Source of the DNA: Arcobacter aquimarinus
GTDB lineage: Bacteria; Campylobacterota; Campylobacteria; Campylobacterales; Arcobacteraceae
Direction: 5' to 3'
Length of the DNA: 64,000 nt
Assembly: GCF_013177635.1 (NCBI RefSeq)
Contig: NZ_CP030944.1
Span: forward strand, 1,302,001-1,366,000
Shown: one piece after another, positions 1 through 64,000 of the stretch
Position numbering within the stretch: the first letter of the stretch is position 1
How the letters are laid out: each line of letters opens with the position of its first letter
Program-made: the position numbers and the translations under genes
Notes under the pieces: model-generated
Seen by the model: the letters and a program-made list of their open reading frames with translations, nothing else
Database searches by the model: none
Told to the model about the DNA's origin: nothing

Positions 1-24
1 TTCTCATTGGGAGCTAGTTTTTAA
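1..24 (+). CDS. C-terminal end of an upstream gene, cut by the window edge
   Basis: Only seven codons are visible, reading FSLGASF and then TAA. The stop overlaps the mqnC start codon (TAATG), the kind of arrangement expected for translational coupling. The last residues alternate hydrophobic and small residues and end in Phe, which resembles the C-terminal strand of an outer-membrane beta-barrel protein. Eight codons cannot prove this, and the frame could be open by chance. Confidence 0.35.
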   Translation, partial: FSLGASF

Positions 25-1097
25 TGGTTAAAAGAATTGAAGTTGATTTGAAAAAACGACTTACCAATGAAGATGCATTAAATTTAATAAAAAATGCATC
101 CCTTTTAGAGTTAGGTCAAATGGCAAGCAATAAAAAAGCTGAGTTACATCCTGAAAAAATTACTACATTCATAGTTGATAGAAATATTAATTATACAAAT
201 GTTTGTTGGGTTGATTGTAAGTTTTGTGCTTTTTTTAGACATGGAAAAGATGAAGATTCTTATGTTTTAAAATTTGATGAAATTGATGAAAAAATAGAAG
301 AATTATTAGCAATCGGTGGAACACAAATACTTTTTCAAGGTGGAGTTCATCCAAAATTGAAAATTGATTATTATGAAGAGTTAGTCAATCATATTCATAC
401 GAAGTATCCTCAAATCACTATACATGGCTTTTCAGCGATTGAAATTGATTTTATTGCAAGGATTTCAAAAATTTCAAAATTAGAAGTTTTAAAAAGATTA
501 CAAGCAAAAGGTTTAAGTTCAATTCCAGGAGCTGGTGCTGAAATTTTATCTGATAGAGTAAGAGATGTAATTGCTCCTAAAAAAATGGATACAAAAGATT
601 GGTTAGAAATTCATAGACTTGCGCATTCAATTGGTATGAAAACAACAGCAACTATGATGTTTGGAACAGTAGAAACAGATGAAGAAATAGTTGAACATTG
701 GGAACACTTAAGAAAACTACAAGATGAAACAGCTGGATTTAGAGCCTTTATTATGTGGTCTTTTCAAGGTAAAAATACAAAACTACTTGAGGAACATCCT
801 GAAATCAAACCTCAATCATCAAATAGATATTTAAGATTATTAGCTGTTTCAAGATTATATTTAGATAATTTTCAAAATATGCAAAGTTCTTGGGTTACAC
901 AAGGTTCTTACATAGGTCAATTAGCTTTAAAATTTGGTGCAAATGATTTAGGAAGCACTATGATGGAAGAAAATGTTGTAAAAGCAGCAGGTGCTGCTAA
1001 TAGAATGAATCAAGAGGAAATGATAAGATTGATAAAAGATATTGGTGAATATCCAGCAAAAAGAAATACAGCTTATGAGATTTTAGAAAGGTTTTAA
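24..1097 (+). CDS. mqnC: Cyclic dehypoxanthine futalosine synthase, radical SAM enzyme MqnC
   Basis: This 357-residue enzyme catalyses the radical SAM cyclisation of dehypoxanthine futalosine in the futalosine route to menaquinone, the respiratory quinone of Campylobacterota. The radical SAM cluster motif CxxxCxxC is at C61, C65 and C68. The MqnC-type segments FQGGVHP (about residues 104-110) and SSIPGAGAEILSD (about 165-177) follow, and the length is typical. MqnE is the closest paralogue, but those segments favour MqnC. The ATG overlaps the stop of the preceding frame, so the gene is probably translated by coupling. It is separated from the M16-family gene by six bases. Confidence 0.93.
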   Translation: MVKRIEVDLKKRLTNEDALNLIKNASLLELGQMASNKKAELHPEKITTFIVDRNINYTNVCWVDCKFCAFFRHGKDEDSYVLKFDEIDEKIEELLAIGGTQILFQGGVHPKLKIDYYEELVNHIHTKYPQITIHGFSAIEIDFIARISKISKLEVLKRLQAKGLSSIPGAGAEILSDRVRDVIAPKKMDTKDWLEIHRLAHSIGMKTTATMMFGTVETDEEIVEHWEHLRKLQDETAGFRAFIMWSFQGKNTKLLEEHPEIKPQSSNRYLRLLAVSRLYLDNFQNMQSSWVTQGSYIGQLALKFGANDLGSTMMEENVVKAAGAANRMNQEEMIRLIKDIGEYPAKRNTAYEILERF

Positions 1098-1103
1098 AAT
1101 CTA

Positions 1104-2396
1104 ATGAAAATAAAATATTTTTTCTTAATTATAATAGCAATTTTACAAGGGAGTTTAATGGGTGCTACAATAAAGCATATAGATATAAAAGGTATTTCTA
1201 TACCTATAATTTTTGAAGAACAAAGAAATTTACCAATTTTAAATTTACAATTAGTTTTTAAGAATTCTGGTTATATTCAAGACGAAGATAAAAGTGGCTT
1301 AGCAAGTTTATCTTCAAAACTTTTAAATGAAGGAACAAAAGAGTTGGGAGCAACAAAATTTGCAGAACAACTTGATGAAAATGCAATTACAATAAATAGT
1401 TCGAATGGTTTTGAAACTTTTGTAATTGAAGTTTCAAGCTTAAAAGACAAATCTTCAAAAGCTATAAATTTATTAAATGATTTATTAAAATCACCAAATT
1501 TAACACAAAATAGTTTAGATAAACTAAAAACGATACAAATTGGTGCATTAAAAAGAAAAGAAAATGATTTTGATTATGTTTCAAGTAATCAATTAAAATC
1601 TATTTTATTTAAAAATACTGCTTTAGAAAATCCAGCTTCAGGAACAGTTGATACTATTTCAAAAATTCAACTAGAAGATATTGAAACTTTTTTAAATAAA
1701 ACTTTATCTTTAGAAAATTTAATTATTGTTGCAGGAGGAGATTTTTCTTTAGAAGAATTTGAAGATTTAATAAAATCTACTTTAGAAAATATAAAATCAT
1801 CAAAAGAAATTGAAAATAAAAAAGTAAAATTCACTTCTAAAAAAGAGAAAAAAACACTATTAAAAGAGACTGAACAAGCCTATATTTATTTTGGAAGTTC
1901 TTTTAATATTGATTCAAAAGATGAAGAAAATTATAAAGCAAAAGTTGCTTCATTTATTTTAGGTGGTGCTGGTTTTGGTTCTAGATTAATGGAAGAAATT
2001 AGAGTAAAAAGAGGATTAGCATATAGTGCTTATGGTTCAATTTCTATTAATAAATCTCACACTTATTTTAGTGGATATTTACAAACTAAAAATGAAAATT
2101 CAGATGAGGCTATTAAATTAGTTGAAGAAATAATTGAAGGTTTCGTAACAAATGGTGTTACTCAAGAAGAACTTGATGCTGCAAAAAACTTTTTAACAGG
2201 AAGTGAACCTTTAAGAAGTGAAACATTAGCTCAAAGATTAAATAGAGCTTTTACTCTTTATTATAGAGGTTTAGAACCTGATTATGCAAAAAAAGAGTTA
2301 GATAAAATTCAAAATTTAAAACTCGAAGATTTAAATAAATATATTAAATCACATAATGAAATAAATAATTTAACATTCTCAATAGTAAGGAAATAA
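1104..2396 (+). CDS. M16 (insulinase-like) family protein without the zinc motif
   Basis: The 430-residue protein has a hydrophobic signal peptide (residues 1-20, cleavage likely near Gly20-Ala21), so it should act in the periplasm. It has the two-lobed M16 architecture, and the C-terminal lobe keeps the typical [22 protein letters not shown] block. The HxxEH zinc-binding motif expected near residues 68-72 reads S-L-S-S-K, so it should be catalytically inactive. Such subunits usually pair with an active M16 partner or act as a scaffold, and no partner is in the window. The gene lies in a tight run with mqnC and gltX. Confidence 0.85.
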
Positions 2397-2398
2397 TT

Positions 2399-3700
2399 TT
2401 GTTAAGATTTGCCCCAAGTCCAACAGGTGATATGCATATTGGAAATTTAAGAGTTGCCATTTTTAATTATATTGTATCAAAACAGTTAAAAGAAGATTTG
2501 ATTATAAGAATTGAAGATACAGATAAAGAACGAAACATAGATGGAAAAGACAAAGAAATTTTAGAGATATTAAATCTTTTTTCTATTGAATATAAAAGTG
2601 TTGTTCATCAAAGTGATGCTTTAAAATATCATCAAAAAATAGCTCTTCAATTAATGACTCAAAAAAAGGCATTTGCATGTTTTTGTAGTGATGATAAGCT
2701 TGATGAATTAAGACAAAAAGCAGAAATTGAGAAAAGACCTTTTAGATATGATGATTTTTGTGAAAATTTATCTGATGAAACAGTTTTAAATACAAATGCA
2801 CCTTTTACAGTACGTATCAAAAGACCTGAACAAAATATCAAATTTACTGACCTTTTAAAAGGTGATTTTGATTATGCACCTTTTGATGTTGATTCATTTA
2901 TTATTTTAAGGCAAGATAAAACGCCAACTTATAACTATGCTTGTGCAATTGACGATATGTTAATGGATATTTCTGTGGTTATTCGTGGTGAAGATCATGT
3001 TTCAAATACACCAAAACAAATACATATTAGAAACTCTTTAGGATATGATAAAGAGATAAAATATGTTCATTTACCAATTATTTTAAATGCTCAAACTGGT
3101 AAAAAAATGAGCAAAAGAGATGATGCAAGTAGTGTTAAATGGCTAATTGAACAAGGTTTTTTACCAAGTGCAATTGCTAATTATCTTGTACTTATGGGAA
3201 ATAAAACTCCAACTGAAATTTTTACTTTAGAAGAAGCAATTGAATGGTTTAAAATTGAAAATGTTTCAAAAAGTGCTGCAAAATTTGATATTGATAAATT
3301 AAGATTTATAAATAGAAAACATATAGAAATGCTTGATGAAATGAGATTGTCAAAAATTTTAGGTTTTGCTGATATTGATATTGGAAAGCTTGGAAAAATT
3401 TTCTTAGAAGAAGCAAGTACAATAAAAGAGATAAAAGAAAAAATATCTCCAATTTTTGCACCAAAAAACTCTTGTGAAGGTTTTGAGGAAGAATTTTTAA
3501 AATTAAAAGAGTGTTTACAAAAAGCACCATTTTTTCAGGATTATGAAGAATTAAAAAAATATGTAATGGAACAAACAGGATTAAAAGGTAAAAATCTGTT
3601 TAAACCATTAAGATATATTTTAACTGGTGTTGACAATGGTCCAAATATTTCAGATATTTATCCTTTAATTAAAAATTATTTAGGAGAAATTATAAAATGA
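2399..3700 (+). CDS. gltX: Glutamyl-tRNA synthetase, GluRS2-like
   Basis: A class I aminoacyl-tRNA synthetase of 433 residues that charges tRNA with glutamate in the cytosol. The HIGH motif is H13-I-G-N and the KMSKR loop is near residues 236-240. The N-terminus ([17 protein letters not shown]) and short length match the second GluRS of Campylobacterota. From knowledge of Helicobacter GltX2, that enzyme mischarges tRNA-Gln to feed the GatCAB amidotransferase. That specificity is inferred here, not visible. The start is TTG, chosen because TAAGGA at about 2386-2391 sits in front of it inside the end of the M16 gene and the class I motif begins immediately. Confidence 0.92.
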
Positions 3701-3969
3701 TAGATGCTTTATTGAGTTCACTATTTACAGTTATTTTAAGTATCATATTTTTATATAAATGGGTTGTTATTATAAGTGCCATTTTAAGTTGGGTAAGACC
3801 AGATCCTTATAATCCAATAGTACAAATGCTTTATAGATTGACAGAACCAGCTTATGCTTTTATACGAAGATATATACCAACAGTAGTTGGAGGAATGGAT
3901 TTAGCTCCTATTATTTTAATTTTTGGACTAATTTTTTTAGAAACATTTCTTAGAAATTTAGCTTTTTAA
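3697..3969 (+). CDS. YggT family small membrane protein
   Basis: This 90-residue protein has two hydrophobic helices (about residues 5-30 and 65-88) separated by the conserved loop [20 protein letters not shown], which is characteristic of the YggT family. The family is inner-membrane and has been linked to osmotic protection and to the cell-division or envelope machinery in other bacteria, but its biochemical role is not settled. The ATG overlaps the gltX stop by four bases (ATGA), so the gene is coupled to gltX. The lytic transglycosylase starts six bases downstream. Confidence 0.88.
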
Positions 3970-3974
3970 TAATT

Positions 3975-5630
3975 ATGAAAAAACCTTTTTTTACTTTAAG
4001 TATATTTTTATTATTGAATTTTTCTGATGCGAATGCATCAAATACGGATTTTTTGCAAAAAGATTTTAGAGTAACTCTTGAATGGTTGGAACAAAAACCA
4101 AAATCTTATGCTAAAGATTTTTTTATTTTACAGTATTTAAATCAAGAAAATTTACCATTTGAAAATGCAAAAATTGCTTATGAAATGGGAAATGGAACAA
4201 ACGCAACACTAAAAAAAGTTTTTAATGAAAAATATAATAAAAAAGCTCCTATTGATTTAAAATGTTATAGAGCAACTATTGAACAATTAAAACAAGAAGA
4301 TTCAAAATGTATTGCATTAGGATTATCACTTCAAGAAGCAACACAAATTTCAAAAAAAGATTTAGAATATTTTATAAGTCAACTTGATCCTTACCCTACT
4401 TTAAAAAATGATTTAAAGATAATCGCATCAAATGACCCTTTTTCTTCTTTAATTAAATCTGACATGAATAGATTTTTTAGATTATTTTTTGATTTGGGTG
4501 AAAATTATAGAGTTAAGTTTTTTAATAAATCTTTTTCCCCTCAATTGATAAATGAAATTTATAAAGATAAAAATTTTGAAAAATTCTTAAGATATGTTAT
4601 TTATAATAAAAAACTTTCAAATATACAAAAATCTCTTTTTATTTTAAAAGATAATAAAACTTTAGCTCCCCATATTAGTTTTTTATTAGGAATTAATGCA
4701 ATAAATAACAATAATTTAGATGTTGCTAATAGTTTCTTTTTAGATAGTTATAAAAAATCATATCTAAGAACTGATAAAGACAAATCTCTTTTTTGGCTAT
4801 ATTTAGTAAACAATGATCAATCTTTTTTACAAGAATTATCAAATAGTTGGGATAATAGTATTTATACTTTATATGCAAAAGAATTGTTAAATTTAGAATC
4901 AAATAATATTGTATATGATGTTAAAATAAAAAATAAAAAAAGCAATTTTGATATTCATGATGCTTTTAAATGGATGGAAGTAGTATCAGATACTAAAAAA
5001 AATTTAGATGAAAATAAACTTAAAAAGTATGAAGAAATTTTTTCTGACAAAAATACAATACCACATTTAGCTTATATTTTAGAAAGGTATAATAAGTATA
5101 AGACACAATATTTTATAACTCCATATAGAGATATAGTAGGAAAATATGATATTTATAAACAAGTATTGATTTACTCTATAGCAAGACAAGAGAGTCATTT
5201 TATACCCTCTTCTATTTCATTCTCTTCAGCACAAGGAGTTATGCAAATAATGCCATTTTTATCTCTTGATATTTCAAAAAAATTAAATGAGGAATACAAC
5301 ATCTATGAACAATTTATTCCAAATAAAAATATAAAATATGGAAGTTTTCATTTAGATACTTTAATGAAACAATTTGATAATAATCCTTTATTTATTGCTT
5401 ACGCATACAATGGTGGAGCAGGATATACAAGAACCCAATTAAAAAAAGGTCTATTTAAAGAAAAAAATAAATTTGAACCTTTTTTGAGTATGGAAATGAT
5501 TTCGTATAGTGAAACAAGAGAATATGGGAAAAAAGTTCTAGCTAATTATCACATCTATAATAACTATTTGAATAGTGAAAACAAAGTTTCACTATCAACT
5601 ATTTTTCAAAGTTTAGTATCGCCCTACTAG
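3975..5630 (+). CDS. Soluble lytic murein transglycosylase (Slt-type)
   Basis: This 551-residue periplasmic enzyme cleaves the MurNAc-GlcNAc bond of peptidoglycan to give 1,6-anhydro ends. A signal peptide covers about residues 1-21. The middle is rich in helices, as in the superhelical U and L domains of Slt70. The catalytic SLT domain is C-terminal, with the catalytic Glu in ARQESHF (about residue 405), the GVMQIMP block and the AYNGGAGYTR segment. The gene overlaps convergently by 32 bases with the lipoprotein gene on the opposite strand. Slt70 is somewhat longer, so this is a compact member. Confidence 0.9.
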   Translation: MKKPFFTLSIFLLLNFSDANASNTDFLQKDFRVTLEWLEQKPKSYAKDFFILQYLNQENLPFENAKIAYEMGNGTNATLKKVFNEKYNKKAPIDLKCYRATIEQLKQEDSKCIALGLSLQEATQISKKDLEYFISQLDPYPTLKNDLKIIASNDPFSSLIKSDMNRFFRLFFDLGENYRVKFFNKSFSPQLINEIYKDKNFEKFLRYVIYNKKLSNIQKSLFILKDNKTLAPHISFLLGINAINNNNLDVANSFFLDSYKKSYLRTDKDKSLFWLYLVNNDQSFLQELSNSWDNSIYTLYAKELLNLESNNIVYDVKIKNKKSNFDIHDAFKWMEVVSDTKKNLDENKLKKYEEIFSDKNTIPHLAYILERYNKYKTQYFITPYRDIVGKYDIYKQVLIYSIARQESHFIPSSISFSSAQGVMQIMPFLSLDISKKLNEEYNIYEQFIPNKNIKYGSFHLDTLMKQFDNNPLFIAYAYNGGAGYTRTQLKKGLFKEKNKFEPFLSMEMISYSETREYGKKVLANYHIYNNYLNSENKVSLSTIFQSLVSPY

Positions 5631-6078
5631 ATTTTGAATCAAATAACTCTAAAGAAATTCTACCTTCAGTTATTGAATCAAATTTAACTAAATAGTAATT
5701 CCCCCAATAATTTTTCATCATTAAGCCTTTAAATCTTTCATCATCTTTTTCGATTTTTTCTATTAAAGTAGCTTCTTTTTTATTCAATAAAAGCTCATAA
5801 TCATTTTTATTAATATCTTGTTCTTCAAGATTAGTAAAAAATATTGAAACCAAAAAACTTTCATTTTCATCGTTATAAATTTCATCATTTATTTTATTTA
5901 AATATGTAGAAATAAATATTACTTCAACTTCACCATTATTTAAAATATCAACCTTTTTTGTAAACTGAACACTATTAGCTTCTATATCTTTCTTATCAAA
6001 ATATCTAAATGCACTATTTTTATCACCACATGCTGTAATTAAAAATAATAAAAACAATAAAAATAAATTTTTAAACAC
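5599..6078 (-). CDS. Small lipoprotein of unknown function
   Basis: This 159-residue protein begins with a strongly hydrophobic signal peptide and a lipobox (LITAC, Cys17), so it should be acylated and membrane-anchored. The mature part is acidic and beta-rich with no family I recognise. Its last codons overlap the end of the transglycosylase gene in a convergent arrangement. A ribosome site (GGGAGAAAAT) precedes the ATG. It probably has its own promoter in the AT-rich region 6,079-6,218, which it shares divergently with the next gene. Confidence 0.8.
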   Translation of the reverse strand: MFKNLFLLFLLFLITACGDKNSAFRYFDKKDIEANSVQFTKKVDILNNGEVEVIFISTYLNKINDEIYNDENESFLVSIFFTNLEEQDINKNDYELLLNKKEATLIEKIEKDDERFKGLMMKNYWGNYYLVKFDSITEGRISLELFDSKSSRAILNFEK

Positions 6079-6218
6079 ATTTTCTCCCTACTAAGTAATT
6101 ACTTATTGTACAATTTTTAGCCTTTTAAAAAAATTTTTATTATTTTTATTATTGTTTCAATAAAAAATTATTAAAAAAATGATAGCATTAAAAATAAAAT
6201 ATAATATTAAGAAAAGTT

Positions 6219-6599
6219 ATGAATAAAAAAGAAAGAATCAAGATACATGGTAAACTACAAAGTAGTCTAAGAAAAAATTCTCCAGATGTTACTTATTCTA
6301 ATATTATGAATTCAGGATATATAGATATTAAAGAAAAATATAAACCAAAATTTTTGATTTTTCAAATAATATTAAGTTTTATTTTAGTGGCACTTTTATT
6401 TTATTTTGAGTTATTTATTTTCGTGATTATATTTGTATTAAATTATATAGTAACTTGGATTTATTCTTTTGTGTCTATTCTTAAAAATAATTTTAAAAAT
6501 AAAAATAATAAATTATTTTGGTTTACTCTTATTTTTTTTATACCTTTTAGTGCTTTTGTTTATCCTGATTTTAAAAGAATACAAACAATTAAAAATTAA
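6219..6599 (+). CDS. Small integral membrane protein, unknown
   Basis: A 126-residue protein with a basic soluble N-terminus of about 45 residues and then three hydrophobic segments (about 46-67, 69-88 and 101-114). No motif identifies it. The composition is very Phe/Ile/Asn-rich, as expected for a low-GC genome. The ribosome site is weak (AAGAAAAG shortly before the ATG), so the start is less certain than for its neighbours. It stands alone between the lipoprotein and mobB genes. Confidence 0.6.
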   Translation: MNKKERIKIHGKLQSSLRKNSPDVTYSNIMNSGYIDIKEKYKPKFLIFQIILSFILVALLFYFELFIFVIIFVLNYIVTWIYSFVSILKNNFKNKNNKLFWFTLIFFIPFSAFVYPDFKRIQTIKN

Positions 6600-6663
6600 G
6601 AAGAAAGTATCTCTTTATTGAAACTAAATTTAATTTAACAATCATTTAGATAAAATCCGACTT

Positions 6664-7161
6664 ATGAATAAAAAAAGATTAGTAGTAGCCTTTTCAGGTC
6701 CATCAAATAGTGGTAAAACAACAGCCATTGTAAAAGTTGCAAGTATTCTTCAAGATCAAGGTTTTAAGGTATGTATTGTAAAACATGATCCAAAAGATAA
6801 AGCTATGTTTGATAGAGAAGGAAAAGATTCCTTTAAATTTTCTCAAACGGGTGCTGATGTTGCAGTTGTAAGCCCAAATAAAACAACTTTATTTAAAAAA
6901 TCTACATCTACAATTGATGAATTAATAGAACTTTTTGAAGATTTTGATTATTTATTAGTTGAAGGATTAAAAACTTTAGAGCTTCCTAGAATTTCGATTT
7001 TTAGAGATAGATTAGATGAGAGTTATTTTAATGTAACAGATGCAATTGCTTGTGATGAAACTATTGATGAAAATGATATTCCAAACAATATTGAAAAATT
7101 AGATTTAAATAATCCAGAAGATTTAATCTTTTGGATAAATAAAAATGCAAAAAGAGTGTAA
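6664..7161 (+). CDS. mobB: Molybdopterin-guanine dinucleotide biosynthesis adaptor MobB
   Basis: A 165-residue P-loop GTPase with Walker A motif GPSNSGKT at residues 12-19, followed by the MobB pattern of KHDPKDK (about 40-46), a block around [16 protein letters not shown], and [12 protein letters not shown]. MobB assists MobA and the insertion of molybdenum cofactor into enzymes such as nitrate reductase or formate dehydrogenase. MobA is not in the window. The gene is two bases from fbp and probably co-transcribed with it. Confidence 0.9.
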
Positions 7162-7163
7162 AA

Positions 7164-8006
7164 ATGCAAGAAATAATTAAAGCAATTGAAGAATCAGCTA
7201 TAAAAATAAAATATTTAATTGAAACTGGTGATACAGGAAAAAGTGAATCTGAAAACTCAACTGGTGATACTCAATTAAAACTTGATATTGAAAGTGATGA
7301 GATTATTGAGAATATTTTCAAAAAAATTCCAAGTATTAAAGCAATAGTTAGTGAAGAACAAGAAGCTATAGTTGATTTACATGAAAATGGTAAATATCTA
7401 ATTGCTTATGATCCACTTGATGGTTCATCTTTAGTTGATGTAAATCTTTCAGTTGGTTCAATTTTTGGTATTTATGAAAATGAATTTAATGCAAAAAATA
7501 TAGTTGCTTCTGTTTATGTTGTATTTGGTCCAAGAGTTGAAATGGTTGTAACTACAACAGATGTAAAAATGTATAGATTATTAAATGGTGAATTTAAATT
7601 TATTCAAAATATTAAACTAAATGAAAAAGGTAAATTAAATGCTCCTGGGTCTACTCAAAACTGTTGGGCACCATTTCATAAACAATTAATTGATGATATT
7701 TTCAACGATGGTTACAGATTAAGATATTCTGGTGGAATGGTTCCAGATCTTCATCAAATATTACTAAAAGGTGGAGGATTATTCTCATATCCAGGAACAA
7801 GTGATAGACCAAAAGGAAAATTAAGACAATTATTTGAAGTTTTCCCATTTGCATTAGCTTATGAAAAAGCTGGTGGGCAAGCTGTTGATGGATTTAAAAG
7901 AGTTTTAGAAGTGCAAACTACTCATATTCATGACACAACTCCATGTTTTTTTGGTTCAAATACTGAAATAAAAAGAGTTTTAGAAGTTTATAGTAAAAAT
8001 GTCTGA
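7164..8006 (+). CDS. fbp: Fructose-1,6-bisphosphatase, class I
   Basis: The 280-residue enzyme hydrolyses fructose 1,6-bisphosphate to fructose 6-phosphate in gluconeogenesis. The metal- and substrate-binding motif [20 protein letters not shown] is at about residues 80-99, preceded by SEEQE, which provides further metal ligands. The sugar-phosphate binding region around [12 protein letters not shown] is present. Together with pckA and maeB in this window it fits growth on organic acids. It overlaps the next small gene by eight bases. Confidence 0.95.
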
Positions 8007-8205
8007 TCACGAAGAAATTATAATTGACGAATGGGATTTAAAACTAGATAAAATGCTAGTTGAATTGAAAAATTGTCAAGAATCAAATAGTTTAAAATCT
8101 TGTACTCCTTGTAGTCAATTTTTTGAATGTCAATTAAGAAAAAAATATGTCGTTGCCGTATATGAATCTATGAATAAAGGTTCTGGCGGTGGATTTGAAT
8201 TTTAA
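7999..8205 (+). CDS. Small conserved Cys-containing protein, unknown
   Basis: This 68-residue acidic protein has the cysteine pattern CxPCxxxxxCQL around residues 35-46, which could bind a metal, and a glycine-rich C-terminus (GSGGGFEF). It overlaps the end of fbp by eight bases and ends 15 bases before metG, with AAAAAGAGG as the metG ribosome site. Translational coupling to fbp is likely. I cannot assign a function. Its fixed place between fbp and metG suggests a housekeeping role in this group, which is an inference. Confidence 0.7.
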
Positions 8206-8220
8206 AAAAAAGAGGTAAAA

Positions 8221-10170
8221 ATGCAAGAATCTTGTAAAAATGTTTATATCACAACCCCAATTTATTATGTAAATGATGTAGCTCATATAGGTCATGCTTA
8301 CACAACTATCATTGCTGATATGTTAGCAAGATACTCTAGACTTATGGGACATAATACTTATTTTTTGACAGGAACAGATGAACATGGTCAAAAAATTTCT
8401 CAAAGTGCAGAAGCAAAAGGAAAAACAGCAAAAGAATATGCGGATGAAATTTCTGGTAAATTTAGAACTTTATGGGATGATTTTGATATAACATATGATA
8501 AATTTATAAGAACTACTGATGAAGAACATAAAATAGGTGTTCAAAAAGCTTTTGAAACAATGTATGAAAAAGGTGATATTTATAAAGGAGAATATGAAGG
8601 TTTTTATTGTGTTCCTTGTGAGACATTTTTTACAGAAAAACAACTTGTAGATGAACAATTCTGTCCTGAATGTGGAAGAGCTACAAATATTGTAAAAGAA
8701 GAAAGTTATTTCTTTAAATTATCAAAATATGAAGAAAAACTTCTTAAATGGTATGAAGAAAATGAAGATTGCATTTTACCTAGAAGTAAAAAAAATGAAA
8801 TAGTTAACTTTGTAAAAAGTGGATTAAAAGATTTATCAATTTCAAGAACATCTTTTGATTGGGGAGTAAAATTACCAGAATCAATGAATGAACCAAAACA
8901 TGTTATGTATGTTTGGTTAGATGCACTTATGAACTATATCACAGCTTTAGGATATGGAACTGACAATAAAGATATGGATTTCTGGCCTGCAAATGTACAA
9001 CTTGTAGGAAAAGATATCTTAAGATTCCATGCTATTTATTGGCCAGCATTTTTAATGTCTTTGGAATTACCTCTTCCAAAACATATTACAGCTCATGGTT
9101 GGTGGACAAGAGATGGTGAAAAAATGTCTAAATCAAAAGGTAATGTAGTAAATCCTAAAGAAGTAGCTGATGCTTATGGACTTGATGCATTTAGATATTT
9201 TATGTTAAGAGAAGTTCCATTTGGGCAAGATGGAGATTTTTCACAAAAAGCTCTAATTGATAGAATTAACTCAGATTTAGGAAATGATTTAGGAAATTTA
9301 TTAAATAGAATTTCTGGAATGAGTGGAAAATATTTTGATTATAAAGTAAGCTCAATTGATGTTGAGAAATTCCATAAAAAAGAATTAAATGAAGTTCAAA
9401 CTATTTTAGATGGATTAGAAAACTATCTTTACAATATGCAAATAAACAGATATCTTGAAGAAATTTGGAAAGTTTTAACTATTGCAAATAAAGCAATAAA
9501 TGATTATGAACCATGGAATTTAATGAAAGATGGAAAAACTTCTGAAGCTATGGCTTTAGTAGCACTTATCACAAATATTATGGCAAAAGTTGCCCTACTT
9601 TTAGATTCTGTAATGCCTGAAAAAATTAAAATAATTGCTCAATCTTTGGGTATAAATATTGATACTGAAACTTTTAATAAATTGATAAAAAATAAAGAAT
9701 TATTAAAAGATACTGTTATTACAAAAGTTGAACAACTATTTCCAAGAATTGAAGAAGTTTTATTAGCTCAACCTGCAAGTTCAGATGAAACAAAAACGGA
9801 ATGTGAAGTTAAAACTCAAAAAGAAGAAAAAATAGAAGATGATAATTTAATCACAATTGATCAATTCTTCCAAACTACATTAAAAATTGGAACAATTATT
9901 GAAGCAGAAGAAGTTCCAAAATCTGCAAAACTTTTAAAACTACAAGTAGATTTAGGTGAGGGAAAAAATAGACAAATTCTTGCTGGAATTAAAGAGTATT
10001 ATTCTGCTGAAGAATTAATTGGAACTCAAACTTGTGTTGTTGCAAACTTAAAACCTGCAAAACTAATGGGAATGCTAAGTGAAGGTATGTTAATGGCTGC
10101 CAAAGATGAAAACGGCTTATCACTTTTAAGACCAGAAGCTCCAAAAAAATCAGGGACAAAAATAAGCTAG
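8221..10170 (+). CDS. metG: Methionyl-tRNA synthetase
   Basis: The 649-residue class I synthetase charges tRNA-Met, including the initiator tRNA at 18,990. HIGH is at residues 22-25, a CxxC...CxxC zinc knuckle at about 130-152 and KMSKS at 301-305. The C-terminal part from about residue 540 is the OB-fold tRNA-binding/dimerisation domain (Trbp111-like), after a charged linker. An AAAAAGAGG ribosome site precedes the ATG. The stop TAG overlaps the GTG start of the next gene. Confidence 0.97.
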   Translation: MQESCKNVYITTPIYYVNDVAHIGHAYTTIIADMLARYSRLMGHNTYFLTGTDEHGQKISQSAEAKGKTAKEYADEISGKFRTLWDDFDITYDKFIRTTDEEHKIGVQKAFETMYEKGDIYKGEYEGFYCVPCETFFTEKQLVDEQFCPECGRATNIVKEESYFFKLSKYEEKLLKWYEENEDCILPRSKKNEIVNFVKSGLKDLSISRTSFDWGVKLPESMNEPKHVMYVWLDALMNYITALGYGTDNKDMDFWPANVQLVGKDILRFHAIYWPAFLMSLELPLPKHITAHGWWTRDGEKMSKSKGNVVNPKEVADAYGLDAFRYFMLREVPFGQDGDFSQKALIDRINSDLGNDLGNLLNRISGMSGKYFDYKVSSIDVEKFHKKELNEVQTILDGLENYLYNMQINRYLEEIWKVLTIANKAINDYEPWNLMKDGKTSEAMALVALITNIMAKVALLLDSVMPEKIKIIAQSLGINIDTETFNKLIKNKELLKDTVITKVEQLFPRIEEVLLAQPASSDETKTECEVKTQKEEKIEDDNLITIDQFFQTTLKIGTIIEAEEVPKSAKLLKLQVDLGEGKNRQILAGIKEYYSAEELIGTQTCVVANLKPAKLMGMLSEGMLMAAKDENGLSLLRPEAPKKSGTKIS

Positions 10171-11165
10171 TGCAAATTTCATCTATTTTAGATATCGTTG
10201 ATGGAAGTTTATTAAACTCTCCATCAATCTCTTTTATATATTCAATTAAAACAAAAGTAAATAAAGTTAAAGAAGGTGATTTATTCATCACAAAAAATCT
10301 TGATGATATAGAACTTGCAATAAAAAATGGTGCTTTTGCAATAATTTTAGAAGAAAATTATCCAATAATAGATAATGAAATAGCTTGGATAAAGGTAAAT
10401 AATATAGATTTAACAATTATAAAATTAATTAGATTTAAACTTTCTACTAAAAATTTAAAAGCATATTATTGTAAAAAATCAACTTATGATTTATTAAAAA
10501 TTTACACAAATAGTTTTTATAAAAATATAAAATTAATTCCAAATTCTTTAGATGGATTTTTTAAATATTTAGATAATATTGAAGATAATGACATTTTAAT
10601 TTCTCATAACGAAACAATTTTAAATAAAATTTATCCTAAAAGCATAGATTTCGATGAAAATATTAAATTAGAAAAAATTGATAATTTAATAGAACATTCT
10701 TTATTTGAAACAACTTTTTCCTATAAAAATATATATTATTCAAGAGTTAAGATTTCAAGTTTGTATTTAGAAAATTTTCTGAAAGTTTTTACATTTTTAA
10801 ATGAAAATTTAGATTTCTCAAAATTAAAATCTTTTAATAATATGAAAGCTATATTTTTAGATAGAAATATCAATATTGTTGAATTTGGGAAAAGTGACAA
10901 ATTTATAATTTGTCAAAATGATACTAGTTTATATGAAGATGAAATAATTTATATCAATAATAAATTTAAATATGCAAAAACTCTATTTATTTCAAATACA
11001 AATATATATATTAATGATAAAGATATATTAATAATCTCTAATATTGAAGAACTAAAGCCTTTATTAAAAAACAATAGATTTAATGGTATATATATAATAG
11101 GTTTTAATTATAAAGAGATATCAGAATATCTTATGAGAACAGAAAAAGAATTAACTCTTTTCTGA
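10170..11165 (+). CDS. MurF/MurE N-domain-like protein, function unknown
   Basis: A 331-residue protein whose N-terminal part (about 30-65: VKEGDLFITKNLDDIELAIKNGAFAIILE, given here in outline) resembles the UDP-binding N-terminal domain of Mur ligases. I see no ATP-binding P-loop such as GTxGKT, so it should not be an active ligase. Genes of this kind follow metG in other Campylobacterota, to the best of my knowledge annotated as hypothetical or peptidoglycan-related. Translation starts at GTG overlapping the metG stop (TAGTG), so it is coupled. The role is unknown. Confidence 0.6.
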   Translation: MQISSILDIVDGSLLNSPSISFIYSIKTKVNKVKEGDLFITKNLDDIELAIKNGAFAIILEENYPIIDNEIAWIKVNNIDLTIIKLIRFKLSTKNLKAYYCKKSTYDLLKIYTNSFYKNIKLIPNSLDGFFKYLDNIEDNDILISHNETILNKIYPKSIDFDENIKLEKIDNLIEHSLFETTFSYKNIYYSRVKISSLYLENFLKVFTFLNENLDFSKLKSFNNMKAIFLDRNINIVEFGKSDKFIICQNDTSLYEDEIIYINNKFKYAKTLFISNTNIYINDKDILIISNIEELKPLLKNNRFNGIYIIGFNYKEISEYLMRTEKELTLF

Positions 11166-11822
11166 TTAGTAAACTAATCCAAAAGAGCTTATAACTTTTC
11201 CTAAAATAATCAAATCTTCTTTATTTAAAATTTGTGAAGGGTAATCTTTATTGTCAGATATAATATCTAATTTTCCATCAACTCTTTTTTGAATTCTTTT
11301 TACAAATAATCCATGTGTTGTTGTAAATGCATATATTCCATCTCTTGAAACATCTTTTTTTGTTTTATCAACAAATATAATATTATCACTATTTAAAGTT
11401 GGTTCCATTGAATCCCCAACCACATTTATTGCATCAATATTTTTTAAATTATCTTTTCCACCTAACATATTTACAAAATATTCTGGTAATTCCAAAGATT
11501 CATAGTTATCTTCACTTTCATAAGCTCCTCCTCCAGCACTAACACTTACAGAGGAATAATATTTAATCCAATATTTATCTGTTGTATCAACTAAAGAACC
11601 AGGATTTTGATTATAAAGTAACCAATTTATAGAAATCTTTTTTTTAGCACAAAAATTCAAAATATTTGAATAAGGAATTTTTCCTCTATTTTTCATTGTT
11701 GCAAAATTTGCCTGACTTAACTCAAGAGATTTTGCAACATCCTTATCAAACACTCTTCCATATTTTCCATCAGCACTTATAATATCTTTCAATTTTTCAA
11801 TTATTTCATCAACTATTAACAT
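11166..11822 (-). CDS. S24-family (LexA/CI-like) transcriptional repressor
   Basis: This 218-residue regulator has an N-terminal CI-type helix-turn-helix (about residues 24-70) and a C-terminal S24 peptidase domain. The catalytic Ser is S138 in GDSMEPT, the Lys is K175 in LFVKRI, and a possible self-cleavage Ala-Gly lies at A96-G97 in a SAGGGA linker. Such proteins are inactivated by RecA-stimulated self-cleavage or act as phage-type repressors. It is not inside a recognisable prophage, so it may be a domesticated regulator. Its promoter region has a repeated TGAAA-N4-TTTCA-like site, consistent with autorepression. Confidence 0.85.
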   Translation of the reverse strand: MLIVDEIIEKLKDIISADGKYGRVFDKDVAKSLELSQANFATMKNRGKIPYSNILNFCAKKKISINWLLYNQNPGSLVDTTDKYWIKYYSSVSVSAGGGAYESEDNYESLELPEYFVNMLGGKDNLKNIDAINVVGDSMEPTLNSDNIIFVDKTKKDVSRDGIYAFTTTHGLFVKRIQKRVDGKLDIISDNKDYPSQILNKEDLIILGKVISSFGLVY

Positions 11823-11835
11823 AAAAACACCTTTG

Positions 11836-11879
11836 TGAAATATTTTTTATAATTATATTACAAATTGAAATATTTTTCA
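11836..11879. promoter_or_regulatory. Candidate operator of the S24 repressor
   Basis: The 12-mer TGAAATATTTTT occurs at 11,836-11,847 and again at 11,866-11,877, with 30 bp between equivalent positions (about three helical turns). The second copy extends to TGAAA-TATT-TTTCA, nearly palindromic as expected for a dimeric repressor. It lies directly upstream of the repressor gene, which points to autoregulation. It also lies upstream of the tiny ORF at 11,929 on the other strand. Confidence 0.5.
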
Positions 11880-11928
11880 AGTTTTATTTCATTTTTTATT
11901 AAAATTAGAAAAAATAAAAGGAATTTAT

Positions 11929-12024
11929 ATGTCAAATAAATTTAAAGAAACTAAAAATAATTTTAAAAGAATAATAAAAAAGATAGATGGCTTTATATAT
12001 GAAATTGGTGAGAAAATATTATAA
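11929..12024 (+). CDS. Possible 31-residue basic peptide
   Basis: A short frame of 31 codons opens with ATG after a good ribosome site (AAAAGGAATTTAT) and ends with TAA. It encodes a lysine-rich peptide with an amphipathic middle. It lies divergent from the S24 repressor and downstream of its candidate operator, so it may be the repressor's target. No homologue is recognised, and such a short frame could be chance. A 9-bp inverted repeat (ATCAAATTT/AAATTTGAT) lies at 12,034-12,053 just downstream, without a clear T-run. Confidence 0.4.
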   Translation: MSNKFKETKNNFKRIIKKIDGFIYEIGEKIL

Positions 12025-12141
12025 ATTTAAGAAATCAAATTTCAAAATTTGATAACTTTCTTATTAAAAAATAAATATTACTAAAGCAATTTTTATATAT
12101 TATTACGATGATAATTATAAGTGGTAACCACGGAGAATAAT

Positions 12142-12399
12142 ATGGAAGAGATAAACTTAATAACAGAGTCAATAAAGTTTATGTTTTTGGGGATGGGAGT
12201 AGTATTTGCATTTTTAGCAATAATGATACTAATCCTAAAAGCTCAAGGGATAATATTAACAAAGATTTTTCCACAAGAAGAGAAAAAAGTTGTAAATGTA
12301 CCCCCAATGAGTAATCATACCAATAACGTAAAATCAGAGTCTGCAAAAATAGCTGCAATAGTTGCCACAGTGCAACATCATAAAAATCTAAAGGGTTAA
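12142..12399 (+). CDS. oadG: Oxaloacetate decarboxylase gamma subunit (OadG)
   Basis: An 85-residue subunit with one N-terminal membrane helix (about residues 11-36) and a polar tail. It is the assembly/anchor subunit of the Na+-pumping decarboxylase, joining the alpha and beta subunits. I place the start at ATG 12,142, because CGGAG lies just ahead of it. A GTG at 12,121 in the same frame has no such site. It starts the oadG-oadA-oadB cluster and ends one base before oadA. Confidence 0.85.
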   Translation: MEEINLITESIKFMFLGMGVVFAFLAIMILILKAQGIILTKIFPQEEKKVVNVPPMSNHTNNVKSESAKIAAIVATVQHHKNLKG

Positions 12400-12400
12400 A

Positions 12401-14212
12401 ATGTCTAAAAAGTACATAGATATTATGGATACAACCTTTAGAGATGGATTCCAATCTGTCTTTGGAGGAAGAGTTTTAATGAATGATTTTTTTCCAGCTG
12501 TAGAAGCTGCAAAAGATGCTGGAATAAATCACTTTGAATTTGGAGGAGGAGCAAGATTCCAATCATTGTTCTTCTACTTACAAGAAAATGCATTTGATAT
12601 GATGGATAGATTTAGAGAAATCGTAGGTCCAAATGCAAACTTACAAACCTTAGCTCGTGGTATAAATACAGTTATGCTTGATACGGGTTCAAGAGAATTA
12701 ATCGACTTACATGCAAAATTATTTGCAAAACATGGAACAACAACAATCAGAAACTTTGATGCATTAAATGATGTACAAAACCTTGAATATAGTGCTGAAT
12801 GTATAAAAAAATATGGATTAAATCATGAAGTTGTTGTAACACTTATGGATTTACCTCCAGGATGCTTTGGCGCTCATGATGTTGCTTTTTATGAAAAAAC
12901 ATTAAGAAATATTCTTGATAGTGGATTACCTTATGATTCAATCTGCTTTAAAGATGCCTCAGGAACTTCATCTCCTCAAAAAATCTATGAAACAATACAA
13001 ATGGCAAGAAGATTAGTAGGAAATGATACTCATATTAGACTTCATACTCACGAAACAGCAGGTGTTTCAGTATCATGTTATTTAGCTGCTTTAGAAGCTG
13101 GAGCTGATGGTATTGATTTAGCTGCATCACCTGTAAGTGGAGGAACTTCTCAACCAGATATTCTTACTATGCTTCATGCAGTAAAAGGTAAAAATTTTGA
13201 CTTGGGTGGTTTAGAAATAGATAAAATTTTAAAATATGAAGAAGTTTTAAAAGATTGCTTAAAAGATTACTTTATTCCACCAGAAGCTACTCAAGTATCT
13301 CCTTTAATCCCATTCTCTCCAATGCCAGGTGGTGCATTAACTGCAAATACTCAAATGATGAGAGATAATGGTACTTTAGATAAATTTCCTGAAGTTATAA
13401 AAGCAATGCAAGAAGTAGTTGAACGTGGTGGATATGGAACATCTGTAACTCCTGTTTCACAATTTTATTGGCAACAAGCATATGCAAATGTAATGTTTGG
13501 TCCTTGGAAACAAATAGCTCCTGGTTATGGAAAAATGGTTTTAGGTTACTTTGGTAAAACTCCTGTTGCTCCTGATGCTGAAATTGTAAAACTAGCAAGT
13601 GAAAAACTAAAACTAGAACCAACTACTTTGAATCCTTTAGATATAGCTGATGCTGATGAGAAAAAAAGAATATCAGTATGGAAACAAAGATTAGAAATAG
13701 AAGGTATAGAAACAACTGAAGAGAATATTTTTATTGCAGCTGCCTGTGATGAAAAAGGAATAGCATTTTTAAAAGGTGAAGCACCTTTAAATGTTAGAAA
13801 AAATGATTCTGTTTGTGAAAATGATAAAGATTGTAAATTAGGAGAAAACAAAATGGCAAATGCAAGTGGAAACTATACAGTTGTAGTTGATGGTCAAAGA
13901 TTTAATGTAAGTATCGCAGAAGGTAACGCAGATATTCAAGTAACTCCTGTTGCTAACTCAAATACAACAACTTCATCAACTCCTGTTGCTTCAAATGGTG
14001 GAACAGAAGTTCCAGCTGCTGTAAATGGTGCTGTTTGGAAAATACTTGTAAAAGAAGGTGATAGAGTTGAAAAAGATCAACAAATTATTATCCTTGAAGC
14101 AATGAAAATGGAAATTGATATAACAGCTCCAGTTTCAGGTGTTATTACAAAGATATTAGTAAATCCTGCACAAGCAGTAGATGAAGGACAAACATTAGCC
14201 ATTATTGGTTAA
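12401..14212 (+). CDS. oadA: Oxaloacetate decarboxylase alpha subunit with biotin carrier domain
   Basis: The 603-residue protein has an N-terminal carboxyltransferase TIM barrel with metal-site motifs DTTFRDG (about residues 10-16) and HTHETAG (about 212-218). The middle is the conserved carboxylase domain. A linker rich in Thr, Ser and Asn follows (about 485-545), and then a C-terminal biotinyl domain with EAMKMEI, where the Lys carries biotin. It transfers CO2 from oxaloacetate to biotin for decarboxylation by OadB. Pyruvate carboxylase subunit B looks similar, but the OadG and OadB neighbours decide the call. Confidence 0.93.
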   Translation: MSKKYIDIMDTTFRDGFQSVFGGRVLMNDFFPAVEAAKDAGINHFEFGGGARFQSLFFYLQENAFDMMDRFREIVGPNANLQTLARGINTVMLDTGSRELIDLHAKLFAKHGTTTIRNFDALNDVQNLEYSAECIKKYGLNHEVVVTLMDLPPGCFGAHDVAFYEKTLRNILDSGLPYDSICFKDASGTSSPQKIYETIQMARRLVGNDTHIRLHTHETAGVSVSCYLAALEAGADGIDLAASPVSGGTSQPDILTMLHAVKGKNFDLGGLEIDKILKYEEVLKDCLKDYFIPPEATQVSPLIPFSPMPGGALTANTQMMRDNGTLDKFPEVIKAMQEVVERGGYGTSVTPVSQFYWQQAYANVMFGPWKQIAPGYGKMVLGYFGKTPVAPDAEIVKLASEKLKLEPTTLNPLDIADADEKKRISVWKQRLEIEGIETTEENIFIAAACDEKGIAFLKGEAPLNVRKNDSVCENDKDCKLGENKMANASGNYTVVVDGQRFNVSIAEGNADIQVTPVANSNTTTSSTPVASNGGTEVPAAVNGAVWKILVKEGDRVEKDQQIIILEAMKMEIDITAPVSGVITKILVNPAQAVDEGQTLAIIG

Positions 14213-14232
14213 TGTTTATTAGAAGGTCGTAA

Positions 14233-15555
14233 ATGATAAAAAATATTTTTATAGCTTTTTTTCTTTGCTTTACAATCTTTTCGTCAAATAGCTTAGCTTC
14301 AAATACGGTTGTAGTAGAGCAACAAGAGAAAGAACCATATCACTCAAAAACAATGGGTGAATTAGTTCAAACTTTTTATGCAACTACAGGTATAAAAGCA
14401 TTATTTGAACCAAAAGAGGGAGTAAAAGATTCTCATGGAAAAGATATGAGTTTGTTTGCTCAAGGTTATGGAAGAATTATAATGATTTTAATCTGTTTTT
14501 TACTGTTTTATTTAGCAATTAAAAAAGGATTTGAACCATTACTTTTAATTCCAATTGGATTTGGTGGTTTATTAGCAAATATTCCAATAGCAAATATGGC
14601 AGGACCTGATGGGATGCTGGGAATTATTTATGATATGGGTATTACTAATCAATTTTTCCCACTTTTAATATTTATGGGTGTTGGAGCTATGACAGACTTT
14701 GGTCCATTATTAGCTAACCCAAAAACAGCTTTATTAGGTGGAGCTGCACAATTTGGAATCTTTGGTTCTCTTATAGGTGCAGTTATATTGTCACAATATG
14801 TTCCAGGAATTAATTTTTCATTAGAACAAGCTGCTGCTATATCAATTATTGGTGGAGCTGATGGACCAACGTCTATTTTTGTTGCCTCAAAACTTGCACC
14901 TGAATTACTTGGAGCTATTGCTGTTGCTGCTTATTCTTATATGGCATTAGTACCTGTAATTCAACCTCCAATTATGAGAGCATTAACAACAGTTAATGAG
15001 AGAAAAATAAAGATGTCGACATTAAGAAAAGTGTCAAAAGTAGAGAAAATTGTATTTCCAATAGTTGTTTTATGTTTAACATTATTAATTTTACCAGATG
15101 CTGCACCATTGATTGGAGCATTTTGTTTTGGAAATTTTGCAAAAGAATCAGGAGTTATTGATAGACTTTCTGATACAATGCAAAATGCATTAATTAATAT
15201 TGTAACAATCTTCTTAGGATTAGGTGTTGGTTCAAAATTAGCATCAGAGCAGTTCTTAGTAGCAGAGACAATGGGAATTATGGCAATAGGTCTTTTAGCA
15301 TTTGCAGCAGGAACAGCTATGGGTGTTATAATGGCTAAATTAATGAATTTAGTTAGTTCAAAAGATAATCAGATAAATCCTTTAATTGGAGCAGCTGGGG
15401 TATCAGCTGTACCAATGGCAGCGAGGGTTGTAAGTAAAGAAGGTCAACTTTATGATAAATCGAATGTATTATTAATGCATGCGATGGGTCCTAATGTTGC
15501 TGGTGTTATTGGTTCAGCAGTCGCTGCTGGTGTTCTTTTATCGATATTTAAATAA
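14233..15555 (+). CDS. oadB: Na+-pumping oxaloacetate decarboxylase beta subunit
   Basis: This 440-residue integral membrane protein decarboxylates carboxybiotin and exports Na+. An N-terminal signal-like helix (about 1-23) is followed by a periplasmic stretch and then about nine to eleven membrane segments. Family signatures are [15 protein letters not shown] and [20 protein letters not shown], which include the Asp residues of the Na+ site. The C-terminal [14 protein letters not shown] block is also typical. It is 20 bases downstream of oadA, and pckA follows after 29 bases, so the four genes are likely one transcript. Confidence 0.95.
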
Positions 15556-15584
15556 ATAAAATTAACAAGTAGGAAAGTTAAATT

Positions 15585-17165
15585 ATGTCTGAAATTAAAG
15601 ACTCATTAGGTTTAGAAAACGTTGGAATTGTAAGAAGAAATTGTGATGTGGATACATTAATTCAATTTGCAGTAGAAAAAGAAGGTGCTAAGATATCTTC
15701 TACGGGTGCATTAATGATTGATACAGGTATATTTACTGGAAGAAGTCCAAAAGATAAATTTTTTGTTAATCAAGACCCATCTAACAAATATATTGCTTGG
15801 GGTGATATAAATCATAAAGTTTCTAAAGAAGTTTATGAAGATTTGTTAAAAAACTCAAAAAAACAACTTAGTAATAAAGATATTTTTGTAACAGATGTAT
15901 ACTGTGGAGCATCTCTTGACTCAAGAAAATCTGTAAGATTTATTACAGAAATTGCATGGCAAGCGCATTTTATTCGAAATATGTTTATAGTTCCTCAAAC
16001 GCAAGAAGAATTAGACAATTTTAAACCTGATTTTACTATTTACAATGCTTGTAAAACAGTTGATATGGCTTATGTTAGTCATGGTTTACATTCAGAAGTT
16101 TATGTAATATTTAATGTAGAAGAAAATACAGCTATTATTGGTGGAACATGGTATGCCGGTGAAATGAAAAAAGGTGTATTCTCTATGATGAATTATTGGC
16201 TTCCACTAGAAGAAAAATTACCAATGCATTGTTCTGCAAATATTGGTAAAGATGGTGATACAGCTTTATTCTTTGGATTATCAGGTACTGGAAAAACAAC
16301 ATTATCAACAGATCCAAATAGAGCCTTAATTGGTGATGATGAGCATGGTTGGGATGATGAAGGGATTTTCAATTTTGAAGGTGGTTGTTATGCTAAGGTA
16401 ATTAACTTAGATAAGGATAGTGAACCAGAAATTTTCAATGCTATTAAAAAAGGTGCAATATTAGAAAATGTTGTGGCAGATGAAAATGGAGTAGTTGATT
16501 ATACTGATGGTTCAAAAACTGAAAATACAAGAGTATCTTATCCTCTTGATCATATTCCAAATCATACTCCCGATATGAGAGGAAATCATCCAACAAATAT
16601 TATTTTCTTATGTGCAGATGCTTTTGGAGTTTTACCTCCAGTTGCAAAACTTGATAAACAGCAAGCAATGTATTATTTCCTAAGTGGATATACAGCAAAA
16701 GTTGCTGGAACTGAAAGAGGAATTACTGAACCAATTGCAACTTTTTCATCTTGTTTTGGAGAAGCATTTCTACCACTAAATCCTACTGTATATGCTGAAT
16801 TATTGGGAAGAAAGATAGATAAACATAATGTTAATGTTTATTTAGTAAATACTGGATGGACAGGTGGTCCTTATGGTATCGGTAAAAGAATGAGTATAAA
16901 AAATACACGTGCTTGTATAAATGCAATCTTGGACGGTTCTATAAATAATTCAGAATTTGAAGTTTTACCTGTATTTAATTTAGTAATTCCTAAAACATTA
17001 AAAGGTGTTGATACTGAAGTTTTAAATCCAAGAAATACGTGGCAAGACAAAGTTGCTTATGATGAGACTAAGAAAAAACTTGCAACAATGTATATTCAAA
17101 ACTTTAAAAAATACTTAACTTTAGAAAGTGAATATGATTTCACAGCTGCAGGACCTTCTTTATAG
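15585..17165 (+). CDS. pckA: Phosphoenolpyruvate carboxykinase (ATP)
   Basis: The 526-residue enzyme interconverts oxaloacetate plus ATP with phosphoenolpyruvate and CO2. The P-loop [11 protein letters not shown] is at about residues 230-240, followed by the metal motif GDDEHGW. The substrate-site GRSPKDKF segment is near residues 47-54. It is downstream of the oxaloacetate decarboxylase genes, so two alternative fates of oxaloacetate are encoded side by side. A strong terminator follows at 17,183-17,213. Confidence 0.96.
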
Positions 17166-17182
17166 GATATAATTCTAATAGA

Positions 17183-17213
17183 AAAAGAAAAGAGAGTAAA
17201 TCTCTTTTCTTTT
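17183..17213 (+). terminator. Rho-independent terminator after pckA
   Basis: A 13-bp perfect inverted repeat (AAAAGAAAAGAGA, loop GTAAA, TCTCTTTTCTTTT) begins about 18 bases after the pckA stop and runs into a T-rich tail. It ends the oadGAB-pckA transcript. Confidence 0.85.
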
Positions 17214-17240
17214 ATTTCCAACTCAATATAGGAGAATGTT

Positions 17241-17735
17241 ATGAATTTGTCTGTTTTTTTAGAAAATATCAAAAATAACCAAAATGAAGTAGTATACTAC
17301 TGTTGCAATCATGTTTTATCAAAAAAATTTGATATTAATAATGATGATATAGAAGAAGTTGTTCTAAAAGATATATTTGTTAATTATGAAAATTTCAATA
17401 AAGCTCTAAATGATTGTGCTGGAACTATTTATAAGAAGTATGAATCTGAATTAGATGATATTTATAAAAACATTTGTAATTTATTTAATGAAGATTGTGA
17501 TAACGAATATGTTTTTAATTACAGATTAACAAGAGTTAAAAATCAAGAGCCTAAACAATTTTTAGATATTGAAGATAAAGATACTCAAGAAACTGTTATT
17601 CAAAAATTTGAAGATAAAATCAACACTATTTTAGAATCAAAATACTATAAGCAAAATAAAGATAAATTAGAGGAATCTTTAATTATTCCTCAAAGAACTC
17701 TTGAATTAATAAAAAGTGCTGTAAAACACTATTAA
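17241..17735 (+). CDS. Hypothetical acidic protein, unknown
   Basis: A 164-residue, predominantly helical and acidic cytosolic protein without a signal peptide or membrane helix. Cysteines occur at several places (CC near residue 21) but form no metal motif I recognise. It has a strong ribosome site (ATAGGAGAATGTT) and sits between the pckA terminator and ribBA, facing the latter convergently with only about 18 bases between stops. Function unknown. Confidence 0.65.
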   Translation: MNLSVFLENIKNNQNEVVYYCCNHVLSKKFDINNDDIEEVVLKDIFVNYENFNKALNDCAGTIYKKYESELDDIYKNICNLFNEDCDNEYVFNYRLTRVKNQEPKQFLDIEDKDTQETVIQKFEDKINTILESKYYKQNKDKLEESLIIPQRTLELIKSAVKHY

Positions 17736-17753
17736 TATTTATAGAGTGCTATG

Positions 17754-18785
17754 TTAGCACTCTATTTGAATCTCTTCTACTATTTCTAAACCAAATCCTT
17801 GTAATCCAACAAAAGAGTGCTTACCTCCACTTGTCATTAGTTTAATTTGTTTTATATTTAAACTATTTAGAATTTGAGCTCCTATTCCATAATCTTTTTG
17901 AGACTCTTTTTTCTTCATTTCATCATTTAAAAAAATTAAAACTCCACCTTTAGATTGTAAGAAATTTATGGTTTTAATCATAGAGTTTAACTTTTCATCA
18001 TTTAAAAATAAATCTATATCCGGTAAAATAGTATGAAATTTAATATGTGTTGTATGTCCTAATTGACCAAATATAATAGCTGTATGAATATTCCCTAAAT
18101 GATCTTTAAACTCTTTTTGAATAACTTCTTTTGAAAAAAAGATTTTATTAGAGCTAGAAACTTCTTCCACTAGTTTTTCATGAGATAATCTATATTCAAC
18201 TAAATCAGAGATATAGACTTGTTTTAAATTGTGTTTTTCAGCAAAAATATCTAAATCATCTCTTCTTGCCATTGTTCCATCTTCTTTCATGATTTCACAA
18301 ATAACTGCTTCACCATTTAAACCAGCTAGTTTACATAAATCTACACTACCTTCTGTATGACCCGTTCGAACAAGAACTCCTCCATCTTTTGCTATCAATG
18401 GAAAAATATGTCCTGGACGAACTAATTCAAGAGGATTTGAAATTGGATTAGCTAATATTTTAATTGTATCATCTCTCTCTTTTGCACTAATTCCAGTAGT
18501 TGCATCAGCCGCATCAACAGAAACTGTAAAAGCCGTTTCGTAAGAAGATGTATTAGAAGTAACCATTGGATTTAATTGTAATCTATTTGCAGTCTCTTTT
18601 GTAACAGAAACACAAATCAAACCTTTTGCATGAGTAGCCATAAAATTTACTTTTTCAGCACTACTTAACGGTGCTGCATAAACTAAATCTCCCTCATTTT
18701 CCCTATCTTCATCATCTAACATAATAACCATATTACCTTTTTGAATCTCTTTAATAGCTTCTTGTACTCTTAGTATTGCATTCAT
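17754..18785 (-). CDS. ribB: 3,4-dihydroxy-2-butanone 4-phosphate synthase with degenerate GTP cyclohydrolase II domain
   Basis: The N-terminal half (about 1-200) is RibB, which makes the four-carbon riboflavin precursor from ribulose 5-phosphate. The acidic motif DDEDRENEGD is at residues 24-33, and the HTEGSVDLCKLAG block is present. The C-terminal half aligns with RibA in outline, but the three zinc-binding cysteines of GTP cyclohydrolase II are absent and the domain is short. Only the RibB activity is therefore expected. This shortened RibBA form is known in Campylobacterota, which must carry a separate ribA. The total length is 343 residues. Confidence 0.88.
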   Translation of the reverse strand: MNAILRVQEAIKEIQKGNMVIMLDDEDRENEGDLVYAAPLSSAEKVNFMATHAKGLICVSVTKETANRLQLNPMVTSNTSSYETAFTVSVDAADATTGISAKERDDTIKILANPISNPLELVRPGHIFPLIAKDGGVLVRTGHTEGSVDLCKLAGLNGEAVICEIMKEDGTMARRDDLDIFAEKHNLKQVYISDLVEYRLSHEKLVEEVSSSNKIFFSKEVIQKEFKDHLGNIHTAIIFGQLGHTTHIKFHTILPDIDLFLNDEKLNSMIKTINFLQSKGGVLIFLNDEMKKKESQKDYGIGAQILNSLNIKQIKLMTSGGKHSFVGLQGFGLEIVEEIQIEC

Positions 18786-18860
18786 ATTTCTTCTTTTCTT
18801 TAATTATTTATATATTAGTTGTGATTATATCAAAAAATCCAAAATATAATCTAAAGAGCC

Positions 18861-18889
18861 TTGACAATAGAATATTATTCTACTATAAT
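18861..18889 (+). promoter_or_regulatory. Consensus sigma70 promoter of the tRNA-Gln/tRNA-fMet pair
   Basis: TTGACA (18,861-18,866), a 17-bp spacer and TATAAT (18,884-18,889) match both consensus hexamers exactly. The predicted start is about 18,896, a few bases ahead of tRNA-Gln. Such a perfect promoter fits stable RNA genes. Confidence 0.9.
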
Positions 18890-18901
18890 CCAGACACTTA
18901 A

Positions 18902-18976
18902 TGGGGTATCGCCAAGTGGTAAGGCAACGGTTTTTGGTACCGTCATTCGAAGGTTCGAATCCTTCTACCCCATCCA
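18902..18976 (+). tRNA. tRNA-Gln (UUG)
   Basis: A 75-nt cloverleaf: the acceptor stem TGGGGTA pairs with TACCCCA, the anticodon stem ACGGT pairs with ACCGT around loop TTTTGGT (anticodon TTG), and the T arm contains GGTTCGAATCC. The CCA end is encoded. It is 13 bases upstream of the initiator tRNA and shares its promoter. Confidence 0.95.
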
Positions 18977-18989
18977 CTTTACTTCTTAA

Positions 18990-19068
<79 letters not shown>

Positions 19069-19075
19069 CAGAAAA

Positions 19076-19213
19076 TTATTTTATATTTAAATGTCCTTTT
19101 ATATATGATACTTCTTTATACATATAAAATACGAACTTAAACAATGGAACGAGAACTATAGTATTTATTGACAATACTATTGCTATTAATAAATTAATTG
19201 TTTCTATATTCAT
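19076..19213 (-). CDS. Small prophage membrane protein
   Basis: A 45-residue protein with one long hydrophobic helix (about residues 5-31) and a basic C-terminus, so it is probably N-out with a cytosolic tail. I chose ATG 19,213 because AGGAGT lies about ten bases upstream. A longer frame back to 19,267 would overlap the fibre gene and lacks such a site. It is the last gene before attL. It could be a small virion membrane protein or a lysis accessory protein, but nothing in the sequence decides. Confidence 0.6.
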   Translation of the reverse strand: MNIETINLLIAIVLSINTIVLVPLFKFVFYMYKEVSYIKGHLNIK

Positions 19214-19226
19214 TCTATAATTACTC

Positions 19227-20249
19227 CTAAGGAATTTGGGGCATATCATACCAATTATCAACAACATAATTCCAAGAGTTAGATTCTTCTACTATTAAAA
19301 TTTCACTATTAGTTGTATTATCTACAATTTCAACTGTAACACCAAAAGAAGATGAGAGATAATTATCATTTAAATCAGTTATATCAAAACCAATTATAAA
19401 CGTTTGAGTTCTAGACATTAAAACATAAGGATATATTTTATAATTATTTATTACAATAAAATCCATTATATCTGCTGTAACTTCTAATCTTTGTGAAATT
19501 AACTGAACTACTAAATTATCTGTAATTATTGTTTTTTCACCATCAATATTAAAAGTATATTTAATCTCTCCTATGTAGTCAGTAGAAGCACTATAATTTG
19601 TTAAAAATGCATAACTATCATTATTAGTTACAAATGTTGAATTAAAATTGATTGGAGATAAATTTGTATTACTGTCTTCATTTGGAGGAGTTGTAGAACC
19701 TTGATTATTTTCTAAATTATCTAATCTTTGTAAAATATTTGTAATTTCCGAAGATGATAAAAAATGATTTAACAAATCATCTTTTTGAATTTGCGTCATA
19801 TTTTCAAAAGCAAAATCTTTTCCTTTCAAGCTTTCTAACCATTTTAATTCTGTACCTTCAAAACCTTCATTAACTGCAATTTGATAAGCACTTAATCCAT
19901 CTTGACCATCTAAACCTTTTTCACCTTTTAAAGATTCTATTTGTTCCTGTGTTAAGTTTAATGTGATATTTGAAACATCAATATTATTTAAAATATTTTC
20001 AAATTCACTTAATTTAGTTTGGAATTGTGTTTTATAATCTTCTATTTCAGAAACTAGTAAAGTTAATTGAGTATTTGACACCTTTTGTAAAGTATCGTAG
20101 ATTTCTGATATTTGGTTGTCAAAATCTTTTAATTGGTCTAATGTTACATCATTTGAATTAATTAGATTTTTATATCTTGAAACTTGTTCTTTTAAAGTTT
20201 CTAGCATATCATCTATAATTTGTTTTTTTATATCTACAGCTTCAGCCAT
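19227..20249 (-). CDS. Probable phage fibre/spike protein
   Basis: A 340-residue protein. Residues about 5-95 are predicted coiled coil (heptads of Leu/Ile with many Glu/Lys/Gln). Then comes a short collagen-like segment (GEKGLDGQDG, about 110-119), followed by a YQIAVNEGFEGTELKWLESLKG-type module, which occurs in many phage tail fibres and collagen-like surface proteins. The C-terminal half (about 195-340) is Asn/Thr/Ser/Ile-rich and probably beta-structured, as in a receptor-binding head. A trimeric fibre on the virion is the most reasonable reading. It is separated from the upstream gene by two terminators, so it may be expressed at a lower level. Confidence 0.7.
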   Translation of the reverse strand: MAEAVDIKKQIIDDMLETLKEQVSRYKNLINSNDVTLDQLKDFDNQISEIYDTLQKVSNTQLTLLVSEIEDYKTQFQTKLSEFENILNNIDVSNITLNLTQEQIESLKGEKGLDGQDGLSAYQIAVNEGFEGTELKWLESLKGKDFAFENMTQIQKDDLLNHFLSSSEITNILQRLDNLENNQGSTTPPNEDSNTNLSPINFNSTFVTNNDSYAFLTNYSASTDYIGEIKYTFNIDGEKTIITDNLVVQLISQRLEVTADIMDFIVINNYKIYPYVLMSRTQTFIIGFDITDLNDNYLSSSFGVTVEIVDNTTNSEILIVEESNSWNYVVDNWYDMPQIP

Positions 20250-20284
20250 ATTTTATATCCTTTTATTAAATTTAAAGTAAAAAA

Positions 20285-20310
20285 AAAGGGTAGCAATTAA
20301 GCCACCCTTT
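20285..20310 (-). terminator. Second terminator downstream of the 129-residue prophage gene
   Basis: Read leftward, the stem AAAGGGTGGC/GCTACCCTTT (one A-C mismatch, loop of six) is followed by about nine T residues. It lies between the 129-residue protein and the fibre gene and forms a tandem pair with the hairpin at 20,329-20,349. Confidence 0.75.
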
Positions 20311-20328
20311 AATTAAAGAACAAAGAAA

Positions 20329-20349
20329 AAAAGAGGTTTACCCTCTTTT
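20329..20349 (-). terminator. Terminator directly after the 129-residue prophage gene
   Basis: An 8-bp perfect stem (AAAAGAGG/CCTCTTTT, five-base loop) read leftward and followed by a T-run begins right after the stop codon at 20,351. Two consecutive terminators after one gene suggest a strong, separately controlled transcript. Confidence 0.8.
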
Positions 20350-20350
20350 C

Positions 20351-20740
20351 TTAAGCCATATACTCTTTTCTTACAACATTTATAGATGTTGGTGTTTCAG
20401 TTGGAAGTAATGCAAAAGGTTTAGAAGTTGAAAGAGCTGCTTTAATATCTTCTACCTGTGCAGTTTGTTTAAAGTGAATCACACCTGAAAAAGGTCTAAT
20501 AACTGAAAATTGATTTTGAGGACCATTTAAAGTAATTTTTGTAACTGGATTAGTTTCAGAAACTAAAGTATCTTTTCCAGTCATATCTGATAAAGCTTCA
20601 TCAACTTTTTTAACTTCATAACCACCCTCTAATAAAGAGCATACTGCTGTTACATCTGCGTCATCACCTTCCATTTGAAAACTTGATGAAGTTGGAACAC
20701 CTTTTAAATTTAATTTTTGTGTTACTATATGTTTTGCCAT
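20351..20740 (-). CDS. Candidate abundant virion protein, unknown family
   Basis: A 129-residue protein without a signal peptide or membrane helix. The pattern of alternating hydrophobic residues predicts mostly beta-strands. It has no family that I recognise. Its setting is telling: its own strong ribosome site (AAGGAAAAAAAATG), a candidate promoter with an exact TTGACA box, a terminator for the upstream operon at 20,899-20,928, and two terminators directly downstream. A gene insulated this way in a phage often encodes a major coat or decoration protein, which is an inference. Composition is less Lys/Asn-biased than its neighbours. Confidence 0.65.
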   Translation of the reverse strand: MAKHIVTQKLNLKGVPTSSSFQMEGDDADVTAVCSLLEGGYEVKKVDEALSDMTGKDTLVSETNPVTKITLNGPQNQFSVIRPFSGVIHFKQTAQVEDIKAALSTSKPFALLPTETPTSINVVRKEYMA

Positions 20741-20809
20741 TTTTTTTCCTTAATTTTAAATTTGTTTTTGGTCTTTTTTTTGGGCATATTTTAAAAGAAC
20801 AAGGGAATT

Positions 20810-20836
20810 ATTTTATAAAACTTGTTTGTTTGTCAA
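20810..20836 (-). promoter_or_regulatory. Candidate promoter of the 129-residue prophage gene
   Basis: On the minus strand TTGACA (20,836-20,831) is followed at a 15-bp spacing by TAAAAT (20,815-20,810), with further TATAAA-like sequence in between. It lies about 70-95 bases upstream of the ATG in a long AT-rich leader. The -10 element and spacing are imperfect. Confidence 0.5.
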
Positions 20837-20898
20837 TAGGAATTTTTTTTTATTAAAATAGCGATTTTTAGGTATCTACAGAGAAAAAAAGTCATACT

Positions 20899-20928
20899 AT
20901 AGGTTTTATTAAAAAAAATAAAACCTAT
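20899..20928. terminator. Terminator at the end of the leftward structural operon
   Basis: A 12-bp perfect inverted repeat (ATAGGTTTTATT/AATAAAACCTAT, loop of six A/T) overlaps the stop codon of the gene ending at 20,925. Read rightward it is followed by TTTTTG. Read leftward the tail is less T-rich. It probably limits read-through into the 129-residue gene. Confidence 0.6.
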
Positions 20929-21275
20929 TTTTGTATTTTAAATGAAATATTTTTTATTTGTTTATTATTAATTTTCAAATTTGTTTTAATAAAATTACAA
21001 ATAAAATCTTCACTAAGACTCTTTTTAATTAAAGGTATTTTAATATCAATCATAGAGTTATCTTCATTAAAAGCTTTAAAGATAAAATTTTGATTTTTCA
21101 AATCAGTTAAAGTTATATTTTTTATTTTATTTTCATAAACATACTCTCTAATTTCTAAAACATTTGCTCCAACAACATTATCAAAAAAATTTAATATATC
21201 ATTAACGCTATCTGCTTCAAAATCCCCATAATGGGTTTTATTATTATTTTTATATGTAACTTGATATTTCATCAA
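20925..21275 (-). CDS. Prophage protein, paralogue A of a tandem pair
   Basis: A 116-residue protein that resembles its upstream neighbour (21,272-21,637) in the N-terminal 50 residues: both have an aromatic-rich first strand and then FEAD(x)xND(V/I)LNFFD. This indicates a tandem duplication followed by divergence. It has no signal peptide and is predicted alpha/beta. It overlaps the upstream gene by four bases (ATGA), so the two are translationally coupled. Two related small proteins could form a hetero-oligomer in the particle or a lysis/immunity pair. Function unknown. Confidence 0.65.
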   Translation of the reverse strand: MMKYQVTYKNNNKTHYGDFEADSVNDILNFFDNVVGANVLEIREYVYENKIKNITLTDLKNQNFIFKAFNEDNSMIDIKIPLIKKSLSEDFICNFIKTNLKINNKQIKNISFKIQK

Positions 21276-21637
21276 TCTACCTCCAACATTGACAAAATGG
21301 TTTCTATTTTTTCACCATTTAAAAGCAAATATTTTTTAATATTTGTTTCTATAGTTTGTCTAGTTAAATTTTCTTTAGGAAATCTAATTTCAATAATATT
21401 AGTATAATTTTTAGTTTGTACCATTGCTTTTATTGTTCTTTTTGTTTGCACGGAGTCATAGGCTAAAGCCCCCGACCCCGTACCTATTAAATACTCTTTT
21501 GAGTAAACAACTTTTTTAATATTTGTTACTACGCAATCACTTAAAGAATCAAAGAAGTTAAGAACATCATTTTTATTATCTGCTTCAAAATAAACAGAAT
21601 CAGAGCGACCACTATATAAAGATACGTAAAATAACAT
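21272..21637 (-). CDS. Prophage protein, paralogue B of a tandem pair
   Basis: A 121-residue relative of the downstream gene, sharing the YFEADNKNDVLNFFDS-type segment. It differs by an internal Gly/Ala-rich insertion around residues 52-60 (GTGSGALAYDS). That segment is encoded by the GC-rich hairpin at 21,450-21,481, so the DNA structure, rather than the peptide, may have been selected there. It starts on the last base of the stop codon of the gene upstream (TAATG). Function unknown. Confidence 0.65.
   Translation of the reverse strand: MLFYVSLYSGRSDSVYFEADNKNDVLNFFDSLSDCVVTNIKKVVYSKEYLIGTGSGALAYDSVQTKRTIKAMVQTKNYTNIIEIRFPKENLTRQTIETNIKKYLLLNGEKIETILSMLEVD
21450..21481. other. GC-rich nested stem-loop inside a prophage gene
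   Basis: Thirty-two bases with about 62 % G+C in a background of about 27 % form an 8-bp stem (ACGGAGTC/GACCCCGT, one wobble or mismatch depending on strand), a symmetrical 3 x 3 internal loop, a 3-bp stem (GGC/GCC) and a TAAA loop. It falls in the extra segment that one of the two paralogous genes has and the other lacks. Possible roles are a packaging signal or secondary origin. See findings. Confidence 0.6.
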
Positions 21638-22440
21638 TACTTTACCTTTGAGTAACCAATAGTAGTGATGAAATCTATAAAAGCTTGAGCCTGATTAACA
21701 ATATTTCCTTCTACATCTTTAGCAACATCTGCAACACTATTTAATTTATCAACAAAAGCTTGATTAAAAATTTGAGGATTAGTAGCAAAATTATATCCCG
21801 TAACATCTTGATACAATTTTTTATCATAATTATTTAATTCCCAACTTCCTGATTTTAGTTTAGAGTTAAATAATGCCCTCTTTTGTTCAAACTTTTCAGA
21901 AACAATATTTTGAGAATTAGTAACTTGTTTATTTAAATTTCTCATTCTTTCAGCTTGTATCATTGTTTGTGTTTGTCGTTCCCTTGATATAACAGTAGTT
22001 AAATTATTAACACTATGATTTGACATTTTAGCTATTGCTATTCTTTCGTTTTGGTCGCCTACTATTGCATCAACTCCAAATCTTAAAACACGAGAGCCAA
22101 CTCTTCCAACCAAAGGAACATTTTCCAAACCTTTTGAAAGGTTTCTTAATTTTTTAGTTAAAGAACCAGTTTTTACAAAAGTAACTAATGCAGTAGTTGA
22201 AAGTACAAGTTTAGCAGTTGCATATTGTGAAACTGTAACAATTACAGAGTTCATAACTTGAAATTTAAAAGACATCAAAGCACTTGATAAAGCTTCATCT
22301 ATAATAGAATCATCACCAGTTATAAGAGCATTTTCAAGAGGTTTCATTGATTTTTCACCTAACATATAGGTTACACCTGTTATCAATTCATCATTAAAAT
22401 CTTCAAGTGTATTTTCTAAAATATTTCCGATTTTAGCCAT
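21637..22440 (-). CDS. Probable minor virion protein with hydrophobic core
   Basis: A 267-residue basic protein. A hydrophobic stretch (about residues 62-90) could insert in or perturb a membrane. It is followed by a Gly/Arg-rich basic segment (about 95-122) and a long helical region with Gln/Arg (about 140-205). This combination of membrane-active helix, basic patch and coiled helix is reminiscent of genome-delivery or pilot proteins of small phages, though no family match is recognised. It overlaps the upstream gene by eight bases and the downstream gene by one. Confidence 0.55.
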   Translation of the reverse strand: MAKIGNILENTLEDFNDELITGVTYMLGEKSMKPLENALITGDDSIIDEALSSALMSFKFQVMNSVIVTVSQYATAKLVLSTTALVTFVKTGSLTKKLRNLSKGLENVPLVGRVGSRVLRFGVDAIVGDQNERIAIAKMSNHSVNNLTTVISRERQTQTMIQAERMRNLNKQVTNSQNIVSEKFEQKRALFNSKLKSGSWELNNYDKKLYQDVTGYNFATNPQIFNQAFVDKLNSVADVAKDVEGNIVNQAQAFIDFITTIGYSKVK

Positions 22441-23509
22441 TGTTTATATCCTTTGTATTTTCAGGGAAGTCGATTTTATTATTATCATATTGTTGAAACT
22501 GGTCAAATAAATATTTTATAAGATTAGTTTCTTCATCTTTTTCAGTTTCACCAGTTTGTGTAGGTTTTTGAATCCCTAAACCATCAAACATTTTTCCTAA
22601 AACATTTCCATAATCCATTTTATTTTCAGCAGTTTCAGAAATTGCAAACTCTGAATCTTTTATAGCTTTTGCTTCACGTGGTTTTATAACCTTCCCTTCA
22701 CTATTTGTTAAAGTTGTTAATCCATCTTTTTCAAAGTCTAGTTTTTCAGATTCTTTATTTAATGTATCTATATGAGTTGTTAAATTTTCAGAAACTAAAG
22801 CTAATCCACCATTATTATAAAAATCATAGTAACTATTTTGTTTTGTAAGATTTTCTACAATTTTAGTATTTGTTGTTTTTTGACTTTCAACACCTTCTAC
22901 TAACTTTTGATTAGTAGCTATTTGATTTTCATTTCTTGAATTTATAGCATTTACAATTGATTCAGTATCTATATTTAAATTACCCATACTTATTGAATTA
23001 GCATTTAATTCTAGTTTTTGTTCTTTTGTTGCTTTTACTATTTCTTTTAATTGATCTCTAATTTCAGAACTAACAATATATTGTTCACTTTGTAGAACTT
23101 GTGAAGCTTCATTTATTCTAGCTTGTTCAGACAACATCATAGCATTAGCTAAAGTAGCATCTAAATTGGATTTTAAAAGATTAGCAATTTTTTGCATACT
23201 TTTTGCATTTTCAATAGATACAGTTGCATCAAGTTTTGCTTTTTCTATATTTAATTTAAATTCAGCCTCTTTTAGTTTATTTGAACCTTGCATAGTAGAA
23301 AGAATATTATCTGTATTTGTTTCAACTGGTGGAACTGGTGTAGTAGTGTTACCTACACTATCCAATAAATCCATAATTCCTTTTATTTCAGGTGAATACT
23401 CTTCCTCTGTACCACCAACAAAAGTAAAAGTCATAGGATTAACAGTATTACGAAATGTTTTAATTTCCTCACCTTTTTCATTTGTACTATATTCGATATA
23501 AGTAGCCAT
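22433..23509 (-). CDS. Coiled-coil probable virion protein
   Basis: A 358-residue acidic protein. The N-terminal 60 residues include a beta-like segment and a Pro/Thr-rich linker (about 56-66). Residues about 75-235 are long helices with few hydrophobic clusters, typical of coiled coil. The tail (about 310-358) is acidic. It starts within the stop of the 61-residue gene and overlaps the downstream gene by eight bases. No enzymatic motif is present. A DNA-injection or internal scaffold role is plausible by context, but it is inference only. Confidence 0.55.
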   Translation of the reverse strand: MATYIEYSTNEKGEEIKTFRNTVNPMTFTFVGGTEEEYSPEIKGIMDLLDSVGNTTTPVPPVETNTDNILSTMQGSNKLKEAEFKLNIEKAKLDATVSIENAKSMQKIANLLKSNLDATLANAMMLSEQARINEASQVLQSEQYIVSSEIRDQLKEIVKATKEQKLELNANSISMGNLNIDTESIVNAINSRNENQIATNQKLVEGVESQKTTNTKIVENLTKQNSYYDFYNNGGLALVSENLTTHIDTLNKESEKLDFEKDGLTTLTNSEGKVIKPREAKAIKDSEFAISETAENKMDYGNVLGKMFDGLGIQKPTQTGETEKDEETNLIKYLFDQFQQYDNNKIDFPENTKDINNG

Positions 23510-23694
23510 TATTTAGCTCCAAAAACTTTATTTAATTTTATTAATTCTTCTAAGATTTTTTGAAGCAATCCCTCACAAACTTCTACAGCTTCATTATCTG
23601 TTGTATCTGTTGTTTCAGGTTGTGTTGTATCTGTTGTATCTGTTTGTGGATTATCTGTTGTTTCAGGTTGTGTTGTATCCGTTGTTTCAGCCAT
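23509..23694 (-). CDS. Thr/Asp repeat peptide with amphipathic C-terminus
   Basis: A 61-residue protein. The first half is a low-complexity repeat of Thr, Asp, Gln, Pro and Glu (TTDTTQPETTD twice). The second half (about 38-61) is an amphipathic helix with one Cys. The DNA shows the matching near-repeats in 23,600-23,692, prone to slippage. It could be a flexible linker or decoration protein of the particle. It is one base from overlapping the coiled-coil gene and ten bases from the 403-residue gene. Confidence 0.6.
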   Translation of the reverse strand: MAETTDTTQPETTDNPQTDTTDTTQPETTDTTDNEAVEVCEGLLQKILEELIKLNKVFGAK

Positions 23695-23703
23695 TTTTTT
23701 CCT

Positions 23704-24915
23704 TTATTTTTGTTTTTTCATGCAGTTTAGCAAACAGCATTTTTTCTTTTTTAATTCTTCTTTAAAATCTTGAAGAAAACCAAAATCACCAGTTGTAGAA
23801 TTTGGAGCATTTACAAAGCCTTCAAATTCAGGCAATGCAAAAAATTTTAATCTAAAATAAATATTATCAATTTCATAAGAGTATGTAGTTTTTATATAAT
23901 CAAATGCTCTAAAATCTTCAATAGTTTTTTCTGTTTTTAAATCAAATGAGATAGGTTCTATTACATACATTACTAAACCACAATCAGAATAAAAAACATA
24001 ATGTGGATATTGTGGTTCTATCGAAAATCTTTTATATGTTTTAAAAACAGACTTATCAATTATTTCAATACTTCTTTCACCTTCACTATTATATGAATCT
24101 ACATAAGATTCTTGAATATAATGAATCAAATCGGAATAAATATCAAATGAAGTATGAAGCTTTATATAAGTTAATTGTTGTAAATTAGTAAATATATTAT
24201 ATGGTTGCGATGTTTCAGGATTAATATTTATATTTTTAGGTTTTAAATTAAATTTAGAATCTATTTGTTCATTATGAAGGTGTGAATAATTAGCATCACT
24301 AATCTTATAATAACCAATAGTTTCAAAAAAATTAGACATATCAACATAATAAGTATCTGTAATAGTACCTCTATAATCATCAATTTGTCTAGCGTGATAA
24401 ATAGAAAGATATATAAGTGATTTATTATCATTTAAAATATTTTCATAAATTAAACCTGTCGCAATATTCACCCATTTATCATTAAATCTAACCAAATAAT
24501 TGTATTGAGTACCAAATAAAGTACTAAATTTATCATATGCAACTCTTAAAAAACTAACAAATTGAAAAGTTTTATTTTGTGCATATTTAAAGTGGTCAAA
24601 GCATCTATCTTTTTCTTGCTCATAGTAATAATCTATTTCAACTTGATTCATGTTTGATTTTTCTTCAAGAGATAAATCTATAATACAATTATCTTTTAAA
24701 GGTCTATAATCCATCTCTTCATTTGTTGAAAGAGATAATCTAAGTTGCTGAAAACCCCATTCCATAAAATATTGGTCAGGTGTAATTTTTTTTGAATATA
24801 AATTATCACCCTCACCATATTGTTTCATCATTCTAGAATTAGCATCATAAAACGCAAAAGATTGAACAATAGTATTTCCATAATCTATTTTATATGGGTT
24901 ATATACTTCATACAT
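23704..24915 (-). CDS. Largest probable structural protein of the prophage
   Basis: A 403-residue protein rich in Tyr, Phe, Asp and Asn, without a signal peptide, membrane helix or enzymatic motif. The long run of predicted beta-strands (about 100-365) with short helices would suit a capsid or spike fold. The C-terminus is basic with a CCLLNC cysteine cluster (about 392-397). I do not recognise a family. Because it is the largest non-enzymatic protein in the late block and no other capsid candidate is evident, it is the first one to test for a jelly-roll or double jelly-roll structure. Confidence 0.55.
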   Translation of the reverse strand: MYEVYNPYKIDYGNTIVQSFAFYDANSRMMKQYGEGDNLYSKKITPDQYFMEWGFQQLRLSLSTNEEMDYRPLKDNCIIDLSLEEKSNMNQVEIDYYYEQEKDRCFDHFKYAQNKTFQFVSFLRVAYDKFSTLFGTQYNYLVRFNDKWVNIATGLIYENILNDNKSLIYLSIYHARQIDDYRGTITDTYYVDMSNFFETIGYYKISDANYSHLHNEQIDSKFNLKPKNININPETSQPYNIFTNLQQLTYIKLHTSFDIYSDLIHYIQESYVDSYNSEGERSIEIIDKSVFKTYKRFSIEPQYPHYVFYSDCGLVMYVIEPISFDLKTEKTIEDFRAFDYIKTTYSYEIDNIYFRLKFFALPEFEGFVNAPNSTTGDFGFLQDFKEELKKKKCCLLNCMKKQK

Positions 24916-24918
24916 TAT

Positions 24919-25167
24919 TTAACTCTTTGATTTTTGAACAAAAGTTTTATTTTCATTATTTAAAGTTGAAATTGTTTCATCTTCTTTATTAGTCAATCCA
25001 GCTTTAGTATTTTTTGCTCTATCTAAAGCTTCAGCAACACTCTTAATAACTTTAATACCTAAATCAATTCTACTTGCATATTTTACTGGTAAAAGATACA
25101 TTAAAGGAGGATAAACAGCTCCTAAAATTAACAATACATTTCCTAAATTTTCCATTATATTTTCCAT
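24919..25167 (-). CDS. Small membrane protein, possible holin
   Basis: An 82-residue protein with one clear membrane helix near the N-terminus (about residues 8-28) followed by an amphipathic segment and a charged Lys/Asn/Glu tail. It is three bases upstream of the 403-residue gene and one base downstream of the lysozyme gene, the usual place for a holin. It is somewhat like phage r1t-type holins in size and topology, but no signature fixes it. A minor virion membrane protein is the alternative. Confidence 0.55.
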   Translation of the reverse strand: MENIMENLGNVLLILGAVYPPLMYLLPVKYASRIDLGIKVIKSVAEALDRAKNTKAGLTNKEDETISTLNNENKTFVQKSKS

Positions 25168-25168
25168 T

Positions 25169-25669
25169 TTAATATTTCCCTTCTTTCATTAATTTTGATA
25201 AATATTCAGACCTTAAAAGTCCATTATTATTTGCTTTTCCGTCTATTAAATCGTATTCTTTATGTTGTTCATGCCATTTTGAATTTAGCATTTCTTCACT
25301 TGCAAAAAGAAAATGTGATTTAGCTACACCAAAATCACCATTATTAAGAGAAAAAATTGCAACCTCTAAATAATCTATTGTATTTTTAAATCCTAGAAGT
25401 TTAGGAACACCCATATTATAAGCCATTTCGATTAGGACATTTTGCCTAACATCATCAAGCTGATTAAAAACTGGAAGTTTATCTTCTAGTTCTAATTTAA
25501 TATTTAACAAATCATTTTCTAACATAAAAATTGCTTCATTGATTGTTATTCCATTATCTTCTAAGTTTCTACCATAACCTATACTTAGTTTATCAGCGGG
25601 GCATTTGTAAGGTTTTAATTTTAATCCCTCAAATCTTATTATTGATTGTTTTAATTTTGTTAAATCCAT
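25169..25669 (-). CDS. Phage lysozyme, glycoside hydrolase family 24
   Basis: A 166-residue T4-lysozyme-like muramidase. The catalytic Glu is E14 in RFEGLKLKPY, the second acid is D26, and S29 takes the place of the usual Thr, followed by the conserved IGYGR turn. The helical lobe contains the VLIEMAYNMGVPKLLGF block (about 75-95). There is no signal peptide, so export for lysis would need a holin, consistent with the membrane protein next to it. Its presence argues for release by lysis or for a virion-borne wall hydrolase. Confidence 0.92.
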   Translation of the reverse strand: MDLTKLKQSIIRFEGLKLKPYKCPADKLSIGYGRNLEDNGITINEAIFMLENDLLNIKLELEDKLPVFNQLDDVRQNVLIEMAYNMGVPKLLGFKNTIDYLEVAIFSLNNGDFGVAKSHFLFASEEMLNSKWHEQHKEYDLIDGKANNNGLLRSEYLSKLMKEGKY

Positions 25670-25671
25670 TT

Positions 25672-25839
25672 TTATAAATCCTTTAATAAAAAATCATTTT
25701 TAAAATATTTTGAAACTGTTTTCCAGTTCAAACCAGTTATTTTTGCTACTTTATTTATATTTATTGTTTCACCTCCCTTATTAAGTTTAGAAATTGCTTT
25801 AAAAATTAAATTTTGATTTCTTTGAACATCTATACGCAT
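25672..25839 (-). CDS. Small helix-turn-helix protein
   Basis: A 55-residue basic protein. Residues 28-46 (INKVAKITGLNWKTVSKYF) read as a canonical helix-turn-helix with the second helix carrying Trp, Lys and Ser. Its ATG lies inside the last codons of rep (overlap of ten bases), and its stop is two bases before the lysozyme gene. It probably regulates the late operon or the replication genes of the prophage. It is below common length cut-offs. Confidence 0.7.
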   Translation of the reverse strand: MRIDVQRNQNLIFKAISKLNKGGETININKVAKITGLNWKTVSKYFKNDFLLKDL

Positions 25840-27299
25840 AAGAGTTCCTTTCTTTTTTCAAGACAACCAAACTTTTCATAAAAAGCTTTTAATGTTTCTA
25901 TTGTTGGTTTTTCTTCAGGAACAACAACAGAGAAAAGAGCCAAAATATTATTTTCCAAATCATTCTCATATTGTTTAAAATCATCTTCATATTGAACACC
26001 AAAGCCATTTTTATCTTGAATTTGATAAATATGATTTACTTGATTAAAGTAATCAATTGTTTTTATTTTTGCTGTATCAAAAATAGTAAGACCAGTTTTT
26101 TCTTTTTCCTCGTTATTAGCTTCAAGGATAATATCTGCAAGTGCATATTTATCGAATCGACCTCTTAAATGTTTAGTCAAAGTTGAAACCAAAGATTTAA
26201 AAGAATTTTTTACGTAAAGTGCTGAAGGCTTAGAAACCTCTTCAAGATATGTGAGACTTCTACCTTTAGTATGAAAAAATGTTTGTATTTCTTTCCACAA
26301 AGGAGTTATTTCACCTCTTTGGAATCGTTTTCTAATTGCATATTTAGAAAGAAGTTTATAAGAGCCATTTTTTAACTTTTTTTTACCTCTCATAACTTCT
26401 ATAGTAGAATCTTCATTTAAGTCGATATGATGAAACTTTTTCATAAATAAAGACCAAATATCAGGAACAGAGTTTAAGCAGTTAATAGAATCATCAAGGA
26501 ATTTTTTATCATTGAAATAATGTTTTAATTTTTCTCTTCTTATTTGAACTTCTATTCTCCAAACTTCTTTATTTTCATCATAATTAGGAGATACAAACCA
26601 ACGACAAGGTTTAACAAATGATTTTTCAGGAAATTTATTTATTTCATGTGTTTTATTATAGATTCTCATCATAAAATCACCTTTACCAAGAGTAAAACCA
26701 GTGTATTTTTTACCTTCAAAAAAATTTGTAGAATCATCATCATGGTGAAACTCATTTTTTCTAGTAGTTGATTTCATTCTAAAGAAGTCTAAAACATCGA
26801 AGTCATAACCTTGTATATCTGTACAAAGATGTATTTCACTAGCGATTTGTTTAAATTTAGAAAGAATATTTTTTAAAAAACTTGTTGTTTGAGTTACACA
26901 TTTTACATAACCATAACGTGCTAAATATTCCGCCCTATACTCTATTTTTATACAAGGCTGTTTACTTACTTTTTTAAATCTTTTAAAAGATATTGAAACA
27001 TCACCATTTTTTATAGTTACAGCAAATCCCTTTTGAGTTGTTGCCATAATGTGAAACTTTTGATTATGAATTATTTCTGTTATATATCTTTCATCACCAT
27101 TTTTTGAAACAAGTTTTTGAACTTCTTTTTTTAATTCTATTAAGTCTAGAACAAAATCGTTATAATCTATAATTTCACCTTCAGTTAATTCAACAGTAGG
27201 ATATAAATGTTCTTTGTATGTATCTACAGCTTGGTTAATAATATTTATCAAATTTTTTCCCTTATAAATCAGATTAGTGGACTTTGAGATTTGTCTCAT
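25830..27299 (-). CDS. Rolling-circle replication initiation protein (Rep_trans/gene II-like)
   Basis: A 489-residue protein. The middle carries segments typical of replication initiation factors of small plasmids and filamentous phages: HLCTDIQGYDFD (about 158-169), then TGFTLGKGDFMMRIYNKTHEI (about 200-220), then EVWRIEVQIRR (about 249-259). Such proteins nick one strand at an origin and start rolling-circle synthesis. A probable origin lies upstream at 27,869-27,990. The strong ribosome site AAGGGGGGC can be paired by an upstream GCCCC (see 27,303-27,344). It is longer than most family members, so the C-terminal third may be an added domain. Confidence 0.8.
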   Translation of the reverse strand: MRQISKSTNLIYKGKNLINIINQAVDTYKEHLYPTVELTEGEIIDYNDFVLDLIELKKEVQKLVSKNGDERYITEIIHNQKFHIMATTQKGFAVTIKNGDVSISFKRFKKVSKQPCIKIEYRAEYLARYGYVKCVTQTTSFLKNILSKFKQIASEIHLCTDIQGYDFDVLDFFRMKSTTRKNEFHHDDDSTNFFEGKKYTGFTLGKGDFMMRIYNKTHEINKFPEKSFVKPCRWFVSPNYDENKEVWRIEVQIRREKLKHYFNDKKFLDDSINCLNSVPDIWSLFMKKFHHIDLNEDSTIEVMRGKKKLKNGSYKLLSKYAIRKRFQRGEITPLWKEIQTFFHTKGRSLTYLEEVSKPSALYVKNSFKSLVSTLTKHLRGRFDKYALADIILEANNEEKEKTGLTIFDTAKIKTIDYFNQVNHIYQIQDKNGFGVQYEDDFKQYENDLENNILALFSVVVPEEKPTIETLKAFYEKFGCLEKRKELLCV

Positions 27300-27302
27300 T
27301 TA

Positions 27303-27344
27303 GCCCCCCTTGTTAAACCAGAGTTGGGGCAATCTTTTTACCCC
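27303..27344 (-). promoter_or_regulatory. Candidate RNA switch over the rep ribosome site
   Basis: Three short GC tracts lie in the 54-base gap before rep (mRNA is minus strand): GGGG (27,344-27,341), GCCCC (27,330-27,326) and the ribosome-site tract GGGGGGC (27,309-27,303). GCCCC can pair with the upstream GGGG, leaving the ribosome site free, or with the ribosome site itself, hiding it. The two hairpins are mutually exclusive. Such G/C tracts are rare in this AT-rich element. Confidence 0.45.
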
Positions 27345-27353
27345 TACTTTTTC

Positions 27354-27746
27354 TTAAACTAACAACTCAAATTTTGAGAAAACTGGAGCTATAACTTGCT
27401 CACCAAAAATCTTAACTACTGACATTCTTCCTTCTAAATAATAAGGCATACCTATATTGTTCGATAATGATTTAAAATCAGCTTCTTTAATCTCTGTCTC
27501 AATTTGTCCACCAGTGAAATCGAATTTTGCGTAATATTTAGATTTATATCTTAGTGGCTCACCTTCCTCATCTGTTTTAACTTTCTTTGTTTCTTTATCA
27601 ACAATTTCTTTTCCTATATTTTCAGTTAATTCAACCAAATCAGCTCCAAGCGTTACTTTATTTGACCTTGCTTTTTGCATATACAAAGCAATTTCACTCT
27701 TTTTATTTTCTGTTGGGTCTATTTGTTGTAACTCTTCTTTTTTCAT
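27354..27746 (-). CDS. Possible ssDNA-binding protein of the prophage
   Basis: A 130-residue protein with a charged first half and a beta-rich second half (about 62-130) ending in VFSKFELLV. It is upstream of rep, in the place where small rolling-circle phages have their ssDNA-binding protein, and size and predicted strands would fit an OB fold. No motif proves it. A perfect 8-bp hairpin (27,773-27,792) lies in its leader shortly before the ribosome site AAGGAAAAAAG and may allow translational autoregulation. Other single-domain replication accessory roles are possible. Confidence 0.5.
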   Translation of the reverse strand: MKKEELQQIDPTENKKSEIALYMQKARSNKVTLGADLVELTENIGKEIVDKETKKVKTDEEGEPLRYKSKYYAKFDFTGGQIETEIKEADFKSLSNNIGMPYYLEGRMSVVKIFGEQVIAPVFSKFELLV

Positions 27747-27772
27747 CTTTTTTCCTTTTTTGTTTTATTATG

Positions 27773-27792
27773 TTAAGGTGAAAACACCTTAA
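27773..27792. promoter_or_regulatory. Perfect hairpin in the leader of the 130-residue gene
   Basis: TTAAGGTG, loop AAAA, CACCTTAA forms an 8-bp perfect stem about 26 bases upstream of the ATG at 27,746. There is no T-run immediately after it on the minus strand, so a translational operator or processing site is more likely than a terminator. Confidence 0.45.
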
Positions 27793-28022
27793 GAAAAACC
27801 TTTGTTTTTTCTTTGATTTTTCCTAAAATGTCTACATAATGGGAAACTCTAAATTTTTGCTTTATTTCCCCCTACATAGGCAAAAGCCTATTAAGGGGAA
27901 AAGGCAAAAAATATCCTGAACGCAATACTCGCAACATTTCTGCGGTTGTTTTTTCTCTGCTCAGCTTACTGACGCCCTACGGTTGTCCCTAGTATTAGTA
28001 ATTTAATATTTAGGTTTGAACT
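27793..28022. other. Non-coding, GC-rich candidate replication origin of the prophage
   Basis: No gene fits in this gap. It contains a hairpin at 27,869-27,898 (CCCCT/AGGGG outer stem, 2 x 2 internal loop, ATAGGC/GCCTAT inner stem, AAAA loop) and a direct repeat CGGTTGT at 27,943-27,949 and 27,980-27,986. G+C in 27,931-27,990 is 50 % (30 of 60), about double the surroundings. Placement between integrase and the replication genes and the hairpin content suit a double-strand or single-strand origin. The nick site is not identified. Confidence 0.5.
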
Positions 28023-28238
28023 CTAAATATTTTTTTTTAATTCAAAATCAGAGATTATTTTTAAAATCATTTCTTTTAATTCTTCAAACAAAAAATCTAA
28101 TTGGACAAGAATACATTCAGGAGGAAAATCAAAATGCCCACTTTTAATATCAAGAACAACACGATAAAAACAATCCTTATCTTGATTTATAATATTTTCA
28201 ATTTCATCTATAATTCTTTGTTTTAATTCTTCATTCAT
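28023..28238 (-). CDS. Small acidic prophage protein
   Basis: A 71-residue helical protein with two Ile/Glu/Lys-rich helices flanking a short segment with Cys and Pro (FDFPPECILVQ). Its ATG overlaps the integrase stop by four bases (ATGA), so it is coupled to integrase. An excisionase or a modulator of recombination would fit by position, but the sequence is acidic rather than basic and has no HTH. Function unknown. Confidence 0.55.
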   Translation of the reverse strand: MNEELKQRIIDEIENIINQDKDCFYRVVLDIKSGHFDFPPECILVQLDFLFEELKEMILKIISDFELKKNI

Positions 28239-29125
28239 TTTTCATCCTTTGAAACAAAAGTATCTAACAAACTAGAAACTACTTTTTTAGAAATCTTTGC
28301 ATCTTTTGTGATATATCTTTGAGTTACTTCTATACTTGAATGTCCTAAAGCTTGACTAATATGTTCTATGGGTACACCTTTTTTAATTGATTCAGTTCCT
28401 AGAAGATGTCTAAAATCGTGAAATCTCATCTTTGAAATATTTGATAAATCTTTTAATTGATTAAAAGGTTTTCTAATATCTTTAAAATAGGTATTAGTAT
28501 TTTCATTTAAAAACAAGTAATCTTTTTGTTGAATATTTTCTTTTGTTTTAAGATAAGAATGTAATTCGCTAGCAAGTAAAGGAGTCATTTCATGAGAATC
28601 ATATTTTCTAGATTTATTCTTTTGAGGTGGTATAGTATAAATATCATTAGTTAAGTCTAATTGATAATATTGCATTTTTAAAATTTCTGATTTTCTTCTA
28701 CCATGTAAAGCAAAAATGAATATAAGTCTATACATATCATTTTCAAAAGTTAAGATATTATCAATAAGGCTTTTTATTTGTTCAGAGCTCAAATCAATAT
28801 TATATTTATTATCAAATTTTGGGATAATTACGTGATTAGCTGGGTTTTTTTCTGTATATTCATTTTTAATAGCATAATTAAAAATAGTTTGAACTACTGC
28901 ATTTACATTTTTAGCAGTTTTAGGACTTAACTCTTTTACTTTAATTATATTATTTACTATTTGTTGACAATGTTTAAATTTAATAGATTCTATTTCCATA
29001 GTTCCTATTACTGGCTCAATATGATTTTTAAATCTATTATTTTTATTTACAATTTCCGAATTAGATTGAATATCTTTAAAGATATTTATATATTCATTAA
29101 AAAGGGTTTTAAATGTCATCTTCAC
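28235..29125 (-). CDS. int: Tyrosine recombinase (prophage integrase)
   Basis: A 296-residue integrase that would integrate and excise the element at the initiator tRNA gene. A SAM-like core-binding domain (about 1-95) precedes the catalytic domain. The catalytic residues are visible: Arg in GRRKSEIL (about 147), HDFRH (about 237-241), the GHSS segment, and the nucleophilic Tyr in TQRYI (about 272). It lies centrally in the integrated element, about 2.7 kb from attR and 9.2 kb from attL. It overlaps both neighbours by a few bases. Confidence 0.92.
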   Translation of the reverse strand: MKMTFKTLFNEYINIFKDIQSNSEIVNKNNRFKNHIEPVIGTMEIESIKFKHCQQIVNNIIKVKELSPKTAKNVNAVVQTIFNYAIKNEYTEKNPANHVIIPKFDNKYNIDLSSEQIKSLIDNILTFENDMYRLIFIFALHGRRKSEILKMQYYQLDLTNDIYTIPPQKNKSRKYDSHEMTPLLASELHSYLKTKENIQQKDYLFLNENTNTYFKDIRKPFNQLKDLSNISKMRFHDFRHLLGTESIKKGVPIEHISQALGHSSIEVTQRYITKDAKISKKVVSSLLDTFVSKDEK

Positions 29126-29624
29126 AACCTTTTTTTAATTCATCTATAATAAATTCAAATTGATTTAATCTACTACGTGCTTGATAGCTTAATTCTGATA
29201 ATTCATTAAGTTCATCTTTTGTAAATTTTTTATCTTGAATAGATTTTAAATATGAAGCATTTAGCAAACCATTATCAATTGAGAATTTCATTAGAACTTG
29301 GTGAAGTTCTTCAAAATGATTTATTTTATTAGCTTTAATAGAAACTATTAAATTAGATTCTTTTGCAAGATAATCAATAAATGGTTTAGAATCTTCTTTT
29401 AGAATATTTATTAAAAATATTAATTCTCTTACTGATAAATCTTTTTCACTTGGATTTAGAAACTGATTAAATTGAGTTTCAGCATTTGAAGATTTAAAAC
29501 CTAATTTATCTGCAAAATAAGAAGAGTAAGAAACATTAAATTTATCTCCATAGTCTTTCAATGAAAGTTTTAAAGATTTAAAGAAATCTTCATATTGTGG
29601 AATGTATTGATTTTTTCTAGACAT
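29109..29624 (-). CDS. CII-like phage regulatory protein
   Basis: A 171-residue protein. The segment from about 33 to 95 (ADKLGF, then FLNPSEKDLSVRELIFLINILKEDS, in outline) resembles the CP76/CII-type phage regulators, in which a domain with NP and an L/I-rich helix precedes a C-terminal helical part. In those phages it helps decide between lysis and lysogeny. It is opposite and near the CI-like repressor, consistent with a control region. The family call is by pattern only. Its end overlaps the integrase start by 17 bases. Confidence 0.55.
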   Translation of the reverse strand: MSRKNQYIPQYEDFFKSLKLSLKDYGDKFNVSYSSYFADKLGFKSSNAETQFNQFLNPSEKDLSVRELIFLINILKEDSKPFIDYLAKESNLIVSIKANKINHFEELHQVLMKFSIDNGLLNASYLKSIQDKKFTKDELNELSELSYQARSRLNQFEFIIDELKKGCEDDI

Positions 29625-29626
29625 AA

Positions 29627-29839
29627 TTAATAACCTTTCATCATAGATGATATTTTTAATTTATGTTCTATTTGAGATTCAAGCTGTTTTATCTCTTTTG
29701 CGATTGATTCTTTTTGAGAAGATAAAAGAAACAGAGAGTTGATTTTTTTTACTTTTTCTAAATAAGAATTAGTAAGTTTTTGAATATCAGAAACGATATT
29801 TAATTTGTGTTGAGTGTTCTTTTTTGTTATTTTATTCAT
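29627..29839 (-). CDS. Small basic coiled-coil prophage protein
   Basis: A 70-residue protein of Lys/Ser/Glu-rich helices with heptad-like Leu/Ile spacing. It has a strong ribosome site (AAGGGG) seven bases before the ATG. It is the first gene of the leftward operon, opposite the repressor, the place of Cro- or early anti-repressor genes, but I see no clear DNA-binding motif. Function unknown. Confidence 0.55.
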   Translation of the reverse strand: MNKITKKNTQHKLNIVSDIQKLTNSYLEKVKKINSLFLLSSQKESIAKEIKQLESQIEHKLKISSMMKGY

Positions 29840-29905
29840 ATATGCCCCTTTTTATAAGGCTTTATTAAAAAGAATAAACTTATAATCTAGTTGCGAGTTA
29901 AATTT

Positions 29906-29976
29906 AAAAGTTTACTTTTTGGTTATAAAACCTTATTTATTTTTTATATGTTTGGTATTATAAACAAAAAGTTTAC
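29906..29976. promoter_or_regulatory. Prophage control region with repeated AAAAGTTTAC
   Basis: The gap between the divergent early operon and the CI-like repressor (29,840-30,002) holds AAAAGTTTAC at 29,906-29,915 and again at 29,967-29,976, 61 bp apart. They may be repressor operators. The region also carries a TTATAAAACC/GGTATTATAA-like pair and should contain both divergent promoters. Confidence 0.45.
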
Positions 29977-30002
29977 AATAAGTCAAGGATTTTGTAAATA
30001 AA

Positions 30003-30407
30003 ATGTTAAACTATGATGTAATAATAAATAATTTGATTGAAGAATTAAAAATAGAAAATGAATCCGATTTATCAAGATTAATGGGAATGAGTCGACAATC
30101 ACTGCAAAATCATAAAGCAAGAAATACAATACCATATAAACAAATAATTTATTTATGTCTAACAAACAAAATAGATATAAACAAAATATTTAATAATGAA
30201 GATAACAAAAAAACTATCTCAAACCATATACAAAAAATAGAGAATCAAAACGGATTAAATATTCAAGGAAAGAATAATCAAGTCAGTAATATTAAAACTG
30301 ATTCTAAAAAATTAGAAATAATTGAAAAAATAGAAAAACTTCCACCAAAAAGACAAGATTACTACTATCACGTAATTTCAGCAGAAATATTGAATTTAGA
30401 AGATTGA
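30003..30407 (+). CDS. CI-like prophage repressor without peptidase domain
   Basis: A 134-residue protein with an N-terminal CI-type HTH (about 19-62: ESDLSRLMGMSRQSLQN, then KARNTIPYKQIIYLC) similar in layout to the S24 repressor at 11,166. It lacks the S24 domain: the C-terminal half is a polar linker and a helical segment (about 98-134). Induction should therefore not depend on RecA-stimulated self-cleavage, and an antirepressor or another signal would be needed. It opens the short rightward operon. Confidence 0.75.
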   Translation: MLNYDVIINNLIEELKIENESDLSRLMGMSRQSLQNHKARNTIPYKQIIYLCLTNKIDINKIFNNEDNKKTISNHIQKIENQNGLNIQGKNNQVSNIKTDSKKLEIIEKIEKLPPKRQDYYYHVISAEILNLED

Positions 30408-30410
30408 TAA

Positions 30411-30767
30411 ATGAAAAGATATTTTAAAATATTATTTGTATTTCTAATAACAATTAATTTATACAGCAAAGAAAAAGAAATAATTTTTAACAATCCAAAA
30501 CTTTCAGAAGTTTTTGCAAATGAATATTATATTAGTATTTCAGATAGATTATCTGCATGGAGACCAGTTGGAAAAAATTTAAAAGCAATCGTATCTGTTA
30601 TGATTTACAATAATGGAAATTTTGATTATGAAATAATAAAAGAATCAGAATCAAAAGAATTTAATGATATTTTGAAAAAGTTTTTAGAAGAACAAAAAAA
30701 AATTAGATATCCTATTTATAAAAACAGAAATGTAAAAATAAATGTAGATTTTAAATCAGAAAAATAA
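30411..30767 (+). CDS. Exported protein with TonB/TolA C-terminal-like domain
   Basis: A 118-residue protein with a signal peptide (about 1-19). The rest matches the outline of the TonB/TolA C-terminal fold: LKAIVSVMIYNNGNFDYEIIKESES (in outline), a helix EFNDILKKFLEEQ, then YP and a final strand. The proline-rich spacer and the cytoplasmic membrane-anchor features of TonB are absent, so it would be a free periplasmic domain. It is three bases after the repressor gene and thus likely expressed in the lysogen. A decoy for a TolA- or TonB-dependent phage or colicin is an attractive inference. Confidence 0.55.
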   Translation: MKRYFKILFVFLITINLYSKEKEIIFNNPKLSEVFANEYYISISDRLSAWRPVGKNLKAIVSVMIYNNGNFDYEIIKESESKEFNDILKKFLEEQKKIRYPIYKNRNVKINVDFKSEK

Positions 30768-30842
30768 CAACAATCAATAAAAAAATAATTTTAATTTTAT
30801 TTTCATTTGTTATAATAAAATAAATTATAATAAGGAAATAAT

Positions 30843-31142
30843 ATGAAAAAAACTATATTAATAACTGCATTAATATCATCACTACTACAAGCGGAAGTAA
30901 TTTATAAAAATAAAAATAACAACACAAGCTACAAAAGTGATAAAATTAATTTTTCAAGTAGTGAAATTTACAGAGTAAGCAGTTATAGAGATTATGTAGA
31001 GGTTACTATATCAACAAAAGAACACGGAAGAATTAGAACTAAACTAAATAGAACATCTTTAAAAGAAGGTGATATAGTTAGTGGTAGTTGTTCTAATTAT
31101 GAATATGGTGAATATAAAAACTGTTATCTATCAAGATACTAG
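30843..31142 (+). CDS. Small exported prophage protein
   Basis: A 99-residue protein with a signal peptide (about 1-17, cleavage near LQA-E). The mature part is basic and Ser/Tyr/Asn-rich with two Cys close to the C-terminus (SCSNYEYGEYKNC) that could form a disulphide. It has a good ribosome site (ATAAGGAAATAAT) and its own AT-rich upstream gap of 75 bases with a TATAAT-like element. It is in the lysogenic operon. Function unknown. Confidence 0.6.
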   Translation: MKKTILITALISSLLQAEVIYKNKNNNTSYKSDKINFSSSEIYRVSSYRDYVEVTISTKEHGRIRTKLNRTSLKEGDIVSGSCSNYEYGEYKNCYLSRY

Positions 31143-31150
31143 GAAAATAA

Positions 31151-31732
31151 ATGCCTATTAAAAACGACTGGACAAGTAAAAACAACAACATAAATTTAAA
31201 TTTAAATGATGACAATAATAATAAAAACATAATAGCAATCATAATAATTTCATTATGTGCAATAGGTTTTACTTATTTTTTATATGATTATATTCAAGAA
31301 GAAAAAAGAAAAGAATATATACAAACAAAAAAAGAAATAGAAAGATACAATCAAGAAGTTAGAGCATATAACGAAAAAATAAAAAAAGAAAGAAATGTCA
31401 AAAATGAATACTATTCAAAAAAAGGCTTTAGTTTTACTATTGAAGTAGATAACGATAGCTACGATGATAGATACAATTTCAATACTATTTTAGATAATTT
31501 AAAAGAAGTAACTAGTAATAGTGATGACAATAGTTATAAAATAGAAATAATTGGAAAAATATCAAGATATGGTAATTTGTTCTATAAAATTTACAAAAAA
31601 AATAATAATAACAAATATGACAATGATTTTAACAATATATTAGAAGAACTAAAAAAAATAAAATATAGAGTTAGAAATTATGATACAGAATTTAAATTAA
31701 TTATTCATAATAATTCTTATGATTTAAATTAA
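31151..31732 (+). CDS. Membrane-anchored prophage protein
   Basis: A 193-residue protein. An Asn/Asp-rich cytoplasmic N-terminus (about 1-26) precedes one membrane helix (about 27-45), followed by a charged coiled-coil segment (about 50-85) and a C-terminal alpha/beta domain rich in Asn, Lys, Tyr. It is an inner-membrane protein facing the periplasm in the likely N-in orientation. It follows the exported protein by eight bases and ends at a strong terminator. By position it may be a superinfection-exclusion or lysogenic-conversion factor, which is inference. Confidence 0.6.
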   Translation: MPIKNDWTSKNNNINLNLNDDNNNKNIIAIIIISLCAIGFTYFLYDYIQEEKRKEYIQTKKEIERYNQEVRAYNEKIKKERNVKNEYYSKKGFSFTIEVDNDSYDDRYNFNTILDNLKEVTSNSDDNSYKIEIIGKISRYGNLFYKIYKKNNNNKYDNDFNNILEELKKIKYRVRNYDTEFKLIIHNNSYDLN

Positions 31733-31740
31733 AAATGAAG

Positions 31741-31772
31741 AAAAGCTATGTCAAAAACATAGCTTTTTTTTT
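31741..31772 (+). terminator. Terminator of the prophage's rightward operon
   Basis: AAAAGCTATG, a seven-base loop and CATAGCTTTT form a perfect 10-bp stem running into a T tract. It begins nine bases after the last stop codon and about 20 bases before attR. Confidence 0.9.
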
Positions 31773-31793
31773 ATTCAATATTCGAACGTGTTT

Positions 31794-31840
31794 CTCATAA
31801 CCCGAAGGTCATAGGTTCAAATCCTATTTCCGCAACCAAT
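31794..31840. repeat. attR of the tRNA-fMet prophage
   Basis: A 47-base exact copy of 19,022-19,068, namely the 3' part of the initiator tRNA from the anticodon loop on. It is the remnant of the chromosomal tRNA displaced by integration. It lacks the 5' half and cannot make a tRNA. Its last base is the first base of the stop codon (complement) of the next gene on the minus strand. Confidence 0.95.
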
Positions 31841-32091
31841 TACATTGACTTTATATATAGTATAGCAGCAATTATTAAAAAACCTATTCCTGCAACAATA
31901 AGTTGAGCAGATCTCTCTTTTCTTAAAATATAATCACTCACTTCAAATATAGCAACAGATTTTAATGTACCATTATCTATATATTCTAAAAATTTATAAC
32001 CTTTTTTCTCATACTTAATTTTTATTTTCTCAAGTTGAGAATCTCTTTGTTCTTTTGTAAAGCCACCTACAACTATATTTTTTTTTGGCAT
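31840..32091 (-). CDS. Small protein with C-terminal membrane anchor, unknown
   Basis: An 83-residue protein with a basic soluble part and one hydrophobic helix near the C-terminus (about 61-80), so probably tail-anchored. Its first base overlaps the end of trmL, and its stop codon borders attR, meaning that the prophage inserted immediately beside its 3' end without altering it. No family recognised. Confidence 0.65.
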   Translation of the reverse strand: MPKKNIVVGGFTKEQRDSQLEKIKIKYEKKGYKFLEYIDNGTLKSVAIFEVSDYILRKERSAQLIVAGIGFLIIAAILYIKSM

Positions 32092-32555
32092 TATTTAAAA
32101 TCCTTAAAATTTTGTCTTAAAGCTTCATAACATACAACTGATACTGAATTTGCTAAATTTAAACTTCTAGCATTATTTGTCATAGGAATTGTTATACATG
32201 TTTCTAAACTTTTATTTAAAATAACTTGAGGAAGTCCGGCATCTTCTCTTCCAAAATAAAAATAATCCCCTACTTCAAATTTTGATTCAAAGTAAATCTG
32301 TTTTGTTTTTGTAGTTGCAAAAAAATGTCTATCATTAAAAGGATTTTTCTCCCAAAAATCTTCAATACTTTCATATTCTCTAACGTCAAGCTCAAACCAA
32401 TAATCAAGCCCTGCTCTTCGAACTTCTTTTTCAGTAATATCTCCAAAACCATAAGGTTTAATTAAATGTAAAGTACAATTTAAAGCAAAGGCAAGTCTTC
32501 CAATAGTACCCACATTTCCAGGCATTCTTGGTTCATGTAAAACTATATTAAACAT
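32091..32555 (-). CDS. trmL: tRNA (cytidine/uridine-34-2'-O)-methyltransferase TrmL
   Basis: A 154-residue SPOUT methyltransferase that methylates the wobble base of tRNA-Leu isoacceptors. The N-terminal block NIVLHEPRMPGNVGTIGRLA and the knot motifs FGREDAGLP (about 101-109) and IPMTNNARSLNLANSVSVV (about 124-142) are typical. Size is that of TrmL, the minimal SPOUT type. Its start overlaps the purU stop by one base. Confidence 0.93.
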   Translation of the reverse strand: MFNIVLHEPRMPGNVGTIGRLAFALNCTLHLIKPYGFGDITEKEVRRAGLDYWFELDVREYESIEDFWEKNPFNDRHFFATTKTKQIYFESKFEVGDYFYFGREDAGLPQVILNKSLETCITIPMTNNARSLNLANSVSVVCYEALRQNFKDFK

Positions 32556-33388
32556 TATAAAATCACCGTTTTGTTACCATGAACAAAAACCCTATCATTT
32601 AATAATAATTCAAAAGCATTTGATAATACAATTTTTTCCACATTTCGTCCTGCATTTCTCATATCTTCCCAAGAATAACTATGATCAACTCTTACTACAT
32701 CTTGAAAAATAATTGGACCTTCATCCAAATCATTTGTAACATAATGAGCTGTTGCACCTATGATTTTAACACCTCTTTCATGAGCTTGTTTATATGGATT
32801 TGCACCTATAAATGCAGGTAAAAATGAGTGATGAATATTTAAAACTTTTTTAGGAAATGTTTCTACAAATTTAGGAGTTAAAATTCTCATATATTTAGCT
32901 AAAACTATAAGTTCAGGTTCATATTCATTGATTTTTTCAATCATTTTATCTTCATGTTCATCTCTACTTAAACCTTCAGCACTTATACAAGTAAAAGGAA
33001 TATTAAACTTCTCTACTAAATCTTTTAAATAATCATGATTTGCAATAACTGCTTTAATATTTGCATTTAATTCACCTGCAACATAACGAATAAGCAAATC
33101 TCCTAAAACATGAGACTCTTTTGTTGCAAGAATTACAACATCTTTTTTCTCTTTTTTATTTAATTTGATTGAAGCACCTTCTGGTAAAACTTCTTTTAGT
33201 TCTTTTAGTAAAATATTTTTTGAAACTTTTCCTGAAATGATACTTCTCATAAAGAATTTTTTAGTATCTGGATCAACATATTCAGCATTTTGTTCTATGT
33301 TTAAATTATTTGCAAAAAGAACTTTTGAAATATTATAAACAAGTCCTTTCGCATCTTCTGTATCAATTAAAAGTATATACTCTTCCAT
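32555..33388 (-). CDS. purU: Formyltetrahydrofolate deformylase PurU
   Basis: A 277-residue enzyme that hydrolyses 10-formyl-THF to formate and THF, balancing one-carbon units. An N-terminal ACT domain (about 1-80) is followed by the formyltransferase-like catalytic domain with the LNIHHSFLPAFIGANPYKQA block (about 194-213) and the catalytic Asp region (VTNDLDEGPIIFQ, about 228-240). The ACT domain distinguishes it from PurN. It overlaps trmL by one base. Confidence 0.93.
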   Translation of the reverse strand: MEEYILLIDTEDAKGLVYNISKVLFANNLNIEQNAEYVDPDTKKFFMRSIISGKVSKNILLKELKEVLPEGASIKLNKKEKKDVVILATKESHVLGDLLIRYVAGELNANIKAVIANHDYLKDLVEKFNIPFTCISAEGLSRDEHEDKMIEKINEYEPELIVLAKYMRILTPKFVETFPKKVLNIHHSFLPAFIGANPYKQAHERGVKIIGATAHYVTNDLDEGPIIFQDVVRVDHSYSWEDMRNAGRNVEKIVLSNAFELLLNDRVFVHGNKTVIL

Positions 33389-33461
33389 TTTTATCCTATG
33401 TATTATTCAAGCTTAATTTTTTAAGTTCGAATAATAACATTTTATAAATTAATAGATAGTT

Positions 33462-34721
33462 TTAGCTAATTAAAGTTCTTAGTTTTTCTTTATATTTTTC
33501 TAAATCAAACTCTTTAACTTTAGCAACTCCTGTTTCAATAGCACCTAAAGCAACAGCAGCAGATACTTCAATCATTAATCTTTTATCAAAAGGAATTGGA
33601 ATAATATACTCTTTTCCATAACTTAAATCACCAAATGAAGCTTTTAAATCAGCTGTAAGTGGTTCTTTTGCTAAAGAAGCAATTGCTATAGCAGCAGCCT
33701 TTTTCATATGCATATTTATTTTTCTTGCTTGAACATCTAAAGCTCCTCTAAATATAAAAGGAAAACCTAAAACATTATTTACTTGATTTGGAAAATCAGA
33801 ACGCCCTGTTCCTATTATTGCTTTTGGACGAACTGATTTAATTTCTTCTGGAAATAATTCAGGCGTTGGATTAGCAAGAGTAAATACAATTGGTTCTTCA
33901 GCCATTAAAGCTATATGTTCAACAGTAAAAGTCCCTGGTTTTGATAAACCCAAAACCATATCTGCATCTTTAAATGCATCTTCCAAGCTAGTAATAGTAT
34001 TACTTACAAAATCTAATTTATATTTATTCAAATCAGTTCTTCCAGTATGAATTACACCTTTTGAATCACACATAATTAAATTTTTCACACCTAGTTCTTT
34101 ATACATAGTTGAACAAGCAATAGCAGAAGCACCAGCTCCCACAACAACTACTTTCATATCTTCAATTTTTTTATTCATCATTTCAGAAGCATTTAATAAA
34201 GCTGCACTTGTGATTATTGCTGTTCCGTGTTGATCATCATGCATAACAGGAATTTCAAGTTCTTCTACAAGTCTTTTTTCAATTTCAAAACATTCAGGAG
34301 ATTTAATATCTTCAAGATTAATTCCCCCAAAAGTTGGGGAGATAGCTTTTACTATTTCACAAAATTTATCTACATTTGTTTCATCTACTTCAATATCAAA
34401 TGAATCAACAGCTGCAAATTTTTTAAATAATACAGCTTTTCCTTCCATAACAGGTTTTGAAGCAATTGCTCCAATATTTCCAAGTCCTAAAACAGCTGTT
34501 CCATTTGAAATAACAGCTACAAGATTTCTTTTTGATGTATATTCAAATGCTAATTCAGGATTCAGTGCAATTTCTTCACAAGGATAAGCAACACCTGGTG
34601 AATACGCCAAAGATAAATCTCTTTGAGATTCTAATTTTGTCGTAGTAGCAATTGATATTTTTCCAGGATTTGGGAATTTATGATAATCTAATGCTTCATT
34701 TTTTGTAATTTTTACGCTCAT
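33462..34721 (-). CDS. maeB: NAD(P)-dependent malic enzyme
   Basis: A 419-residue enzyme for oxidative decarboxylation of malate to pyruvate. SPGVAYPCEEIA and the metal-binding MHDDQHGTAI (about 158-167) are typical of the short bacterial malic enzymes, followed by the Rossmann fold with VVGAGASAIAC (about 195-205). The C-terminal phosphotransacetylase-like domain of long MaeB is absent, so it is the short form. Together with oad, pckA and fbp it belongs to C4-C3 metabolism. The gap 34,722-34,893 upstream is AT-rich with nothing recognisable beyond probable promoter sequence. Confidence 0.92.
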   Translation of the reverse strand: MSVKITKNEALDYHKFPNPGKISIATTTKLESQRDLSLAYSPGVAYPCEEIALNPELAFEYTSKRNLVAVISNGTAVLGLGNIGAIASKPVMEGKAVLFKKFAAVDSFDIEVDETNVDKFCEIVKAISPTFGGINLEDIKSPECFEIEKRLVEELEIPVMHDDQHGTAIITSAALLNASEMMNKKIEDMKVVVVGAGASAIACSTMYKELGVKNLIMCDSKGVIHTGRTDLNKYKLDFVSNTITSLEDAFKDADMVLGLSKPGTFTVEHIALMAEEPIVFTLANPTPELFPEEIKSVRPKAIIGTGRSDFPNQVNNVLGFPFIFRGALDVQARKINMHMKKAAAIAIASLAKEPLTADLKASFGDLSYGKEYIIPIPFDKRLMIEVSAAVALGAIETGVAKVKEFDLEKYKEKLRTLIS

Positions 34722-34893
34722 TTTAATCCTTTTTTATTTCTATTTCCTAATAAAATCAAAAAATAGTAACTAAAAGAAACTTAAATAAAAAGAATTTTAA
34801 TTTTTTTTATTATTTAAGTTTTAAAAAAGCAAGTTATGTAAAAGTTATGTAAGTTTTTTAAACTAAATATAATCTATTATTATATTTTAAGTT

Positions 34894-35571
34894 TTAACTA
34901 TTAGATAAAATTATAATTCCTGCAAAACGTCCTGTTTTAGAATTTTTTCTAAAAGAAAAAAATGGCTCATTTGAACACTTTGTACAAATATTTGAAACAT
35001 TTATATGTTTAATTCCCACTTCTTCTAAAAGTTTTATATTTATTCCTTGCAAATCTATATAATTTTCTTTACAAAATTCTTCTCCAAATGAAGTTTTTAC
35101 AATTTGTGCTAATTCATCATTTACTTCATAACAACATTTTTGAATAGATGGTCCCATAATTACTTTTATATTATTTTTATCACAAGCAAATTCATTTATC
35201 ATCTTATTTGCTGTAATTTGTGCTATTTTCAGAAATGTAGAGTTTCTTCCTGCATGAACAGCTGCTATTACGCCTTGTATTTCATCAAAAAACAGAATTG
35301 GAATACAATCAGCAACCATCACCATCAAAGGTAGATTTTTTGATTTTGTTATAATTCCATCACAATTATCTATAAGTTTTGAACTATTTTCATCTACAAT
35401 TTCAACATTATTTCCATGAACTTGATTCATATAAACTAAATCTTCATTGTTATATCCTACTTTTAAAGCCACTGCTTCTCTATTTTTATCCACATTTTCT
35501 TTTATATCATTCACATGATATGCTAAATTTCCATCTTCTATGTTTGTAAAGTAATATTTAATTTGATTCAT
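34894..35571 (-). CDS. pgeF: YfiH/PgeF family protein (laccase-domain, peptidoglycan-editing factor)
   Basis: A 225-residue protein of the DUF152 family. The metal ligands are in the typical blocks: MNQVHGNNVEIV (about 48-59), MVADCIPILF (about 86-95) and AAVHAGRNST (about 102-111), with another Cys in KCCYEV. Family members have been described as purine nucleoside phosphorylases or as hydrolases that remove wrongly incorporated serine-containing precursors from peptidoglycan. Which applies here cannot be told. It is divergent from the methyltransferase gene with 68 bases between start codons. Confidence 0.85.
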   Translation of the reverse strand: MNQIKYYFTNIEDGNLAYHVNDIKENVDKNREAVALKVGYNNEDLVYMNQVHGNNVEIVDENSSKLIDNCDGIITKSKNLPLMVMVADCIPILFFDEIQGVIAAVHAGRNSTFLKIAQITANKMINEFACDKNNIKVIMGPSIQKCCYEVNDELAQIVKTSFGEEFCKENYIDLQGINIKLLEEVGIKHINVSNICTKCSNEPFFSFRKNSKTGRFAGIIILSNS

Positions 35572-35639
35572 AATTTCATCTTTATTAGGTTTTGATATAA
35601 TTTAGCGAAATATTAATGATTAATTGTTTAAGGATAGAT

Positions 35640-36248
35640 ATGAATAGATTTGATGAAGCTGCTAAAAACTGGGATAATAAACAAACAAGTATTGATAGTT
35701 CGAATGCTTGTGTAGAAAACTTAAAAAAACATGTAGTTCTAAAAGAAGATGCAAATATTTTAGACTATGGTTGTGGGACTGGATTTATAGCTTTTGCTTT
35801 AAGTACAGATAAAAATAGTGTTTTAGGAATGGATTATTCAGATGGTATGGTAAATAGGTTTAACGAGAAAGTAAAAGAGCTAAATTTCAACAATATAAAA
35901 GCTATAAAACATAATATGAATGAAGATGAAATTTCAAAAAATAGTTATGATTTATTTATCTCATCTATGACTATGCACCATATCAAAGATACAAATATGT
36001 TTGCAAAAAAAGCTTATGATTCTTTAGTAAGTGGCGCTTATGTTTGTATTAATGACTTAGAAAAAGAAGATGGAACTTTTCATGAAAAACATAAAAATGA
36101 TGGAGTTGAACACTTTGGATATGAAAAAGAAGATGTAAAGAAAATCTTTGAAAATGTAGGTTTCAAAATCATTTCTTGTGATACAGTTTATGTACATGAA
36201 AGAAATGAAAAAGAGTATCCACTTTTTAATCTAATAGCTCAAAAATAA
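35640..36248 (+). CDS. Class I SAM-dependent methyltransferase
   Basis: A protein of 202 residues with a Rossmann-like SAM fold: motif I ILDYGCGTGFIAFAL (about 39-53), the acidic end of strand two at GMDYSDGMV and motif IV DLFISSMTMHHI (about 104-115). It belongs to the UbiE/MenG-like Methyltransf_11 group and substrate is unknown. I place the start at ATG 35,640, just after AAGGATAGAT. An in-frame ATG further upstream at 35,616 lacks a comparable ribosome site. It is ten bases ahead of aroE and likely co-transcribed. Confidence 0.82.
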   Translation: MNRFDEAAKNWDNKQTSIDSSNACVENLKKHVVLKEDANILDYGCGTGFIAFALSTDKNSVLGMDYSDGMVNRFNEKVKELNFNNIKAIKHNMNEDEISKNSYDLFISSMTMHHIKDTNMFAKKAYDSLVSGAYVCINDLEKEDGTFHEKHKNDGVEHFGYEKEDVKKIFENVGFKIISCDTVYVHERNEKEYPLFNLIAQK

Positions 36249-36257
36249 AGGTAAAAA

Positions 36258-37052
36258 ATGACAAAAAAATTTGCAATATTTGGAAATCCTGTTATTCACT
36301 CAAAATCACCACAAATGCAAAATGCGGGATTGAAACATATAAATTTTGATGGAATTTATGAAAAACATCATTTAGAAAATGGTAATGAAATAAAAGAAAT
36401 TTTTTTAAAAAACAATTATAAAGGTGCTAATATTACAGTTCCTCACAAAGAATTTGCCTATGAAAATGCAGATGATGTAAGAGGAATAGCAAAAGAAATA
36501 AAAGCTGTAAATACTTATATTTTAGAAAAGGGAAAAGTAATAGCCTATAATACAGATGCACCAGGATTTTTAAAAGCAATTGAAAGTTTCGGAACTATTA
36601 AAAATGTACTTTTACTTGGTGCTGGTGGAACAGCAAAAGCTATTGCTTTAGCGCTAAAATCAAAAAATATAAAAGTAACTGTATTAAATAGAAGTGAAAA
36701 TAAGCTAGATTTTTTTAAAGAAAATACAATTAATTGTTTTTCTTGGGAAAATTTCAAACCTGAAATTTATGATTTAGTAGTAAACTCAACAAGTGCAGGA
36801 TTAAAAGATGAATATTTGCCCGCTCCAAAAGAGATGCTTGAAAATATATTTAAAAATGCTTCTTTTGCTTTTGATTGTATTTATGGAAAAATTACACCTT
36901 TTTTAGCTCTTGCGAGTGAAAATGATTGCAAAATAAAAGATGGGGAAGATATGCTTTTATATCAAGGTGTCCTTGCATTTGAACTTTTTACTAATACAAA
37001 AGCCGATAATTCAGTAGTTGAAATGATGAGAAAAGGCTTAAAAGAAGAATAA
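36258..37052 (+). CDS. aroE: Shikimate dehydrogenase, 3' end supplied by an integrated element
   Basis: A 264-residue NADP-dependent shikimate dehydrogenase of the aromatic amino-acid pathway. It has the NP(V)IHSKSP block (about 9-17), the catalytic Lys in NITVPHKEFAYE (about 57-68), the cofactor motif LGAGGTAKAIALAL (about 118-131) and the C-terminal DMLLYQGVLAFELF. The last 107 bases have a diverged copy at 54,948-55,054. Thus, an element integrated in the gene end and replaced its final codons, leaving a complete, apparently functional enzyme. Confidence 0.95.
   Translation: MTKKFAIFGNPVIHSKSPQMQNAGLKHINFDGIYEKHHLENGNEIKEIFLKNNYKGANITVPHKEFAYENADDVRGIAKEIKAVNTYILEKGKVIAYNTDAPGFLKAIESFGTIKNVLLLGAGGTAKAIALALKSKNIKVTVLNRSENKLDFFKENTINCFSWENFKPEIYDLVVNSTSAGLKDEYLPAPKEMLENIFKNASFAFDCIYGKITPFLALASENDCKIKDGEDMLLYQGVLAFELFTNTKADNSVVEMMRKGLKEE
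36999..37017. repeat. attL core of the aroE element
   Basis: AAAGCCGATAATTCAGTAG, 19 bases, is identical at 55,001-55,019. It is the longest exact match within the 107-bp aroE-end homology and thus the best candidate for the crossover region. It encodes the KADNSV segment of AroE. Confidence 0.75.
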
Positions 37053-37066
37053 AATATTCTTCTTTT
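37040..37066. terminator. Terminator after aroE, supplied by the element
   Basis: A perfect 12-bp inverted repeat (AAAAGAAGAATA/TATTCTTCTTTT, loop AAA) spans the aroE stop codon and runs into TTTTCT. It may also stop leftward transcription from the element less efficiently. The displaced chromosomal terminator is at 55,049-55,084. Confidence 0.75.
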
Positions 37067-37083
37067 CTAGCCCATATCTAGCT

Positions 37084-37341
37084 TCACAACACTGTTTTAA
37101 TACATTTTTCTGATTTTAATAGTTGAAATTCAACTACTTTATGAACAGGATAATATATATTTTTACCTCTTCCCTCAATATATTCTGGACAATCAAAACC
37201 TGATTTACGTCTTTCATCTAAAGTTCTCGTGCTTATAGCTAATACTTCTGCAACCTGAGCAGAAGTTAATATTAAGCCATATTTTACAATCAAAGCATTT
37301 ATCATTACATCATATAGTTTTTCTTTATCTATATTTTTCAT
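37084..37341 (-). CDS. HTH protein, possible excisionase (AlpA/MerR-like)
   Basis: An 85-residue protein with a helix-turn-helix at about residues 24-50 (LTSAQVAEVLAISTRTLDERR in outline) and the following wing GRGKNIYYPVHKVVEF, the pattern of the HTH_17/AlpA-type family used as excisionases and element regulators. It is translationally coupled to the helicase gene (overlap ATGA) and is the element gene nearest to attL, which suits an excisionase. Confidence 0.7.
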   Translation of the reverse strand: MKNIDKEKLYDVMINALIVKYGLILTSAQVAEVLAISTRTLDERRKSGFDCPEYIEGRGKNIYYPVHKVVEFQLLKSEKCIKTVL

Positions 37342-38750
37342 ATTGAAACTCCTGATTTAGACTTATCAGAGTTATCTTGACTATCTAGAAGTTCAAAAAC
37401 CAACTTATTGTTTTGATTAGCTATTCTCGTTGCCTTCCAATACCTATTTTTTCCATTCTGTATAATTTTATTTGCCTTATCTTTATTAAATCCTGCATTA
37501 GTAAGATATTTTAAAATATCGCTATAAATAGGCTTATCTTCCTCATTTGTAATAAAATTAATAATTAATTCCCTAATTTCTAACTCTTCTTTTGTCTCTA
37601 ATGCATAATCAATATCTACTTTTATAAGTGTATTATCCTGATTATATGTAAAAGCTATATAGTTAGATATATTATTTCTATCCTTAATAGGCATAAAAAT
37701 ATATGTTTGTTTATCTTCATTTTTCCTAAGCTCAAAGGCAAGTGATATATCTTCCATAAACGCACTACTACCTGCAAATGCTGAGTTAAATTCCTTGTTT
37801 AGTTTATTTTGATGATGAAGAAACAATATTGAAGAATTATTCCTACGAAGAATTTTTAATACATTCATAAAATCACTTACATCTTTATGATTATTTCTAT
37901 CACCTATTATAAAATTCTTAATAGAATCAAAAACAATTAAAAAATCTGTTAAGTCTTTCTTTTTTAATTCAGAAATTATTTGAACTAAATTTGAACTTGA
38001 TAGTTCAACAAAATAATTTAATTTACTACCAAATTTTTCTTTTAGCAAATGAATATTTCTAGTTTTTATTGTAAGTTCAGAATTGTCCCCGTCAAGATAC
38101 ATAACTCTTTTGATTTTTCCTTCATATAAAAACATATTACATAAGGCTATAGAAATCAGAGATTTTCCAATACCGGGTCTTGAAACTATCATTGTAATAT
38201 CATTTTTTATAATGAAATTATCGTAAAGATATTCGATTTTTTTATCTTTTATTTTTTGAATATCTAAATCTAAACTACTAATTAATTTTTCAAATTTATC
38301 ATCTATTTGTCTCAAATCTTTTTTATTTTCAATATTTTCAAGCTTCTCTTTAATATCTTGTAACTCATTAATTTTTGAGAAATTACCTTCTTTGATTTTT
38401 GCAGCTACAATCATCATTTGTCTTTCGTAACTGTACTTTTTCAATTGCTTCAAATAATCCGTAATTGATGTAAGAGGAGTTGTTGTAATAATATCGATGT
38501 AATATTGTTCATTAATATTTTGTTGATTTGATAAAAAAACTGTATTCTCATTAATCTTTTTATCATTCTTATACATCTCAATTATGGTATTATATATAAC
38601 TCCATGTTGTTGATAATAGAAATCATTTTGTTCTATTATTTTTAAACTTTCATCAATTTTATCAAAACTATTATCAGCAATAAGTGTACTTAATATGGCT
38701 CTTTCAATACCAAGTAAGCACTCTACACTATACTTTATGTTATAATCCAT
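37338..38750 (-). CDS. DnaB/RepA-like hexameric helicase of the element
   Basis: A 470-residue protein. The N-terminal 110 residues resemble the DnaB N-domain (LLGIERAILSTLI, then FYYQQHGVIYNTI). The C-terminal RecA-fold ATPase has Walker A SRPGIGKS (about 190-197) and Walker B FLIVFDS (about 271-277), then a LFLHHQNK motif as in RepA of plasmid RSF1010 and AAA_25 proteins. It probably unwinds the excised circle during autonomous replication or transfer. No separate primase is visible. A palindrome at 38,787-38,818 is upstream. Confidence 0.82.
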   Translation of the reverse strand: MDYNIKYSVECLLGIERAILSTLIADNSFDKIDESLKIIEQNDFYYQQHGVIYNTIIEMYKNDKKINENTVFLSNQQNINEQYYIDIITTTPLTSITDYLKQLKKYSYERQMMIVAAKIKEGNFSKINELQDIKEKLENIENKKDLRQIDDKFEKLISSLDLDIQKIKDKKIEYLYDNFIIKNDITMIVSRPGIGKSLISIALCNMFLYEGKIKRVMYLDGDNSELTIKTRNIHLLKEKFGSKLNYFVELSSSNLVQIISELKKKDLTDFLIVFDSIKNFIIGDRNNHKDVSDFMNVLKILRRNNSSILFLHHQNKLNKEFNSAFAGSSAFMEDISLAFELRKNEDKQTYIFMPIKDRNNISNYIAFTYNQDNTLIKVDIDYALETKEELEIRELIINFITNEEDKPIYSDILKYLTNAGFNKDKANKIIQNGKNRYWKATRIANQNNKLVFELLDSQDNSDKSKSGVSI

Positions 38751-38786
38751 TTTATTTAATTCCTTTTAGTGGTTTTAGATATTTAG

Positions 38787-38818
38787 ATCAAGTTGGAAAC
38801 TGCCATTTTCAACTTGAT
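38787..38818. promoter_or_regulatory. Palindrome upstream of the helicase gene
   Basis: The 323-base gap 38,751-39,073 has no gene. It contains ATCAAGTTG...CAACTTGAT, a perfect 9-bp stem that extends by a wobble and three A-T pairs to 13, around GGAAA/TTTTC. It is 37 bases from the start codon and may be an operator of the HTH protein, or an RNA hairpin. The rest of the gap is AT-rich without recognisable structure. Confidence 0.5.
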
Positions 38819-39073
38819 ATTTTCTTTCTGTAGCTCTTACTTTACCTCCTTAATTTGTTTTCAAATGGATTATATTGTACTAATTTGGATAATTAACTTT
38901 CTAGTTTGTATTGAAATTTAAAAAAACTGTTTTTCTATTTTATTTTGTATTTTTTTGTGTTTGATTTCTTGATAAAGTACCTAATATAGAAGAATAAGCT
39001 TAGATTTTTTTGTAAGAATAATTATATTTATATGAAATATAAAGAGAAAGTTTTTATTTTTTAAATAAAAACT

Positions 39074-40318
39074 CTATTTTTGATTGTTTAAATCAATTGT
39101 CATTAAAGAACCATCATCCCAAGTTGGGTCATATATAATTTCTTCTAATTCTTCAATTTCTTCTTCATCATTTTCAATTTGTTTACGGTAGCATAAGTCT
39201 TCTAATCTTCCTATTTCATTTTTCATTTGTATAATTTCATTATTTAATTCTTTATTTTTTGCATAAATATCTTTTAAATCATCAAAACCTTTTTTTAAAT
39301 CATCAATAAATAATGATAAATTAGCATTTTCATCTCTATAAGATTTAAAATGTTTTGCAAAGAATCTTAATTTATCTATTATTGTATTTTGCTCTACCAT
39401 TTTTTTTACATTTTCAGCATCTTTTCTAATATAAGCATTAATAAGTTCTTTATATGGCATAAAATTATCACTATCTTTATATTTTTTTTCACTAAAAACT
39501 AATGAATTTAGTTCATTAATTCTTATTTCAAATAATTTATTTTTCAGTATTAAATCATCATTTTGTTTTTGAAGTAAATTTATTTGAGAATTTAATTTTT
39601 TATCTTCAAGTACTTCATTTTTAATTAATTGATTTCTAATAGCTTCTTGTTTTTGTTTTTCTCTAAACACTCTATGATGTTCATGTTTTCTTTCATTAAT
39701 TTTTACGAGGTTACCATCTATATATACTTCTTTATAAGTAGCTTCTTTTCCTCTTTCAATATTAGGTATATAATTTTTTGAAATCTCAAAAATATCATCT
39801 TGTAGTTTTTTTAAATAATCTCTTTTCCAATTTCTTCTAACCATAACTCCATTATTATTTACATTAGCAAAAAGAAAGTGAGCATGACGATTAATTACTT
39901 CTTTTCTATTTTCTTCATGACCTTCATGATTATGATAAGCCCAATGTAATATTTTTGTATTATTATCTATTTCAAATTTTTTTATAAAATCATTAAGTAT
40001 ATTAATTATATTTTCTTGAGTAGCTTGAACATGACTTCCAATCACTATTAATCCCTCTTCAACAATTATTGCATTACTTTTTAATGTTCTTTTACTTAAT
40101 GGATTATTTTTATATCTAGCTTTTGCTTCTTCTTGCCATTTTTCCCAGATATTATCTATTTCTTCTTTATCATTAAACTTAATACTTTGTATAATATTTT
40201 TACCATCATTAAGCCAATATGTAGCTCGGTTTATTCCAGAGTTATGTGCAAGATTTAAAGTTGTTGGAATTTTATATAACTTTGGTTTTCTAATAATTAC
40301 TGCATTTATATTTGCCAT
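39074..40318 (-). CDS. mob: MobV-like relaxase / plasmid mobilization protein
   Basis: A 414-residue protein. The N-terminal 190 residues follow the MobV/Pre pattern: LKSNAIIVEEGLIVIGS, then HWAYHNHEGHEENRKEVINRHAHFLF in outline with an HxH pair (RHAHF, about 142-146), and then the closing IERGKEA. The HxH pair would bind the metal of a His-hydrophobe-His relaxase. Residues about 235-400 are coiled coil, as in MobV proteins, ending acidic. It nicks oriT to start transfer. Candidate oriT palindromes lie just upstream (40,334-40,368 and 40,683-40,723). Start supported by GAGGTG before the ATG. Confidence 0.75.
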   Translation of the reverse strand: MANINAVIIRKPKLYKIPTTLNLAHNSGINRATYWLNDGKNIIQSIKFNDKEEIDNIWEKWQEEAKARYKNNPLSKRTLKSNAIIVEEGLIVIGSHVQATQENIINILNDFIKKFEIDNNTKILHWAYHNHEGHEENRKEVINRHAHFLFANVNNNGVMVRRNWKRDYLKKLQDDIFEISKNYIPNIERGKEATYKEVYIDGNLVKINERKHEHHRVFREKQKQEAIRNQLIKNEVLEDKKLNSQINLLQKQNDDLILKNKLFEIRINELNSLVFSEKKYKDSDNFMPYKELINAYIRKDAENVKKMVEQNTIIDKLRFFAKHFKSYRDENANLSLFIDDLKKGFDDLKDIYAKNKELNNEIIQMKNEIGRLEDLCYRKQIENDEEEIEELEEIIYDPTWDDGSLMTIDLNNQK

Positions 40319-40333
40319 ATTTCACCTCTTAAA

Positions 40334-40368
40334 ATTATCGCTGAATGAGTTACTCATTCATCAATAAT
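40334..40368. repeat. Nested palindrome, copy 1 (candidate oriT/operator)
   Basis: TGAATGAGT-T-ACTCATTCA is a perfect 9-bp inverted repeat around one base, flanked by ATTATCG and an imperfect CAATAAT. It is 16 bases upstream of the relaxase ATG. It is a reversed copy of the palindromes at 40,683 and 44,885. The gap 40,319-40,991 otherwise holds no gene. Confidence 0.65.
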
Positions 40369-40642
40369 ATTAGTTATTTTTATAATTATGCCATCAATAA
40401 AATACTAAATCAAGGGGATTTTATAAGTTATTTTCATATGTTTATTTTTATTAATACAAATAAATACAATAGAATCTAATGTACTACAAAAAGAAAATAT
40501 AAAAATTTTAAAAATATTGTTTTTTTAGATATTTAAGTTAGAAGATTTTTCATTAAAAATCAATAATTGGTGTTAAATCTTTTTAAAAGTATAGAATTAT
40601 TTTGAATTGATATTGTAAAATTTAATGTCAATATTTACTTTT

Positions 40643-40735
40643 ATTTTTGTAAAATGTCCTCAACTTATGATTATATGCAAATATAATTATCGACGATTGA
40701 GTAACTCATTCAGCGATAATTATTTAAAGTTTGAA
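40643..40735. repeat. 93-bp direct repeat, left copy
   Basis: This segment matches 44,845-44,937 at 87 of 93 positions without gaps. It contains a 41-bp nested palindrome at 40,683-40,723: outer stem ATAATTATCG/CGATAATTAT and inner stem TGAGT/ACTCA. Together the two copies bracket the nuclease/solenoid gene pair, with 4,202 bp from repeat to repeat. Confidence 0.85.
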
Positions 40736-40991
40736 ACAAAATATTAATTATATAATATTTATATTACTTAACTTTAGCACATAAAACCAAGCGATTTTCC
40801 AGTCTCATCTCTTAATACATCAATATCAAAACAAAATGATGTAATTTTTACTGTTTATGTTTTCTTAAAAAAAGATTTTAACATATAAAATTACTGGAAT
40901 AGATTTCGTTTAGATTCAATTTCACCCTCTTTATTGAACGAAATTTCTTAATATTAATTTTTCCTAGTTTAATATATACCTCTTAATTTTA

Positions 40992-42668
40992 TTAATTTGC
41001 TTTTATGTTCCAAAATTGAGGAAATAATGGCATTCTAAAATGTCTACATGAAATTAGTATTAAAGGTGTCATACTATGTTTAACACAAAGTAAACTTTGA
41101 ATATCTATATAATTTTCACTTTTTTGTACTTCTTCCATTAATTTTGAATAATCTTTTATTTTCTTAGGAATTTTAATAGGTGCTTCTGCATAACCACATT
41201 CAAAACCTGCATTAGTAGAAAACATAAAATCTTCAACTCTTTCATCTGGATACCAAATTTGTAAAGTAGCTTTTTTAAATATATCCTCTGAAATTTGTTG
41301 AATATCTTTATAATTTTCTATTAAACCTAATTTAACGCACCATTGAGCTAAAATAGGAATTAGAGTTGATGTTTTAACATAATCATTTTTATCAAAGCTA
41401 TTTCTTAAGTTAATATCTACTAAATCATCAAAGTTATCCGTATCAATTGGAAAATATTTTCCATTAATATTGAATGCAAAATCTATATGTGTTATTAAAT
41501 CACTTATCCATTCATCTACAAATTTAATTTCATTCCACTCATGTAATAAAAATATAGCTAATGATATGTCAATTATGTGTTCGTCATATAATGGATTTAA
41601 TAATGCTTTATGATTTTTAATAAATTCTTTTATTAAAAGAGCAATAGATGCTGAATATTTTACATATTCAGCATTATTATTTATTATCGCGGTAAACTGA
41701 AATAGATTTCCTAATAGGGCTAATATTCCAAGTTGCTCGAATAGGATTAAACTTTCTTGAATAAAATCATTGCCATAAAAAGACATCCCATTTTTTATTT
41801 TAATCAATGGTTGAAGCTTTTCACAATATTTTGAAATTATTTCAAGATTTTTATAATAAATTTTTCCAATTATTTCAGTTAGCTTTTTATTCTCTGTAAG
41901 TTTATTTTTTGAAAGAAATTCCCATATATTCAATAAGGTTCTTTCAGATGCAAGTAGAGCATGTTTTAAATTATCTTCAGAGTCTGCCCATCTGTAAATT
42001 ATATTTAGTGATAAATATATTAATCTAAGTGTTTTTAATTGTTTTTTTTCTGATTGTTTTTCTAACTTTGAGTTATTAATAATTTCATTAAGGTACGAAT
42101 AGTAATCTCTTAAGTCATAATCAATGTCATTTAATAAAGCAAGTGTTTTTCTAAATTTACTTCTTAATTCTTTAGGTATTAGATGTTCATTAAATAAATT
42201 TTCTTCAATAAGTATTGAAAGTTCATCTCCACCCCAGAAAGCAAATTCAATTTCATTATCTACACTATGTCTTTTAGTGTAACCACTCCAATTTTGTTGA
42301 ACATTCTGATTTAAGTCTCCTCCTGTGGCAACTACAATTTTTTTTGGTAGAGAAAGATATTTCTTTTCTAAATGAGTGGGGATATATACATCTAATATTT
42401 CATCTAAAGAAGGTCTTACTGCTTGATTTGAACCTCCATCCCAATCAGCTCTTGATAAATTACCTTCTTTTATAGTAAATAAAAATACTTTTTCTATGCC
42501 ATCTGCATCTTTTCCAATTGAAGTAACATCAACTCCATATTGTCTTGTACCTACTTGAGCTTTACTAATAGTTTTATGATTCATTGATAGTAAAAGTTCA
42601 GGGATTAAATCATCAAGTTCTTTAGACTCTTTTAATAAAGATAAATATTCTTTTATAACTAGCTTCAT
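40992..42668 (-). CDS. Putative PD-(D/E)XK nuclease-domain protein of a two-gene cassette
   Basis: A 558-residue protein. Residues about 28-170 read like a restriction-endonuclease fold: a helix, then AQVGTRQYGVDVTS with candidate Asp D47, then FLFTIKEGN with candidate Lys K67, as in Mrr-like or VSR-like nucleases where GxD and xxK are catalytic. The rest (about 180-540) is helical with several Trp, Cys and a ECGYAEAPIK segment and matches nothing I know. It overlaps the upstream solenoid gene by four bases (ATGA), so they act as a pair. Anti-phage defence is suggested by neighbours, not proven. Confidence 0.6.
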   Translation of the reverse strand: MKLVIKEYLSLLKESKELDDLIPELLLSMNHKTISKAQVGTRQYGVDVTSIGKDADGIEKVFLFTIKEGNLSRADWDGGSNQAVRPSLDEILDVYIPTHLEKKYLSLPKKIVVATGGDLNQNVQQNWSGYTKRHSVDNEIEFAFWGGDELSILIEENLFNEHLIPKELRSKFRKTLALLNDIDYDLRDYYSYLNEIINNSKLEKQSEKKQLKTLRLIYLSLNIIYRWADSEDNLKHALLASERTLLNIWEFLSKNKLTENKKLTEIIGKIYYKNLEIISKYCEKLQPLIKIKNGMSFYGNDFIQESLILFEQLGILALLGNLFQFTAIINNNAEYVKYSASIALLIKEFIKNHKALLNPLYDEHIIDISLAIFLLHEWNEIKFVDEWISDLITHIDFAFNINGKYFPIDTDNFDDLVDINLRNSFDKNDYVKTSTLIPILAQWCVKLGLIENYKDIQQISEDIFKKATLQIWYPDERVEDFMFSTNAGFECGYAEAPIKIPKKIKDYSKLMEEVQKSENYIDIQSLLCVKHSMTPLILISCRHFRMPLFPQFWNIKAN

Positions 42669-44362
42669 GCATTTTCCTTTTTAGCTAGCCTAAAATGATA
42701 CTTTTCTATTGATTTATGAATTGGGTGAGCTCGTTCAGATGTTGGAATTGTCATATAAGTTGATATTTTCTGCATTTGTGTTGGTTTTGTGTATTTATTA
42801 TTATAATTAGAAAAATTTCCTTTCCCATACTTAATTAATATTTTGGTTGTTAATTGAGAAAATAAACTTTTTTCTTGAGCTTTATCCATTGCTTTTCTTA
42901 TTGAATCAGTATTTGCTTTATGGATTTCTCTTGACTCTATTGTTGAGGGTTGTAATTCTTTTAATCTTTTAAGTTTTTTTCTTGATTCATTTATAGATTC
43001 TAAATGTTTAATAACAGTAGTACAGACTACTCTCATATTTTTATTTAATTTCTTATCTTTTATGCTTTTAAAATATTCTAAAGTTTCATGAGGATAATCG
43101 TCACCAATATAATTAATAAAAACTTCATTAATTAAGTTAATATCATTTTTATTTATATCTTTCTTTTCTAAAATTGATAAAATTAAAGATTTTTGTTCTT
43201 CAAATTGATATAAGTATCCTAAAATCTTTCTACAAATAAATAGTAAGTCTTTATATGAAAGTGTATCTAGAATATCCTTATCTAGTATCACATTAGAAGA
43301 TATAAAATGATGCAAAATTAAATGTAATTTTATATTTTCATTATTTAATATATAGGTAATAAATCTATTTAGAAGAATAGGATATTTTCTTGATAATTCA
43401 TTAATAAAAAAATCTAGTTTTTCCTCTGGAAAATTTGATGAAATATCGCTATTTTCTAACCATAAAATAAAAAAATCTTGAATTAATTCGATTGAATTAG
43501 TTTCTTCTAAAATATGATTAAAAGCAAATGCTATATTTTGAATTGTGCCTAATTCTTTTGATTTTGTATTTTTTAATAAAAATAGACATTCTTTATACCA
43601 ATCTTCTTTTATAAATTCTTTTTTATTAAACATTAGAATTTTTGAAATATGATACCTTGTATTATCATTTTCAAATTGACTACTTTTTACTAATATATTT
43701 TTAAAAGCTGGATAAGTGTCTTTTAAATAGTTACTTGTATATATAATAAGATAATTAAATTCAAGATTTTCTTTTTTTATTATATTTTCAAATAATAGAT
43801 ACATTTCTTCTGATTCTTGTTCATTTATATTTAATTTATCAATAACATTAATTGCACTTTTTGTCCTTATAATATTCTCTGTATTAGCTAAAAAAGATTT
43901 TATATGAGCATATTGATTTATATTATGGATATTATGTAATGAAACTATTGTAGTAGAGATATGAAAAGTAACGTATTCTCTATTTATTAAATATAGTGTG
44001 TCTAAAAAATCTCTTGCAAAATCTTTATTATTATCACAAATGATTTTTGTTATGTTATATTGACTTCCCCCAGCCAAATCACCTTGCATTTGATTATATA
44101 ATATTTCATAAAATGATAGGATATTAGATTTATTTAATATAGATAAGTGAGCAACTTTTTCTAATGCATGAGTTAATAAAAATATATTTTGACCATCATT
44201 AATTGCAGATATTGCTATTTCAAAATAGTCTATTTCTATTTCATTTTTAACTTCTGTACATAAATCTACTAATTCAGTTTCATTTCTAATATCAAAAAGT
44301 AGCCTATAGAATTCTTTTGGAGAATTCAATACTTTTAATAATTCAATTTTCTTCTTAGACAT
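42665..44362 (-). CDS. Large helical-solenoid protein, partner of the putative nuclease
   Basis: A 565-residue protein, almost entirely predicted helix, with repeated pairs of amphipathic helices of about 35-45 residues, as in HEAT/ARM-like solenoids. The C-terminal 100 residues (about 465-565) are basic and differ in character (SREIHKANTDSIRKAMDKA, then a Tyr/Asn/Lys-rich tail). It has no enzymatic motif. It is translated ahead of the nuclease gene and coupled to it. A sensor or adaptor for the nuclease would be consistent, but function is unknown. Confidence 0.6.
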   Translation of the reverse strand: MSKKKIELLKVLNSPKEFYRLLFDIRNETELVDLCTEVKNEIEIDYFEIAISAINDGQNIFLLTHALEKVAHLSILNKSNILSFYEILYNQMQGDLAGGSQYNITKIICDNNKDFARDFLDTLYLINREYVTFHISTTIVSLHNIHNINQYAHIKSFLANTENIIRTKSAINVIDKLNINEQESEEMYLLFENIIKKENLEFNYLIIYTSNYLKDTYPAFKNILVKSSQFENDNTRYHISKILMFNKKEFIKEDWYKECLFLLKNTKSKELGTIQNIAFAFNHILEETNSIELIQDFFILWLENSDISSNFPEEKLDFFINELSRKYPILLNRFITYILNNENIKLHLILHHFISSNVILDKDILDTLSYKDLLFICRKILGYLYQFEEQKSLILSILEKKDINKNDINLINEVFINYIGDDYPHETLEYFKSIKDKKLNKNMRVVCTTVIKHLESINESRKKLKRLKELQPSTIESREIHKANTDSIRKAMDKAQEKSLFSQLTTKILIKYGKGNFSNYNNKYTKPTQMQKISTYMTIPTSERAHPIHKSIEKYHFRLAKKENA

Positions 44363-44844
44363 TTTTTCACTTTATAAATTTTATAATTATTATTAGAATA
44401 GCATAAAATTGGTTGTTTAGTTTTAAATATATAATATTATTATAAAAATTCTCAAAAGCTAAAACTTAAAACAAATAAAATAATATATTTTATGTATTTA
44501 CTAAAACACCTAATGAAATAACTTTTTTTATCTTCTTTTAAAAATTTAGTTTCAATCTTTATACTCACTAACTTAGAATTTTAATTTAATCAAATATAAA
44601 ATTAATTTTATAATTTTTTGGAATTGATCAAAAGTTTTTTCTTTGTCCATAAAGTTCCATATTTTTATCATGAAGAATCAAATTTTTTCCAAGCTTGTAA
44701 AATCAATCATTTGAACTTTGATTTAGAATTATAAAGAAAAGTATGATTCTCTTAATTTCACTTTCATAGCTATTAAATTACCTTGAAATCATTTTAATAA
44801 GATAAAAGTGTGTAGTAAGATTATTCTTCTACACACTTATTATA

Positions 44845-44937
44845 ATTTTTGTAAAATATCCTCAATTTATGCTTATATGTAAATATAATTATCGACGATT
44901 GAGTAACTCATTCAGCGATAATTATTCAAAATTTGAA
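44845..44937. repeat. 93-bp direct repeat, right copy
   Basis: Right-hand partner of 40,643-40,735 (87 of 93 identical), with the same 41-bp palindrome at 44,885-44,925. It ends 19 bases before the hsdR stop codon. The gap 44,363-44,955 holds no gene and is otherwise plain AT-rich sequence. Confidence 0.85.
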
Positions 44938-44955
44938 GTATTATTAGCAAGATAA

Positions 44956-47802
44956 TTACTTTTCATAAAATTTCTCAACAAATCCAACGATTTTATCTAA
45001 TACTCTTGGAATGATTTTTTTTCTTTCTAAGAATTTTGGTTTTTCTTTTAGTGTTTTTGCTACATCATTTGCAAGAGGTATTCTTTCATCATAAAGATAT
45101 GTATCAATAACTTTTTTTAGTTCAATATTATCAAGATTTTCTTCTATACATAGTTCATTAAATGCTTTTTCTTTTTCTTCATCCCAGAATTTTTCAAACT
45201 CTTGTTCTATATCATCATTATTTTCTATTTTTAGAAGATTATCATTAATAAATCTTTCAATAAGTTCTCTTTTACTTCTTAGTTGTGGATTATTATTTAA
45301 AATATTTGAAATATTCTCTTTTTGTTTTGTTCTTATGTCTTCATCTTCAGTCTCTTTATATGCAGATAAAAGTTTTAAGATATAAGTTACATTTATTTCA
45401 TCTTTATGAATAAGTTCAAGTTCAAAGTCTACATCTTCTAAAATAGATACTTTTTCAGTACCTTCTCTTTTTCCAATAGTGTTTTTAATTTGTTCATATA
45501 AGTCAAGATATTTTGATTTATAGTCTTCAAATTCTTGTTCATTCATAGATAAATCAGACCATTTAAAATCTGTAAATCCTTCTAAAATATTTTTTAGTTT
45601 TAATAACTCTCTAAATGCTTTAACAAACTCTAATTTTTTATCTTCATTATCTAATTCATTCACACTATTAACAGTTGGAACAATAATTTTTAAAGCATCA
45701 TATTTTTCATTAAATTTTTGTACATAATCATCATATGGTTCCATAAGAATAATCTCTTTTGCATCTTTATTTGAAAAAAGTGCAATTGCATCATCTGTTG
45801 CTTGTTTTAAATTTCTAAAACAAACTATATTTCCTTGAGATTTTTGTTCATTTAAAATTCTATTAGTTCTTGAAAATGCTTGAATTAATCCGTGATATTT
45901 TAGGTTTTTATCCACATAAAGGGTATTTAGTGTTTTACTATCAAATCCAGTTAAAAACATATTTACTACAAGTAGTATATCTATCTCTTTTTGTTTAACT
46001 CTTTTTGAAATATCGTTATAATAGTTATAGAAACTTTGAGAATCTTTGGTTGAGTATTTACATCCAAACATTTTATTATAATCTTCAATAAACTCATCTA
46101 GTTTTTCTCTTGAGTGTTTATTTATATGCTCTTCATCAATAAATGCACCTTCTGATTCTTCTAAATCAATTATTCCAGTTGCATCTTTATCATCTTCATT
46201 TGCACCATATGAAAAAATTGTTGCAATTTTTAGATTATGATTTCTACTTTTAAAAGCTTCATAATATTTAATAAGCATATCAACGCCACTTACACACATC
46301 ATAGCTGTAAACTCTTTAGAATGAGTTTTACGACCATGATTAGCTAAAATGTAATCAACTATCTTTTCAAGTCTTTCTTGGCTTTCTAGTAGCTCTTTTG
46401 TATCAATAGCTTCAACTTCTATATCAATATTTGTTGCACTTCCACTTTTTTCTTTATATCTTCCAATATATTCAACTGAAAATTTTAAAACATTATCATC
46501 ATTAATAGCATCAGTAATTACATATTTATGTAAACAATCTTCAAATAGCTCTTTTGTGGTTCTTTTACCAAGTTTATTTCCAGTTGCATTATCTACAAAT
46601 ATTGGAGTTCCTGTAAAACCTATCATTTGATTATTAGTAAAAAACCTTGTGATGTTAAGATGAGTTTCACCAAATTGGCTTCTATGACACTCATCAAAGA
46701 TAAACACAATACTTTTATCTTTGATTTTTTCCATTTTTTCAAGATATTGTTTTTTTGAAATGGCTGTATTTAATTTTTGAATAGTAGTTACAATTAATTT
46801 TGTATCATCTGAAAATTGTTTTACAAGAGTTTTTGTATTATCAGTTCCATCTACACTTCCATCACTAAAACTATTAAACTCTTTTGTAGTTTGATAATCT
46901 AAATCTTTTCTATCTACAACAAACACAACTTTATAAACATTAGGTAATTTCATTAAAATTTGTGCTGTTTTAAAAGAGGTTAAAGTTTTTCCTGAACCTG
47001 TTGTATGCCAAATATATCCATTTTTATTTGAGTTTGAAACTCTATCTATTATGGCTTCAACTGCCCAAAACTGATAAGGTCTTAGAACCATTAAGATTTT
47101 TGGAACTTCAGCTAAAACAATATATTTACAAATCATTTTAGATAAATGGCATCTTTCTAAAAAAGTATCTGTAAACTCTTCAAGATTAGTGATATTTTTA
47201 TTGTTTTTATCAGCCCAAAAGAATGTTTGTTTAAAATTCATAGACTCTAATTTACTATTTGCATAATATTTTGTATTAACACCATTTGAGATAACAAATA
47301 GTTGAATATATGCAAATAAAGCGTTATTTGCACTATAAGAGTGTCTTTTATATCTAAGAGTTTGATTAAAAGCTTCTTTTAGTTCTAATCCTCTTCTTTT
47401 AAGTTCAATCTGACAAAGAGGTAAACCATTTATTAAAATAGTTACATCATATCTATTTTTATAAACTCCCTCAACAGTTACTTGAGAAGTTACTTGAAAA
47501 AGATTTTGGCACCAATGTTCACTATCTAAGAATTCAATATATTTACTAGTTCCATCATCACAGGGCAAAACAAATTTATCTCTTAATATTTTTGCTTTTT
47601 CAAAAACATTACCTTTATTTAAATGATTTAGAACTCTTTTAAATTCTGTATCTGTAAGAGTTGTTTTATTATGCTTTTCTAGTTGAGTTTTTAGGTTTTT
47701 TTCTAAATCTTTATCATCTTTTATAATAACTCTTTCATACTTTTGTAATTCAAGTTGTTTTAATAGATTTTCTTCTAGTATTGCTTCGCTTTGTTTGCTC
47801 AT
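44956..47802 (-). CDS. hsdR: Type I restriction enzyme R subunit (HsdR)
   Basis: A 948-residue translocating restriction subunit. The N-terminal nuclease domain has the PD-ExK arrangement with D119, E133 and K135 in the segments RYDVTILI and QIELKRR. The SF2 motor has Walker A TTGSGKT (about 266-272), the DECHRS box (about 370-375) and GFTGTP. The helical C-terminal domain binds the methylase core. It is intact. It is the last gene of the leftward locus and is separated from fic by the oppositely oriented antitoxin ORF. Confidence 0.95.
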   Translation of the reverse strand: MSKQSEAILEENLLKQLELQKYERVIIKDDKDLEKNLKTQLEKHNKTTLTDTEFKRVLNHLNKGNVFEKAKILRDKFVLPCDDGTSKYIEFLDSEHWCQNLFQVTSQVTVEGVYKNRYDVTILINGLPLCQIELKRRGLELKEAFNQTLRYKRHSYSANNALFAYIQLFVISNGVNTKYYANSKLESMNFKQTFFWADKNNKNITNLEEFTDTFLERCHLSKMICKYIVLAEVPKILMVLRPYQFWAVEAIIDRVSNSNKNGYIWHTTGSGKTLTSFKTAQILMKLPNVYKVVFVVDRKDLDYQTTKEFNSFSDGSVDGTDNTKTLVKQFSDDTKLIVTTIQKLNTAISKKQYLEKMEKIKDKSIVFIFDECHRSQFGETHLNITRFFTNNQMIGFTGTPIFVDNATGNKLGKRTTKELFEDCLHKYVITDAINDDNVLKFSVEYIGRYKEKSGSATNIDIEVEAIDTKELLESQERLEKIVDYILANHGRKTHSKEFTAMMCVSGVDMLIKYYEAFKSRNHNLKIATIFSYGANEDDKDATGIIDLEESEGAFIDEEHINKHSREKLDEFIEDYNKMFGCKYSTKDSQSFYNYYNDISKRVKQKEIDILLVVNMFLTGFDSKTLNTLYVDKNLKYHGLIQAFSRTNRILNEQKSQGNIVCFRNLKQATDDAIALFSNKDAKEIILMEPYDDYVQKFNEKYDALKIIVPTVNSVNELDNEDKKLEFVKAFRELLKLKNILEGFTDFKWSDLSMNEQEFEDYKSKYLDLYEQIKNTIGKREGTEKVSILEDVDFELELIHKDEINVTYILKLLSAYKETEDEDIRTKQKENISNILNNNPQLRSKRELIERFINDNLLKIENNDDIEQEFEKFWDEEKEKAFNELCIEENLDNIELKKVIDTYLYDERIPLANDVAKTLKEKPKFLERKKIIPRVLDKIVGFVEKFYEK

Positions 47803-47851
47803 TTAATTGCCTTAAAAGTTTATTATTTCGTGTTTTTTAATCATTTTATGT

Positions 47852-47857
47852 TATAAT
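47852..47857 (+). promoter_or_regulatory. -10 element for the Fic-antitoxin ORF
   Basis: TATAAT in the context ATGTTATAATCTGG lies 28 bases before the ATG at 47,886. No -35 match is evident, as is usual in this group. The ribosome site TTAAGGA at 47,872-47,878 follows. It is inside the leader of hsdR on the opposite strand. Confidence 0.65.
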
Positions 47858-47885
47858 CTGGTTCTAAATTATTAAGGATTTTTTT

Positions 47886-48041
47886 ATGAAAAAAACCATT
47901 GCAAATACCAACAAACATTTTTCCACTGCTTCTAAAAAGAAAAAAATGATTATAAATTCTGTTCATAGTTCTGCAAAAGTTGAAGGTTCTAAAATCACAA
48001 AAAAAGAACTTAGTGAACATTATAAACTTATTCATTCATAA
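47886..48041 (+). CDS. Candidate Fic antitoxin (class I, VbhA-type)
   Basis: A 51-residue basic protein. Residues 29-34 (SAKVEG) match the inhibitory helix motif [S/T]xxxE[G/N], in which the Glu blocks ATP gamma-phosphate binding in Fic enzymes, and the context SSAKVEGSKIT fits inhibitory helices. It has its own TATAAT and ribosome site (TTAAGGA). It is tail-to-tail with fic, overlapping its end by 14 bases. The Fic protein itself lacks this motif, so a separate antitoxin is expected. Known pairs are usually co-directional, so this arrangement is unusual. Confidence 0.75.
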   Translation: MKKTIANTNKHFSTASKKKKMIINSVHSSAKVEGSKITKKELSEHYKLIHS

Positions 48042-48822
48042 GTTCCTCTTCTATTTTTGCTTTAAGTAATTCTTTCATAGGTTCATAATCACAATTATAT
48101 CCTTCATGTACTCTTTGAATATAATTATCACTTCTTTTAAGTTTAAGTCCAATCATTGGAAAACCATTTTTAGCTAAGATTATATCGCAGATTAAACGAC
48201 TTAATCTACCATTACCTTCTCTGAATGGATGAATAAATAAAAAATCGCTAATAAGTTTTGATAAATCATCTGTTATCATATCTATATCATCATATTCTTT
48301 TTTACTGACTTCTTGTAAAAACTTATCAAAATCTGGTAAACCTTTTAAAAAATCAATTCTCCATTCCCAAGCTTCACTTCCTGTTCCTTTACTCATAGAA
48401 ACAGTTCTCAATTCACCTGCAAATGGATAAATAGTATCAAATACCATTTTATGCCATTGTTTAATAGTTTTAAATTCAATTGTTTTTGATATATCAAAAT
48501 TTTCTACAAGATAACTATATACTTCAAGAAGTTTAAAATCTTCTTGTTTTGTGATATAAATATCATCAGTAGATTTTAGATAGTTGATACATATTCCATT
48601 TTTAGTGATTATTCTTTGAATATCGCTTGAATACCATTCTAACCAAGGATTTTTTATAACCTTATTTTCTTCTAAAATATCTACTTCTAAATTTATATTG
48701 TCAAGTATATGTTTTGGTGGTTTTTTTTCATTAAAGTATTTATTATCAGTTTCATACCAATATGTATATTTACCTTTGGTATTTAGTTTTAAAGAATATA
48801 ATAAATATTTTGTTTTTGTCAT
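48028..48822 (-). CDS. fic: Fic domain protein (likely AMP-transferase toxin)
   Basis: A 264-residue protein. The active-site motif is HPFREGNGR at residues 198-206, matching HPFx(D/E)GN(G/K)R, so AMPylation of a target protein is likely. The Fic core (about 110-225) includes the flap region around FAGELRTVSMSKG. I see no inhibitory [S/T]xxxE[G/N] helix at either end, so it is a class I toxin in need of a separate antitoxin (47,886-48,041). Residues 1-100 are an extra domain I do not recognise. It overlaps the upstream gene by four bases and sits in the type I restriction locus. Confidence 0.9.
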   Translation of the reverse strand: MTKTKYLLYSLKLNTKGKYTYWYETDNKYFNEKKPPKHILDNINLEVDILEENKVIKNPWLEWYSSDIQRIITKNGICINYLKSTDDIYITKQEDFKLLEVYSYLVENFDISKTIEFKTIKQWHKMVFDTIYPFAGELRTVSMSKGTGSEAWEWRIDFLKGLPDFDKFLQEVSKKEYDDIDMITDDLSKLISDFLFIHPFREGNGRLSRLICDIILAKNGFPMIGLKLKRSDNYIQRVHEGYNCDYEPMKELLKAKIEEELMNE

Positions 48823-49721
48823 TTAATTTCCATACAAGTAGACTTTTTAAATTCTTCAACCAAATCGGGCCTATTTTTTTTGATAACTTCATCAAATATT
48901 GTTTGAATAAAAGGTGCAACCCAATATTCTGAATTTTTTGGAGGAGTTTCTCCCATATCCAGATAATCTATATGGTCACTTGCCATCATATAATTATCTT
49001 TTATTGTAAATAACCAAATAAAATGCAAAATAAATATATTCTTAATATCTATTGATAATTGTTCTAAAAATTTTGTTCTATTATTACCAAAATCTGCCAT
49101 TTCATTATCATTATAAAACATATATTTAAAGTAATTATAATGTGTATGGTCATTTAGTCTTATTCTCATTTTTTTATAATATTCACCTCTAAACATTAAA
49201 TTATTTATAGTTTTTAGTTGTCTTGAATTTCTTATATAACTATTCATAACTTTATAGTCTGGTAGTTTTTCCTTATTTGTAACCCAATTATTAATCTTCT
49301 CAACAATAAAATTATTTAAACTATGATTATCTTCTAAATACAATAGTGCATAAATATTGATTACAACATTGTCATAATATTTTCTTGTTAAAGAGAAAGC
49401 ATCATTTATTTTGCCATGTTCTAATATGAGTTTTATAGATTCCAATGTTCCTTTCATTGAAGAAAATATGTAATTATCAAAATTGATAATTCCTTTAACT
49501 CCCATAGTAAACCAAGAAAAAGTTGAAAAGCCAAGTGAGTTATAAAAATCTGAATATTTTTCTAATTCACTAAATATTTTATGTTCTTTATACTCTTTTG
49601 TTAAAGTACAATTTATCTTTTTTGACATATTTTCAATTTCTTCTTCTGACATATCACTTATTTTTTTTGAAAAACTTTCCATATATTGAACTTTTTCCCT
49701 AAATTTATTTATTCTCTTCAT
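48819..49721 (-). CDS. Unknown protein within the restriction locus
   Basis: A 300-residue helical soluble protein rich in Asn, Tyr and aromatic residues, without a recognised motif. It resembles in outline the DUF-type abortive infection-like or HEPN-like helical proteins (NDAFSLTRKYYDNVVINIYALLYLEDN region, RxxxN/H-type residues around 113-124), but I see no clear RxxxxH motif, so I make no such call. It overlaps its neighbours on both sides by 4-17 bases, so it is an integral part of the hsdM-hsdS-orf-orf-fic operon. Confidence 0.6.
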   Translation of the reverse strand: MKRINKFREKVQYMESFSKKISDMSEEEIENMSKKINCTLTKEYKEHKIFSELEKYSDFYNSLGFSTFSWFTMGVKGIINFDNYIFSSMKGTLESIKLILEHGKINDAFSLTRKYYDNVVINIYALLYLEDNHSLNNFIVEKINNWVTNKEKLPDYKVMNSYIRNSRQLKTINNLMFRGEYYKKMRIRLNDHTHYNYFKYMFYNDNEMADFGNNRTKFLEQLSIDIKNIFILHFIWLFTIKDNYMMASDHIDYLDMGETPPKNSEYWVAPFIQTIFDEVIKKNRPDLVEEFKKSTCMEIK

Positions 49722-50421
49722 CTATTATTTGTTGATAAGGTTCATAGTTCTTATTTACAATTTCTATCAAAGAATCTTGTAATTTCTTAATATTATTTAA
49801 GATTTCAAGATTGAAATCTTTTCTTGATTTTGCATTAATTTCAGGTATTTTACCAATAAAATTATCTGGTAATTTTGATATAAATAAATCAATTTCACCA
49901 TTAAACATAATTGCTTTCATTTGAATATTTTCTAATTTTATTACATCTTCAGGATTTAAATATACCAATGATTCTTTATCATATATTTTACTGAGTATTT
50001 CTTCATATTTCTTTTGAGTTCTTATTAATTGATATTTCTCAATTGTTGATTCCCCTGTATATATTTTTCCTATATAATCTTGCATATTTTTTAAAATATT
50101 AAGATATGAAATTAATATGTGTAAATTTGTTTTTATATCTTTAACTTTTTTGTCGTGATAATCTATCTCTTTATCTCTAATGTTAATTTTTAATGCAAAT
50201 ATAGCAATCAAAATTGATATTAATACAATGAAAGGAGGATATAAGCTTGTATTTTTAATATTACATAATATTGTTGCAAATAACAATATTATTAAAATAA
50301 TATCTATTAGGAGTACAAAATTAATAATTCTTTTTATTTGTTTTTTCGAAGTAGTGTTTTTTTCAACAATATCCACTAGATTTATGAATTTTTCAAAATA
50401 TTTCCACATATAATTCCTCAC
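49705..50421 (-). CDS. Membrane protein within the restriction locus
   Basis: A 238-residue protein. Two membrane helices (about 31-53 and 60-79) close to the N-terminus are followed by a cytosolic helical domain with probable coiled coil (about 82-235). The GTG start overlaps the hsdS stop (GTGA), and an in-frame ATG four codons later is possible. The architecture of two helices plus a long helical cytosolic region is common in membrane effectors of defence systems, but no family is recognised. Confidence 0.6.
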   Translation of the reverse strand: MRNYMWKYFEKFINLVDIVEKNTTSKKQIKRIINFVLLIDIILIILLFATILCNIKNTSLYPPFIVLISILIAIFALKINIRDKEIDYHDKKVKDIKTNLHILISYLNILKNMQDYIGKIYTGESTIEKYQLIRTQKKYEEILSKIYDKESLVYLNPEDVIKLENIQMKAIMFNGEIDLFISKLPDNFIGKIPEINAKSRKDFNLEILNNIKKLQDSLIEIVNKNYEPYQQIIDEENK

Positions 50422-51614
50422 ACAAACATCTGCTGTAAAAGTGCTTTTTTAAACTCTTTTGATGATTCTAATTGTTTTTGAGTTTGTTCTATTTTTGTAT
50501 CTATTGAAGATAAAAAGTTTGCTATTTTTGTTTGTTCTTCAACACAAGGAATAAGCATTTTAATATTTTTTAACTCATTAAATGAAAGAACAGTTTGAGA
50601 AGTACCAACACTATATTTTCCAATAAAATGTTTGTTTTTATTTAACAAAGTTACCATAAATCTATTATCTGCATTTTTACATTCAAATACAGGATAATAA
50701 GTACTTATAATACCTATATATCCTAATGTATTTATGTTAAAAGTAAAAGTTCTATTATCACTTCTTGAACGATATGTTATAAAGTTACTAGGTACTATAT
50801 TAAAACCTATGTTATCTCTTTCCGTAAGTCTATTTTCTCCAAAGTAATCACTTTGTAGCATTAATCCTTTGTTAGATGAAGTTAATACTGGATATTCATT
50901 TTCAAAAGTAGATTTATTTTTGTATTCAATTAAATATTTACTTAATTTTTCTTTTTTCCACTCACAAAACTCACTCCCATCATCAGCTTTAAACCTAATC
51001 TCTTGATTAAAGATTTTTTGCATTACACCTTTTTTGTATTGTTGTAAAAGTTCTTCTTTTTTTGTAAGTTGTTCTATTCTTGTATCAACAGAAGTTAAGA
51101 ATGAAGCTATTTTTTCTTGTTCTTGTTTTAATGGTAAAAAGAAATTAAAGTTTCCTATTTGCTCTAAACTAAGATTTGGTTGAGCACCAACACTAAGATT
51201 TTTATAAATATATTTTTTCATTCTTCGAGACTGTAAAACAAATAAAATATAATTTAGATAATCTTTGTTTTTTAATCTAATTATTGATAAAGCTTGGTTC
51301 GTATTTGCAGGTAATATATTTTTTGTTACAACAGCAACTTTACCTAATGAACCAGCAATAGCAAAAAGAATATCTTGTTCTTTTAATATAGACCTTTTCA
51401 ATTCTTTACTATGTGTATTTTCATCAATAAATAGACATTTATCTTTATTTATAGAAAGATTATTTATACCCTCAATTTTAACAAATGTTATACCTGAATT
51501 AGAAAACTTTTTTGGAGTTGTTCCTTTAGTAATTAATTCTGATAATTTTTTTAAATTATTTTCTTCCCACTCCCCACTAAACTCTTTAAATCTTAACTTA
51601 GGTACATTACTCAT
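50418..51614 (-). CDS. hsdS: Type I restriction specificity subunit (HsdS)
   Basis: A 398-residue DNA-recognition subunit with two target recognition domains (about 1-150 and 210-345). Each is followed by a conserved helical repeat: EKIASFLTSVDTRIEQL (about 161-177) and TKIANFLSSIDTKIEQ (about 360-375). The two halves set the two parts of the bipartite target. It is intact, so the locus should be functional. It lies nine bases after hsdM. Confidence 0.94.
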   Translation of the reverse strand: MSNVPKLRFKEFSGEWEENNLKKLSELITKGTTPKKFSNSGITFVKIEGINNLSINKDKCLFIDENTHSKELKRSILKEQDILFAIAGSLGKVAVVTKNILPANTNQALSIIRLKNKDYLNYILFVLQSRRMKKYIYKNLSVGAQPNLSLEQIGNFNFFLPLKQEQEKIASFLTSVDTRIEQLTKKEELLQQYKKGVMQKIFNQEIRFKADDGSEFCEWKKEKLSKYLIEYKNKSTFENEYPVLTSSNKGLMLQSDYFGENRLTERDNIGFNIVPSNFITYRSRSDNRTFTFNINTLGYIGIISTYYPVFECKNADNRFMVTLLNKNKHFIGKYSVGTSQTVLSFNELKNIKMLIPCVEEQTKIANFLSSIDTKIEQTQKQLESSKEFKKALLQQMFV

Positions 51615-51623
51615 AATAAAATC

Positions 51624-53186
51624 CTAAAATGGTGTAGAGATATTTAATTCTCTACAAAATGATGCAATAGTTTCATCATTTGTTTTCATATCTATTTCTA
51701 AAGCTTTTAATTCACTTGAAACTTTGTCTAAATCAATAACTTCTTCCTCTTCAAAAGTATCTATATATCTTGGAATATTCAGGTTGTAGTCATTTTCTTT
51801 TATTTCTTGCATAGAAGCTAAGTGAGAGTATTTCTCAATCTCTTTTCTATTTGCATAAGTATCAATGATTTTTTCAATATTTTCAGATGTTAAATAGTTT
51901 TGATTTTTTGCTTTTTCAAAATCATTTGAAGCATCTATAAATAAAACATTTTCACTATCTTCTCTACATTTTTTAAATACTAAAATACAAGTAGGAATAG
52001 AAGTACCATAAAAGATATTTGAAGGAAGACCAATAACTGCATCTAAATAGTTTCTATCTTCTATTAAATATTGTCTTATATGTCCTTCTGCTGCTCCTCT
52101 AAATAATACTCCATGAGGTAAAACAATAGCCATTGTTCCATTATCATCAAGATGATGAATCATATGTTGAACAAATGCAAAGTCAGCTTTTGAAGATGGT
52201 GCTAGCTTTCCGTATTGTGAGAATCTATCATCATTTAAGTGAAGTGGATTTGCACTCCAATTTGCACTAAAAGGAGGATTAGCAACTATCGCTTCAAATC
52301 TCATATCAAGATGTTGTGGATGTTCAAGTGTATCTTCTTGTTTTATATCAAATTTTCTATAATGAACATCATGCATAATCATATTCATTCTAGCTAAGTT
52401 ATAAGTAGTTCTATTTAACTCTTGTCCATAAAAGTTTGATACATCTTCAACTTCTTTTGCAACTCTTAAAAGTAAAGAACCTGAACCACAAGTTGGGTCA
52501 TATACTGATTTTAATTTTGATTTATTATTAGTTACTATTTTTGCTAAGATTTTTGAAACTTCTTGAGGAGTGTAAAATTCACCTGCTTTTTTTCCTGCAC
52601 CTGCTGCGAATTGTCCTATTAGATATTCATAAGCATCACCTAAAACATCTCTATCATGGTTTTTTAGTTCAAAGTTAATATTATCTAAGTGATAAAGAAC
52701 TTTAGCAATAAGTTTATTTTTTGCTTCTTCTGTTCTTCCTAATTTTGTAGAAGTTAAATCAAGGTCTTCAAATAGATGTTCAAAATCATCTTCACTCTCA
52801 TGCCCCATAGTTGATTGTTCTATATGTCTTAAAACTTGTGTTAAATCTTCTAAGATAAAGTTATTACTATCACTATTTCCTTTTTTTGCCATTGCAGAAA
52901 AAAGTTCATTTGGTTTTAAAAAATAACCAAGTTGTTCAATACTATCTTCCTTAATTCCATCAAGAAGTTCTTTTCCTTCTTGCGTTGATTCATCAATAGT
53001 TGTATATTTAATTCCATCTTCTTCTAATAATTCATTTGCAAAATCTTCAATTTTTTCAGATAGGTATTTATAAAATATGAAACCTAAAATATAATCTCTG
53101 AACTCATCGGCATCCATTTTACCTCTAAGTTCATTTGCTATATTCCAAAGTTGTTGCTCTAATGCTTTTTTTTGCTCTTCACCCAT
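51624..53186 (-). CDS. hsdM: Type I restriction-modification methyltransferase (HsdM)
   Basis: A 520-residue adenine N6-methyltransferase. The helical N-terminal domain (about 1-165) is followed by the SAM-binding motif DPTCGSGSLL (about 231-240) and the catalytic NPPF (about 300-303). It modifies the host sequence and, with HsdS, forms the core to which HsdR binds. It starts the leftward operon. The ribosome site is AAGGAACAAAAATTT before the ATG. Confidence 0.96.
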   Translation of the reverse strand: MGEEQKKALEQQLWNIANELRGKMDADEFRDYILGFIFYKYLSEKIEDFANELLEEDGIKYTTIDESTQEGKELLDGIKEDSIEQLGYFLKPNELFSAMAKKGNSDSNNFILEDLTQVLRHIEQSTMGHESEDDFEHLFEDLDLTSTKLGRTEEAKNKLIAKVLYHLDNINFELKNHDRDVLGDAYEYLIGQFAAGAGKKAGEFYTPQEVSKILAKIVTNNKSKLKSVYDPTCGSGSLLLRVAKEVEDVSNFYGQELNRTTYNLARMNMIMHDVHYRKFDIKQEDTLEHPQHLDMRFEAIVANPPFSANWSANPLHLNDDRFSQYGKLAPSSKADFAFVQHMIHHLDDNGTMAIVLPHGVLFRGAAEGHIRQYLIEDRNYLDAVIGLPSNIFYGTSIPTCILVFKKCREDSENVLFIDASNDFEKAKNQNYLTSENIEKIIDTYANRKEIEKYSHLASMQEIKENDYNLNIPRYIDTFEEEEVIDLDKVSSELKALEIDMKTNDETIASFCRELNISTPF

Positions 53187-53656
53187 AAATTTTTGTTCCT
53201 TGAGATATTGTAAATAATTTTGTAGCTTTATTTAGATTATACTTTTTTAAGACTTCTATAGTGGTTAAAATGATAATAGAAATATTATTTTTTATTTATT
53301 AGTTTTCACTATTTAAAACTTCTTTAAAGATATTTTTTCATAATCTCTTAATTAAGTTTAATTTTTAACAATGTTTGATTTTGAAGTTTCATAGACTAAG
53401 AACAAATCAAAATACAATTTTCTTTATTGAGCATTGAAATTGAAGTATATAAATTGTTTTTATTAGTGAGATTAAATCATATTTCTTGAAAATTGTGTGT
53501 AAAAATAATTATGTATTTTAATGGAATGCATATGCAAATGTTCAATATAAAAAATCAATAAAGATTAGTTAGATAACTGGGATAACTCTATGTAGTAGGA
53601 GTGTCCTAATTCTAAAACATAATCTTTTTATTAAGAAACACTGTTATAGCTATTAT
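53187..53656. other. 470-base gap between hsdM and the integrase gene
   Basis: No convincing open frame, RNA or repeat is visible. It is plain AT-rich sequence and should hold the promoter of the hsdM operon and the 3' end of the integrase transcript. Confidence 0.5.
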
Positions 53657-54763
53657 TTAAAAAGTCATAAAACTTTTAATCAAATTATCCACATGTTTCT
53701 CTCCACTACTCTTACTTAACTTAGCATATCTCATAGTGGCATTTATATCATTATGATTCATAAGTTTTTTAATTGTAAGTATTGGCGTTTCATTTATTGC
53801 TAATTGACTTGCAAATGTATGTCTTAAAGTATGTATAGTTACTTTATCTAAACTTTCTGTTCCTTCTGGATTAAAAAGAATATCAAAAATAGGTTGTAAT
53901 TTTCTATAATAATATTGATTTGAATAACTCTGTTTACCTGTATTTTTAAAAATATAATCATCTTTATTTTTTCCAGAATCAATAATAAATTTTTCAATTT
54001 CAGACTTTAATTTTATACTTAAAAATCCATAGTATTCACTATCATTTTTAAAATCATAAAGTCTAATAGAACAATTATCTTTTAAATCAGATGGTTTTAT
54101 ATTACAAATAGTTTGAAGTCTTCCACCTGTAGATAAACCAATCATTACAAAATAATATAGAGATCTATCATTTTCAATAGTTGCTAGTAATTTTTTTATT
54201 TCATCTAATTCAAGATATCTTAATCTTGCATTATCAACTTTTATTTTTTTAACTATTTTACAAGGATTTTTATCTACAATTTCATTTTCAATTGCCCAAT
54301 TAAATATAGAACCTATTTGATCAATAATAAAATTTACTGTTGCAGGCATCAATTCTTTTCCAATATTTAATTGTAAATCTTCTATATCAGCTTTGGTAAT
54401 TGTTTTAATTGCTTTAGATCCAATATAATGCTCTTTTATCCTATTTTCGACTCTTGACTTAGTTTTTTTATTTTGTTTATTGTGAATAGCTTTATAATCA
54501 TAAAATTGATTTGCAATATCTAAAAAAGTTTGTGATTCTTTTTTTAACGCAAAATGAGGTAGTTCTTCTCCTAGTCGAAGTTTTGAGGTAATTTCATTTC
54601 TTTTTTGGAAACAATAAGCTTCTCTTATTCCCTCACTATGAAGTCCTATTTTCCTCCATACATCTTTTTTATTTTCTTTATATGTAATATAATAAGATTT
54701 ATCCCCATTTTGAAGTTCTTGAGAATAAACTCCAGTATATTTTTTAGATTTTTGTCTAGCCAT
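53657..54763 (-). CDS. int: Tyrosine recombinase (integrase of the aroE element)
   Basis: A 368-residue integrase. An N-terminal arm-binding-like domain (about 1-60, GVYSQELQNGDKSYYITYK) precedes the core-binding domain and the catalytic domain. It has the catalytic Arg in STGGRLQTI (about 211-219), HTLRHTFAS (about 320-328), LMNHNDINATMRY with the nucleophilic Tyr at its end (about 353). The layout is that of P4-like/Campylobacterota integrases. The gene is 184 bases from the aroE remnant, near attR, as expected. Confidence 0.93.
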   Translation of the reverse strand: MARQKSKKYTGVYSQELQNGDKSYYITYKENKKDVWRKIGLHSEGIREAYCFQKRNEITSKLRLGEELPHFALKKESQTFLDIANQFYDYKAIHNKQNKKTKSRVENRIKEHYIGSKAIKTITKADIEDLQLNIGKELMPATVNFIIDQIGSIFNWAIENEIVDKNPCKIVKKIKVDNARLRYLELDEIKKLLATIENDRSLYYFVMIGLSTGGRLQTICNIKPSDLKDNCSIRLYDFKNDSEYYGFLSIKLKSEIEKFIIDSGKNKDDYIFKNTGKQSYSNQYYYRKLQPIFDILFNPEGTESLDKVTIHTLRHTFASQLAINETPILTIKKLMNHNDINATMRYAKLSKSSGEKHVDNLIKSFMTF

Positions 54764-54947
54764 TATTTTAACACCTTTATTTCTAGCTATTTAAGATTAT
54801 TTTTCTAGCCTATATCTAGCTATATAATGTTTTTATCTGTTCATTAATGTATTTGCTTGTAAAATATTAGCAAAATCTAACTTATATAAATATCGTGTTT
54901 GTAGGTATTTGTATAATAATGTAGTTATTTTTAATTTATAGATAGAA

Positions 54948-55054
54948 AAGATATGCTTTTATTTCAAGGTGTTTTAGCTTTTGAATTATTTACGGGTCAT
55001 AAAGCCGATAATTCAGTAGAAGAAGCTATGAGAAAAGGTTTAAAACAAGGGTAG
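54948..55054 (+). pseudogene. aroE: Displaced 3' end of aroE
   Basis: These 107 bases align without gaps to the end of aroE (36,946-37,052) with 84 identities. In frame they encode KDMLLFQGVLAFELF and KADNSVEEAMRKGLKQG, a close relative of the AroE C-terminus, ending in TAG. There is no start codon. The terminator that follows at 55,049 suggests this is the original chromosomal end pushed away by the element. Confidence 0.93.
55001..55019. repeat. attR core of the aroE element
   Basis: AAAGCCGATAATTCAGTAG, identical to 36,999-37,017. The chromosome resumes to its right. Confidence 0.75.
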
Positions 55055-55084
55055 AAGATATTTTATATCTACCCTATATTTTTT
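55049..55084 (+). terminator. Original aroE terminator, displaced
   Basis: GGGTAGA...TCTACCC, a 7-bp stem with a twelve-base AT loop that can pair further, is followed by TATATTTTTTT. It overlaps the stop of the aroE remnant and is likely the pre-integration terminator of aroE. Confidence 0.7.
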
Positions 55085-55102
55085 TACTTTTATTTACAAA
55101 AA

Positions 55103-56290
55103 TTATTTAGATAAAAAATCTATATTATTATTTTCATATTTTTTATTCAATAATTCAAATTGTACTTTTTCTTCATTTTTTATATTTTTTAATCTTTTTT
55201 CAATTGATAATTTAACTAAATCTTTTACTCTTTTATTTGCTACTTTAGTAAAAATTTCTGCTCCTTGAGAATTTATTTCATGAATATTATATATTCCTTT
55301 TCCTACATTATACAAAAGCATTGTTGGAGTAAATGTTTTTCCTACAAATTCTGGCTTTGGAAGTGATTCTTTTACCTCTGTTTCTATAGATTTAATATGT
55401 TCTTTTATCTTTTTTATATCCTGAGGATATATCTTTTTAAACTCTTGCTTAGATAATGTTTTTATTATTTCATGATTTAATTTTATATCTTGATTTTCAC
55501 GTTCTCTAATTTTAATATCTAAAATACGTTTATTTACATCTGTAAAAAATAAATGATTTTGATAAACATCTTTTATTTTTTCTTCATCAAAATTTATTTT
55601 TACTTTTTCCAAAAAATATAAATCTATTAAATCAAGTTTTTCTTTGTAATACAAAGCCATTATTCGGTCTAAATGATCACCTTTTAGAATTTCTAACAAA
55701 TTTTTATTATGTTCTTTCACTAATTTTATTACATATTTTATATATGGCGAAGAAAAAAGTTCTTCATATTTTTCATTTTCTTCAACTTCTAAAATCATTG
55801 GAAAAATCAATCGATTTTCTTTTAATACACCAAATAATTCTTTATTATTTATTTTTTTTTCATCTATTTTTTTCAACAATAAAAGAACAGAATTTTTAGT
55901 TAAATCTTTCATAGAAGCTATATAAATAAGCATTTCATATGTTCCATTATTAATAATTTCATTAATAAATTCAATATTATTAGGATATTTTTTTAACACT
56001 TCTTTTATAAAATTAATATTTTTCTTTTTTATTAATTCATTCAATAAATCTGCTGAAAGAGGTTTACTATTTATAATTTCAAAAATCAAATCATCATCTT
56101 CATATTTAATAATTGAAGCTATTACTCCATCTTCAATATTTTTATTTTGAATCAATTTTGATAGTTCTGTTTTACGTTCATTAGTATTATTAGTTGTAAT
56201 TACAATTTTTAAATATGGATATCCTAAATAATCTACAATTATAAATAAAAATAAACTTATTAGAAATATTAAATAAAATATTATTTTCAT
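55103..56290 (-). CDS. Membrane-anchored protein with helical repeats, unknown
   Basis: A 395-residue protein. An N-terminal hydrophobic helix (about 3-24) is an uncleaved anchor or signal. Residues about 40-240 look like a series of short helix pairs with recurring (I/L)-I-x-(N/K/S) patterns, as in ankyrin- or Sel1-like solenoids without the family consensus. The C-terminal third is Lys/Glu-rich helical. It would face the periplasm. It is 22 bases downstream of the small exported protein gene, so the two are likely co-transcribed. Confidence 0.6.
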   Translation of the reverse strand: MKIIFYLIFLISLFLFIIVDYLGYPYLKIVITTNNTNERKTELSKLIQNKNIEDGVIASIIKYEDDDLIFEIINSKPLSADLLNELIKKKNINFIKEVLKKYPNNIEFINEIINNGTYEMLIYIASMKDLTKNSVLLLLKKIDEKKINNKELFGVLKENRLIFPMILEVEENEKYEELFSSPYIKYVIKLVKEHNKNLLEILKGDHLDRIMALYYKEKLDLIDLYFLEKVKINFDEEKIKDVYQNHLFFTDVNKRILDIKIRERENQDIKLNHEIIKTLSKQEFKKIYPQDIKKIKEHIKSIETEVKESLPKPEFVGKTFTPTMLLYNVGKGIYNIHEINSQGAEIFTKVANKRVKDLVKLSIEKRLKNIKNEEKVQFELLNKKYENNNIDFLSK

Positions 56291-56312
56291 TGTTATCCTA
56301 GTTTATTTTTAT

Positions 56313-56651
56313 TTATTTCATTTTTTTTATAAATTTTCCATTTGTTGAAAAAACATATCTAATATTATCTGCTGATGATAAATTAAGCCCATCACAAGCA
56401 TATGTTGCAATTAAATTTCCTTCTTTAGTAAATGTGACTGTTTCTTCAAAGTCACATGTATTTGATGCTGCTTGAACATCTTCTATTTCTAATATCTTTT
56501 TCTCTTCATTTGTTTTTTTATTAATTAAATATAATAACTCTTTACCTGTATCCCAGTTACTTTCAGCTCTAAAAGAATATTGTGATTCGTTATTTTCAGT
56601 AGCTAACAATAAATTTGCTATTGCCAATGTAATTAATATTGTTTTTTTCAT
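56313..56651 (-). CDS. Small exported protein, unknown
   Basis: A 112-residue protein with a signal peptide (about 1-17, LLLATENN). The mature part is beta-rich with two Cys (around residues 69 and 89) that may form a disulphide. Periplasmic. It precedes the helical repeat protein gene and probably pairs with it. No family recognised. Confidence 0.65.
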   Translation of the reverse strand: MKKTILITLAIANLLLATENNESQYSFRAESNWDTGKELLYLINKKTNEEKKILEIEDVQAASNTCDFEETVTFTKEGNLIATYACDGLNLSSADNIRYVFSTNGKFIKKMK

Positions 56652-56755
56652 TTATTTCCTTTGAATATAAGTCAAAATATTATATCTATTAAATTACTCA
56701 GAAATAACTCTTTTTGTATTTTTTTTAATTATTAGCCACTGACTTTTGTTATTAA

Positions 56756-57775
56756 TCAACCCATAGGGTATAAAATCTCCTTTTGAATCTCTTCTATTTT
56801 TGATAAAAGCTCATCATCTATTTTAAAATCAAAAGCTTTTAAAGAGTCATCTAATTGATTTAAAACCCTTGCTCCAATAATAGTTGAAGCTACAAAATCA
56901 AAGTGTTTTGAATATGCAACCGCTAAAGTAACGCTAGAAATTCCATATTCATTTGCAAGTTGCATATATTTTGCCGTTGCATTTATAGTTTTATCATTTA
57001 CAAATCTATTTGCCATAGCTTGAACTCTTTTACTTTGATTGTTTTTATAAGCTGTAAATCTTGCATCAGTTGGATAAAAACCACCATTATATTTTCCACT
57101 TAAAACTCCTCCTGCTATTGGAGAATATGGAAGAAGTGAAATATTTTCACGTCTGCAAACATTTGCTAATTCATCATGAAACCTTGGATTTAAAAGTGAA
57201 AAATTATTTTGAATAGATTCAAATCTAGCAAGATTTTTATATTTTGAAATCTCATTTGCTTTTGTTAAACCATAAGCACTATCATTTGAAGTTCCAATAT
57301 ATCTAACCTTTCCTTCCTTTACTAATTCATCAAAAGCTTTTAAACTCTCTTCAATAGGTACAATAGTATCAGGCCAATGCATTTGATAAAGGTCGATATA
57401 ATCAGTTTGAAGTTTTTTTAAACTCCCTTCAACTGCTCTTTTTATATGAAAAGAGTCAATTGCTGTAAGTCCGTGCCTAATTGGTGGAACAAACCATCCA
57501 GAAGCAGCACCTGCTACTTTTGTTGCAAGAATTATCGAATCTCTTGGTTTTGTTTTAAGCCATTCCCCAACAATTTGTTCAGTTATTCCTGTAGTGTTTG
57601 CTTTTGGAGGAACTGGATAAAGTTCTGCTGTATCAAAAAAGTTTATTCCATTTTCATAAGCTTTATCCATAATTTTAAAAGCCTCTTCTTTTGTAGTGCT
57701 TGAACCAAAAGTCATAGTTCCAAGACAAATAGAAGAGACTCTTAACCCACTTTTTCCTATATATCTAAAATCCAT
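56756..57775 (-). CDS. Aldo/keto reductase
   Basis: A 339-residue NADPH-dependent oxidoreductase of the AKR fold. The catalytic tetrad segments are visible: GINFFDTAELYP with Asp and Tyr (about 45-56), ATKVAG with Lys, and YQMHWPD with His. The C-terminal cofactor-binding part has STIIGAR. It resembles the Tas/YajO-like group, substrate unknown. I start at ATG 57,775, since AAGGAT lies seven bases upstream. An ATG five codons earlier has no ribosome site. Confidence 0.88.
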   Translation of the reverse strand: MDFRYIGKSGLRVSSICLGTMTFGSSTTKEEAFKIMDKAYENGINFFDTAELYPVPPKANTTGITEQIVGEWLKTKPRDSIILATKVAGAASGWFVPPIRHGLTAIDSFHIKRAVEGSLKKLQTDYIDLYQMHWPDTIVPIEESLKAFDELVKEGKVRYIGTSNDSAYGLTKANEISKYKNLARFESIQNNFSLLNPRFHDELANVCRRENISLLPYSPIAGGVLSGKYNGGFYPTDARFTAYKNNQSKRVQAMANRFVNDKTINATAKYMQLANEYGISSVTLAVAYSKHFDFVASTIIGARVLNQLDDSLKAFDFKIDDELLSKIEEIQKEILYPMG

Positions 57776-57845
57776 AAATAAATCCTTCATATTTTTAATA
57801 GGATTTATTATAACTACTTAAAAAAAATATCTAGGTTAAAAAGCC

Positions 57846-58823
57846 CTATTCCATAATGCAGATTTCTTTTTTTCTCATGTGTTTTATAGTTTGAATAGCA
57901 ACCAATAAAACAATAATAGTTGTAATTGTTGATAAAACATAAGCAAATAATTCATATATCCAATAATTAGTCAATTCATACATCAAAATAGAACTTAAAC
58001 TAACAGCAGCCATAGGAAAAGTAAATGCCCACCATGAGATGAAAAACTTAATTTTTAAAAAGTTTTTATACATAACAAAAACTAAAACCGTAAAAAATAA
58101 CCCCAAATTAAATAGAATTTGTGCAAAAAAATCTAAACTCTCAGTCAATTTAATATATGAAATAAAACCAATAGCAGGTGGAGCTATTAGTATAAATAGT
58201 GTTGGCATAAATTTAGGAGCAAATTGATTATGAAAGATAATTCTATTTAAAATAATCGCAAATAAAATAATCCAAAAAAAGATACCAATTGAAAAATAAA
58301 AATATAAAATCTCTTTTGCAACAAAACCAACACCTGCTATTGGAACTATTAAATTTCCAACAATTGGAATAAACCACGCAGGATTTGAATGCTGCATTTC
58401 AAGGTTATTGTTTATCCAAAATTTTATTGTATAAAAAGTAAAAAAGATATGGAAAACCGCCCCAAAAAGAAAAAATATTTCAGCTATTTGCATATTAAAA
58501 AGTCTAAAATCAATAGATAAAATTAACATTGAAATAGAAGAAGCTGCAAAAAAATTAACCCTCACTGGATGGGAAAACTCTTTTTTCACTTCATCTTTAT
58601 ATTTTATAAGCTTTAAAATATAAAAAAACAGAACTACAAAAAATAAAAATGTAGAAATTGCTATCATTATTGAAGAAATAAATATTGGAAAAGAAAAAAC
58701 TGAACTCATTCTTTCATAAACTAAAGTTAAACCACCTAAACCCATGATTGTAGCAAACATCATGATAGGGAAAAATTGCAATCTATTTGAAGGAATTGCT
58801 TTTATACTCTCTTGTTCTTGCAT
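57846..58823 (-). CDS. TDT/SLAC1-family transporter (TehA-like)
   Basis: A 325-residue inner-membrane protein with about ten membrane helices. FFPIMMFATIMGLGGL near the N-terminus and NPAWFIPIVGNLIVPIAG (about 147-164) are typical of the tellurite-resistance/dicarboxylate transporter and SLAC1 anion channel family. It probably passes small anions. Family members have been linked to tellurite resistance by overexpression only. It stands alone. Confidence 0.85.
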   Translation of the reverse strand: MQEQESIKAIPSNRLQFFPIMMFATIMGLGGLTLVYERMSSVFSFPIFISSIMIAISTFLFFVVLFFYILKLIKYKDEVKKEFSHPVRVNFFAASSISMLILSIDFRLFNMQIAEIFFLFGAVFHIFFTFYTIKFWINNNLEMQHSNPAWFIPIVGNLIVPIAGVGFVAKEILYFYFSIGIFFWIILFAIILNRIIFHNQFAPKFMPTLFILIAPPAIGFISYIKLTESLDFFAQILFNLGLFFTVLVFVMYKNFLKIKFFISWWAFTFPMAAVSLSSILMYELTNYWIYELFAYVLSTITTIIVLLVAIQTIKHMRKKEICIME

Positions 58824-58877
58824 TATAAATCCTATTAAGAATAATTTATTATAATTAGAAAAAACTAAAGGATAATT

Positions 58878-59093
58878 TTGGCTAAAAATAAAAAATTAGT
58901 AATTGATTTAAAAGAAGAAAATCTCACTTTTGAAGAGAGAAACCAAACTATAAAACTACTAAATTTCAAAACAGATACCATGAGTTTAGATATTGCGATT
59001 TTTGAAAAAGATAAATTTATCAAAAATAGTACAATGGTCTTTGCTCATTTACCTAAAAAACTAAAAGCCAAACTAAATCCAAGGACAAAATAA
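58878..59093 (+). CDS. Small basic protein, unknown
   Basis: A 71-residue basic protein with predicted beta strands and a basic C-terminus. The start is TTG at 58,878 with AAAGGAT about four bases upstream, and the following residues (AKNKKLVIDL) begin at once. It is a conserved-looking small gene with no known role. Alternatively, the start could be an ATG at 58,980, but that would give only 37 residues. Confidence 0.6.
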   Translation: MAKNKKLVIDLKEENLTFEERNQTIKLLNFKTDTMSLDIAIFEKDKFIKNSTMVFAHLPKKLKAKLNPRTK

Positions 59094-59195
59094 AATGTTT
59101 TTTCTAAATATTTTTATAATTATAACTTATAAATTTTAAAGTTTGTTTTATTTTTTATAAGTAAATATTATAATAAAAAATTAAAAAGGTAAATA

Positions 59196-59810
59196 TTGAA
59201 TTGGTTAGCACATATATTTTTATCAGAGTTAAATGTTGATTTTCAAATAGGCAATTTTCTAGCAGACCCGTTAAAAGGTAGAGTTTGGGAAGATGCAAGT
59301 GAAGATATAAAAAAAGGAATGCAAACCCATAAGTTAATAGATTCTTTTACAGATAGCCATGAAATAATCTGTGTTAGTAAAAAAAGATTAAGAGAAAAGG
59401 GTTTGTTAAAGCCTGTTATTATTGATTTAACTTATGATTATTTGCTTACTAAAAACTGGGATAAGTATTGTAATATACCTCTAAAAATATTTTCAAATAC
59501 TTTTTATGAAAAAGCATATCAAAGAACTCTTTTTTTACCTTCTAATGCAAATTTACAAATTGCAAATATGATTGAAAGAGATTTATTAAATAAATATCAC
59601 ACTATAAATCAGCTAAAAAGCTCTTTTTCTAGGATGGATGCAAGATTATCAACAAGACTTTTACAAAGAGAAACCGCAAGTGGTTACTCAAATGCTGTTG
59701 TTGATAATATAAACTATTTGGAAAAAGATTTTTTAGAGTTTTTCCCAGAACTTTGTAAAACTGTAAAAAAAGATTTAAATGAAGAAAAATTAAAACATTG
59801 GAGAATATAA
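59196..59810 (+). CDS. acpH: Acyl carrier protein phosphodiesterase (AcpH family)
   Basis: A 204-residue protein of the ACPD family that removes the 4'-phosphopantetheine group from acyl carrier protein. The family signature begins at once with NWLAHIFLSE, then FLADPLKGR (about 22-30), HKLIDSFTDSHE (about 48-59) and DLTYDYLL, giving the His/Asp metal ligands of the HD-like fold. The start is TTG, supported by AAAAAGG upstream and by the fact that the motif begins there. It ends one base before the next gene. Confidence 0.85.
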   Translation: MNWLAHIFLSELNVDFQIGNFLADPLKGRVWEDASEDIKKGMQTHKLIDSFTDSHEIICVSKKRLREKGLLKPVIIDLTYDYLLTKNWDKYCNIPLKIFSNTFYEKAYQRTLFLPSNANLQIANMIERDLLNKYHTINQLKSSFSRMDARLSTRLLQRETASGYSNAVVDNINYLEKDFLEFFPELCKTVKKDLNEEKLKHWRI

Positions 59811-59811
59811 G

Positions 59812-60303
59812 ATGAAAAAACTTCTTTTAATTAGACATGCAAAATCTTCTTGGGAGGATTTAACTTTAGAAGATTTTTTAAGACCTTTAAATAAAAGAGG
59901 TTTAAAAGATGCTCCTTTTATGGCAAAACTTCTAAAAAAAAAAGAGATAAAAGCTGATTTGCTTATTTGTTCACCTTCTATTAGAACAAAACTAACAAGT
60001 GAATTTTTTATAAAAGAGTTAAATTTTAAAAATGAAATAATTTTTGAAAAAGCTATTTATGAAGCACCTTACGAAAATCTTTTAGAGGTTTTACAAAAAA
60101 TTGATGATAGATTCAAAACTATAATTTTAATAGGTCATAATCCTGGTCTTTGTGATTTAACAAATTTTTTATGCGAAGAATATTTTGAAAATATTCCAAC
60201 TTGTGCAATCGTAGAAATAGATTTTAATACAAACTCTTGGAATGAAATATCAAAAAAAAACTCAAAACTAATCAGTTTTGAATATCCTAAAAAGTATAAA
60301 TAA
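59812..60303 (+). CDS. sixA: SixA-like phosphohistidine phosphatase
   Basis: A 163-residue histidine phosphatase. The catalytic His is in LLIRHAKSSWED (about 4-15, motif RHA instead of RHG), the second conserved Arg is in SPSIRTKLT and the second His in LIGHNPGLCDL. RHAKSSW is typical of the SixA group, which dephosphorylates His-containing phosphotransfer proteins. The true target here is unknown. It is two bases after acpH and ends one base before the convergent permease gene. Confidence 0.85.
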   Translation: MKKLLLIRHAKSSWEDLTLEDFLRPLNKRGLKDAPFMAKLLKKKEIKADLLICSPSIRTKLTSEFFIKELNFKNEIIFEKAIYEAPYENLLEVLQKIDDRFKTIILIGHNPGLCDLTNFLCEEYFENIPTCAIVEIDFNTNSWNEISKKNSKLISFEYPKKYK

Positions 60304-60304
60304 T

Positions 60305-61264
60305 TTATACTTTTTTACTTCTTCTAATCAATAAATAAACAAAAAATGGCGCTCCAATAAATGCTGTTACTACTCCAATTGGCAAAGTTGAATCTGTATT
60401 TAAATTTCTTGAGATTAAATCTGAAAATACTAAAAATATCCCACCAAAGAAAAAAACAGGGAAAAATAGTTTATCTGCACTTTTTTTATAAATAAGTTTT
60501 ATAATATGAGGAATTACAAGTCCTATAAAACCAATTGGTCCTACAAAACTAATACAAATTCCAACACTTAAAGATACAACAACTAACAATAAAATATTTA
60601 TCTTATGAACATTTAATCCTTTTAAAAATGCTGTATCATTACAAATCAAAAGAAGTTTTATTTTTTCTTTGTTTAGATGTATAGTTAAATAAAAAACAAA
60701 ACTCACAAACATAACAACTAATCCACTTGTAAAACCAACAGTGTCTAAACTTCCAAGAGTAAATCTAACTATTGAATAGTTTTCTTGTAAATTACTCATA
60801 TAAAAAACCAACATTAAAGCTGAACTATAAAAATATGATAAAGCAATTCCAATTAATAAAATAGAGTTTGTAGAGACAGAAATAGAGCTTTTATTTATCT
60901 GTTTTGAAATAAAATATAAAATCAATATAGTAATAATCGAGCCAAAAACAGAAGAGATACTCATATAAAGAGCTGGGAAAAATACGATTGAAATAGCTGT
61001 AAAAAGCGTAGTTCCACTTGCAATTCCTAGAGTATATGGAGTTATTAATTCATTTTTAAAAATAATTTGAAAAATTAAACCACCTAAAGCTAATATTCCA
61101 CCAACAAAAAATGCTAAAACAACCCTTGAAACTCTTAAATCCCAAAAAATTGTATGTGTTGTTGAACTTGAATCAAAAATATCTTTAAAAGTTAGAGATA
61201 TTTCTCCTAAAAAAGGAGCTAAACAAATGATTATAAAACTAAATATATATAAAACTATTTTCAT
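60305..61264 (-). CDS. btuC: ABC transporter permease, BtuC/FecCD type
   Basis: A 319-residue inner-membrane protein with about nine to ten helices. The FecCD family segments LRVSRVVLAFFVGGILALGGL (in outline, about 43-63), LGIASGTTLF and FVGPIGFIGLVIPHIIK (about 233-249) with the cytoplasmic coupling helix are visible. It forms the channel for cobalamin or a siderophore. It is translationally coupled to the ATPase gene by a four-base overlap. The substrate is inferred only from the cluster. Confidence 0.87.
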   Translation of the reverse strand: MKIVLYIFSFIIICLAPFLGEISLTFKDIFDSSSTTHTIFWDLRVSRVVLAFFVGGILALGGLIFQIIFKNELITPYTLGIASGTTLFTAISIVFFPALYMSISSVFGSIITILILYFISKQINKSSISVSTNSILLIGIALSYFYSSALMLVFYMSNLQENYSIVRFTLGSLDTVGFTSGLVVMFVSFVFYLTIHLNKEKIKLLLICNDTAFLKGLNVHKINILLLVVVSLSVGICISFVGPIGFIGLVIPHIIKLIYKKSADKLFFPVFFFGGIFLVFSDLISRNLNTDSTLPIGVVTAFIGAPFFVYLLIRRSKKV

Positions 61265-61959
61265 AAATTAACCACCAAATGCTTATCTAGTTTTATGATT
61301 GTATTATTATAAAATCTTTTTAAATTTTCATTTGAAAAAAACTCTTCATGTTCTCCAAAAAACTCTATAATTCCATCATTTAAAAATAGAACTTTATATT
61401 TTAAAGCATACGCCAAATCAAGGTTATGAGTAATAATAATTTTTTGTTGAAGTAAATCTGAGTTAAAGATATCATAAACCTCTTTTAATCTACTTATATC
61501 CAAATTTGCTGTTAATTCATCAAAAATAGTAGTTTTAGCATTATGTATAATCGCACTTGCAAGAAGCAAAAGTTGCTTTTCTCCTGAACTGAAAGATTTG
61601 CAATATTTATCTTCTAGTTTTTTTAGATTTAATAATTTTATGATTTCATCTACTTTTTGATTATCTACACTACTTATAAATGAGAGTTCTAAAAACTCTC
61701 TTAAAGTTACATATTCATCAAAAATAGAGAGTTTAGGAGGAATATAATTTATAAGTTTTGCCCTTTTAAAATCACTAATTTTAGAGATATTTTCACCAAA
61801 TAACTTAACTTTTTCATTTGAAATAAGATTTGATAAAACTTTTGCAAGGGTAGATTTTCCTGCTCCATTTTCGCCTAAAATTATAAGATTTTCATTCTCT
61901 TTTAGACAAAATGAGATTTCATGTAAAATTGAACTATTGTAGTCTTTTATCTCTAACAT
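61261..61959 (-). CDS. btuD: ABC transporter ATPase, BtuD/FecE type
   Basis: A 232-residue ATPase with Walker A GENGAGKST (about 33-41), the signature SFSSGEKQLLLLAS (about 122-135), Walker B TTIFDELTANLD and the switch His in ITHN (about 178). It powers the uptake system with BtuC and BtuF. It overlaps btuC by four bases and the binding protein gene by 26 bases, an unusually long overlap for this operon. The E of Walker B is in DEL. Confidence 0.9.
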   Translation of the reverse strand: MLEIKDYNSSILHEISFCLKENENLIILGENGAGKSTLAKVLSNLISNEKVKLFGENISKISDFKRAKLINYIPPKLSIFDEYVTLREFLELSFISSVDNQKVDEIIKLLNLKKLEDKYCKSFSSGEKQLLLLASAIIHNAKTTIFDELTANLDISRLKEVYDIFNSDLLQQKIIITHNLDLAYALKYKVLFLNDGIIEFFGEHEEFFSNENLKRFYNNTIIKLDKHLVVNL

Positions 61960-62767
61960 TTTCTAATATCTTTCTAAAATCATTTATAAATAACTCTACT
62001 CTATGGCTTGGAATTCCTGCATATTCTTTATCAATTGCATAAATATTATCACCTTTACTTGCATTTATAGGTAACTTTTTCCACGAATTAATAATGCTTT
62101 CCAGCTCTTTAAGATTTCCCTCTAAAAATGGTGCTAATAAAACTATTATATCTGGATTCATATTTATAATTTTTTCTGTATTTACAACAGGTTGTGCTTG
62201 AGAAGTGGAAAAATATGCGTTTTGATTTCCACTTGCTTTTATAATATCTTCAAAATATAAAAAATTTCCAGTTACATAAATATCATTTGACAATGTCTTT
62301 TTAGGGCTGATTACTATCAAAATTCTTTTGTTTTTTACTATATTATCCAAAGAAGCTAAAGCATTGTCTATATTTGAAATAAGTATTTTTGCATTTTCTT
62401 CTTTTTTGAAAAAAGTTCCCAATTCAAAAATAGTATTTTTAATCGATGAAATTGTATTTGTTTTATAAATCAAAGTCTCTATTTCTAAAGCTTTTAGATT
62501 AGAATTTAACTTTTCATCATAATCTTGACCTATAACAACAGTAGGTCTAACACTTAAAACTTTTTCTAATGAAATATTGTTATATCCACCAAGTTTTGGA
62601 ACATCTTTTGATTCTATTGGAAAATCACAATGTTTAGTATTTGCAACTACACTATTTCCTACACCTAAAGCAAATACAATCTCATTTACAGAAGGAGAAA
62701 GAGTAACTACTCTTTCTTCGCCTGATAAATTTATACAAAAAAGGAGTATAAATAGTAGCTTTTTCAT
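61934..62767 (-). CDS. btuF: Periplasmic binding protein, BtuF-like
   Basis: A 277-residue protein with a signal peptide (about 1-16, no lipobox). The two-lobe class III binding-protein pattern is clear: RVVTLSPSVNEIVFALG (about 19-35), then GGYNNISLEKVLSVRPTVVIGQ and NPDIIVLL. It binds cobalamin, haem or a ferric siderophore for delivery to BtuCD. The SLSPS/E-type start and the preceding receptor make B12 plausible. It ends in a 26-base overlap with the ATPase gene. Confidence 0.85.
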   Translation of the reverse strand: MKKLLFILLFCINLSGEERVVTLSPSVNEIVFALGVGNSVVANTKHCDFPIESKDVPKLGGYNNISLEKVLSVRPTVVIGQDYDEKLNSNLKALEIETLIYKTNTISSIKNTIFELGTFFKKEENAKILISNIDNALASLDNIVKNKRILIVISPKKTLSNDIYVTGNFLYFEDIIKASGNQNAYFSTSQAQPVVNTEKIINMNPDIIVLLAPFLEGNLKELESIINSWKKLPINASKGDNIYAIDKEYAGIPSHRVELFINDFRKILENVRDKRLQ

Positions 62768-62768
62768 T

Positions 62769-64000
62769 TTAGAAATTAGCCTTTAATCCAACATACGCAC
62801 TTCTTTGAGCTGTTGCATATCCATCAATTGTTTGATAATATTTATTGAAAATATTGTCAACTTTTAAATATGTAGAAAATGTTTTATTTATTTCATAATT
62901 TATCACTGAATTCCATAGTGTATAGTTTCCAGTTTCTCTACCTGTTTTATTTGCACCATCATATCTTTCACCAATATATTGTCCATTAATATTAAAATGT
63001 AAATTACTAATACCATAATAATCAACACCAAAACCAACTTGATTTTTTGGTCTTCTTGCTAATTCTCTTTCTTGACTATCTTTAGCACTTAAATATGTGT
63101 AGTTTAAATTTAATAATAAATCTTCAATTATTAATTTACTATATTTAGCTTCATATCCTTCAATAGTTGATGTTCCATCAATATTAACATACTTTGATGA
63201 TTGCCAATTCATAAGATTATCAATTTTATTTTTAAAATATGTAAGTGTAAAATCTTTATATGTTGAAGATATATCAAATCCTTTGATTTTTTCTGGCTCT
63301 AAATCTGGATTTGAAATACCCCAAGGATTTAATATATTTATTATATTAGGTGCATTATAAGCTGTTCCATAATTTGCATTAAAAGATAAATCTTCATTTA
63401 CATTATATTTAACTCCGATTTTTCCAGTATATTTTGAACCAAAATTAGAATAATCATCTCTTCTTAAAGATTCAGTAATTGCAAAATCACCTAAATAATT
63501 TGTATTTGTTATATAAATTGCTTTATTTGTATTATCATCTTTATTTGTAGCATTATTACCTTTTATGTAATCAACCTCTGTTTTTTCATGAGAAAATCCA
63601 ATTAACAAACTATCTTTATCAAAATAAGAGATATTATCTGTCAAATCTAATAATTTAACTTTTCCATTATAATCTCTTACTTGCCAAGAATTAGTTGCTT
63701 CTAATTCTTTCTTTTCAAATTCTGATATGTCATATTTTAATTTTATATTATGATTTTTATAATTTTTGTTGTAACCTAAAGAATATAGATTTGATTCATT
63801 ATCTGAATGTAAATTTGCATTAGGAGCATTCCAATCATCATATTCAACAAAACTATTTATGTGATGATAACTTAAATTAATGCTATCTTCATCTGTGATA
63901 TTATAAGAACCTTTTAAATTAACTGTTGTATTTCTATATCCATCTTTTTCATAATCATCAACTCTATCACCAAAAGGAGTTTGAGAAGAAAAACCATCAG
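62769..64000 (-). CDS. btuB: TonB-dependent outer-membrane receptor (BtuB-like), N-terminus beyond the window
   Basis: At least 410 residues of a beta-barrel receptor are present, and the frame stays open to the window end, so the signal peptide, TonB box and most of the plug are not visible. The C-terminal blocks GTAYNAPN, NPDLEPEK and a final strand YVGLKANF with terminal Phe are typical. The barrel repeats are Asn/Tyr-rich as in BtuB-type receptors. It is one base upstream of the binding-protein gene and would import the substrate across the outer membrane. An internal TTG at 63,644 is not the true start. Confidence 0.88.
   Translation of the reverse strand, partial: DGFSSQTPFGDRVDDYEKDGYRNTTVNLKGSYNITDEDSINLSYHHINSFVEYDDWNAPNANLHSDNESNLYSLGYNKNYKNHNIKLKYDISEFEKKELEATNSWQVRDYNGKVKLLDLTDNISYFDKDSLLIGFSHEKTEVDYIKGNNATNKDDNTNKAIYITNTNYLGDFAITESLRRDDYSNFGSKYTGKIGVKYNVNEDLSFNANYGTAYNAPNIINILNPWGISNPDLEPEKIKGFDISSTYKDFTLTYFKNKIDNLMNWQSSKYVNIDGTSTIEGYEAKYSKLIIEDLLLNLNYTYLSAKDSQERELARRPKNQVGFGVDYYGISNLHFNINGQYIGERYDGANKTGRETGNYTLWNSVINYEINKTFSTYLKVDNIFNKYYQTIDGYATAQRSAYVGLKANF

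What the first reader, a model, noticed from the sequence alone, without database searches (positions are those of the whole stretch)
40643..44937. Two-gene nuclease/solenoid cassette bracketed by 93-bp direct repeats
Two coupled genes (putative PD-(D/E)XK nuclease, D47/K67; large HEAT-like protein) lie next to a type I restriction locus in a mobile element. The flanking repeats (87 of 93 identical) each contain the same 41-bp nested palindrome, and 4,202 bp separate them. One recombination would remove the pair cleanly. I recognise no described defence system with this composition, so it may be a new anti-phage or anti-plasmid module and the repeats may mark how such cargo enters the element.
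Basis: partly seen in the sequence, partly recalled or inferred. Interest (0 to 1): 0.8.

Follow-up and report, generated by a model that had tools for sequence, protein, structure and literature searches.

The report
Olokun defence genes between palindrome repeats
The two genes are the already known anti-phage system Olokun, but they sit between copies of a palindrome that probably is the DNA-transfer site of the mobile element carrying them, which hints at how such elements swap defence genes.

Summary
The 93-bp direct repeats (87/93 identical; 92/101 when extended) each hold the same 41-bp palindrome and bracket two overlapping genes. The claim of no known system is wrong: the genes are OloA and OloB of Olokun (PADLOC E 1e-61 and 6e-159), and OloB's D47/K67 are invariant in 8 of 8 aligned homologues.

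The host is an 18.0-kb integrative element in the 3' end of aroE of an Aliarcobacter chromosome. The new part is the palindrome. A third copy, inverted, lies 14 bp upstream of a gene for a relaxase with a MobM-like (MOBV) predicted fold. The palindrome follows this relaxase: 2 of 104 family genomes and 2 of 397 class genomes carry it, exactly those with a strong relaxase match. In a second Aliarcobacter element (a MAG contig) two copies bracket a different module, a type IV Thoeris-like TIR-caspase operon, followed by a kinase gene.

Best reading: the palindrome is an oriT/RSA-like relaxase site whose extra copies border defence cargo, so Mob/Pre-type recombination could delete or acquire it. 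Recombination is inferred, not shown; insertion-sequence debris in the slot leaves ordinary rearrangement open.

The parts
36946..37057 (+). attachment-site duplicate at the 3' end of aroE (aroE 36258-37052), left end of the element
   Evidence: imperfect direct repeat in register with 54948-55059, offset 18,002 bp
54948..55059 (+). second attachment-site duplicate, right end of the 18.0-kb element
53657..54763 (-). tyrosine integrase of the element
   Evidence: PF00589 E 3e-21
37084..37341 (-). small HTH protein (HTH_17; AlpA/Xis-like is my reading)
   Evidence: PF12728 E 3e-4, below the Pfam cut-off; weak PHROG excisionase match E 0.0085
37338..38750 (-). DnaB-like helicase/replication protein
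   Evidence: PF00772 E 2e-13
39074..40318 (-). relaxase, MOBV-like by predicted fold
   Evidence: AlphaFold model of the N-terminal 230 aa (pTM 0.67); the top six VIA-align rows are MobM-oriT structures, best Z 12.1; a relative in G431 is in an operon with a TrwB-like coupling protein
40333..40369 (-). palindrome site 1, inverted relative to sites 2 and 3, 14 bp upstream of the relaxase start
40635..40735 (+). direct repeat copy A; palindrome site 2 at 40685-40721
40765..40892 (.). debris: terminal piece of a multi-copy DDE-transposase IS (about 40765-40824) and a fragment similar to an RT-like gene (40824-40892)
40992..42668 (-). oloB, 558 aa; possible PD-(D/E)XK nuclease with D47 and K67 (motif by eye)
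   Evidence: PADLOC OloB E 6e-159 over 1-554; D47/K67 invariant in 8 of 8
42665..44362 (-). oloA, 565 aa
   Evidence: PADLOC OloA E 1e-61 over 23-563
44837..44937 (+). direct repeat copy B; palindrome site 3 at 44887-44923
44956..53186 (-). type I restriction locus: hsdR 44956-47802, Fic 48028-48822, two small genes 48819-50421, hsdS 50418-51614, hsdM 51624-53186

Best explanation
The gene pair is an Olokun anti-phage system carried as cargo of an integrative, probably mobilizable element in aroE. The repeated palindrome is the recognition site (oriT/RSA-like) of the element's own MOBV-like relaxase. Site 1 is the working origin upstream of the relaxase gene; sites 2 and 3 are extra copies at cargo borders. 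The relaxase probably nicks and rejoins these sites. Two sites on the same strand (2 and 3) could then be joined so that the 4.2-kb Olokun segment is lost, and the reverse, a circle or plasmid carrying a site plus cargo joining a resident site, would add a segment and leave exactly this structure. Shown: Olokun identity, element ends, three sites, association of site and relaxase, the same type of site at the border of a different defence module. Inferred: that the palindrome is the nicked origin, that recombination happens, and that it brought Olokun in.
For: Olokun. Element ends. Co-occurrence: relaxase in 2 of 104 family genomes, G000 and G016, half-site in the same 2 of 104; in 397 class genomes the degenerate site (up to 3 mismatches) only in G000 and G431, which are the only strong relaxase matches there (E 4e-252 and 2e-60). 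Leaving out the query genome, the chance of coincidence is 1/103 and 1/396. Dissociation: the ten other genomes with integrases 61-75% identical to this one have neither this relaxase nor the site by whole-genome search, and neither shows in the ten loci fetched (two of these, L068 and L070, are largely cut by contig ends). The 2 of 2 other Olokun genomes in the family lack the site. Second element (G016:C54): homologous DNA through the relaxase and site 1 (80%) breaks off at 40566, then only a 49-bp island with the border site is shared (96%), with TIR and caspase-like genes between the sites. Mob operons of relatives are preceded by a strong palindrome in 10 of 15 elements tested, against 15 of 126 control genes (Fisher P 9e-6; 1e-4 if three near-identical loci count once). 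Fold. Precedent: relaxases recombine short oriT cores and delete what lies between (PMC4902927); RSA lies upstream of pre and functions as the pT181 oriT (PMC5703833).
Against: No excision product, empty-site strain or nick site was seen. The held genomes are one per species, so presence/absence within a species could not be tested. Only two elements have border copies, and G016 is a MAG contig cut off inside the kinase gene. In G431 the single site lies after the coupling-protein gene, not upstream of the relaxase, and no strong palindrome lies upstream there. G016 site 1 is imperfect (69 of 200 shuffles as good; 8 of 200 fold as stably). Eight class genomes with weaker relaxase-like matches lack this site. 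The relaxase has no Pfam match above a cut-off, nor a meaningful NCBIfam or PHROG one, and Foldseek's MobM match is only E 6e-3. IS debris in the slot offers another route, and the 101-bp repeats are long enough for plain homologous recombination.
Confidence: 0.5

Rival explanations
1. The palindrome is the relaxase site, but the duplication around Olokun is a passive by-product of homologous recombination between related elements or of IS-driven rearrangement. The sites mark past joins and the relaxase plays no part in moving cargo.
For: The repeats are 101 bp and 91% identical, enough for RecA-type recombination. The slot holds an IS end and an RT-like gene fragment; part of the oloA-site 3 gap resembles DNA downstream of a DDE-transposase gene in G010.
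Against: In G016 only a 49-bp border site, not a long repeat, is shared with the window element and it borders unrelated cargo. All 9 mismatches avoid the palindrome.
Confidence: 0.3
2. The palindrome is an operator for an element-encoded regulator (for instance relaxase autorepression) that tunes the relaxase and the defence operons.
For: Site 1 lies 14 bp upstream of the relaxase start. MobM binds its oriT region and represses its own gene (PMC5863519, passages).
Against: Site 3 is 525 bp upstream of the oloA start and the G431 site lies behind the operon. HTH_17 genes are also found in 5 site-free loci: L062, L063, L065, L069, L071.
Confidence: 0.1
3. The palindromes are transcription terminators between unrelated operons.
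For: They fold as hairpins (5 of 6 sites with none of 200 shuffles as stable) and lie between genes.
Against: No T-run follows the window sites; the terminator scan of 40250-45000 calls none of the three (2 found, both elsewhere). The sequence itself, not just pairing, is conserved across genomes.
Confidence: 0.05
4. The sites belong to the integrase or to an unknown site-specific recombinase.
For: Paired sites around a segment look like recombinase sites.
Against: Ten other genomes with related integrases lack the site. Of the proteins seen, the relaxase is the only one found with the site in all three elements; the G016 contig is too short to show an integrase or HTH gene, and those genes also occur in site-free loci.
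Confidence: 0.05

Closest known systems
Olokun (OloA-OloB) anti-phage system
   Same: Both genes match nearly end to end, adjacent and in order, in a mobile element with other defence genes.
   Different: Nothing tested sets it apart; only its setting between palindrome copies is unusual.
Mob/Pre (MOBV) relaxases and RSA sites of pT181, pE194 and pMV158
   Same: MobM-like fold; palindrome just upstream of the relaxase gene; published Pre proteins recombine RSA sites, and RSA is the pT181 oriT (PMC5714925, PMC5703833; passages).
   Different: Here the site is a single near-perfect palindrome repeated at cargo borders of an integrated element; no match to Pfam Mob_Pre; recombination untested.
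Relaxase/oriT recombination (Mob02281/pBMB0228; pWBG749 family)
   Same: A short oriT core suffices and DNA between two sites is deleted (PMC4902927; PMC4652767; passages).
   Different: The staphylococcal plasmids with two pWBG749-type oriT copies carry them on opposite strands; here sites 2 and 3 are on the same strand, predicted to be unstable.
Integron gene cassettes with attC
   Same: Cargo modules ended by an imperfectly palindromic site next to the gene of a possible recombining enzyme.
   Different: The candidate enzyme is a relaxase, not an integron integrase (none was searched for by name); only one or two modules seen. Comparison from general knowledge.

Membership tests
Olokun | OloA homologue | tested here: met
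   PADLOC PDLC03925, E 1.2e-61, profile 35-595 of 596
Olokun | OloB homologue | tested here: met
   PADLOC PDLC03926, E 6.1e-159, profile 1-551 of 556
Olokun | oloA directly followed by oloB | tested here: met
   4-bp overlap, same strand; same order in L072 and L073
Olokun | protection against phage | not testable with these tools
   needs expression and plaque assays
MOBV (Mob_Pre) relaxase | MobM-type relaxase fold | tested here: met
   six MobM rows on top, Z 11.6-12.1, 165-172 residues aligned; next MobA of R1162 Z 10.5. Foldseek ranks MobM first but at E 6e-3, none under 1e-3; model pTM 0.67
MOBV (Mob_Pre) relaxase | match to the Pfam Mob_Pre family by sequence | tested here: not met
   no Mob_Pre match at E up to 1; therefore called MOBV-like only
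MOBV (Mob_Pre) relaxase | histidine (HUH-type) metal motif | tested here: met
   H129, H145 and H147 invariant in 8 of 8; assignment as the metal motif is by eye
MOBV (Mob_Pre) relaxase | oriT with inverted repeats upstream of the relaxase gene | tested here: inconclusive
   palindrome 14 bp upstream in the window; strong palindrome upstream in 10 of 15 elements tested; nick site unknown
Integrative mobilizable element | integrase with flanking att repeats, plus relaxase, without a mating-pair apparatus | tested here: met
   att repeats, integrase, relaxase by predicted fold; no conjugation gene among the 12 element proteins scanned
Integrative mobilizable element | transfer by a helper | not testable with these tools
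   needs mating assays

The most novel reading that the evidence does not exclude
A relaxase with oriT-like palindromes acts as an integron-like cassette system for anti-phage genes: each defence module ends in a transfer-origin copy, and the element's relaxase joins, deletes and inverts modules at these sites.
Probability: 0.25. Interest if true: 0.8.

Novelty: new variant of a known kind. Interest (0 to 1): 0.5.

Why it matters
How defence islands gain and lose modules is an open question. If an element's own transfer origin doubles as the border of its defence cargo, module turnover is tied to the transfer machinery and becomes testable in a simple two-site assay. It would also explain why unrelated defence modules occupy the same place in related elements. 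The gene pair itself adds only one more member of a known system.

Tried and rejected
A new defence system: rejected, Olokun. Genome-wide repeat: rejected, only three copies in the own genome. Integrase-owned site: rejected by the integrase-bearing genomes without it (one bare 9-base core match without matching arms in L065). Olokun-specific border: rejected, two other Olokun genomes lack it and long DNA homology to them ends at the genes. Terminator: not called. Nothing found: repeat in plasmids, relaxase in plasmids, relaxase or palindrome in viral contigs, a convincing relative of the relaxase by sequence in solved structures. Eight related loci were searched for long direct repeats: some repeats turned up (att repeats, repeats inside genes, one in L062 that I did not place), none like the window's pair around cargo. 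The first structure model, from two sequences, was poor (pLDDT 48) and not used. A 9-base core match at 19016 of L086 in another palindrome is probably chance. Literature searches for oriT copies bracketing cassettes or linked to defence systems listed no such report; only listings and some passages were seen, and the library is limited to open-licence papers. The original Olokun paper (Millman et al. 2022) was recalled, not seen.
Full report
What was claimed and what is there. The repeats exist as described: 87 of 93 bases identical at 40643-40735 and 44845-44937, extending to 92 of 101 at 40635-40735 and 44837-44937. Each holds the same 41-bp palindrome. The quoted 4,202 bp is the start-to-start distance; 4,109 bp lie between. 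All nine differences fall outside the 37-bp palindrome core (P 0.013). A third copy, inverted, lies at 40333-40369.

The genes. The proteins match PADLOC OloA (E 1.2e-61) and OloB (E 6.1e-159) over nearly their full length, so the pair is Olokun, a system listed as known in PMC10121019 (passages) and among those of unknown mechanism in PMC12926258 (passage). OloB has no Pfam match above a cut-off. Related OloB genes, all under 60% identical, are on 34 plasmid records.

The element. The 3' end of aroE is repeated, imperfectly, at 36946-37057 and 54948-55059, with an integrase at the right end, giving an 18.0-kb element. It carries a type I restriction locus with a Fic gene, Olokun, a relaxase-like gene, a DnaB-like gene and a small HTH gene. 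The genus is Aliarcobacter, taken from the record title of a same-genus match. At least two loci with related integrases, L063 and L069, show a repeat of the aroE 3' end too.

The relaxase. Sequence libraries do not recognise it or its two closest relatives, but its predicted N-terminal domain (8-sequence alignment, pTM 0.67) matches MobM-oriT structures best (Z 12.1, 170 residues, rmsd 3.8). Foldseek also ranks MobM first, with E 6e-3. A relative in G431, 45% identical over 234 residues, lies in an operon with a TrwB-like coupling protein gene. A more distant relative on a Prevotella plasmid passes the Pfam Relaxase cut-off; it was found with the G008 relative, which matches 180 plasmid records (one of them over at least 80% of its length).

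Site and relaxase go together. Among 104 family genomes the relaxase (E up to 1e-5) is in G000 and G016 only, and the 22-base half-site with up to two mismatches is in the same two. Among 397 class genomes, which do not include G016, the degenerate 31-base pattern is in G000 and G431 only; the backward control pattern matched once, in G448. The relaxase profile matched 10 of 397 at E up to 1e-3: two strongly, G000 and G431, and eight weakly, all eight without the site. Leaving out the query genome, the coincidence has chance 1/103 and 1/396. The ten other genomes with integrases 61-75% identical have neither this relaxase nor the site by those whole-genome searches; the ten loci fetched around these integrases show none either, but L068 is only 5 kb and in L070 the element side is cut by the contig end. 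The other two Olokun genomes in the family (G067, OloB 89%; G045, 64%; 3 of 104 with the query) lack the site.

Second element with different cargo. G016:C54 (5,972 bp; same length as the MAG contig JAGOIF010000111.1) shares 80% identity with the window from 39464 to 40566, through the relaxase and site 1. Then homology ends, apart from 49 bp around the border site (96%). Between the two sites lie a ThsB-like TIR gene, a caspase-like gene and a third gene of unknown family; beyond the second site a protein kinase gene is cut by the contig end. TIR plus caspase-like protease is the make-up of type IV Thoeris (PMC12847820, passage). In both elements site 1 is inverted relative to the border site, and by eye the border sites of the two elements are more alike than site 1 and border site of one element.

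Relatives. I tested 15 relaxase-family elements for a palindrome in the 150 bp upstream of the relaxase or of what I took as its operon's first gene (two start points were tried for G431, L091 and L112). Ten have one that at most 4 of 200 shuffles equal. Five further fetched loci with weak relaxase matches (L092-L096) were not in this test, and the seven plasmids in it are my choice among the 15 listed of 180. Three of the ten (L088-L090) are near-identical. Among 130 other genes 19 did; four of these are relaxase-family genes or the site itself, leaving 15 of 126. The 126 still hold a few relaxase genes whose own start has no strong palindrome. Fisher P is 9e-6, 4e-5 with all 19 of 130, and 1e-4 if L088-L090 count once. 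The G431 site is not upstream but 65 bp behind the coupling-protein gene.

Mechanism. Relaxases are known to join two oriT copies. Mob02281 needs a 24-bp core and removes the DNA between (PMC4902927, abstract and passages). Pre proteins form cointegrates at RSA sites independently of RecA (PMC5714925, passages), and RSA lies upstream of pre and functions as oriT (PMC5703833, passages). Staphylococcal plasmids with two oriT copies invariably carry them on opposite strands, and the authors suspect that deletion removed same-strand pairs (PMC4652767, passages). Sites 2 and 3 here are on the same strand, so an active relaxase should delete Olokun. Site binding, nicking and recombination are inferences.

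Evidence for a messier history. Between site 2 and oloB lie the end of a multi-copy insertion sequence (about 40765-40824; DDE transposase) and a fragment similar to an RT-like gene (Pfam RVT_1 just below its cut-off in one of two relatives). Part of the gap between oloA and site 3 resembles DNA downstream of another DDE-transposase gene in G010. So IS activity or plain homologous recombination may have built the locus, and the sites may only mark where it happened.

Verdict. The gene pair is known. The repeated relaxase-linked palindrome at borders of unrelated defence modules is a new variant of relaxase-site recombination if the mechanism holds.

Noticed in passing
window 40765-40892: Remnants of a multi-copy DDE-transposase insertion sequence and of an RT-like gene between site 2 and oloB; full-length transposase genes of this IS occur in other Aliarcobacter genomes (for example L118:1525-2889).
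   Followed up: partly
L062, L063, L065, L069 (aroE neighbourhoods): The aroE region recurs beside related integrases in Arcobacteraceae, with different large cargo genes each time.
   Followed up: partly
L020:2276-4405: Type IV Thoeris-like operon (TIR, caspase-like) with a third gene of unknown family in an Aliarcobacter MAG.
   Followed up: partly
L087 (G008:C43): Contig with 146-bp identical ends, so probably a circular plasmid of 4,858 bp; a 44-bp perfect palindrome lies upstream of its relaxase operon.
   Followed up: yes
window 48028-50421: A Fic-domain gene, a gene with a weak, sub-threshold BanI-like match and a third small gene (49705-50421) sit between hsdR and hsdS.
   Followed up: no
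window 28235-29125: A second tyrosine integrase gene to the left of the aroE element.
   Followed up: no
L088:10658-10697, L089:10803-10842, L090:9348-9387: The same 40-bp inverted repeat recurs between integrase and relaxase genes in three loci of two other genomes.
   Followed up: no
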